From: a virus
Reading direction: 5' to 3' (one strand)
Virus record (IMG/VR): IMGVR_UViG_3300029787_000099
Coordinates: 1-29,069 of that record
DNA: 29,069 nt
Under the pieces are notes generated by a model. The model was not told the origin of the DNA and made no database searches. It saw only the letters and a program-made list of their open reading frames with translations. Position 1 is the first letter of the stretch, and every line of letters begins with the position of its first letter. Made by a program: the position numbers and the translations under genes. Positions 1 to 29,069 of the stretch are shown here, piece after piece.

Positions 1-912
1 AGAGGTATATCAAGTTTTAGTAATCCGTATGAAGACGCAGTAGTAAATAGGGCTATGCAAGACCTTGAAGAGCAAGGGGCAAAAGCAGATATTGCTGGTA
101 GAGCACAAGCTATAGGCTCTGGTGCTTTCGGCGGTAGTAGGGCTAGATTAGGTGCACAAGAAAGAGAAGAAGCTTTACGTAAAGCTCAGCTTGAAACTGC
201 AGCAGGTTTAAGGGCTAGAGGTTACGAGTCTTCAGCAGGTAGGGCACAACAAGCTTTTGAAAGTCAACAAGCCAGACAAGCACAACAAGCAGGTTTACTA
301 GGTAACTTAGCAGGTCAGCAAGCAAATATAGGTAGCCAGATGGGTACTTTAGGTTTAGGTCAACAAGGTGCACAACTTAATCAAGCTAACGCATTAGCTA
401 ATTTAGGTCAGCGTCAAGGTGCCATGGGTGCACAAATAGCTGGGTTAGGTCAAAACTTAGCAGGTACTATAGGTACTGCTGCTGGAGGTCTAGGTAGTTT
501 AGGCACAGGACTTAGTAACGTACTAGGCGGTACAGGTCAGCAATTAGCTAGTAGCGGTTTACAGGCTGGTCAGTTCGGTTCTAACGTAGGCGGTCAAATG
601 GCTGGGTTAGGTCAAGGGTTATCAGCTTTGCGTCAAGGTGACGTCAATAATATGATGAATATAGGCGGTATGCAACGTGGTCAAAATCAAGCTGGTTTAG
701 ACTTAGCATATCAAAACTTTGTAGGTCAATATAACTTACCTACTCAATTAATAGGTCAAACCGCAGGTATAGCACAAGGATTAGCTCCTACGTTAGGAGG
801 TACTACCTTAGCTTCAGGCTCAACTAGTGGCGGTAATAATAACATGATGAGTAACTTAGGTACAGCTATAGCGGGTTACGGCGTTTATAAAGATTTAACG
901 AGAACGACATAA
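1..912 (+). CDS. Partial Gln/Gly/Ala-rich virion-associated protein (5' end outside window)
   Basis: The reading frame is open from base 1, so the gene begins upstream; the first internal ATG is at 55. The visible part opens with a helical, charged stretch (NPYEDAV, then GAFGGSRAR and repeated ALRKAQLE-like heptads). A long Gly/Gln/Ala/Leu-rich region follows, with recurring GLGQ and NLGQ/NLAG motifs to about residue 260. There are no cysteines and no signal peptide. Proteins with this NPYEDAV...GAFGGSR opening are common in the virion module of marine podovirus-like phages, where they are annotated only as structural or hypothetical. The next gene starts two bases after the stop, so the two are co-translated. 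An internal virion or tail-associated role is inferred from position and composition only. Confidence 0.75.
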   Translation, partial: RGISSFSNPYEDAVVNRAMQDLEEQGAKADIAGRAQAIGSGAFGGSRARLGAQEREEALRKAQLETAAGLRARGYESSAGRAQQAFESQQARQAQQAGLLGNLAGQQANIGSQMGTLGLGQQGAQLNQANALANLGQRQGAMGAQIAGLGQNLAGTIGTAAGGLGSLGTGLSNVLGGTGQQLASSGLQAGQFGSNVGGQMAGLGQGLSALRQGDVNNMMNIGGMQRGQNQAGLDLAYQNFVGQYNLPTQLIGQTAGIAQGLAPTLGGTTLASGSTSGGNNNMMSNLGTAIAGYGVYKDLTRTT

Positions 913-913
913 T

Positions 914-3424
914 ATGATAAATCAACAAGACTTAATGGCTAATTTAGATAGATCTAGGACTATGAGTCAAGCTAAGACTATGCTTGATCAGAATATACCT
1001 ATTGAAGTTATATCTCAGCAACTTGGTTTAGACAGAAACACACTTAATAATTTATTGATGCAGAATCAATTGATGCCAGATACAGTGATGCAGCCTCAAG
1101 ACTATAGAAGTAGTTACGGTGAAACAGGAATAATGAATAATCCTATACAAGATAAAGATACTAAAAGTGTTATTGACGGCATAGTTTCAGGTAGTGATGA
1201 AAGTCAAGACATTATAGAATTTTTAGGTATTGATTTAGGTGCTGACTTAAATGAAGGTGAAGATACAACCCAAACCGTAGGTCAAGCTTTAAATTCTGGT
1301 AGCGTAGCTGGAGCTTTAAATAATCAAGATTCTTTTTTATCTTTCTTACAAAATTCTTCCTCTTTAGAAAATTTAGCTGACCCAGAAAAACTTGAAATTT
1401 ACAAACAAGCAGCAGCCAATATTATAGGTGAGCCAGATTATGACTCATTAATAACCCAACCCGATAAAGTTATGCCGTATTTAGCAGCAGGTTTATCATT
1501 AATTAAATCAGGTGAAGCTGATGAAGATTGGGGATCAGCATTAGGTAAAGCGTTTATAACTGGGTATGGTTCTAAAAAAGCAGAAGATAAAGCTTTTAAG
1601 AAAAGTAAACTAGCTTTAGAACTTGATAGAAATAATCAAATAAATAGTGTCGTTACTAACTTAGCCCTTACAGACGTCAAAGATAGAATAGCGTTTAATA
1701 ACGAGATGAAAAAGATAAAGTATAAAAATGATACTACTATGAAAAGATACGACATAATGGGTAGTGAAGGTTTTAAAGATAAAGAAACTAAATTTATGAG
1801 TAATACACAACGTGACCAGTATGAAAAATTATTTCCTGGCAGTATAAGGGAAGCTGAAGATTATCCGATTGAACCTTACACAGTTTACACAGACGATGGA
1901 TCGATAATGAATGTATTTATGGACCAAGATCAATTAAGGTGGTATCAAGAAAACGGATACGCTGGTCAATTACGAAAAGGTCATGAAGATAAAATGAATA
2001 CCGAGTTATACATGGTGTATGACGGAACTTTTGACGAAGATGGTACTTTTACTGGGGAAAAAATAGAAAAAAGTTTAACTAAATCAGATGCACAAAAAAT
2101 ACGTGATGAAACTGGTCAAAGAGTAGAAGGAATGCCCACGGGTGGAAATCAAGTTTATGTACGTAATAAAAATACTAATAAAACGCAAATGGTAAGTCAA
2201 GCAGAGCTTATGCGTAATAGTGCATTATACGATAAAATAAGTAGTTTTAGCGGTACGTTCACTTCTCCTGATGGCACAACTATGGAATTTGGTAACGGTA
2301 TAGATGGAAGCAGAGCTATAGAAAGGCAAGGCATAAAGCAGTTTGATTTTGTTAGAAATAAAATACAAGGTATTGACAGAGCAGTAGATAATTATTATGT
2401 ATCAGCTGATAATTTAGACGGTATAGTAAATGATTTTATTTCACAATACCCAGATCAAGCTAATATACCTTTTAATAACTTAGCTGGTAATTTTGCTGAT
2501 TTTGCTGAAGATATAGTGATTACGGTTGACGGGTTCAAAGATATATTTAGCTTACCTTCAGAAGATGGCGGATACTCGTTTAGAGTAGGAGCTAGTGAAA
2601 ATAACATTCAAGGGGTAGCAGCAGATTTTGAACAATATAGAACTAGTGTTATGGATAGTAAGGAATTTGAAGAATTTAAAAAAAGTCCTACAGCACAATT
2701 TTTAAAAGCTAATGGTATAACTGGTGCTAGGTTAGACGCAGCATTATTTGATTTAGCTATGTTAGGTGCAGGAGCTTATAATACAGAAAAAGGTCTTGAC
2801 CTTAGAGCTATATCAGATTTTGAAACTAAACAATTTATGCGATTACAAGGTGCTAACGCTAAAACTTTAAGTCAATTTAAAGCCATCACTCGTGATTTTA
2901 GAACTAAACTAGTTAATAGGAGTATAGGCGAACTTGAAAGAAGCACAGAAAGAGTAATGTTAGACGATATTAGAGATAGAGATAACAATTTATTAGAAGA
3001 TAAAATAGAACTTTTACAAACTACAGCAGATGGATATTTAGAAAAATTACAAAAAAGAAAAGAAGCTCTTGACAATAGTATTACCGAACCAGATATAGTG
3101 CCAGGAGCCAACGTATATACAAATGATACTAGTGTTGACCCAGACAATAAAAACGTTGTTCTTTTCCCTACTATCAATATAACTCCTGATAGTAATTTCG
3201 GGCAAAGGTTAGGTATTACTGAACCAATAAGCACAGAAACTAAACTTCAACTTAATGACGGTGAATTTAGTTACCGTGACATACTAAACAAATATTCTGC
3301 CTTAATAAGCGATCCCGCAAAACAACAAAGTTACTATCAATTATTACAAAAAGAATTAGAACCAACACAGTTTCAAATACTTAATATACATTTAATACAA
3401 GCAGGATTAATACAGAGACAATAA
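914..3424 (+). CDS. Large unknown protein of the virion module (836 aa)
   Basis: The start is the ATG one base after the previous stop, in the string TAATATG. I do not recognise the family. The N-terminal ~60 residues look like a small helical DNA-binding-type segment (MLDQNIPIEVISQQLGLD, then NTLNNLL), resembling a helix-turn-helix. A long acidic, Asn/Asp-rich soluble region follows, with helical C-terminal parts rich in Glu and Lys (residues ~670-730). No membrane segment or catalytic signature was seen. The size, the tandem position between low-complexity structural proteins and the one-base overlap with the next gene suggest a large virion protein such as an internal or ejected protein. 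That is inference. Confidence 0.7.
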   Translation: MINQQDLMANLDRSRTMSQAKTMLDQNIPIEVISQQLGLDRNTLNNLLMQNQLMPDTVMQPQDYRSSYGETGIMNNPIQDKDTKSVIDGIVSGSDESQDIIEFLGIDLGADLNEGEDTTQTVGQALNSGSVAGALNNQDSFLSFLQNSSSLENLADPEKLEIYKQAAANIIGEPDYDSLITQPDKVMPYLAAGLSLIKSGEADEDWGSALGKAFITGYGSKKAEDKAFKKSKLALELDRNNQINSVVTNLALTDVKDRIAFNNEMKKIKYKNDTTMKRYDIMGSEGFKDKETKFMSNTQRDQYEKLFPGSIREAEDYPIEPYTVYTDDGSIMNVFMDQDQLRWYQENGYAGQLRKGHEDKMNTELYMVYDGTFDEDGTFTGEKIEKSLTKSDAQKIRDETGQRVEGMPTGGNQVYVRNKNTNKTQMVSQAELMRNSALYDKISSFSGTFTSPDGTTMEFGNGIDGSRAIERQGIKQFDFVRNKIQGIDRAVDNYYVSADNLDGIVNDFISQYPDQANIPFNNLAGNFADFAEDIVITVDGFKDIFSLPSEDGGYSFRVGASENNIQGVAADFEQYRTSVMDSKEFEEFKKSPTAQFLKANGITGARLDAALFDLAMLGAGAYNTEKGLDLRAISDFETKQFMRLQGANAKTLSQFKAITRDFRTKLVNRSIGELERSTERVMLDDIRDRDNNLLEDKIELLQTTADGYLEKLQKRKEALDNSITEPDIVPGANVYTNDTSVDPDNKNVVLFPTINITPDSNFGQRLGITEPISTETKLQLNDGEFSYRDILNKYSALISDPAKQQSYYQLLQKELEPTQFQILNIHLIQAGLIQRQ

Positions 3425-5637
3425 TGGCACAAAACGACGTTATAGATATAGACGAAATTATTGATCAAAATATAGATTATAGTCAACCTATACCTACTAT
3501 GACACAACCTATTCCTCCAGCGGTGATAGATCAAGTTTACCCTAGCGGTCAAGAAACTCCAGGACAATTATTTCCTAATGATTTTAAAAACTATATTTTA
3601 GATAAAACTAATATTGACTCTGGTATACTTGATACTTTACTAGGTAGACCGTATAGTTTTAGAGACAGGTTTTTAAATCTTAACCCTGTTGACGCCCTAA
3701 GAGATATTGGTAGAGCTGCACTCCCTGGAAAACAACCTTTAGATAGAGAAACACAGCAACCTTTTGGGTTAAATTTTACGGAGTTATTTAATCCTACTGA
3801 CCCCGCTACTAAAAGGGCTGAAGATTTAGGTATAGAAACAGACAAAGGTGCTCCTTTTCAAGTTCAAAAAGACGCTAGTTATTTACCACCCGATAATTAT
3901 GAAAGAGGTATAAAAGCTTTACTAAGGGAAGCATATCCAGGTGTGTCTCTTGAAGCTTTTGAACTTGCTAAAGAACCTAATACTAATAGAATAGTATATA
4001 AAGATCCACAATCAGGTGAAAAACAATTTGTCAGTCCTCCTGGGATAGACTATGCTGACGTTAGAGCTATAATGGAACCTTTAATGCTAGAAATTGGTGC
4101 GGGTTTCGGTGGTTTTAAGGTCGGCACTACAGTAGGTGTACCAGTAGCAGCAGGGATAGGTGGAGCAGGAGGGTTACTTACCACAGCACAAATTACAGAC
4201 AGTGACTTTTGGCAACCTATAGGTGCAGCAGCAGGTGCTACGGCAGGTGCAGTATCAGCGCCAATTACTTTTACCGTTATGGGTGAGACCATGGCACATT
4301 TTTTATGGCGATATAGCAATTTAAAAGGCATGAAAGATAGAGGTATACTTGATGAAACTTATGACTCTGCAAAAATTATGAAAACTGCTATAGACGATAG
4401 TAAAATGGTCGCTGCTTATAGTGCTGGTGGTAACGCAGCATTCTTAGGAGTAGCTAAATTTTTAGGTCGTAACCCAGCGGGTGTGCTCGGTATTGACCAA
4501 GATGAATTTATAAACGCTTTTGATGAAGTGCAAAAAAGAATTGAAGCAGGCGGTCCAGAAGCAACAGTTCTTGCTAATTTAAGTACACCTCAAGTATTGG
4601 CTGCTGCAGATGAAGGGCTACCTAAACGTATTGAGGCAGGACAACGTGAAATACAAAAATCTATTGAAAAAAGACCTGATGTTGAACGTAGGTTTGTTGA
4701 ACAACAACAAGATATAGATTTAGGGTATGAAAAAGTATTTGATGATTTAGGTATTGATACCGTAGTTTTCCGTGACCAAGATATGGCTAACGTTAAAAGA
4801 GATTTTGGTAGAAACGTTGGGGGGTATTTTGACCCCGAAAATATAAAACCACAGACAGGCAAAAAAGTAGTACCTACCGACAGAAAAGCTGTAGCTAATA
4901 AAGTACAAAACCTTGCTAGAGGTGCCGACCCTGAAGGCATATTTGACGAAATATGGACCGCAGGTAAAATAACTAAAGTAGATACGTTTTTAGATATGAT
5001 GCCTGCTTCTGCACAAAATGATTTTAAAAATTTAATTTATAGAGATTTTTTAGAAAAAACTAAACCTATTGATGGAGCTTTTGACCCTACTGCTGTATCA
5101 AAATATTTAGTACAACACGGAGACCAACTTAAATCGGTTTACGGAGAAGAGTTTGTCAATGGTTTGAGAACATATAATAAACTTGCTAAAGACGTTACTA
5201 AAATAGCTAATGTTTTAGAAATACCAGACGCAGAATTAGCTAAAATGGTCAATGTTTTTGCTAGAGCTTATCTAGGTATATTTACTAGACCAGGAAGGCT
5301 TATAACCGCAGCAACTAGATCTACTGAAAGATTTAGAAGAGCTTCGTTTGAGGAAATGTTACTTTACCCAGATGAGTTAGCTAAACGTCTTAAAACTAAA
5401 CAGTTTTTTGAAACTGATGAAGGACGTAGATTCTTTGTAGGGGCTAGGGCATTAGCCAGAGCTTACGAAAAAACAGACGGTGACTTAGCTGATTTAGAAA
5501 AAGGTACAGAAACAGAGTTAGACACACAACAACAAATAGCGGGTGATGATATACTTAGTTTATATAACATAGAAGATTTAGAAATGAAAAAAGGTGGTAA
5601 CCCTTTAATAGAATTAAAATACGGCATGGGTGATTAA
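3424..5637 (+). CDS. Large virion/ejection-type protein with Gly-Ala hydrophobic stretch (737 aa)
   Basis: It starts at the ATG of a TAATG overlap with the previous stop. The N-terminal third is proline-rich and soluble. Residues ~219-290 form a Gly/Ala/Val-rich, weakly hydrophobic block (GAGFGGFKVG, VPVAAGIGGAGGLL, GAAAGATAGAVSAP). Such a block could insert into or cross a membrane. The C-terminal half is helical and charged (AAADEGLPKRIEAG, EKRPDVERRFVEQQQD). Large phage proteins with one such block inside a soluble helical protein are typical of DNA-ejection (internal virion) proteins, but no family was recognised. It belongs to the same tightly packed unit as the two genes before it. Confidence 0.68.
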   Translation: MAQNDVIDIDEIIDQNIDYSQPIPTMTQPIPPAVIDQVYPSGQETPGQLFPNDFKNYILDKTNIDSGILDTLLGRPYSFRDRFLNLNPVDALRDIGRAALPGKQPLDRETQQPFGLNFTELFNPTDPATKRAEDLGIETDKGAPFQVQKDASYLPPDNYERGIKALLREAYPGVSLEAFELAKEPNTNRIVYKDPQSGEKQFVSPPGIDYADVRAIMEPLMLEIGAGFGGFKVGTTVGVPVAAGIGGAGGLLTTAQITDSDFWQPIGAAAGATAGAVSAPITFTVMGETMAHFLWRYSNLKGMKDRGILDETYDSAKIMKTAIDDSKMVAAYSAGGNAAFLGVAKFLGRNPAGVLGIDQDEFINAFDEVQKRIEAGGPEATVLANLSTPQVLAAADEGLPKRIEAGQREIQKSIEKRPDVERRFVEQQQDIDLGYEKVFDDLGIDTVVFRDQDMANVKRDFGRNVGGYFDPENIKPQTGKKVVPTDRKAVANKVQNLARGADPEGIFDEIWTAGKITKVDTFLDMMPASAQNDFKNLIYRDFLEKTKPIDGAFDPTAVSKYLVQHGDQLKSVYGEEFVNGLRTYNKLAKDVTKIANVLEIPDAELAKMVNVFARAYLGIFTRPGRLITAATRSTERFRRASFEEMLLYPDELAKRLKTKQFFETDEGRRFFVGARALARAYEKTDGDLADLEKGTETELDTQQQIAGDDILSLYNIEDLEMKKGGNPLIELKYGMGD

Positions 5638-5638
5638 T

Positions 5639-6724
5639 ATGAGTTTTTTGAAAAAGATAGCAGAAATAGCAAGAAAACAAAATGATGAAATGTCTATAGG
5701 TGGTATAGGCGGTGATGACGGGGCTAGTGGTCCAAGAGAAGATATAAGACCTTTAGAACCACCGTTTAGAATACCTCCTCCTGTAAGAGACAATAGAATA
5801 ATGTCTGATCAAGGTATCGGCGGGTATTTAAATCCTAATCAAATAAACCAGTTTGTTAACCCACCTAGTCCCAATAATGCAGCTGGTCAAAGGAACATGG
5901 CTGACTTACTACAGCAACAAGCAGATACTTTCGGTGGAATGCTTACGTATGCTCCGCCCCCTAATGATGAAACACCTCCCAGTGATGATAATACTGGTGG
6001 CGGTGGTAATACTGGTGGCGGTGGAAGTGGTGGCGGTGGAACTGGTGGCGGTGGAACTGGTGGCGGTACAGATGACGAAGTCCGTCGAGATATACTTGAT
6101 GAAATAAGAAGGAGAAGAGACAGACTCCCACCTTTTGATATTCCTATGGTTCCCCCTAGAGATTTACCACCCTTTGATATTCCAGGGTTACCTCCTATGG
6201 TTCCTCCTATAGATTTACCACTCGACAGAGACTTAATTGATTACGGTTATGGTCCAGGAATAATGCCCCCTTTACCACCTTTTGATATTTCAGGTATAGG
6301 TAGTTTACCTGTAGCTCCACCTATGAGAGATGTGCCCCCTGTAGTACCGCCTAGAGATATACCGCCACCAAGACCACCTTTTGTTCCTCCTAGAGATGAG
6401 CAAATATTTGTACCGCCTAGAAATATTACTGATATAGATATGCCACGTATAGATGATATGGTAAATGTACCCCCGCCTATGGCTCCTCCTATAGCACCAC
6501 CCATAACTTTACCTAGAGGTAATGATGGTATAGGCTCAATATCAATAGATGATTTACCTAGATACGATGAACGAGTGACTTTACCTAGTGTTGATTTTTT
6601 AACGGGTGGTTTACCTAGTGTAAATTTACCACGTTCATTACCTGTGCCCCGTATGCCTAGTGGTATGGAAACTTTAGTTTCACCAGAAATATTAATGGGT
6701 CGTGGTAGAGGCAGATTACGTTAA
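5639..6724 (+). CDS. Proline-rich protein with glycine-repeat linker
   Basis: I prefer the ATG at 5639, directly after the previous stop (TAATATG); an in-frame GTG at 5630 would add three residues. After a short basic/helical N-terminus (MSFLKKIAEIARKQ) comes a ~30-residue Gly-rich linker (GGGGTGGG-type units). The rest is dominated by Pro-rich repeats such as PPFDIP, VPPRDLP, PPIDLPL, VPPRDIP and APPIAPP. It ends RGRGRLR. There are no cysteines, no catalytic motif and no fold prediction. It could be an extended, polyproline-II virion decoration or a tail/ejection component. It closes the rightward virion module, and its last 9 bases overlap the end of the opposing helicase gene. Confidence 0.65.
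   Translation: MSFLKKIAEIARKQNDEMSIGGIGGDDGASGPREDIRPLEPPFRIPPPVRDNRIMSDQGIGGYLNPNQINQFVNPPSPNNAAGQRNMADLLQQQADTFGGMLTYAPPPNDETPPSDDNTGGGGNTGGGGSGGGGTGGGGTGGGTDDEVRRDILDEIRRRRDRLPPFDIPMVPPRDLPPFDIPGLPPMVPPIDLPLDRDLIDYGYGPGIMPPLPPFDISGIGSLPVAPPMRDVPPVVPPRDIPPPRPPFVPPRDEQIFVPPRNITDIDMPRIDDMVNVPPPMAPPIAPPITLPRGNDGIGSISIDDLPRYDERVTLPSVDFLTGGLPSVNLPRSLPVPRMPSGMETLVSPEILMGRGRGRLR
5993..6067 (+). repeat. GC-richer tandem repeat, ~15-bp unit encoding Gly-rich linker
   Basis: About five imperfect copies of a unit beginning ACTGGTGGCGGTGG encode the glycine linker of the proline-rich protein. The run is far richer in G than the surrounding sequence. A repeat like this can change copy number by slippage, so linker length may vary between relatives. 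Confidence 0.8.
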
Positions 6725-8161
6725 CCAATCTTTAAGGCTATCCTCACCTAATATAGTACTAGCTATAGATTGTTTTTTACGTAAAGCTTTTACTATTTTT
6801 TCATCAACGGTACGTTCACAAACTATATCAATATAAGTTACTTTATTAGTTTGACCTATACGGTGGGCTCTATCTTCTGATTGTAAACGTTTTTCAAGGT
6901 CGTAATTATTACTAAAATATATAACCGTACTAGCAGCAGTCAAAGTTATACCGTAGCCACCCGTTTGAGTATTACCTACAAAAAATCTCATAGGGCTACT
7001 AGGGTTTTGAAACTCATTTATAACAAATTCTCTACGTTCTTGTTTAACATCCCCATAGTAAGTACCCACAGATTCTTCACCGTAAGTATCAATCAATAGT
7101 TTTTCTATTCTTTTTATGTCGTGTCGGTAGTTAGCCCAAATGATCACTTTACCGTCAGTTTCCTCTAAAATAGAGGATAATTCTGATACTCTATTATTAG
7201 TTAACTCGGTAATACTACCGTCATCCGTCCCTATGAATCCGCATGAAATTTGATGTAACCGTATTATCTGAGTCATGATATGATTTATAGTTACTAGCTT
7301 ATTATTTGCTAACTGCGTAGCAGCAAAGTTCTGTAATTCTTTATACGCTTTAGTTTGTTCAGGTGTCATTTGTATTTCACGGCGTATATAAATCTTTTCT
7401 GGTAAATCTAAACAATCTTTTTTCAAAACTCTGTGGCTAAACTTACCTAACGTTTCATTTAACTCATCTAAATTTTTATAACCAGTAACAAACTTAAAAG
7501 TTCTACCTTGACCAGTCATTTCTTTCATGTCTGCATACCTAGCACGGAATGCGTAGTAACTGCTAAAACCTAATAAACCTGGATCTAAAAACATACACTG
7601 ACTATATAAGTCAAGTGGGCTTTTAGTTATAGGAGAGCCAGTTAGTATCCTTCTATAGTGTGCATACTTACCTAACCTTACACAATTTATAGTACGTTTA
7701 GCTGAAGGGTTTTTAATAGTTGTACTTTCATCTATTACGAACATAGTTTTATTAGCCTGTATAAATTTATTTGCATACTGGCAACCTTTTTTAGTACTAA
7801 AAGCTTCTATGTTCATTACTAGTATTTTTAATTTATTGTCATACTTAAATAATGAATCTAATTCTTTTAGTAATTTTTTAGTATGGCTACTGCTCCACTT
7901 TACTATATCTAGTTCTATGTCGTCTGGTATGTGCGTTTGTAATTCTTTATTTACCCATGTACTATAAACACCTTTAGGTGCTACAATAAGTATATTGTTT
8001 AACTTACCTTGACTATAGAGGTGTACAAAGTTATCTATTATTACTTTTGATTTACCACAACCCATCTCCATAAATAGAGCATACTGTTTTCTATCACAAG
8101 ATTCAGTAAGAGCTTCTAGTTGATGGTCATAGGGTTTGGTTTTAAAATTATACTTATCCAT
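6716..8161 (-). CDS. SNF2/DEAD-like superfamily 2 helicase (481 aa)
   Basis: ATP-driven DNA translocase or helicase of the SNF2-like branch of SF2, expected to act on phage DNA in replication or recombination. The motifs appear in order: YDHQ near the N-terminus (11-14), motif I MGCGKS (33-38), DEST motif II (144-147), LTGSP motif III (173-177) and QSEDRAHRIGQ motif VI (427-437). The last is the SNF2 hallmark. The length fits the small phage versions that lack extra domains. It is the only minus-strand gene in the window. It faces away from the replication module across a ~340-base control region, and its 3' end runs into the virion module with a 9-base convergent overlap. GAGACGAG just before the ATG is a weak ribosome site. 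Confidence 0.93.
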   Translation of the reverse strand: MDKYNFKTKPYDHQLEALTESCDRKQYALFMEMGCGKSKVIIDNFVHLYSQGKLNNILIVAPKGVYSTWVNKELQTHIPDDIELDIVKWSSSHTKKLLKELDSLFKYDNKLKILVMNIEAFSTKKGCQYANKFIQANKTMFVIDESTTIKNPSAKRTINCVRLGKYAHYRRILTGSPITKSPLDLYSQCMFLDPGLLGFSSYYAFRARYADMKEMTGQGRTFKFVTGYKNLDELNETLGKFSHRVLKKDCLDLPEKIYIRREIQMTPEQTKAYKELQNFAATQLANNKLVTINHIMTQIIRLHQISCGFIGTDDGSITELTNNRVSELSSILEETDGKVIIWANYRHDIKRIEKLLIDTYGEESVGTYYGDVKQERREFVINEFQNPSSPMRFFVGNTQTGGYGITLTAASTVIYFSNNYDLEKRLQSEDRAHRIGQTNKVTYIDIVCERTVDEKIVKALRKKQSIASTILGEDSLKDWLT

Positions 8162-8175
8162 ATCTCGTCTCTTAT

Positions 8176-8204
8176 ATAGTATTATAGTAAACTAGGTCAG
8201 TAAA
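8176..8204 (-). promoter_or_regulatory. Candidate leftward promoter for the SNF2 helicase
   Basis: Read on the minus strand, TTTACT (8204-8199) is followed after 17 bases by TACTAT (8181-8176). A perfect TATAAT (8186-8181) overlaps the spacer end but has no good -35 at 17 bases. The TTTACT -35 matches the signature of the rightward promoters. Weak to moderate support. Confidence 0.4.
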
Positions 8205-8255
8205 AATAAAAAGGATATTGCACGTTTTAGCTTAATAGCGTCACAATAGGTTTTG

Positions 8256-8315
8256 CTAATAGCCCTATGACTCTATCTGCTACAACGTTTTTTCATAACC
8301 CTATTAGCCCTATTA
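8256..8315. repeat. Iteron-like short direct repeats (CTAWTAGCCCTAT)
   Basis: CTAATAGCCCTAT at 8256-8268 and CTATTAGCCCTAT at 8301-8313 differ at one base. CCCTATTA occurs twice in tandem (8299-8306, 8308-8315). The reverse complement TAATAGG recurs at 8372-8378. Repeats at this spacing beside replication genes may bind an initiator or regulator; function is inferred. Confidence 0.6.
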
Positions 8316-8344
8316 CCTTTTTTAAGTTTTTTACTTGACTTTGC

Positions 8345-8372
8345 TTTACTTATTTTATTTTCCCTTTATAGT
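8345..8372 (+). promoter_or_regulatory. Candidate rightward promoter of the replication module
   Basis: TTTACT (8345-8350), a 16-base spacer and TATAGT (8367-8372). A second TTTACTT lies 15 bases upstream (8330-8336). The element matches the TTTACY-(16-17)-TATANT signature repeated elsewhere in the window. It would drive the gene at 8499 and those downstream. Confidence 0.6.
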
Positions 8373-8374
8373 AA

Positions 8375-8409
8375 TAGGTAATTAAATTTAGCCGTTTAAT
8401 TATTACCTA
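8375..8409. promoter_or_regulatory. Imperfect inverted repeat just downstream of the promoter
   Basis: TAGGTAAT (8375-8382) pairs with ATTACCTA (8402-8409). The inner TAAA/TTTA pairs continue the arms around an asymmetric bulge and a GCC-containing centre. It covers the expected transcription start region, so it could be an operator or a 5'-leader hairpin. There is no T-run after it, so it is not a classical terminator. Confidence 0.55.
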
Positions 8410-8498
8410 AAAACTATATTGTCATAGGTATGGTTTTTTGAGTGAGGGGTTTCCTAGCGGTGCTCCTCACTATTTTAAAAAAAGATAAAAGAGACAAG

Positions 8499-8810
8499 AT
8501 GAGTGTATATGTAGTAGAAAAGCCAAGCGATAATAAAAATATTTCTTCGGCTTTAGATTATGGTAGTTTTGAATTTATATTAGATAGCCGTTCTAATATG
8601 ATGTACAGTCCAGTACCTACCGTTAATAGAATACGTAAAAAACTAGAAACTTTTAACAATGATGATTACCTATTATTAATAGGTGACCCCGTTGCTATTG
8701 GTGTTTGTATGCATTATGCTTTACTTTCAAATACAGGTAAGGCTAAATTACTAAAGTGGGATAACCGCGATTATAAATACAATATCATAGAGGTAGATAT
8801 AAATGTTTGA
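8499..8810 (+). CDS. Small conserved phage protein, function unknown (103 aa)
   Basis: I chose the ATG at 8499. It is preceded by an AAAGAGACAAG purine run and begins a sensible protein (MSVYVVEKPSD). The longer frame from a GTG at 8442 would encode a leader made from the GTGAGG/CCTCAC hairpin. The protein contains LLLIGDPVAIGVCMHYAL, a hydrophobic strand/helix pattern, then KLLKWDNRDYKYN. Similar short proteins lie at the head of the replication module in related marine phages without known function. It overlaps the next gene by 8 bases (translational coupling), so it probably opens the early replication operon. Confidence 0.75.
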   Translation: MSVYVVEKPSDNKNISSALDYGSFEFILDSRSNMMYSPVPTVNRIRKKLETFNNDDYLLLIGDPVAIGVCMHYALLSNTGKAKLLKWDNRDYKYNIIEVDINV

Positions 8811-9336
8811 CGATGTAAAAAAAGAGGTTAGTGAGGTCTCTTTAAAAACGCTCACCGATAAAGCAAATAAAATGGTAGAGCTTGAAGAACTAGTAGAAGA
8901 AAAACAAGCTAGTTTAAAGGCTACACAAAAAGAACTTAAAGTATTAAGTGAAGAAGATATACCCGCCTTACTAAGTGAGGTAGGACTAAGTGAAATAACT
9001 TTAACTAACGGTCAAAAGATAAGTACTAATTCTTATTACTACGGTCGTATAACTGAACATAACCAACAAGAAGCCTTTGAATGGCTACAAAATAACGGAC
9101 ACGGGGATATTATAAAAAATGTAGTATCTGTAAGTTTTGGTAGAGACGAAGACGTCAACGCCGAAAAGCTCTTATCAAACCTTCAAGATAATGGGTACAC
9201 TACCAACGGTAAAAAGTGGGTAGAGCCTATGACTCTTAAAGCGTTTATAAGGGAACAAGTAGAGAGTGGCAATGACCTACCGCTCGAAACTTTTAATGTA
9301 TATGTAGGTCAAAAAACAAGGATAATTAAAAAATGA
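8803..9336 (+). CDS. Conserved phage replication-module protein, function unknown (177 aa)
   Basis: The N-terminal ~60 residues are a Glu/Lys-rich coiled-coil-like helix (VELEELVEEKQASLKATQKE). A compact domain follows with EAFEWLQNNGHGDIIKN, VSVSFGRDEDVNAEKLL and, near the end, MTLKAFIREQVESG and VYVGQKTRI. The pattern NGHGD(I/L)IKN...FGR...TLKAFIREQ recurs in a family of phage proteins encoded next to single-strand binding proteins. I know of no assigned activity. It overlaps the preceding gene by 8 bases and the SSB-like gene by 4, so it is made with them and may be a DNA-binding or SSB-partner protein (inference). Confidence 0.75.
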   Translation: MFDDVKKEVSEVSLKTLTDKANKMVELEELVEEKQASLKATQKELKVLSEEDIPALLSEVGLSEITLTNGQKISTNSYYYGRITEHNQQEAFEWLQNNGHGDIIKNVVSVSFGRDEDVNAEKLLSNLQDNGYTTNGKKWVEPMTLKAFIREQVESGNDLPLETFNVYVGQKTRIIKK

Positions 9337-10106
9337 CAAATAAAAATGAAATAAGTGACAAGAAAAATACTAATATTGCTGTACCCTCAGCCTTTATGGA
9401 GGATGCGGGTAGTGGACTTGAGAATATTGGTGCTGAAGACGTAACTATACCACGTTTAAAAATCTTACAGGCTATGAGCCCAGAGGTTAATAAACATGAC
9501 GGTAAGTATGTTAAAGGTGCCACTACAGGTGACATTATAAATACGGTGAATAGTACACTCTATAACGAAGATAACCCATTGGTAGTTTTACCAGTAGCTT
9601 ATAAACGTTTATTTTTAGAGTGGACACCTAGAGAGTCTGGCGGGGGTTTAGTAGCCCAGCATGATGACGCTGAAATACTTAGTAAAACTACTAAGAATGA
9701 AATGTATCAAGACGTTCTAGAAAATGGTAACTATATCCAAACTTCTGCTACACACTTTGTATTAGTAATAAACAAAGACGGTGGCTATGACACAGCTATG
9801 ATATCTATGGCGGGTACTCAATTAAAAAGGTCTCGTACGTGGAACTCTATGATGGCTAGTGTTAAGATGAAGTCTGGCGATAAAGTTTTTACTCCTCCTA
9901 GCTTTAGTCAAAAGTACTCACTTAGCTGTGTACAAGAGTCTAACGACCGTGGTACATGGTTCGGTTGGGGTATAAACGCTATGGGTCAGGTTACTGAGGA
10001 TGAGATGACATACTACGAGGCAGCAAAAACTTTTGCTGAGCAAGTAGGAGGTATTAACCTTTCTCAAACTAGTGCTAACACGGAAACGGGCGACGCACCA
10101 TTTTAA
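9333..10106 (+). CDS. Putative single-stranded DNA-binding protein
   Basis: A 257-aa soluble protein that I read as the phage SSB. A flexible polar N-terminus is followed by VTIPRLKILQAMSPEV and a beta-rich centre with conserved aromatics (WTPRESGGG, THFVLVINKDGG). Then come AGTQLKRSRTWNSMM, which is basic and aromatic and suits nucleic-acid contact, and RGTWFGWGINAMGQV. The C-terminus ends TETGDAPF, much like the acidic ...DDIPF tip that SSBs use to recruit partner enzymes. Proteins with this layout are often annotated as SSB or DNA-binding in marine phages. Position fits: it follows the conserved partner gene by a 4-base overlap, precedes primase, and is closed by a strong terminator that would raise its yield relative to the genes behind. 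Confidence 0.7.
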   Translation: MTNKNEISDKKNTNIAVPSAFMEDAGSGLENIGAEDVTIPRLKILQAMSPEVNKHDGKYVKGATTGDIINTVNSTLYNEDNPLVVLPVAYKRLFLEWTPRESGGGLVAQHDDAEILSKTTKNEMYQDVLENGNYIQTSATHFVLVINKDGGYDTAMISMAGTQLKRSRTWNSMMASVKMKSGDKVFTPPSFSQKYSLSCVQESNDRGTWFGWGINAMGQVTEDEMTYYEAAKTFAEQVGGINLSQTSANTETGDAPF

Positions 10107-10112
10107 CTAACT

Positions 10113-10140
10113 AAGGGGGATTTAATTCCCCCTTTTATTT
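10113..10140 (+). terminator. Strong intrinsic terminator after the SSB-like gene
   Basis: AAGGGGGA (10113-10120) and TCCCCCTT (10127-10134) form a perfect 8-bp stem with a 6-base AT loop. TTATTT follows directly. It ends six bases after the stop codon plus a short spacer and lies only ~17 bases before the primase start. Partial termination would give much more SSB than primase. Confidence 0.9.
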
Positions 10141-10150
10141 CGAGGAGTAG

Positions 10151-11659
10151 GTGTTGGAATTACACAAATCTTTATACGACATTTTTGAGGGTTCACGTAG
10201 GGCTCATGGCGTATTCAATGTAAATCTACACACCACTGGATTAAAACAACAAGGTACAGCTAAAACTATAAAAACTGCTGGACCAACTTCAGACCATTGG
10301 CTTAAACATTTAAACGGTGAAGCAGGTTTAGGTATCATACCTATCAATGAAGAAAACCAAGTACGTTGGGGAGCCATAGATATTGACACATACTCCCTAG
10401 ACATACCAGAATTAGTAAAGAAAATAGAATCATTTAAACTACCTTTAGTAGTGTGTCGTAGTAAAAGTGGTGGTGCTCATGTATTCTGTTTTGTAGAAGA
10501 GTTTATACCTGCTGGGGATATGCAAGATAAGTTAAGAGAACTAGCAGCAGGATTAGGTTACGGTGGCGTAGAGATATTTCCTAAACAAAGGGAAGTATTA
10601 GTAGATAGAGGTGATATAGGTAGCTGGTTAAACATGCCTTACTTTGAAGGCGAAGACTCAGTTAGGTATGGGTTTAATCCTAAAGGCGTAGCACTAACCC
10701 CTGAGCAGTTTATAGCGTATGTACGTAGCCAAACTATTACCCATAAAGAAGTATTAGACTTAAAAGTACCTGAAGTAAATGACATAGAAGGTGGACCACC
10801 GTGCCTTAAAATATTATTAAGACAAGGCTTCCCTGAAGGTACACGTAACAATGGATTATTTAACGTAGGTGTGTATTTAAAACAAGCCACCCCCGATACG
10901 TGGGAAAATCAGATAGAAGAATATAACCGTAAGTATGTAAGCCCACCGTTACCAGCTCAAGAAGTACTTACGTTAATAAGTACGTTAAAGAAAAAAGAAT
11001 ACAATTATAAATGCAGTGATGAACCTATACGTTCTTACTGTGACGTACAAAAATGTAGAACCTGTAAGTTCGGGGTAGGTAAAGGTAACACAGCCCCCAG
11101 CTTTAGCAGTTTATCTAAGCTTGACGCTAAACCACCTTTATGGTTTTTATCTATAGATGATAAACGTTTAGAGCTTACTACCGAAGAGTTACAGAATCAA
11201 ACTAAGTTTCAAAGAGTGTGTATGGAAACTTTAAACCTTATGCCACCTAAAACTAATGAACGTGCATGGCAAGCCCAAATACAAGCGTTAATGGATAGTG
11301 GTATGGAAATTATAGAAGTTACTTCTGACGTATCTACTGAGGGTCAGTTCTTAGAATTACTAGAATCATTTACTACCGACTTAGCACAAGCCAGTACACG
11401 TGATGAGGTATTACTAGGTAAACCATATAGTGAAGGCGGTTACACATACTTTAGAATAAAAGATTTTAGAGAGTTCTTAGTAAAGCATCGATTCACAGAG
11501 CTTGAAACTAATAGGATAGCTAGTAAGTTAAGGGATATGAAAGCTAAGACTAAATTCTGGAACCTAAAAGGTAGAGGTACTAACGTTTGGTATATTAAAG
11601 AGTTTGAATATAAAGACGATACACTTGAAGGACATAACTTTGAGGAAGACTTATTATGA
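10151..11659 (+). CDS. Archaeo-eukaryotic-type (AEP) primase with PriCT-like and Cys-cluster regions
   Basis: Predicted DNA primase making primers for the phage polymerase. The AEP core shows IDID (76-79), the metal-binding DxD, then SGGAH (106-110) and the VEIFPKQREV strand of the third catalytic motif. Next comes a PriCT-like segment (GTRNNGLFNVGVYLK). A four-cysteine cluster (CSDEPIRSYC...CRTC, ~340-360) may bind zinc. The C-terminal ~130 residues are uncharacterised. The start is GTG at 10151 or TTG at 10154: GAGGAG at 10142-10147 sits 3 bases from the first and 6 from the second, so TTG is quite possible. The last 4 bases overlap the helicase gene that follows. A strong terminator lies just upstream, and I saw no new promoter, so expression probably depends on read-through. 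Confidence 0.85.
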   Translation: MLELHKSLYDIFEGSRRAHGVFNVNLHTTGLKQQGTAKTIKTAGPTSDHWLKHLNGEAGLGIIPINEENQVRWGAIDIDTYSLDIPELVKKIESFKLPLVVCRSKSGGAHVFCFVEEFIPAGDMQDKLRELAAGLGYGGVEIFPKQREVLVDRGDIGSWLNMPYFEGEDSVRYGFNPKGVALTPEQFIAYVRSQTITHKEVLDLKVPEVNDIEGGPPCLKILLRQGFPEGTRNNGLFNVGVYLKQATPDTWENQIEEYNRKYVSPPLPAQEVLTLISTLKKKEYNYKCSDEPIRSYCDVQKCRTCKFGVGKGNTAPSFSSLSKLDAKPPLWFLSIDDKRLELTTEELQNQTKFQRVCMETLNLMPPKTNERAWQAQIQALMDSGMEIIEVTSDVSTEGQFLELLESFTTDLAQASTRDEVLLGKPYSEGGYTYFRIKDFREFLVKHRFTELETNRIASKLRDMKAKTKFWNLKGRGTNVWYIKEFEYKDDTLEGHNFEEDLL

Positions 11660-13158
11660 ATAAGTGGAATATTGTCCTTGGACCTCCAGGCACAGGTAAA
11701 ACTACTTACCTACTAAACACGGTAGAAAAACTATTTGACTCTGGTATAGGACCACATGAATTAGCATATGTTGCGTTTACTAAAAAAGCTGCAACCGAAG
11801 CTTTGACTAGAGCTATAACTAAATTTGACTACGCAGAAGATTCATATACTTATTTTAGAACTATACATTCTCTATGTTATTTCTGGCAAGGTTTAACTAA
11901 GGCAGACATACTAGACCGCAAAGACTTACGTACATTCAGTAAGTTAGTAGGAGAAAAAATTAGTAGTGCTTGGGACGGGGAAAATTTAATGGCGTTAAAT
12001 TCTAAGGGTGACAAAATGGTTTTCTTAGAAAACATGGCACGTAATACTTGTGTTGACTATAAACTATTTTGGCAGTTAGCTAACAGTGATATAAGTTGGA
12101 TGCATTTTGATTGGTTTGTACAGAGCTACAATAATTTTAAAGAGACTAACTTCTTATTAGATTACACAGATATGTTATCTGGGTTTTTAGATATGGACAC
12201 TTCGCCCATGCTACGAGCTCTTATAGTAGACGAGGCTCAAGACTTATCGGCTTTACAATGGAAGTGTGTACATAAACTAGCTAGGAACGTTGAAAACGTT
12301 TACATAGCTGGTGATGATGACCAAGCCATATATAAGTGGGCGGGTGCAGACACAGAGCATTTTATAAACCTAGACGGTAAAGAAATATACTTAGACCAGT
12401 CCTACAGAGTCCCTAGGAGAGTCCACGACGTAGCCTTAAACATAGTTAGCCGTATCAAGCGTAGGCGTGAAAAAACGTGGATACCTAAAGAAGAGGAAGG
12501 CACAGTTACGTACCATAAAAGTTTTGAGCATGTAGATATATCAAAAGGTGAGTGGTTAATTTTAGCTAGAAATAACTACTTACTAGGCAAGGTAGAAGAG
12601 CACGTAAAAAACTCTGGATATTTTTATACTAAAAGTGGTAAGCCTAGCGTTACAGATAATTTGATACAAGCAATAAAAGATTGGGAAAAACTACGTAAGG
12701 GTAATAGTATAGAAGCTTTTAAAATCAAAAAGATATACGGCTACATGAAAGCAGGTAAAGGAGTTAAGGTGGGTTATAAAACTATGAAAAAAGCTGACCC
12801 CGAAGCATTCTTTAATATAAATCAGCTTAAAAAAGACTACGGTTTAATGGTAGATGATATATGGCACAAGTGTTTTGATTTATTAGGTAATACTAATACT
12901 CAATATATTATCAACGGTTTAAAGAAAGGCGAAAAAGTAAACGCTTCAAGAATTAAAATGAACACGATACACGCTACTAAAGGTGGTGAGTGCGATAATG
13001 TTATACTTTTAACAGACGTAGCTACTAAAACTTATGACGAACTTATACGTAACCCAGACAATGAGTGTCGTGCGTTTTACGTAGGAGTAACGAGGGCTAA
13101 AGAGAATTTACACATTGTACAAGGGAGGACTAGAAAAGAATTTAAAATTATGATTTAA
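11656..13158 (+). CDS. UvrD/PcrA-like superfamily 1 DNA helicase (500 aa)
   Basis: 3'-5' DNA helicase of the UvrD/Rep group, likely the unwinding partner of the phage primase and polymerase. Motif I GPPGTGKT (9-16), motif Ia VAFTKKAATEAL (39-50), motif II VDEAQD (191-196) and motif III GDDDQAIYKW (219-228) are visible. LDQSYRVP marks motif IV, TIHATKGGE motif V and FYVGVTRAKE motif VI, so the full ATPase set is intact. At 500 aa it is shorter than bacterial UvrD (~720), as in many phage forms with reduced 1B/2B subdomains. It is coupled to primase by an ATGA-type overlap, and a hairpin follows the stop. Confidence 0.93.
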   Translation: MNKWNIVLGPPGTGKTTYLLNTVEKLFDSGIGPHELAYVAFTKKAATEALTRAITKFDYAEDSYTYFRTIHSLCYFWQGLTKADILDRKDLRTFSKLVGEKISSAWDGENLMALNSKGDKMVFLENMARNTCVDYKLFWQLANSDISWMHFDWFVQSYNNFKETNFLLDYTDMLSGFLDMDTSPMLRALIVDEAQDLSALQWKCVHKLARNVENVYIAGDDDQAIYKWAGADTEHFINLDGKEIYLDQSYRVPRRVHDVALNIVSRIKRRREKTWIPKEEEGTVTYHKSFEHVDISKGEWLILARNNYLLGKVEEHVKNSGYFYTKSGKPSVTDNLIQAIKDWEKLRKGNSIEAFKIKKIYGYMKAGKGVKVGYKTMKKADPEAFFNINQLKKDYGLMVDDIWHKCFDLLGNTNTQYIINGLKKGEKVNASRIKMNTIHATKGGECDNVILLTDVATKTYDELIRNPDNECRAFYVGVTRAKENLHIVQGRTRKEFKIMI

Positions 13159-13183
13159 CTTTACTTTCTATGTAGAAGTAAAG
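13159..13183 (+). terminator. Hairpin after the UvrD-like gene, possible weak terminator or operator
   Basis: CTTTACTT at 13159-13166 pairs with AAGTAAAG at 13176-13183, and the inner CTA/TAG pairs extend the stem. The following sequence is AT-rich (TAAAATTTTATT) but not a clean T-run. CTTTACTT is also the -35 core of this phage's promoters and recurs at 13214-13221, so an operator role is equally possible. Confidence 0.45.
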
Positions 13184-13206
13184 TAAAATTTTATTAACAA
13201 TTTTTA

Positions 13207-13212
13207 TATAAT
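13207..13212 (+). promoter_or_regulatory. Perfect -10 box (TATAAT) ten bases before the next start codon
   Basis: TATAAT lies 9 bases upstream of the ATG at 13222. There is no convincing -35 at 16-18 bases. If used, the transcript would start at or within a few bases of the ATG, giving a leaderless message. No Shine-Dalgarno sequence is present before that ATG, which fits. Confidence 0.4.
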
Positions 13213-13221
13213 ACTTTACTT

Positions 13222-13716
13222 ATGAATATATTTTACGTACATAAAGACCCCGCACACGCTGCAATATGTTTACCCGATAAACTAGTAGTAAAAATGCCGT
13301 TAGAATCAGCTCAAATGCTTTGTACCGCACACCGTTTACTAAGCGGTGATGACTATTGTGATGAACGTGGTATTTATTTAAAAGCTTATATGAATCATCC
13401 TTGTACTATATGGGCTAGGGAAACTAGTCAAAACTATTTGTGGCTTTATTATCACTTTGTTGCTTTATGTAAAGAGTATGAAACTAGGTATGATAGGCAA
13501 CACCTTAGTTACGTAAAACTAAATGATTCTTTATGTCAATTACCTTTAGGTATACCTGACGCTGGTCTTACTACTATGCCTCAAGCTATGCCTGACGAGT
13601 ATAAAAACGACGACCCAGTAAAAGCTTACCGTGATTACGTAGTAAATGAAAAAACTTACGCTCAGTGGAATAAAATACCTACTAGGCAACCTGACTGGTG
13701 GCAATGTGCGTCCTAG
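13222..13716 (+). CDS. Conserved phage protein with DKxVVKMxLESAQML signature (164 aa)
   Basis: I recognise the pattern but not a proven function. The N-terminus NIFYVHKDP is followed by LPDKLVVKMPLESAQMLCTAHRLL, with MNHPCTIWAR and NYLWLYYHF in the middle and LTTMPQAMPDEYK then AYRDYVV at the end. This layout is conserved in many phage and bacterial proteins. A remote resemblance to pyrimidine-dimer glycosylase (T4 endonuclease V type) folds has occurred to me, but I cannot support it from sequence. It lies directly before a nuclease and a DNA-modification-like cluster and overlaps the nuclease start by 11 bases. The ATG has no ribosome site and a -10 box 9 bases upstream. Confidence 0.75.
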   Translation: MNIFYVHKDPAHAAICLPDKLVVKMPLESAQMLCTAHRLLSGDDYCDERGIYLKAYMNHPCTIWARETSQNYLWLYYHFVALCKEYETRYDRQHLSYVKLNDSLCQLPLGIPDAGLTTMPQAMPDEYKNDDPVKAYRDYVVNEKTYAQWNKIPTRQPDWWQCAS

Positions 13717-14050
13717 TAGTGCTAAAGCTAAAGGACGTAAACTACAGCAGTGGTTTACTAATAAAATGGTAGAGATACTAGGTTTAGACGCAGAGGACTT
13801 AGAAAGTAGACCTATGGGTAGCCAAGGCGAAGATATTATTATGGGTAAGCAGTCAAGAAATAAGTTCCCTTACTCTATAGAGTGTAAAAATCAAGAGGCT
13901 GTTAATTTATGGAAAGCTTACGCACAAGCTGAAGAAAACTGTAAAGGTTATGAGCCGTTAGTAGTATTAAAACGTAACAGAAGTAAACCGTTAGTTTTAG
14001 TAGACGCTGAATATTTTATAAGTATACATAAGGAAAATAATGACAACTGA
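13706..14050 (+). CDS. PD-(D/E)XK endonuclease, Holliday-junction-resolvase/VRR-NUC-like (114 aa)
   Basis: Small metal-dependent nuclease expected to cut branched or specific DNA structures in replication intermediates. The catalytic core is visible: GSQGED with Asp43, a strand, then IECKN with Glu59 and Lys61. An N-terminal basic helix (KAKGRKLQQWFTNKM) carries the likely first acidic residue Glu23. I chose the GTG at 13706, which starts MRPSSAKAKGRK and overlaps the previous gene by only 11 bases; an in-frame ATG at 13646 would add 20 residues inside that gene. The length matches phage resolvase-like members. It overlaps the following gene by 11 bases. Confidence 0.82.
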   Translation: MRPSSAKAKGRKLQQWFTNKMVEILGLDAEDLESRPMGSQGEDIIMGKQSRNKFPYSIECKNQEAVNLWKAYAQAEENCKGYEPLVVLKRNRSKPLVLVDAEYFISIHKENNDN

Positions 14051-14888
14051 AATTAATTTAAAAAGAGTACAAGACTTTAACGCTTTTATGATAGAGCGTC
14101 ATAATATGTTTATTAAAAAAGAAATAAATAATGAGCCGTATCCTTGGAGTGAGGACTCTATACTTACTGAATATAGTTTTTGTAACGTGTACCGTGAATT
14201 AGATAGGGTAACTATATGGATACGAGAAAACTGGAGAGAGCCATACGCTGACCACCCTAATTTACCTTTTGCTATGGCGGTAGCTAGGCAAATAAACTGG
14301 CCAGATACTTTAGAAGAAATAGGTTTTCCTGAGGAGTGGAGACCACAGCATGTTAAAAATATAATGCAAGATCGTATGGCTAGAAAAGAAAAAGTATATA
14401 CAGGGGCGTATATGTTAACTGGTACGTTAGGTGGAACTAAAGTAGAACAAACCGTTGACAAAATACTTACCCCGTTATATGCTAATTTTCCTTGTGACTT
14501 TAGTAGTTTAGAAAATTGTTGGAAAAGTTTTTTATCTTACGCTGGGTTTAGTGATTTTATGTCTTATGAAGTAGTAACTGATTTGCGTCATACTAAGTGG
14601 CTTTGTAAAGCTCCAGATATTATGGTTTGGGCTAACCCTGGACCAGGAGCTATGAGAGGTTTAAATAGAATATTTGGTAGACCGTTAGACAGTAAACAAA
14701 AGAAACCTTTATTTATACAGGAGATGAGGGATTTACTAGCGTTATTAAATAATGAGCCACTACCTTTAGAAATGAGAGACATAGAGCATTGTTTATGCGA
14801 GTTTGATAAATATGAGAGGGCACGGTTAGGTCAAGGTAGACCACGTGCTAAATATAAACCACGTGAATATGAGGAGGACATATTATAA
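14040..14888 (+). CDS. aGPT-Pplase / HMUDK-helical-domain-like thymine hypermodification protein (282 aa)
   Basis: The N-terminus carries the signature I associate with the alpha-glutamyl/putrescinyl-thymine pyrophosphorylase and 5-hmdU-DNA-kinase helical-domain superfamily. That is a helical, DNA-glycosylase-like fold found in phages with hypermodified thymine. The visible pieces are FMIERHNMF (16-24), PW then D and IL..Y (35-45), NVYRELDRVTIWI (49-61), MAVARQINWP and GAYMLTG. The C-terminal half is helical, with PGPGAMRGLNRIFG and LLNNEPLPLEMRDIEHCLCEFDKY. In characterised systems (phages ViI and SP10), relatives act after 5-hydroxymethyl-dU is placed in DNA and phosphorylated. No separate P-loop kinase is seen here, so the chemistry may differ. 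It is followed without a gap by a glycosyltransferase and a TS-family enzyme. Family assignment is from motif memory and needs a profile search. Confidence 0.72.
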   Translation: MTTEINLKRVQDFNAFMIERHNMFIKKEINNEPYPWSEDSILTEYSFCNVYRELDRVTIWIRENWREPYADHPNLPFAMAVARQINWPDTLEEIGFPEEWRPQHVKNIMQDRMARKEKVYTGAYMLTGTLGGTKVEQTVDKILTPLYANFPCDFSSLENCWKSFLSYAGFSDFMSYEVVTDLRHTKWLCKAPDIMVWANPGPGAMRGLNRIFGRPLDSKQKKPLFIQEMRDLLALLNNEPLPLEMRDIEHCLCEFDKYERARLGQGRPRAKYKPREYEEDIL

Positions 14889-15670
14889 TGATAATTTATA
14901 TTCCAACTAGAGGCAGAGCACACGATCAAGTTACTCTGTCATATTTCCCAGAGGACATGCGTAAAGACGTAGTCCTAGTAATTGATGATGATGAGGAGCA
15001 TTTATATGAAGGCAAATACGATTGTAAGTTTATGGTTATTCCTTCTACTATAAAAGGTATATCAGGTAAACGCCAGTATATACATCAAAATACTAGCGAC
15101 CCTAAAATAGTTATGCTAGATGATGACTTACGTTTTTATATACGTAAATCACCTACAGACTGGCACCTAAGGTACATGGAAGCTGATGAGTACCCAGCTT
15201 TATTTGGGCTACTAGATAAGTGGCTTGATGATTACGCTCATGTAGGGGTAAGCGGTAGAGAAGGTAATAACCGTGTTGAACATTTATCAGTAGAAAACAC
15301 TAGGTACATGAGAGTATTAGGTTACAACCTTGATATGTTTGACGGTATAGAATTAGCTAGAACTAAAGTAATGGAAGACTTTGATATAAACCTACAGTTA
15401 CTGCGTCAAGGTAAAGCTAGTAAAATCAGCTACTATTACGCACAAGGTCAAAAGTCATCTAATGCTGCGGGAGGCTGTAGCGAGTGGCGTACTGATGAAG
15501 TACAGTCAGAAGGTGCAGAGTTATTACATACCTTACACCCAGACTTTGTTAAGATAGTAGAAAAAGAAACAAAGACAGCATGGGGCGGGGGTATACGTAA
15601 AGACGTAAACGTACAATGGAAAAGAGCTTATAACAGCGGAGTTAACAAACAACAAGGGGGATTATTTTAA
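14888..15670 (+). CDS. GT-A-fold glycosyltransferase, TET-associated-glycosyltransferase-like (260 aa)
   Basis: Predicted nucleotide-sugar glycosyltransferase. It starts MIIYIPTRGRA, the usual GT-A opening strand and nucleotide-binding loop. VVLVIDDDEE follows, then GISGKRQYI and MLDDDL (76-81), the DxD that binds metal and UDP. Late motifs include GREGNNR, the YNLDMFD segment, a second acidic block MEDFDINLQLLRQG and a Gly-rich GGGIRKDVN. The order IPTRGR...LDDD...EDxDxxLQLL fits phage TET-associated glycosyltransferases, which decorate 5-hydroxymethyl-pyrimidines in DNA. No TET/JBP oxygenase is adjacent, so the acceptor would more simply be hmdU made by the next gene. Coupled both sides by TAATG overlaps. 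Confidence 0.75.
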   Translation: MIIYIPTRGRAHDQVTLSYFPEDMRKDVVLVIDDDEEHLYEGKYDCKFMVIPSTIKGISGKRQYIHQNTSDPKIVMLDDDLRFYIRKSPTDWHLRYMEADEYPALFGLLDKWLDDYAHVGVSGREGNNRVEHLSVENTRYMRVLGYNLDMFDGIELARTKVMEDFDINLQLLRQGKASKISYYYAQGQKSSNAAGGCSEWRTDEVQSEGAELLHTLHPDFVKIVEKETKTAWGGGIRKDVNVQWKRAYNSGVNKQQGGLF

Positions 15671-16677
15671 TGGACGTTATTAATTGTAGAAATGTAAATG
15701 ATGGTTTTATAAAAGCTATGGATATGCTTTCGTTTGACCAGCAAGATTTAAGAGAAAGTAGAGGGGGTCAAGTAGTAGAACACGAAGTGCCTGTGGCTAC
15801 GGTATTTAATAAACCTTGGGAAAGAGTTTTATTTGAAGAAGTAAGAGACGCTAACCCATTCTTCCATTTTATGGAAGGGTTGTGGATGTTAGCTGGTCGT
15901 AATGATTTAGCTTTTGTTCAACAGTATAATCAACGTATGTCTGAATATAGTGATGACGGTATTAATTTACACGGTGCTTACGGACACAGGTGGATAAACC
16001 ATTTTAACGCTAATCAAATAGATATAATAATTAAAAGGTTAATCAAAAACCCTAACGATAGACGTTGTGTACTACAAATGTGGGATGTTAATTCTGACCT
16101 TAACCGTGCTGGGGTTGATGTGCCTTGTAATACATGTATATATTTTAAGATACGTAATAACGAGTTATTGATGACCGTAAGTAATAGGTCTAACGATGTA
16201 ATATGGGGTACTTTCGGGGCTAATATAGTACATATGTCTATGCTTCATGAGTACATGGCTAGTGCTTTAGATGTTAGTATTGGGGCGTATACTCAGGTTA
16301 GTGATAGTTTTCATGCGTATACTAAAGTGTTTGATGAGATGCATTCTAGGCTTGAAAAAGCAGATGTATTTGATTATTACTCAATGAAACATTTTGAAAA
16401 CCCCTATGAAAATAGAGGTATCAATTATTACCCTATGGTAAACCAGACTAGCATAGAAAACTGGAATAAAGATTTACATAAGTTTTTAGAACGTAAACCT
16501 TTTGAAGATATGGAGTTTGAAGATATATTTTTTAGTCACGTAGCCGTACCTTTACAGGACGCTTGGTTTTTACATAAGCAGGGTGAAACTGATGACGCTA
16601 TGTCTGAAGTACAAAACTGTATAGCTACAGACTGGGCAACCGCAGGATTTGATTGGTTGTTAAGGAGGGCTAAGTGA
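15670..16677 (+). CDS. Thymidylate synthase family protein; candidate dUMP hydroxymethylase (335 aa)
   Basis: Folate-dependent methylase/hydroxymethylase of deoxyuridylate. Visible features: NDRR with Arg131/Arg132 for phosphate, the catalytic Cys153 in VPCNTC, NRSND (172-176) and GTFGANIVHMS (180-190). Asn185 sits where TS has the uracil-selecting Asn and dCMP hydroxymethylases have Asp, so dUMP is the predicted substrate. Differences from classical TS: the residue after the catalytic Cys is Asn, not His, and the distal motif is QVSDSFHAY rather than the usual GDxHIY. These differences, and neighbours of the DNA-hypermodification type, make 5-hydroxymethyl-dUMP synthesis plausible, but ordinary dTMP synthesis cannot be excluded. 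It is linked to the genes on both sides by TAATG and GTGA overlaps. Confidence 0.82.
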   Translation: MDVINCRNVNDGFIKAMDMLSFDQQDLRESRGGQVVEHEVPVATVFNKPWERVLFEEVRDANPFFHFMEGLWMLAGRNDLAFVQQYNQRMSEYSDDGINLHGAYGHRWINHFNANQIDIIIKRLIKNPNDRRCVLQMWDVNSDLNRAGVDVPCNTCIYFKIRNNELLMTVSNRSNDVIWGTFGANIVHMSMLHEYMASALDVSIGAYTQVSDSFHAYTKVFDEMHSRLEKADVFDYYSMKHFENPYENRGINYYPMVNQTSIENWNKDLHKFLERKPFEDMEFEDIFFSHVAVPLQDAWFLHKQGETDDAMSEVQNCIATDWATAGFDWLLRRAK

Positions 16678-17360
16678 GTGGTAAGATATATCAGTGGTCA
16701 TACAGTAGACTTAGTACCTTTGAAAAATGCCCTAAAAAAGCACACTTTGCTTATGTCAGGAAAATTAAAGAGCCTGGAAATAAGGCTATGGATAGAGGTA
16801 AAAATATACACACAATGTGTGAGGACTATATAAGAGGTAGGTATGAAGAGATACCTAAAGAACTAGCAGACTTTGAAGAAGCCTTTGACGTACTAAAAGA
16901 ACTGCACCTTAAAAGTTATGTTACCTGTGAGGGTGATTGGGCTTTTGATATAGACTGGAAACCTGCACCATGGTTCGGTGATACTACATGGGGTAGGGCT
17001 AAAGTAGATGCGTTTGTACATATAGACGGCACAGACACAGCTAGGGTTATAGATTTTAAAACAGGTAGGTATGACGGTAATCAAGAAGTACATAGAGAAC
17101 AGTGTGAGTTATACGGTGCGGTTGTGTTAGAACGTATGCCTGAAATAAAAACTATTACTACTGAGCTTTGGTATTTAGACCATGGTAAGATAGACAGGTA
17201 TGAATATAGTGCAGATAATATAGTACATAAACAAAAGAAATTAAATGACCGAGCAATTATTATGACTACGGCTACTGAGTTTCCAGCTAAACCCAGTACT
17301 TTCGGTTGTAAGTGGTGTTACTTTGGTAAGGAGAAAATGTGTGATGACAGATATGAATGA
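16674..17360 (+). CDS. Cas4/RecB-like PD-(D/E)XK exonuclease with predicted 4Fe-4S cluster (228 aa)
   Basis: DNA exonuclease of the PDDEXK_1 group that processes ends during recombination. It begins YSRLSTFEKCPKK. The core shows His46 in RGKNIH, Asp112 in KVDAF, Asp127 and Lys129 in IDFKTG, then Gln143 of motif QxxLY. Cysteines 19, 212, 215 and 223 (CP... and GCKWCYFGKEKMC) are arranged as in Cas4 and AddB iron-sulphur clusters. The start is GTG, with AAGGAGG at 16662-16668 five bases upstream and a GTGA overlap with the TS-family stop. Nothing suggests a CRISPR context. Confidence 0.9.
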   Translation: MSGKIYQWSYSRLSTFEKCPKKAHFAYVRKIKEPGNKAMDRGKNIHTMCEDYIRGRYEEIPKELADFEEAFDVLKELHLKSYVTCEGDWAFDIDWKPAPWFGDTTWGRAKVDAFVHIDGTDTARVIDFKTGRYDGNQEVHREQCELYGAVVLERMPEIKTITTELWYLDHGKIDRYEYSADNIVHKQKKLNDRAIIMTTATEFPAKPSTFGCKWCYFGKEKMCDDRYE

Positions 17361-17844
17361 TTTATTTAATATGATACGTGGCGGGGCTATAAAACGTTAC
17401 CACACTTTAGAAATTATAGGTGAGCAATCAGTAGCTTCTCACTCGTGGGGCGTAGCTATGATACTACAGTATTTAGAGCCTAACGTAAGTAAAGAAGCCA
17501 TATTAAGAGCTTTAACCCATGACGTAGCAGAACTATTTACTGGAGACATACCCGCCCCTGTTAAATGGGCTAACCCAGATTTAGTAGAAGTATTAAAAAG
17601 GATAGAAGATAAATACGAAAGTGATATAGGTATAGGGTTTAAGTTAAGCCCAGAAGAAACCGCTTTAGGTAAACAGGCAGACATGTTTGAGTTATTAGTT
17701 TTTTGTGTACGTCAAAGGCGTTTAGGCAATACTAATATGAATGAAGTTTTTAGCAACGGTGTTGAGTATTTAGCATCAATTAATTTGAATAAACGGGGTA
17801 AGGCGTTGCTAGGTTATCTCACCAAAATATATGGAGGTATATAG
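17341..17844 (+). CDS. HD-domain 5'-deoxynucleotidase, YfbR-like (167 aa)
   Basis: Predicted dephosphorylation of deoxynucleoside monophosphates. The HD set is visible: a first basic-His segment KRYHTL, ASHSWGVAM with the metal His, then LTHDVAELFTGDIPAPVKW, the diagnostic YfbR-type block. A later QADMFELLVF provides the distal Asp. I chose GTG at 17341, seven bases after AAGGAG (17328-17333); ATG at 17344 is also possible. The longer frame from 17323 starts before the ribosome site. It overlaps the nuclease gene by about 20 bases. In a thymine-modifying phage it could remove dTMP or host dNMPs so that the modified precursor is used; that is inference. Confidence 0.87.
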   Translation: MMTDMNDLFNMIRGGAIKRYHTLEIIGEQSVASHSWGVAMILQYLEPNVSKEAILRALTHDVAELFTGDIPAPVKWANPDLVEVLKRIEDKYESDIGIGFKLSPEETALGKQADMFELLVFCVRQRRLGNTNMNEVFSNGVEYLASINLNKRGKALLGYLTKIYGGI

Positions 17845-18143
17845 TGGACGGTAGTAATTTTGATATTATACAAGACTTAGCTAACTTAGACGTAGCTAAA
17901 CTTAGAGAGGCTCAGGTGAGCTATGGTGACAGTTGGCGTAATAGGGGTGGCGTAGGTGCGTTTATGATGTTAGCCCGTAAGTGGGATAGGATAGAGAATC
18001 AAGTAACTAAAGAGGGTTACGATATATTTAAAACTATAAATAATGACCCTAGTAATGACGGCATACTAGATGACATACGTGATTTACGTAGGTACTTATT
18101 ACTAGTAGAGGGCTACATAATAGACAGTACTAAATATGATTAA
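17844..18143 (+). CDS. DUF1599-like (nucleotide-modification-associated domain) protein (99 aa)
   Basis: Short helical protein with YGDSWRNRGGVGAFMMLARKWDRIEN (27-52) and LDDIRDLRRYLLLVE (75-89). I associate this pattern with DUF1599, named a nucleotide-modification-associated domain because it travels with thymidylate-synthase-like and base-modification genes. The conserved Glu and Asp residues on paired helices are reminiscent of MazG-type all-alpha NTP pyrophosphatases, so a role in cleaning or sorting modified dNTPs is possible. It starts at GTG with GGAGGT five bases upstream, sharing bases with the previous TAG. It overlaps the next gene by 8 bases. Confidence 0.72.
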   Translation: MDGSNFDIIQDLANLDVAKLREAQVSYGDSWRNRGGVGAFMMLARKWDRIENQVTKEGYDIFKTINNDPSNDGILDDIRDLRRYLLLVEGYIIDSTKYD

Positions 18144-18549
18144 AGGTATAACTTTTAGTGCGTTTGATTTATTTCATGCAGGGCATGTGAGTATGTTATC
18201 GGAGGCTAAACAAGAATGTGATTACTTGATAGCCTGTATACACGCCGACCCCAGTAAAGAAAACTCAAATAAAAATAAACCTATACAAAGTTTATTAGAA
18301 CGTCAAATACAGGTAAACGGTTGCCGTTACGTAGATGAAACTTTAGTATATGAAAACGAAGAAGACTTACGTAATATATTAAGGACTGTGCCTTGGGACG
18401 TAAGAATTATAGGCGAAGAATATATGAATAAACACTTTACAGGTAAAAAAGAATTTAACATACCTAGTAAAAAAGTTTACTACAATTACAGGCAACATAC
18501 GTTTAGTAGTAGTGAGTTAAGAGAAAGAATTATATGCAAAGACAAGTAA
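18136..18549 (+). CDS. TagD-like cytidylyltransferase / nucleotidyltransferase (137 aa)
   Basis: HIGH-superfamily transferase resembling glycerol-3-phosphate cytidylyltransferase. The active-site HAGH (14-17) follows FSAFDLF. The C-terminus has YNYRQHTFSSSELRERI, equivalent to the RT.gISTT..R loop. The length (137 aa) matches TagD (~130). It would attach CMP to a phosphorylated small substrate, yielding a CDP-activated donor. It sits in the modification cluster, so it might supply an activated donor for DNA decoration, but surface-glycan or other roles are possible. Overlaps on both sides (8 and 16 bases) show co-expression with the polymerase. Confidence 0.87.
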   Translation: MIKGITFSAFDLFHAGHVSMLSEAKQECDYLIACIHADPSKENSNKNKPIQSLLERQIQVNGCRYVDETLVYENEEDLRNILRTVPWDVRIIGEEYMNKHFTGKKEFNIPSKKVYYNYRQHTFSSSELRERIICKDK

Positions 18550-20420
18550 GTTTATTTACGCCCGAGGTGGACTGGACACCGCCAACTAGTTTACCAGACC
18601 TGAGTGGATACAGTGAGGTAGCTATTGACTTAGAGACATACGACCCACTATTAATGTCTCATGGTCCATCTTGGGCATTCCCAGACGCTGGGTACATAAC
18701 TGGTATAGGTATAGCGACTAAAGATTTTAGTTTGTATTTTCCTATACAGCATGAGGGCGGAGGTAATTTAGATAAGGGTTTAGTACTTAGGTGGCTAACT
18801 AAACAAATGGCTTATAAAAACGATAAAATATTTCATAACTCTTTATATGATGTAGGTTGGCTAAAACGCTACGGTATAAAAGTACACGGCAAAATACAAG
18901 ACACTATGTTCGCAGCACCCTTAATAGATGAGAATCAATACAGTTACTCACTCAATAACTTAGGTGAAAAATATTGTGGAGAAACTAAAGATGAAACTTT
19001 ACTTATTGAAGCAGCAGAAGCATATGGGCTAAACCCTAAAAGTGAGATGTATAAACTGCCTGCTAAATACGTTGGTCCGTACGGTGAGCAAGACGCAGAA
19101 CTAACCTTAAAGTTGTGGCAGGTATTTAAAGAATTAATTAAACTAGAAAACGTAGGCAAGATATACGAACTTGAAACTTCACTAATACCCATACTATTAG
19201 ACATGAGATATAAAGGCGTACCCGTTGACCTTGACGTAGCCGAGCAAGTAAGTAAAAAATTAAAGACAGAAGAAAACCAGATAATAAACGCTATTAATAA
19301 AGAGTTCGGTATGAAACCTGACCTATGGGCAGCACAGTCAGTAGCTACGGTATTTGATAGAGCAGGGCTAAGTTACCCACGTACACCTAAAACTAACGCT
19401 CCGTCTTTTTCTGGTGATTGGTTAGAAAGTCATGACCATAAACTAGCTAATAATATAGTAAGAGCACGTAAGCTAAATAAAGCTAGAACTACGTTTATAG
19501 ATAAAATGATACTAGAACATAACGTAAACGGCAGAATACACGGGGAACTTCACCCGTTACGTAGTGACCGTGGAGGTACAGTAACAGGTAGGTTTAGCAG
19601 TAGTAACCCTAACCTACAACAAGTACCAGCCCGTAACGAAGACATAGGTCCACTTATACGTAGTATCTTTGTACCTGAAAAAGACCATCACTGGGGTGTG
19701 TTTGATTATTCTCAACAAGAACCTAGACTTACTGTGCATTACGCTTCCTCTACAGAACAAGAAGGTGCAGAAGATGCTGTAGATGCCTACCGTAATAAAG
19801 ATGCAGACTTTCATCAGGTAGTAGCAGACATGGCTAACATAAGCCGTAAAGAAGCCAAGATTATTAATTTAGGTTTGAGCTACGGTATGGGTAAAGACAA
19901 GTTAGTAAAACAATTAGATTTATCTATGCAAGAAGCAGAAGTATTATTTGACACATATCATAAAAGAGTACCTTTTATCAAAGGGTTACGAGATCAATGT
20001 GCTAGGATAGGTGCTAATCGTGGATATATAACTACTATAGCTGGGCGTAAATGTAGGTTTAATTTATATGAACCTATGAAAGAAAGAAACATTCCGTACC
20101 CTTACGAAAAAGCGGTTACTGAGTACGGTAGTCAAGTTAAGAGAGCGTACACGTATAAAGCTATGAACAGACTTATACAAGGTTCAGCAGCAGACATGAC
20201 TAAACAAGCTATGGTTGAACTATATAACGAAGGCATATTACCACATACCCAAGTACACGACGAGTTAGATATATCAGTTACTGATCCTGACCAATGTGAA
20301 CTTATTATGAAAATTATGTCAGAATGCACACCTTTACGTGTTCCCAATAAAGTTGATGCAGAGATAGGTAAAAACTGGGGACAAGCAACAGTTCATTATA
20401 AGGAGTATTTTAATGAGTAA
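18534..20420 (+). CDS. polA: Family A DNA polymerase with 3'-5' exonuclease (628 aa)
   Basis: Replicative polymerase of the phage. The exonuclease domain is intact: IDLET with Asp32/Glu34, FHNSLYDVGW for Exo II and YGEQDAEL for Exo III. In the polymerase domain, GRFSSSNPNLQQVP precedes motif A FDYSQQEPR (Asp391). The O-helix RKEAKIINLGLSYG carries Arg438, Lys442 and Tyr450, and motif C is VHDE (His575, Asp576). The residue matching E. coli Pol I Phe762 is Leu446. There is no 5'-3' exonuclease domain, as usual for phage enzymes. It starts at an ATG that overlaps the cytidylyltransferase by 16 bases, and its last 8 bases overlap the HTH gene. The phage-specific gene order polymerase then HTH suggests it ends the replication unit. 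Confidence 0.95.
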   Translation: MQRQVSLFTPEVDWTPPTSLPDLSGYSEVAIDLETYDPLLMSHGPSWAFPDAGYITGIGIATKDFSLYFPIQHEGGGNLDKGLVLRWLTKQMAYKNDKIFHNSLYDVGWLKRYGIKVHGKIQDTMFAAPLIDENQYSYSLNNLGEKYCGETKDETLLIEAAEAYGLNPKSEMYKLPAKYVGPYGEQDAELTLKLWQVFKELIKLENVGKIYELETSLIPILLDMRYKGVPVDLDVAEQVSKKLKTEENQIINAINKEFGMKPDLWAAQSVATVFDRAGLSYPRTPKTNAPSFSGDWLESHDHKLANNIVRARKLNKARTTFIDKMILEHNVNGRIHGELHPLRSDRGGTVTGRFSSSNPNLQQVPARNEDIGPLIRSIFVPEKDHHWGVFDYSQQEPRLTVHYASSTEQEGAEDAVDAYRNKDADFHQVVADMANISRKEAKIINLGLSYGMGKDKLVKQLDLSMQEAEVLFDTYHKRVPFIKGLRDQCARIGANRGYITTIAGRKCRFNLYEPMKERNIPYPYEKAVTEYGSQVKRAYTYKAMNRLIQGSAADMTKQAMVELYNEGILPHTQVHDELDISVTDPDQCELIMKIMSECTPLRVPNKVDAEIGKNWGQATVHYKEYFNE

Positions 20421-20727
20421 ACGCACAGAAAAAGATGACATGTATCTTACTATTTATAAAAATTATTCGAAAGACAACATGACTCTAGAAGAGATAGGTA
20501 TTAAACACGGAGTCACTAAGGCACGAGTATGGCAAATAGTCAGATTTAGTCAATTAGGTGAAGGTGATTATTACACAGGGTACAAAGCTTACATGAATAA
20601 AAAGTCACAGATAGACGGTACACCTGAATTAACAACTAAGCAAAGAAGCACCAAACTAAGGGCGTGGTTAAATAACCAAGATATACGCCTTATAAAAGGT
20701 AAGTACGACTCTTCAACCGTTAGTTAA
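20413..20727 (+). CDS. Small helix-turn-helix DNA-binding protein (104 aa)
   Basis: Residues ~18-44 (NYSKDNMTLEEIGIKHGVTKARVWQIVRF) form a clear sigma-region-4-like helix-turn-helix: TLEEIG, turn at GV, recognition helix KARVWQIV. The rest is short, basic and without another domain. It could be a transcription regulator acting on the phage promoters or a DNA-binding accessory. It is the last gene of the replication unit and overlaps the polymerase stop by 8 bases. A gap of 99 bases with promoter-like and hairpin elements follows. Confidence 0.75.
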   Translation: MSKRTEKDDMYLTIYKNYSKDNMTLEEIGIKHGVTKARVWQIVRFSQLGEGDYYTGYKAYMNKKSQIDGTPELTTKQRSTKLRAWLNNQDIRLIKGKYDSSTVS

Positions 20728-20745
20728 TTATCTTTTAGATTATCC

Positions 20746-20774
20746 TTTTAATCACTAGTGAGCTAAACTAAAGT
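20746..20774 (+). promoter_or_regulatory. Weak promoter candidate before the DUF932 gene
   Basis: TATCC directly precedes TTTTAA (20746-20751). A 17-base spacer and TAAAGT (20769-20774) follow. The upstream TATCCTTT matches two stronger promoters in this window, but both boxes are poor. Listed because the DUF932 gene needs its own promoter or read-through. Confidence 0.3.
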
Positions 20775-20801
20775 AAGGGTAGTTAGCTAATGACGGCTAA
20801 C
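20762..20801 (+). promoter_or_regulatory. Mutually exclusive hairpins in the DUF932 leader
   Basis: TAGTTAGC (20780-20787) can pair upstream with GCTAAACTA (20762-20770, one bulged A). Its GTTAGC part (20782-20787) can instead pair downstream with GCTAAC (20796-20801). The two folds exclude each other, a pattern seen in attenuators. A perfect AAGGAGG ribosome site follows at 20814-20820. No T-run supports termination, so a translational switch or chance pairing are alternatives. Confidence 0.4.
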
Positions 20802-20826
20802 GTAACAACCTTTAAGGAGGTAAATT

Positions 20827-21855
20827 ATGGCAGCAGCCGTAGAAACAATGGCTTATGCAGGGGAAGTACCTTGGCATGGGCTAGGCGTTAAAGTTGATAA
20901 TAACTTAACACCTGAAGAAATGTTAGTTGAAGCTGGACTTGATTGGACAGTTAGTAAGCGTGAAATATTTACATATGATGACGCTGACCCAGATAAGTCT
21001 AACGACTTAATTATGGCACCTAACCACTCACTATTAGTACGTGATAGTGATAATACAGTCTTTGGACCATGTGGACCAAAGTTTATACCAACCCAAAACC
21101 GTGACGCATTTACGTTTTTCAAAAAGTTTACCGACGCAGGTAATATGAGTATGGAAACTGCAGGTTCGTTAAAAGACGGTCGTCAAATATGGGGTTTAGC
21201 TAAAGTTGATGAAAGCTTTACCTTACCAGGAGACGACAGGGTATTAGGTAACTTGCTTGTGTCAGTTAGTCACGAGTGGGGTAAGTCTAATGAAATTAGG
21301 TTTACGCCTATAAGAGTAGTATGTAACAATACGTTAAGTATGGCTTTAGCTGATAAAACTCAGCCACATTTTAAAATGGCACATACTAAAGCGTTTGATG
21401 CAGACCTTATAGTAACTGCAGAGCAGGCACTAGGTTTAGCAAGTAACCGTATGAAAGAGTACAAAGAAGCAGCAGAGTTTTTATGCAGTAAAAAGTATAA
21501 TAAAAATACTGTGGTTTCTTATATAGCTGACTTAATGCAACCTAAACTAGCTATGCAACAAAGGTTGCTAGAGCAAAGTAAAACTGAAAAAACATACTTA
21601 GCCCGTGCTACTATGTTAGATGAGTTTCAGCGTGCACCTAGTAAGGTATATGAAGCGTTAGAACTACAACCAGGAGCCAACTTAAAAAGTAGTGCTGGTA
21701 CTTGGTGGGGTGCTATGAATGCCGTAACCTTTGTCGTTGACCATAAGTGGGGACACGACCGTGACGCAGCAATGCATAACGCTTGGTTCGGGGCTAGGGC
21801 TAGTCTTAAAACTAGGGCTATGACTCAAGCTATTGACTATGCTAAGGCAGCATAA
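20827..21855 (+). CDS. DUF932-family phage/plasmid protein (342 aa)
   Basis: Member of the DUF932 (phage/plasmid-like) family, whose function is unknown. Diagnostic parts: AYAGEVPWHGLG near the N-terminus, LDWTVSKREIF, then NHSLLVRDSDN, GPKFIPTQNRDAF and TAGSLKDGRQIW. VVCNNTLSMAL follows, and the C-terminal half is helical. Its length is typical. A perfect AAGGAGG seven bases before the ATG and a private leader suggest high expression. It overlaps the next gene in TAATG. Members are widespread in phages and plasmids, often near replication or anti-restriction-like genes, but no role can be assigned. Confidence 0.9.
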   Translation: MAAAVETMAYAGEVPWHGLGVKVDNNLTPEEMLVEAGLDWTVSKREIFTYDDADPDKSNDLIMAPNHSLLVRDSDNTVFGPCGPKFIPTQNRDAFTFFKKFTDAGNMSMETAGSLKDGRQIWGLAKVDESFTLPGDDRVLGNLLVSVSHEWGKSNEIRFTPIRVVCNNTLSMALADKTQPHFKMAHTKAFDADLIVTAEQALGLASNRMKEYKEAAEFLCSKKYNKNTVVSYIADLMQPKLAMQQRLLEQSKTEKTYLARATMLDEFQRAPSKVYEALELQPGANLKSSAGTWWGAMNAVTFVVDHKWGHDRDAAMHNAWFGARASLKTRAMTQAIDYAKAA

Positions 21856-22400
21856 TGACTAACGAAGTTAGTTTTGTTTACTTCCTACCTGACTCTCCTA
21901 GTCGGGTAGTGAAGTTTTATATGAGTGAGATGCATAAAGTAAGGGGAGGGGGTATAGCTATAGGCGACCCTGATATTATGGCACCAGCCCTACCAATACA
22001 ACAAGCTGAAAAGTGGTATGAAATCCACACAGGTAAAAAGAAAACATTTAAGGACGTTAAAACTGGTCAAAAAACTTTATATAACGTGCTTATGAAAAAA
22101 GCGGTAAAAATGGAGGAGGAAGATATGTCTAATAAATACAGACAAGTACCGAAGATTGATATACCTAAACCTAATAACTATTGTAAGACTGTACGTGGTC
22201 GTGATCCTTACGACACTAGTCAAATACTTACTAGAACTGATAAAATGCCTATGAGTCAGAATAATAAAGACAGACTTAGGAAGTATGAAGGTAAGCCTAC
22301 TATACAAGATGTTTTAGATAAAGGCATACTGAACCTTAACGATATTAAATACGATATTAAGCTAGGTTATATAACTAAAACATCTAAGGTTAAGGCTTAA
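21855..22400 (+). CDS. Unknown basic protein with C-terminal TIQDVL...KYDI motif (181 aa)
   Basis: Not recognised. Residues ~1-75 form a compact domain (EVSFVYFLPDSPSRVVKFY; QQAEKWYEIHTGKKKTFKDV). A basic Pro/Lys-rich linker follows (KYRQVPKIDIPKPNNY, PMSQNNKDRLRKYEGK). The last ~35 residues contain TIQDVLDKGILNLNDIKYDI. The C-terminus of the protein at 26760-27032 has the same spacing (T..-..L..G.....D-hydrophobic-.YDI), so this looks like a shared small domain. Overall charge and linker suggest nucleic-acid binding. It is translated together with the DUF932 protein, and a hairpin overlaps its stop codon. Confidence 0.7.
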   Translation: MTNEVSFVYFLPDSPSRVVKFYMSEMHKVRGGGIAIGDPDIMAPALPIQQAEKWYEIHTGKKKTFKDVKTGQKTLYNVLMKKAVKMEEEDMSNKYRQVPKIDIPKPNNYCKTVRGRDPYDTSQILTRTDKMPMSQNNKDRLRKYEGKPTIQDVLDKGILNLNDIKYDIKLGYITKTSKVKA

Positions 22401-22413
22401 TATAAGCCGTTTT
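22394..22413 (+). terminator. Short intrinsic-type terminator overlapping the stop codon
   Basis: GGCTTA (22394-22399) pairs with TAAGCC (22403-22408) around a 3-base loop, and GTTTT follows. The stem includes the TAA stop. The T-run is short, so efficiency may be modest. Confidence 0.5.
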
Positions 22414-22472
22414 AAGCGTTTGAATAGGTTAATAGGTTATATAGCCTTACTTACTAATTCATACGCTTAAAA
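22410..22472 (+). promoter_or_regulatory. Long hairpin in the 22401-22557 intergenic gap
   Basis: TTTTAAGCGT (22410-22419) pairs perfectly with ACGCTTAAAA (22463-22472). After one T/T mismatch, TGAAT (22421-22425) pairs with ATTCA (22457-22461). This gives a 15-bp stem around a ~31-base loop. There is no T-run after it. It may protect the upstream message end or bind a regulator. Confidence 0.55.
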
Positions 22473-22498
22473 ACCTTTAAATTAATTACTGATTATCC

Positions 22499-22527
22499 TT
22501 TACTGATTAATATTCAGTAGGTATTAT
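22499..22527 (+). promoter_or_regulatory. Promoter candidate TTTACT-17-TATTAT
   Basis: TTTACT (22499-22504), exactly 17 bases, then TATTAT (22522-22527). It is preceded by TATCC, as in other copies of this signature. The spacer contains TACTGA...TCAGTA, an inverted repeat that overlaps the -35 end. It would transcribe 22558 onward. Confidence 0.65.
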
Positions 22528-22557
22528 ATTAATAATATATAAATATGGAGTTAATAT

Positions 22558-22779
22558 ATGGAAAATCAAAATACAGTATGGGTAGTAAGCTACGGCACTA
22601 CCTCACTAGATAACAGAAGTGAAGTTATATGCTATGACGAAGACTCTGTAGAAGCAGCATGTATGAATTTAGATGACAGGTTTAACCCTGAAACTATATA
22701 CGTATTCACCAGACCACACACCAGCGATACAAACGGGTATTTCTGGAAAGGGGGGCATATACTAGTCAATGGAAAATGA
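22558..22779 (+). CDS. Small unknown acidic protein (73 aa)
   Basis: Not recognised. Begins MENQNTVWVVSYGTTS, a beta-strand-like opening, and continues with DEDSVEAACMNLDDRF and IYVFTRP. There is no cysteine pair, membrane segment or HTH. It is the first gene behind the 22499 promoter, with GGAG six bases before its ATG (ATGGAGTTAATATATG). It overlaps the next gene by 11 bases. Confidence 0.6.
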   Translation: MENQNTVWVVSYGTTSLDNRSEVICYDEDSVEAACMNLDDRFNPETIYVFTRPHTSDTNGYFWKGGHILVNGK

Positions 22780-23005
22780 TACTCAAATACCGATACCTAG
22801 TAGGTCAGAAACTGCACCTCAAGTTTATCACTTTTATAAACTAGACGTAGGTGACCACATGGATATAAAAGCCGAAGACCCAGAAAATTTAAAAAGGGTA
22901 CGTGGTGCTGCTAGTATATACGGTAAACGCAATGATAAATCTTTTGTTACACGTAGCGTGTTTCATGAGGGTAGGAAAATATTAAGGTTATGGAGAACGA
23001 GGTAG
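22769..23005 (+). CDS. Small basic protein ending in an R-x-YGKR...LRLWRT pattern (78 aa)
   Basis: The N-terminal half is acidic and Pro-rich (IPIPSRSETAPQ). The C-terminal half is basic: LKRVRGAASIYGKRNDKSFVTR and RKILRLWRTR. Proteins ending in this A-S-x-Y-G-(K/R)-R...F..R....LR-V/L-WR pattern occur in many phages and look like a short DNA-binding or beta-hairpin domain. I know no function. It overlaps both neighbours (11 and 16 bases). Confidence 0.62.
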   Translation: MENDTQIPIPSRSETAPQVYHFYKLDVGDHMDIKAEDPENLKRVRGAASIYGKRNDKSFVTRSVFHEGRKILRLWRTR

Positions 23006-23664
23006 TATCATATTTACGTTGCGCTTGTCCTAAGTGTAAAAAACCTGTGGCTAGTAAAGCACGTAAGTATTGTTCTGATAAATGTTTAAAAAAAGCTATG
23101 ACGTTAAGAAATATGGAGGCTTATAGAGGCGTTTATTCTGAGTTCGGTGAAAATAGTGGACCTCGTAGTATGGTTAGTGAAAGTTCTATACGTAAAAATG
23201 AAACTCATGTTACGGGTAACGGTGAGTTTGTAGTTGACGACTATCCCGTTGACCCAGATATATTCGCCATAGCTGAAGCTAACCACGAACAATACGTTCT
23301 TGATAGAAATGAATATGAAGCTAGGGTAGTTATTGACGGGTTAACAATCTTTCAAGAAGAATATGATAAAAACCATGACGTAAGTTATTCAAGTGAACAA
23401 ACTAAAAAACATGAAGCTAATTTAACAGAAGAAGATAAGGCAATAAGGGCTATAAAAAACAGAAAATATCAACAAGAAAATAAAGAAAGAATAAGTAAAC
23501 AAGCAAGAGAAAGATACAGAGCTAACCCTGAAAAATACAGAAAAATACATAGAGATTATTATCACAAGAATAAAAATAAAATTAAGGAGTACTCTAGAAA
23601 ATATTATGAAAACAAAAAAGAAATTATCGCCGAAGCAAGAAAAATACGCTCAAAACGTAGCTAA
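22990..23664 (+). CDS. Zinc-ribbon protein with long Lys/Arg/Tyr-rich basic tail (224 aa)
   Basis: The N-terminus has CACPKC (12-17) and CSDKC (~32-36), a probable zinc-binding CxC/CxxC...CxxxC module. The middle is acidic and soluble. From about residue 150 on there is a repetitive basic helix with units like RKYQQENKERI, ARERYRANPEKY, RKIHRDYYHKN and SRKYYENKKEI. Tails of this kind are often found attached to phage HNH nucleases and DNA-binding proteins, but no HNH residues are present. It is a likely DNA or RNA binder. Its last 59 bases overlap the start of the terminase small subunit gene. Confidence 0.68.
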   Translation: MENEVVSYLRCACPKCKKPVASKARKYCSDKCLKKAMTLRNMEAYRGVYSEFGENSGPRSMVSESSIRKNETHVTGNGEFVVDDYPVDPDIFAIAEANHEQYVLDRNEYEARVVIDGLTIFQEEYDKNHDVSYSSEQTKKHEANLTEEDKAIRAIKNRKYQQENKERISKQARERYRANPEKYRKIHRDYYHKNKNKIKEYSRKYYENKKEIIAEARKIRSKRS

Positions 23665-24079
23665 AGGCATGAGTAAAAAAGACGCTGCAGTTCAAGCAGG
23701 GTACAGCGAGAAAAACGCAAGCCGTGCTGGTTACGTTTTAGATTCTAAAGCTAACCCGTTAGTCAAAGAACGCATAGGTGCACTACAAGAAAAAGCAGCG
23801 AAAAAAGTAGAACTTGATTTAAGCACTCATCTTACTGACTTAAAAGATATAAGAGAAGGGGCTATGCGTAATGGTGCTTGGTCTGCTGCGGTTACTGCGG
23901 AAGTGGCTAGGGGTAAAGCAGCAGGACTTTACGTAAACCGTAGTGAGTTAACAGTAAATAGAGTAGATTCTATGTCAAAAGAAGAAGTACTTCAACGTAT
24001 GCAACAACTCTATGATGATACTGGCGGTATATTACCAACCTATAAAATAATAGAAGGAGAAGCAGAAGTTGAAGGATAA
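23606..24079 (+). CDS. terS: Terminase small subunit (157 aa)
   Basis: DNA-recognition subunit of the packaging motor. The N-terminus has KLSPKQEKYAQNVAKGMSKKDAAVQAGYS, the characteristic terminase small-subunit HTH (Terminase_2-like), followed by NASRAGYVLDSKANPLVKERI. A central helical oligomerisation region is visible (LSTHLTDLKDIREGA, AVTAEVARGKAAGL). The C-terminus has SMSKEEVLQRMQQLYDD. Start at the ATG that overlaps the zinc-ribbon gene by 59 bases; AAGGAG lies 14 bases upstream, which is a little far. No large subunit is in the window, so terS and terL are separated in this genome. Confidence 0.85.
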   Translation: MKTKKKLSPKQEKYAQNVAKGMSKKDAAVQAGYSEKNASRAGYVLDSKANPLVKERIGALQEKAAKKVELDLSTHLTDLKDIREGAMRNGAWSAAVTAEVARGKAAGLYVNRSELTVNRVDSMSKEEVLQRMQQLYDDTGGILPTYKIIEGEAEVEG

Positions 24080-24206
24080 GTGGCACGGTGGTAAAGGTAG
24101 TAAAAGAAGACCAGAAAATAAAAACAAGTATGATATAGCTTGGGAAAAAATATTCGGTAAGAAAAGGAAAAAAGAACCGCATATCAGTGAGTTAGACAGT
24201 AAGTGA
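24069..24206 (+). CDS. Short conserved phage protein with WHGGKGS motif (45 aa)
   Basis: A 45-aa frame starting at TTG (24069), inside the end of terS. GGAGAAGCAGAAG before it is a plausible ribosome site. The product begins (M)KDKWHGGKGSKRRPENKNKYD and continues WEKIFGKKRKK. The WHGGKGS...R..(D/N)..KY...W..IFG pattern is conserved in tiny proteins of many phages, so this is a real gene. It is strongly basic and likely binds nucleic acid; no function is known. Its stop overlaps the next GTG start by four bases. Confidence 0.78.
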   Translation: MKDKWHGGKGSKRRPENKNKYDIAWEKIFGKKRKKEPHISELDSK

Positions 24207-24424
24207 CTGGGCATATAAGAGTTTGGATCACTAGTTTTACCGTTACTACCGAAGACGGAAATAAAAAAACTTTTGACGGACCGTACATATTTGCTTTTGA
24301 TTATAAAGAAGCCAAACTAGAAGCTGATATATTGAGTCAGAGTGCCGTATCAGTTAACAGAGGAGTAACGGTAGACATAGTAGGTGAATTAAATGAAGAA
24401 ACGCAGTTACCCATACTGCACTAA
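24203..24424 (+). CDS. Small unknown protein (73 aa)
   Basis: Starts at GTG in a GTGA overlap with the 45-aa gene. It has an alternating hydrophobic/polar pattern (IRVWITSFTVTTEDGN; DGPYIFAFDYKEAKLEAD) consistent with a small beta-rich fold followed by a helix. There is no recognisable motif. It sits between the terminase small subunit group and the oxygenase; AAGGAG follows its stop and serves the next gene. Confidence 0.6.
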   Translation: MTGHIRVWITSFTVTTEDGNKKTFDGPYIFAFDYKEAKLEADILSQSAVSVNRGVTVDIVGELNEETQLPILH

Positions 24425-24434
24425 GGAGTATTGA

Positions 24435-25133
24435 ATGGATAGGTCAAAACCCTACAGAATTAAAAACACAATGTTAGCTATACAATCAGACTGGATGATT
24501 GATAAAACTACGTTAGCTATGATACAGGACGCTGAACCTGATATTATAAAATTTCACTCAGGCGACGGTACTCAAAAACTAGAAATACCGTTACAAGAAT
24601 ATATAAAAGAAGAACTACCTGACGTTTACTCCGTGCCTTTATTTACGGAAGACTTCTGTGATATGATGCTAGATGAAATAAAAAACATGGAGCTGTATCT
24701 AGGGTTTAAAGAAAATGATGACGAGGACGAGTTAAGGCAAATACCTGAAATAACTCTACAAGACAATATACCCCAACTAGCCTCTAACTTACATAGCGTA
24801 GCCCTTAACCATATGAACCCTTTATTTACCGCAGTGTGGCAACGTTACAGCCTTAAATATAATTCTATACAATTAGCTAACTATAATCTAGCTAAAAGAG
24901 AGCAGGGTGAGTGGCATCATGACGCCAGTGCTGATATATCTTTAGTAGTACCTTTAAATACTGGTGACTATGAAGGCGGAGGTACTGAGTTTCATGGTAG
25001 GGGTGTAGTACCGCCATTACCACGTGGTCATGCTTTATTTTTCCCTAGTTTTACTCACATGCACCGTGGACTAAAGGTCGGTAAAGGCGACAGATACTTA
25101 TTGGTATTTTGGTTACTAGGTGCATACGACTAA
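24435..25133 (+). CDS. 2-oxoglutarate/Fe(II)-dependent oxygenase, P4H/PLOD-like (232 aa)
   Basis: Predicted non-haem iron dioxygenase that hydroxylates a protein or nucleic-acid substrate using 2-oxoglutarate. The C-terminal jelly-roll carries the metal triad: His161-x-Asp163 in WHHDAS and His210 in FTHMHRG. Arg220 in GDRYLLVFW binds 2-oxoglutarate. The loop YEGGGTEFHG before it is typical of prolyl/lysyl hydroxylases. The first ~110 residues form a phage-specific helical N-terminal part. The length is usual for phage 2OG enzymes, which are common in cyanophages and marine phages. AGGAG sits upstream of the ATG, and a promoter candidate follows the stop. The substrate is unknown; ribosomal protein, tail or DNA targets are all possible. 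Confidence 0.88.
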   Translation: MDRSKPYRIKNTMLAIQSDWMIDKTTLAMIQDAEPDIIKFHSGDGTQKLEIPLQEYIKEELPDVYSVPLFTEDFCDMMLDEIKNMELYLGFKENDDEDELRQIPEITLQDNIPQLASNLHSVALNHMNPLFTAVWQRYSLKYNSIQLANYNLAKREQGEWHHDASADISLVVPLNTGDYEGGGTEFHGRGVVPPLPRGHALFFPSFTHMHRGLKVGKGDRYLLVFWLLGAYD

Positions 25134-25135
25134 GC

Positions 25136-25164
25136 TTTACTATGTTAAGGATGTAAGCTTTAAT
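25136..25164 (+). promoter_or_regulatory. Promoter candidate TTTACT-17-TTTAAT
   Basis: TTTACT (25136-25141), 17 bases, TTTAAT (25159-25164). The arms AAGCTTTAC and GTAAGCTT (25133-25161) form an inverted repeat overlapping the boxes. It would transcribe the 102-aa gene at 25192, which has AAGGAG just before its ATG. Confidence 0.55.
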
Positions 25165-25191
25165 AAGTATTAATAGTTATAAGGAGTAATA

Positions 25192-25500
25192 ATGAAAGAC
25201 AGACCCAAGCTAACCTTAGTTAGCGACAACCCAAACATGAAGACATACTACGTACCACTAGCACGTATAGAAGTTGATATATACCCAGTAATAGCTGATA
25301 GCCATGAGCAAGCTATACACAAAGCTAACTCAGGTAAAATGCAACCCATAGTTAAAAAGATAACGTTAGATGAGTCCCATACGAATGACGCATACCTAAG
25401 TTCGGTAGTACCTACTGAAACTTTATTCGCTAGACAAATAGACCATTTTGACTTAGATATAAAAGATTTTGAGTATCCTTTACCTTCAAAAGGATCATAG
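25192..25500 (+). CDS. Unknown protein (102 aa)
   Basis: Not recognised. The N-terminus (LTLVSDNPNMKTYYVPLARIEVDIYPVIAD) alternates like beta strands; a short helix EQAIHKANSG and an acidic C-terminal end (DHFDLDIKDFEYP) follow. It is soluble and has no cysteine. It is first behind its own promoter, and a structured non-coding stretch follows its stop. Confidence 0.6.
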   Translation: MKDRPKLTLVSDNPNMKTYYVPLARIEVDIYPVIADSHEQAIHKANSGKMQPIVKKITLDESHTNDAYLSSVVPTETLFARQIDHFDLDIKDFEYPLPSKGS

Positions 25501-25516
25501 CTATATTAATTTTAGG

Positions 25517-25689
25517 TTATAAGCTACCTACAAAGCAGGCGGTTGATCAGTCAAATAAGGGTAGGCTAAGATACAAGTTAAAATACGATGCGTGGCGAGA
25601 CTTGATGGCTTATAAATTAGGTGGTCACTGTTAGGTAGACTAGTCAAAGAGTATACAAATATGCTTACAACCTTACTCTCGTGACCACC
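25517..25689 (+). ncRNA. Structured RNA element I in the 25501-25717 gap (candidate)
   Basis: No gene fills this 217-base gap. Complementary arms: TTATAAGC (25517-25524) with GCTTATAA (25608-25615); GGTGGTCAC (25620-25628) with GTGACCACC (25681-25689). Inside the latter, AGAGTA (25648-25653) pairs with TACTCT (25674-25679). CTACCTA (25524-25530) can also pair with TAGGTAG (25632-25638), which would interleave with the second stem as a pseudoknot. The 3' arm is followed by GTTTT, then by the ribosome site of the next gene at 25706-25710. It could be a leader, a stabilising element or a separate RNA. Confidence 0.55.
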
Positions 25690-25717
25690 GTTTTATATAT
25701 TTTATAGGAGTAAAAAT

Positions 25718-25915
25718 ATGGATATAGAACTAAAAAAGGATATAGTTGATAGCCTTAAAGTTATAAGAAAAATAGTCAACAACAACCTTGATAAGCAAGA
25801 TAACCCAAGTGAGGGTTTATCTGCATATTACGCTTTAAATATTATCGACATGATAGTAAATAACCACTTACAATTAATGGACTTAGCGGAGAAACGTAAT
25901 GCCAGCAGATTGTAA
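25718..25915 (+). CDS. Small unknown helical protein (65 aa)
   Basis: Largely helical, alternating charged residues (ELKKDIVDSLKVIRKIVNNNLD; LSAYYALNIIDMIVNNHLQLMDLAEKR), with no motif. It may form a coiled-coil dimer. AGGAG precedes the ATG by eight bases, just after the structured RNA element. It overlaps the next gene by 17 bases. Confidence 0.6.
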   Translation: MDIELKKDIVDSLKVIRKIVNNNLDKQDNPSEGLSAYYALNIIDMIVNNHLQLMDLAEKRNASRL

Positions 25916-26099
25916 GCACGACTGGGCTAATAGCTATAGTGTAAATAAATTAGGTACACTAGACAGCGTATTAGAATGTAATACTTGTGGTAAGCGAGTT
26001 AATGAAAGTCACGGTATTCCTAAAAAACTACCGCACTTAAGAAACGTAAGTGATAAAGCTTACGAAACATTAACTAGATTATTTAAACCTAATTTTTAG
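25899..26099 (+). CDS. Small zinc-finger-like protein (66 aa)
   Basis: Contains C-x-H near the N-terminus (PADCKHDW), then ECNTCGKR about 25 residues later, a likely four-ligand zinc site, and a basic C-terminus (KLPHLRNVSDKAYETLTRLFK). It is probably a nucleic-acid or protein adaptor; no family is recognised. It overlaps the previous gene by 17 bases, and a structured non-coding stretch follows. Confidence 0.62.
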   Translation: MPADCKHDWANSYSVNKLGTLDSVLECNTCGKRVNESHGIPKKLPHLRNVSDKAYETLTRLFKPNF

Positions 26100-26100
26100 G

Positions 26101-26239
26101 GAACTAGCGTTTCCAATAATAGCTGTTCACTGAGTGACGGCGTAATCGACCTAGATGTGTGTGACGCTCGAGCTAGTTCTGTATGAGGGGTGATAACAAT
26201 CCTCTACTCATAATTAAGGGCTAATCTAGGACACTCAGT
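26101..26239 (+). ncRNA. Structured RNA element II: candidate H-type pseudoknot
   Basis: Fills the 162-base gap. GAACTAGC (26101-26108) pairs with GCTAGTTC (26172-26179). ACTGAGTG (26129-26136), which lies inside that loop, pairs with CACTCAGT (26232-26239), which lies outside it. Both are perfect 8-bp helices and they cross, the definition of a pseudoknot. A further hairpin TATGAG/CTCATA (26182-26187/26207-26212) occupies the second loop. AAGGAG for the next gene is at 26250-26255. It may regulate that gene's translation or be a stand-alone RNA. Confidence 0.6.
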
Positions 26240-26261
26240 ACTATTTTATAAGGAGTAAAAA

Positions 26262-26546
26262 ATGGAAAAAGAAAATGAACACATAACAGTATTTACTATA
26301 CGCATAAAAGACCCTGAAACTGGTCATGCTTGGGGGTGCTGGGAAAAATATATTAAAGGTCAGTATAGCCGTGAAGCTAAATTTATTGACAGAGACATGG
26401 AAACTGAGATGGCTAGGCTTATGAATTTAGGGTTCAAAGTTTTAAAGTCTGGGGTTACTTGTTGTTTAAGGGAAACGTGTTACGATAAATCTATAACTGA
26501 TAAACTGAAAGAAGAATCATTTTATACGGTTAGTTATATACAATAA
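26262..26546 (+). CDS. Unknown protein (94 aa)
   Basis: Not recognised. Opens with a strand-rich part (HITVFTIRIKDPETGHAWGCWEKY), then a basic/acidic helix (FIDRDMETEMARLMNLGF) and a cysteine-containing VTCCLRETCYDK. Cysteines are too irregular for a clear metal site. It is flanked on both sides by structured RNA candidates, with a strong AAGGAG seven bases before its ATG. Confidence 0.6.
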   Translation: MEKENEHITVFTIRIKDPETGHAWGCWEKYIKGQYSREAKFIDRDMETEMARLMNLGFKVLKSGVTCCLRETCYDKSITDKLKEESFYTVSYIQ

Positions 26547-26549
26547 ATT

Positions 26550-26665
26550 GTCACCTGAGTGTGGGTTTATTTTATCTCTTGGCTCGGTGAGGGATAGCTA
26601 AAAAGGTAGTAAGTGTCCACATCTCAGGTGACCTCCTAGTATTAAGCACTTACTACCACACCGAG
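26550..26665 (+). ncRNA. Structured RNA element III: strong pseudoknot candidate
   Basis: Begins four bases after a stop codon. GTCACCTGAGTGTGG (26550-26564) pairs with 26617-26632 in a 15-bp helix with one bulged T (26622). CTCGGTG (26583-26589) pairs with CACCGAG (26659-26665), 7 bp. GGTAGTAAGTG (26605-26615) pairs with CACTTACTACC (26647-26657), 11 bp. The last two lie with their 5' arms inside the first helix loop and their 3' arms beyond it, so they form a second, nearly continuous helix crossing the first. This is a convincing nested pseudoknot layout. A T-rich tail follows. Confidence 0.7.
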
Positions 26666-26681
26666 TACTTAATTTCTTTTT
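26647..26681 (+). terminator. Possible terminator formed by the 3' side of element III
   Basis: The 3' arms (CACTTACTACC, CACCGAG) are followed by TACTTAATTTCTTTTT (26666-26681). A T-rich run directly after an 18-bp composite helix is compatible with intrinsic termination, and a new promoter begins nine bases later. Confidence 0.45.
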
Positions 26682-26684
26682 GAG

Positions 26685-26716
26685 TATGCTTTACTTTACT
26701 TTTGATCATTACTATA
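26685..26716 (+). repeat. Copy 1 of a ~32-bp promoter repeat
   Basis: It matches 28953-28984 with two differences (G/C and C/G). The perfectly shared core, CTTTACTTTACT... with TTTTGATCATTA, is 23 bases (26689-26711). The repeat contains the -35 box, the whole spacer and the first part of the -10 box. Confidence 0.85.
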
Positions 26717-26718
26717 CT
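26690..26718 (+). promoter_or_regulatory. Promoter TTTACT-17-TATACT
   Basis: TTTACT (26690-26695), 17 bases, TATACT (26713-26718). The spacer includes the palindrome TGATCA. CAGGAGG follows at 26744-26750, before the ATG at 26760. This is one of the two best promoter candidates in the window. Confidence 0.75.
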
Positions 26719-26759
26719 TACTATGTAACTTAATAATACAGTCCAGGAGGGCTACTACT

Positions 26760-27032
26760 ATGACGAAAAAAGCTACAGTAAATAAAAAACTTGCGTCAGT
26801 GAAAACGCAGGTAAAACAGGCTAAACTCAACAGCAACGTTAAGTTTGGTAAATTTCACCCTGACGCTAAATTAAAAGCAACAGGTAAAAAGGTAACCAGT
26901 GACGACAATAACGCTAGAGTTAAAGCCGTTAGTGGTAAAACAGTAAAAGAGGCTCTAGCTACGGGTCTTTATACTGCTACTGACCTTAACTATGACATCA
27001 ATAAAATTAAAACTTTAGAGATTCTTAGTTGA
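26760..27032 (+). CDS. Small very basic protein with C-terminal TVKEAL...NYDI motif (90 aa)
   Basis: Lys-rich (MTKKATVNKKLASVKTQVKQ), with a phage-specific basic middle. The C-terminal segment TVKEALATGLYTATDLNYDI has the same spacing as the end of the 181-aa protein at 21855 (T..-..L..G.....D-hydrophobic-.YDI). Likely DNA or RNA binding, inferred from charge. It is the first gene behind the strong promoter at 26690 and probably abundant. It overlaps the next start by four bases. Confidence 0.68.
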   Translation: MTKKATVNKKLASVKTQVKQAKLNSNVKFGKFHPDAKLKATGKKVTSDDNNARVKAVSGKTVKEALATGLYTATDLNYDINKIKTLEILS

Positions 27033-27232
27033 GTAAACCTATACGATGCGATAAATGTAGGGAGCTAATAACCCCTACATTTTTTGGTAAGAATAAAATC
27101 AAAGTCTGGACTAAGTATACTCTTGAGCCTATGAAAACTTTAAGTTTGAGTGTTTGTAGGGCTTGTTATGTTGAGGCTCACCCTCAAAAAGATGACCCTG
27201 ACTTTCCTTTACCTTCCCCCGCATCCCGTTAA
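27029..27232 (+). CDS. Small zinc-ribbon protein (67 aa)
   Basis: Starts at TTG in a TTGA overlap with the previous stop. Contains CDKC near residue 7-10 and CRAC around residue 43-46, about 33 apart, a typical two-knuckle zinc ribbon. A Pro-rich tail (DDPDFPLPSPASR) follows. It probably contacts nucleic acid or another protein; no family is recognised. Confidence 0.65.
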   Translation: MSKPIRCDKCRELITPTFFGKNKIKVWTKYTLEPMKTLSLSVCRACYVEAHPQKDDPDFPLPSPASR

Positions 27233-27268
27233 TACTATTTAAGTAATATTTTTATAAGGAGAATAAAA

Positions 27269-27460
27269 ATGCAAACTGAAGAAAATAATAACAATAATAA
27301 ATATAAACCATACTTTGACCTACTTGACACTATGCAAGGCGGTATGAATATGTATGGTGCACCAGCTATGTTAAAGGAGTTATTCCCTAAATTAGCTAAA
27401 CGTGAGGCTATTGATATTACTACCGCATGGATGAAAAGTAAGGTAGGTAGTGATGAGTAG
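27269..27460 (+). CDS. Small unknown protein (63 aa)
   Basis: Polar Asn-rich N-terminus (EENNNNNKYK) then a helical region (FDLLDTMQGGMNMYGAPAMLKELFPKLAKREAI). It looks like a short adaptor; no motif. AAGGAG (27256-27261) is seven bases before the ATG. It is preceded by a 36-base AT-rich gap without a clear promoter, so it probably belongs to the 26690 transcript. Confidence 0.6.
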   Translation: MQTEENNNNNKYKPYFDLLDTMQGGMNMYGAPAMLKELFPKLAKREAIDITTAWMKSKVGSDE

Positions 27461-27674
27461 AGAAATACCCGAAGGCGTAAAAATACTAGATAGCGAACCA
27501 GTAGAGGTAAAAAATCCATACACTGGTGCAGCAGTTACCCTACAACCAGACGCAGTAGCTGTGTATGATTGGGTAAAAGGTAGCGAGTTATTTAAAGACT
27601 ACGATAGCTTGCGTATAGGTCTTGACTGGTTTAAGGTTAATGAGCCTGACGCTTATATGGTGTTGTTAGACTAA
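27453..27674 (+). CDS. Small unknown protein (73 aa)
   Basis: I chose the ATG at 27453, five bases after AAGGTAGG; a GTG three bases earlier is also in frame. Beta-like N-terminal part (EIPEGVKILDSEPVEVKNPYTGAAVTLQP) then a helix (AVAVYDWVKGSELF). It resembles small phage proteins that contain a PDAVAVYDWIKG-type helix, but no function is known. It overlaps both neighbours. Confidence 0.62.
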   Translation: MSREIPEGVKILDSEPVEVKNPYTGAAVTLQPDAVAVYDWVKGSELFKDYDSLRIGLDWFKVNEPDAYMVLLD

Positions 27675-27895
27675 TGGCTAGTAGGACACGTGCCGAAACG
27701 TTAGAAAATCTTAGGGCTCATGGTATTGAGCCCGAGGAAGCTTTTTTAGATGACTTTACTAAATTCCGTAAAGTAACTCAAGACAGGCTTATAGAAACTT
27801 TTAAACAGTTTCCCAATATCGAGAGTAGATATAAATTTACAAAGGTACGCTTAACAAGTTTTTTAGGTGTGCCCTATCTTAAGGAGAAAGAATGA
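27674..27895 (+). CDS. Small unknown helical protein (73 aa)
   Basis: Starts in a TAATG overlap. Strongly helical and charged (AETLENLRAHGIEPEEAFLDDFTKFRKVTQDRLIETFKQFP). It ends with a basic segment LTSFLGVPYLKEKE. No motif; AAGGAG inside its 3' end serves the next gene, which overlaps by four bases. Confidence 0.6.
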   Translation: MASRTRAETLENLRAHGIEPEEAFLDDFTKFRKVTQDRLIETFKQFPNIESRYKFTKVRLTSFLGVPYLKEKE

Positions 27896-28179
27896 ATATA
27901 GAAGACAGTAAAAGCACTTTAATAAACGCAATAAGTGATCTACCTTTTAGTAACGGTGAGGCGTTATCTATTACCCCGCCTATGACTAAAGATTTAATTG
28001 ATAAATACCCTGAGTTTAGCCAAACCACTAAAGTTATAGTTTGGGTTGACGGTAGATACGTCATGCTTCATTTTGGTACGGCGGATCACGGTAAATTTAC
28101 TAGTCACCGCTCAGCGCATAGTCTTATAAACTTTATTGACGACGCAGTTATATTAGCTTGGGCTAACGCAGAAGCTTAG
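27892..28179 (+). CDS. Unknown protein (95 aa)
   Basis: Begins MNIEDSKSTLINAISDLPF, then a strand-rich part (KVIVWVDGRYVMLHFGTADHGKFTSH) and a helix (LINFIDDAVILAWANA). The fold looks alpha/beta, but no family is recognised. The ATG lies seven bases after AAGGAG. The tiny membrane ORF that follows starts three bases after its stop. Confidence 0.6.
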   Translation: MNIEDSKSTLINAISDLPFSNGEALSITPPMTKDLIDKYPEFSQTTKVIVWVDGRYVMLHFGTADHGKFTSHRSAHSLINFIDDAVILAWANAEA

Positions 28180-28182
28180 TAA

Positions 28183-28251
28183 ATGACCGACGAGAAACGT
28201 AGAGTACTGCGGGTTATTTTTGTGCTGTGGGTCATCTTTACTTTCTTTTAG
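28183..28251 (+). CDS. Candidate 22-aa membrane microprotein
   Basis: ATG three bases after the previous stop encodes MTDEKRRVLRVIFVLWVIFTFF: a charged, basic N-terminus then ~14 hydrophobic residues ending in aromatic residues, like a single transmembrane anchor. Close coupling to the preceding stop would favour reinitiation, but there is no clear ribosome site. It could be a small lysis or membrane-altering peptide; a chance ORF is possible. Confidence 0.4.
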   Translation: MTDEKRRVLRVIFVLWVIFTFF

Positions 28252-28258
28252 ACTATGC

Positions 28259-28287
28259 TTTACCATCTATTTGATGCTTTATATAGT
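28259..28287 (+). promoter_or_regulatory. Promoter TTTACC-17-TATAGT
   Basis: TTTACC (28259-28264), 17 bases, TATAGT (28282-28287), preceded by TATGC as in other copies. It would drive 28321 onward, whose ATG has AGGAG a few bases upstream. Confidence 0.7.
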
Positions 28288-28320
28288 AAATATAGTTAAA
28301 TTTTATATATAGGAGAAAAT

Positions 28321-28611
28321 ATGCAATTTACAATACCAGCACCTAAAACCTACACTAAAGTAGATGACGGTGTTTATAAAGGTAGTGACGGTAATTTTTA
28401 TGAAGATGAAACTATACTGCGTTACCGAGTTATGCGTAAACATACGGTCAAGCCGTATAGCGACGGTGGTTGGGGTTTATACACTAGCCACGACAATATA
28501 GATACAGCTACTAGCTGTATGTCTGAATGTAAAAAAGAAAGCGGTCACCTTTATAACTACAAGTTAGTTGACGCAGGTGAGACTTTAGTTAGTAAACGAC
28601 TTATATATTAA
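28321..28611 (+). CDS. Unknown protein (96 aa)
   Basis: Soluble, Tyr-rich (YTKVDDGVYKGSDGNFYEDE; RYRVMRKHTVKPYSDGGWGLYTS), with two internal cysteines (SCMSECKK) of unclear significance. No motif was recognised. First gene of a private transcript, with AGGAG before its ATG. The next start follows nine bases after its stop. Confidence 0.62.
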   Translation: MQFTIPAPKTYTKVDDGVYKGSDGNFYEDETILRYRVMRKHTVKPYSDGGWGLYTSHDNIDTATSCMSECKKESGHLYNYKLVDAGETLVSKRLIY

Positions 28612-28620
28612 GGAGGAAAT

Positions 28621-28944
28621 ATGAGTAAGACTATATTACAAAAAGGTTATGAAAAATTGACCATGCTTGAACACAACAGCGAGAAATTAATGTTGATTGG
28701 GGCTTATGATGCTACTGGTAAACCTATGTTAATATTGGCTTTACGAGAAGATGATAACGTAACGCCAGTAGCTAAAATACTTACAGAAAATGATATTGAT
28801 AGTATTGAGCCTAATTGGGACTATACTGAAAAAATTACAGACGTAGTTGAAGGAGCTAAAGCTATTGATGATAGAATGTTTATAAAATCTTTTCAAGGGC
28901 AGTACCCTAAGATAGATGAGTACTTTGATAGGGTGGATTATTAA
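28621..28944 (+). CDS. Unknown protein (107 aa)
   Basis: Begins SKTILQKGYEKLTMLEHNSEKLMLIGAYD; two predicted strands and helices, with a KPMLILAL segment and an acidic C-terminal part. No motif. It has a perfect AAGGAGG four bases before its ATG and is probably co-transcribed with 28321. A copy of the 23-bp promoter core follows its stop. Confidence 0.62.
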   Translation: MSKTILQKGYEKLTMLEHNSEKLMLIGAYDATGKPMLILALREDDNVTPVAKILTENDIDSIEPNWDYTEKITDVVEGAKAIDDRMFIKSFQGQYPKIDEYFDRVDY

Positions 28945-28952
28945 CCCGCCAC

Positions 28953-28984
28953 TATCCTTTACTTTACTTTTGATCATTAGTATA
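28953..28984 (+). repeat. Copy 2 of the ~32-bp promoter repeat
   Basis: Matches 26685-26716 with two differences; the perfectly shared core is 23 bases (28957-28979). The two copies bracket about 2.2 kb holding eight small genes. Confidence 0.85.
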
Positions 28985-28986
28985 TT
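28958..28986 (+). promoter_or_regulatory. Promoter TTTACT-17-TATATT
   Basis: TTTACT (28958-28963), 17 bases, TATATT (28981-28986), spacer with TGATCA as at 26690. It would drive the partial gene at 29015, which has TAGGAG a few bases before its ATG. Confidence 0.72.
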
Positions 28987-29014
28987 ATTTATATTAACTT
29001 TATAGGAGTAAATT

Positions 29015-29069
29015 ATGTTATGTTCAATGTGTAGAACTAAAATACCTACCGAACGCAATAGGTTAGGTT
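29015..29069 (+). CDS. Partial small protein beginning with a CxxC knuckle (3' end outside window)
   Basis: ATG after TATAGGAGTAAATT; only 18 codons are visible, reading MLCSMCRTKIPTERNRLG. The CSMC knuckle suggests another small zinc-ribbon protein like those at 25899 and 27029. It is cut by the window end, so length and family cannot be judged. Confidence 0.6.
   Translation, partial: MLCSMCRTKIPTERNRLG

Follow-up and report, generated by a model that had tools for sequence, protein, structure and literature searches.

A predicted thymine-glycosylation module in a marine phage, with an HMUDK_hel protein beside a TAGT-family glycosyltransferase

M6/YuA-like phages encode a dUMP hydroxymethylase, an HMUDK_hel protein and PolA; M6 also carries an HD nucleotidase, a P-loop hmdU kinase, an amino-acid:DNA transferase (ADDT), and PLP and radical-SAM genes, and its product is 5-NedU. 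In T-even phages, a TAGT glycosyltransferase acts on hmC (PMC13216743, PMC13390438). The marine phage locus described here has the hydroxymethylase, HMUDK_hel and PolA genes in the same order as M6/YuA-like phages and likewise an HD nucleotidase gene, whereas on this shared backbone a TAGT gene is found and the M6-type genes for kinase, ADDT, PLP and radical-SAM proteins are not. The SNF2/Pam3-gp32-34 backbone is also common to Sonora. The whole stretch of DNA analysed, hereafter the window, comprises 29,069 nt of record IMGVR_UViG_3300029787_000099 and belongs to a 43.6-kb contig.

Gene content and core proteins

Between 14040 and 18549, the + strand of the window carries an unbroken series of overlapping genes, which is bordered as follows:

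13646..14050, + strand: RusA-like/PDDEXK resolvase (phrog_244 1.2e-18, PF24608 1.5e-5); left border, context
14040..14888, + strand: HMUDK_hel protein, 282 aa (PF18723 2.1e-46, phrog_2396 1.1e-62); core
14888..15670, + strand: TAGT-family GT-A glycosyltransferase, 260 aa (PF20691 8.5e-23, phrog_842 5.8e-54); core
15670..16677, + strand: TS-family predicted dUMP hydroxymethylase, 335 aa (PF00303 1.9e-20); core
16674..17360, + strand: PD-(D/E)XK exonuclease-like gene (PF12705 3.5e-20, phrog_69 3e-22)
17353..17844, + strand: YfbR-like HD 5'-deoxynucleotidase (PF12917 1.3e-17); accessory
17844..18143, + strand: small conserved protein without family match (no Pfam/NCBIfam match)
18136..18549, + strand: cytidylyltransferase-like nucleotidyltransferase, RfaE/TagD-like (PF01467, CTP_transf_like, 1.2e-14); optional
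18534..20420, + strand: DNA polymerase family A (PF00476 2.7e-61); right border, context

An earlier sequence-only reading had recognised this run and its borders, but its gene list lacked the PD-(D/E)XK gene between the TS and HD genes. Scanning the window for Rfam families and tRNA genes returned nothing. The HMUDK_hel-TAGT-TS trio recurs in about 60 sister loci, with HMUDK_hel identities of 63-97%, so that a chance association is excluded; the trio is kept across these loci, while neighbouring genes are variable.

The TS homologue carries Asn185 at the dUMP-discriminating position within the motif WGTFGAN, which confirms the dUMP-type Asn noticed before. The same motif is present in SPO1 gp29, and M6 gp58 has WGAYGAN. 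In a tree, the protein falls into a clade with M6 gp58 and SPO1 gp29 (support 98/99), and this hydroxymethylase clade stands apart from dTMP synthases and from the dCMP type. The top PDB match was a CMP 5-hydroxymethylase (5e-22). From orthology and active-site residues, we infer that the TS homologue is a dUMP hydroxymethylase making 5-hmdUMP.

The product of the gene at 14888, read earlier as a GT-A glycosyltransferase with an LDDD motif, was placed in the TAGT family by profile search (PF20691, 81.8 bits against a cut-off of 27.5). The LDDD motif, which includes the DDD metal motif of the family, corresponds to residues 77-80, of which D78 and D79 are invariant in 34 relatives. A sequence search of the PDB gave no significant match; the AF2 model (pLDDT 91) shows a GT-A fold with Foldseek matches to TarP, TarS and GnT-I. 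This protein is proposed to be a DNA hmdU glycosyltransferase. No TET/JBP enzyme was found among the genes scanned with Pfam, a scan that included part of the small ORFs, and a 2OG-oxygenase-like gene is present. The view that a glycosyltransferase without TET/JBP would be unusual does not hold in itself, because T-even phages already use a TAGT on hmC. The association with TET/JBP is the origin of the TAGT name and not a true requirement, as the T-even TAGTs do without it.

For the protein encoded at 14040, the profile search gave a PF18723 score of 159 bits (cut-off 25). The top BFVD matches of its AF2 model (pLDDT 93) were HMUDK_hel proteins and the SP10 5-hmdU DNA kinase, followed by ADDT. 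The link to ADDT (TM 0.58) rests on the fold search, because hhalign gives a probability of only 25%. Neither sequence nor fold search of the PDB returned a significant match, and weak RuvA matches of the fold search (E above 1) were disregarded. From the earlier label, aGPT-Pplase/HMUDK-helical-like, the HMUDK_hel part was retained and the aGPT-Pplase part dropped, because, with ADDT absent, HMUDK_hel does not point to an amino-acid route here.

The clade and Asn185 of the TS homologue, the TAGT family match and the lack of a kinase (see below) agree with the earlier proposal of 5-hmdU as the base and point to glycosylation as its likeliest decoration, with a predicted chemistry. We consider it probable, at roughly 70%, that the HMUDK_hel-TAGT-TS core is a thymine-glycosylation module. 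In such a pathway, the TS homologue would convert dUMP to 5-hydroxymethyl-dUMP, which would be phosphorylated to hmdUTP and would substitute for T when the phage polymerase copies the DNA, by analogy with SPO1 and phiW-14. After replication, the GT-A enzyme would take a sugar from a nucleotide-sugar donor, which the host probably supplies, and attach it to the 5-hydroxymethyl group, and the predicted product is 5-(glycosyloxymethyl)uracil, a base-J-like thymine. HMUDK_hel would not be a kinase here; as a shared hmdU-DNA module, it would either recognise DNA-borne hmdU for the resident transferase or present it to that enzyme, be it a kinase, a GT-A, a GT-B or perhaps a sulfotransferase. Resistance against restriction and hmU glycosylases would be the likely benefit.

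Transferase partners of HMUDK_hel

Across phages, 23 of 74 HMUDK_hel clusters contain a kinase and 33 a TAGT and/or GT-B, and none contains both (Fisher P=2e-8, ignoring phylogeny; the cluster counts are not phylogenetically independent). A recognised partner is lacking in 17 of the 74, and a single cluster has an APS kinase and a sulfotransferase-like gene; in a wider search, the sulfotransferase was found on its own contig only. The HMUDK_hel tree requires at least 14 partner switches among kinase, TAGT and GT-B, and at least 9 between kinase and glycosyltransferase in either direction; one sister pair, L161 with a kinase and L164 with a GT-B, has an SH-aLRT support of 100. TAGT, HMUDK_hel and TS occur together, in both gene orders, in the Brevibacterium phage LuckyBarnes, in L063, L156, L159, L168, L176, L180, L183 and L188 and in two MAG contigs. 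These results suggest that the glycosyltransferase occupies the slot where other phages have a kinase, as part of an interchangeable toolkit that disguises viral DNA. The swappable transferase slot beside HMUDK_hel is a pattern beyond the view of the earlier reader. A broader interpretation, to which we give even odds, sees HMUDK_hel as a module for handling hmdU-DNA in general. Phages would combine it with one or another exchangeable transferase (a kinase, a GT-A of the TAGT family, a GT-B or, in a single lineage, a sulfotransferase together with an APS kinase), which would yield a family of unseen thymine hypermodifications including glycosylated and possibly sulfated thymine DNA.

HMUDK_hel was found in the TAGT sister loci whose DNA covers that position. 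A point against the module reading comes from the Microbacterium phages Koji and WilliamStrong, in which HMUDK_hel is accompanied by a TS homologue of the dCMP type (Asp), so that specificity for hmdU does not hold everywhere. WilliamStrong was not counted as an extra TAGT lineage: its match to PF20691 is confined to positions 2-104, a custom HMM failed to detect it, and its TS is of the Asp type.

The best-surviving alternative, unlikely but deserving consideration, is that TAGT alone glycosylates hmdU and HMUDK_hel is active elsewhere, for example in ADDT-like catalysis or in protecting hmdU sites, and does not cooperate with the glycosyltransferase. The fold that HMUDK_hel and ADDT have in common leaves room for catalysis by HMUDK_hel itself. 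Furthermore, HMUDK_hel is dispensable in some cases: the circular 40.4-kb record ctUhy936, which is labelled complete, encodes TAGT, a hydroxymethylase of the dUMP type and HD without it. However, ADDT or kinase chemistry is absent from these genomes, and HMUDK_hel survives repeated partner changes, usually close to a transferase gene; both points count against this alternative.

Kinase searches and accessory genes

Genome-wide searches bore out the claimed absence of a P-loop hmdU kinase: neither this kinase nor ADDT was detected in the 43.6-kb contig, in the probably complete sister genome G014 (62,781 b, 123-b terminal repeat) or in the complete genome of the isolated phage LuckyBarnes. The kinase profile PF18748 matched nothing in the window genome or in any of 22 sister records; it misses some diverged kinases, such as that of phiW-14. 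A custom kinase HMM, which recovers the phiW-14 kinase at 71 bits, found no match in any TAGT genome tested, and none of the ORFs with a Walker-A motif resembled a small kinase; a kinase overlooked by PF18748 was rejected on these grounds. ADDT, PLP and radical-SAM searches gave no match in G000, G014, G009, G016 and LuckyBarnes. It is thus improbable that the usual phospho-intermediate route operates through a diverged or host kinase, with TAGT acting on something other than DNA, for instance the host envelope. The name HMUDK_hel does come from its link to the kinase, and PF18748 is imperfect, but the custom HMM and Walker-A results, the missing ADDT and the mutual exclusion of kinase and TAGT oppose this route.

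The HD, cytidylyltransferase and 17844 genes, previously counted as pathway members, are facultative, variable or mobile in relatives and therefore not core. The HD gene, whose identity as a 5'-deoxynucleotidase was upheld, is present in 15 of the 27 TAGT clusters, and phages of the kinase type, e.g. M6 and Pam3, have it too; it perhaps serves nucleotide-pool control. A DUF1599-like label for 17844-18143 found no support in any library, neither here nor for similar ORFs at five related loci, and the place of this gene shifts among relatives. The PD-(D/E)XK gene adjoins TS in nearly all sister loci and probably has a replication/recombination role outside the modification pathway.

For the cytidylyltransferase, the general assignment stands but no preference for TagD emerges: RfaE-type heptose-1-P adenylyltransferases (1e-15) are as close as glycerol-3-P cytidylyltransferases (3e-14), and both matches fall short of the respective cut-offs. 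Its presence within the operon would fit further decoration of the sugar with a phospho-alcohol via a CDP-alcohol, comparable to the phosphoglucuronolactone of SP-15. We regard this as just as improbable as the phospho-intermediate route: the gene is mobile, no more than 5 of the 27 TAGT clusters have it, and the sole candidate transferase, a weak LicD match at 22990 (E 0.005), is in homologues a fast-evolving, CxxC-containing low-complexity protein, so that decoration by LicD and cytidylyltransferase was rejected. Least probable of all, the TS would be an ordinary thymidylate synthase and the 2OG-dioxygenase-like protein encoded at 24435-25133 would hydroxylate T before TAGT acts, as in base J synthesis; this protein has an OGFOD2-like match (7e-7, below cut-off) and HxD, distal His and Arg conserved in an alignment of 22 relatives, but its gene lies 6 kb away, Pfam gives no TET/JBP assignment, and the TS belongs to the hydroxymethylase clade, with a CMP hydroxymethylase as top PDB match.

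Comparison with known systems

The gene set predicts O-glycosylated hmdU as a phage genome base; glucosylated 5hmdU in phages was unreported according to a 2019 paper. Kinetoplastid base J is likewise an O-glycosylated 5-hydroxymethyluracil, but JBP1/2 and JGT act on T already in DNA (PMC6449724), whereas hmdU of the window phage is predicted to be made as a nucleotide. Bacillus phage SP-15 also has a glycosylated thymine-derived base, with glucose on dihydroxypentyluracil (PMC5977210); it differs in the side chain and in its large carbohydrate gene cluster. The T-even TAGT (beta-glucosyl-HMC-alpha-glucosyltransferase) is a PF20691/phrog_842 GT-A enzyme acting on phage DNA as well. This characterised enzyme puts glucose on already glucosylated hmC (PMC13216743), derived from a dCMP-type hydroxymethylase, which counts against a thymine-glycosylation module; in contrast, the window TAGT is the only recognised glycosyltransferase and its predicted base is dUMP-derived.

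LuckyBarnes, whose host is Brevibacterium iodinum, shares TS, HMUDK_hel, TAGT and the lack of a kinase with the window. It differs by two TAGTs (order TS-TAGT-TAGT-HMUDK_hel), by a TS outside the M6/SPO1 clade and by identities of about 28-31% to the window proteins. HMUDK_hel, hitherto tied to the kinase by name, gains a testable role as the common partner of different DNA-modifying transferases, and LuckyBarnes is an isolated phage suited to testing it.

The putative modification cluster and its conserved trio

The record containing the window measures 43,558 bases in IMG/VR (window, bases 1-29069), and positions 13646-20420 are occupied by a run of overlapping genes. Pfam and PHROGs searches bore out the sequence-only reading for the proteins starting at 14040, 14888, 15670, 17353 and 18136; its DUF1599 label for 17844-18143 found no support in family searches, and its gene list had lacked the exonuclease-like gene.

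Genes of the putative modification cluster
14040-14888, +: HMUDK_hel, helical domain (PF18723) named after 5-hmdU DNA kinase
14888-15670, +: TAGT, GT-A glycosyltransferase (PF20691)
15670-16677, +: thymidylate synthase (TS) homologue
16674-17360: PD-(D/E)XK exonuclease-like gene
from 17353: YfbR-like HD protein
17844-18143: small gene
from 18136: cytidylyltransferase-like protein

Beside these genes, a phrog_624 protein (13222-13716) with a Pyrimidine-dimer-glycosylase-like Pfam match (2e-8) could be a base-flipping DNA-binding protein. The window also encodes an OGFOD2-like 2OG-Fe(II) dioxygenase-like protein (24435-25133; HxD, distal His and Arg conserved in relatives) and a SNF2-type helicase (6716-8161, - strand), which also scored on models of the defence helicases ZorD (Zorya) and DpdE and has a homologue in the Sonora replication region. 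The weak LicD Pfam match at 22990-23664 looks spurious; the protein is fast-evolving, CxxC-containing and lysine-rich.

A TAGT-protein scan of viral contigs yielded 58 loci. Wherever the region was covered, HMUDK_hel, TAGT and TS were kept together, and the HD, small 17844 and cytidylyltransferase genes were gained, lost or relocated. After deduplication, TS was present in all 27 clusters, HD in 15, cytidylyltransferase in 5, and a kinase or amino-acid:DNA transferase (ADDT) in none. As the trio is constant and the other genes vary, the trio is the module that needs explanation. It recurred in both MAG contigs that were the only matches of a genome_contigs search, with both gene orders represented; TAGT likewise lies before or after HMUDK_hel in divergent contigs, and the cultured Brevibacterium phage LuckyBarnes has the order TS-TAGT-TAGT-HMUDK_hel. 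A counterexample is the circular 40.4 kb genome ctUhy936 (L004), where TAGT, a dUMP-type hydroxymethylase, HD and DUF3310 (19992-22682) occur without HMUDK_hel.

Absence of the kinase and exchange of the transferase partner

The window genome and 22 sister records had no match to the kinase model PF18748, nor did LuckyBarnes or ctUhy936. Because this model fails to detect the phiW-14 kinase, a custom HMM was built from known kinases; it recovered phiW-14 (71 bits) and Simon (135 bits) and gave no match in the window genome (G000), G014, G009, G016, G006, G004 or LuckyBarnes. Walker-A ORFs of these genomes were a UvrD helicase, a primase-helicase and a few others unlike a small kinase, so that the predicted lack of the usual P-loop hmdU kinase held in the genomes tested. 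ADDT, PLP and radical-SAM models were negative too, including in G014, which is probably complete, as its exact 123-base terminal repeat suggests.

The loci from HMUDK_hel alignment scans and the earlier ones, 222 in all, fell into 74 clusters. Of these, 23 had a kinase near HMUDK_hel and 33 a TAGT and/or GT-B glycosyltransferase, two of the latter with mixed TAGT and GT-B members; kinase and glycosyltransferase never occurred together (Fisher P = 2e-6 for kinase versus TAGT, 2e-8 versus any glycosyltransferase, phylogeny ignored in both). ADDT accompanied the kinase in 14 of 15 clusters and never TAGT. Seventeen clusters had no recognised partner, and some adjoin GT-B-like ORFs without Pfam support.

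On a HMUDK_hel tree built by a quick method, with the GT-B labels of L155, L243 and L247 assigned by hand, the partner changed at least 14 times (kinase/TAGT/GT-B) or at least 9 times (kinase/glycosyltransferase), and branches with strong support require at least 5 kinase changes; loci L161 (kinase) and L164 (GT-B) are sisters (SH-aLRT 100). In these clusters kinase and glycosyltransferase are mutually exclusive, and the partner has changed repeatedly. The odds that HMUDK_hel is a general partner module appear even.

HMUDK_hel and TS loci with GT-B replacing TAGT or kinase
L155, 8986-13673: also FkbM methyltransferase, dUTPase, cupin; GT-B sub-threshold in Pfam
L164, 8935-12419: GT-B sub-threshold
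L171, 7764-10879: GT-B above cut-off (4e-9)
L243, 7998-11225: GT-B sub-threshold (as in L247)

In one locus, L165 (596-5170 of IMGVR_UViG_3300033143_001775; HMUDK_hel, TS, HD), the neighbours of HMUDK_hel and TS are an APS kinase (2.7e-12), a PIG-L-like deacetylase and a protein whose match to Sulfotransfer_3 (4e-5) lies below cut-off. Sulfated thymine DNA is a possible product of this gene set; a wider search found no further sulfotransferase locus of this type.

Predicted pathway and known systems

Preference for dUMP or dCMP is set by Asn or Asp at a discriminating site (PMC8670742). The TS homologue has Asn185 within WGTFGAN, a motif shared with SPO1 gp29 (dUMP hydroxymethylase by annotation) and close to WGAYGAN of M6 gp58; T4 gp42 and Microbacterium phages have Asp. 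In a tree with some long branches it groups with M6 gp58 and SPO1 gp29 (98/99), and both the dTMP synthases and the dCMP-type enzymes fall outside this clade; its top PDB match was a CMP 5-hydroxymethylase. In the Microbacterium phages WilliamStrong (L068) and Koji (L073), HMUDK_hel is paired with a TS homologue that carries Asp at this site, as T4 dCMP hydroxymethylase does, and therefore may also serve hmC.

The TAGT model (pLDDT 91) matched the GT-A enzymes TarP, TarS and GnT-I at TM about 0.45; these matches do not specify a sugar. The HMUDK_hel model (pLDDT 93) had no match in the PDB; in BFVD it matched HMUDK_hel proteins and the SP10 5-hmdU DNA kinase (TM 0.75), with a weaker match to ADDT (TM 0.58).

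We propose that the TS homologue would synthesise hmdUMP, that hmdU would be incorporated into phage DNA, and that TAGT would transfer a sugar onto it there. HMUDK_hel would act as the partner that presents the substrate, and the presumed benefit is resistance to restriction. We give hmdU glycosylation a probability of roughly 70%. A 2019 paper noted that phages were not known to contain glucosylated 5hmdU, and a search covering part of the key literature found no later report of it.

T-even phage TAGTs act on hmC (PMC13216743, PMC13390438). Kinase-based hmdU hypermodification is already described: M6 DNA contains 5-NedU, and 5hmdU was proposed to replace T first (PMC6449724). In the related replication region of M6, Sonora and Pam3, the genes near TS and PolA include HMUDK_hel, ADDT and a P-loop hmdU kinase. 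In SP-15, a thymine-derived base of a different kind is glucosylated (PMC5977210).
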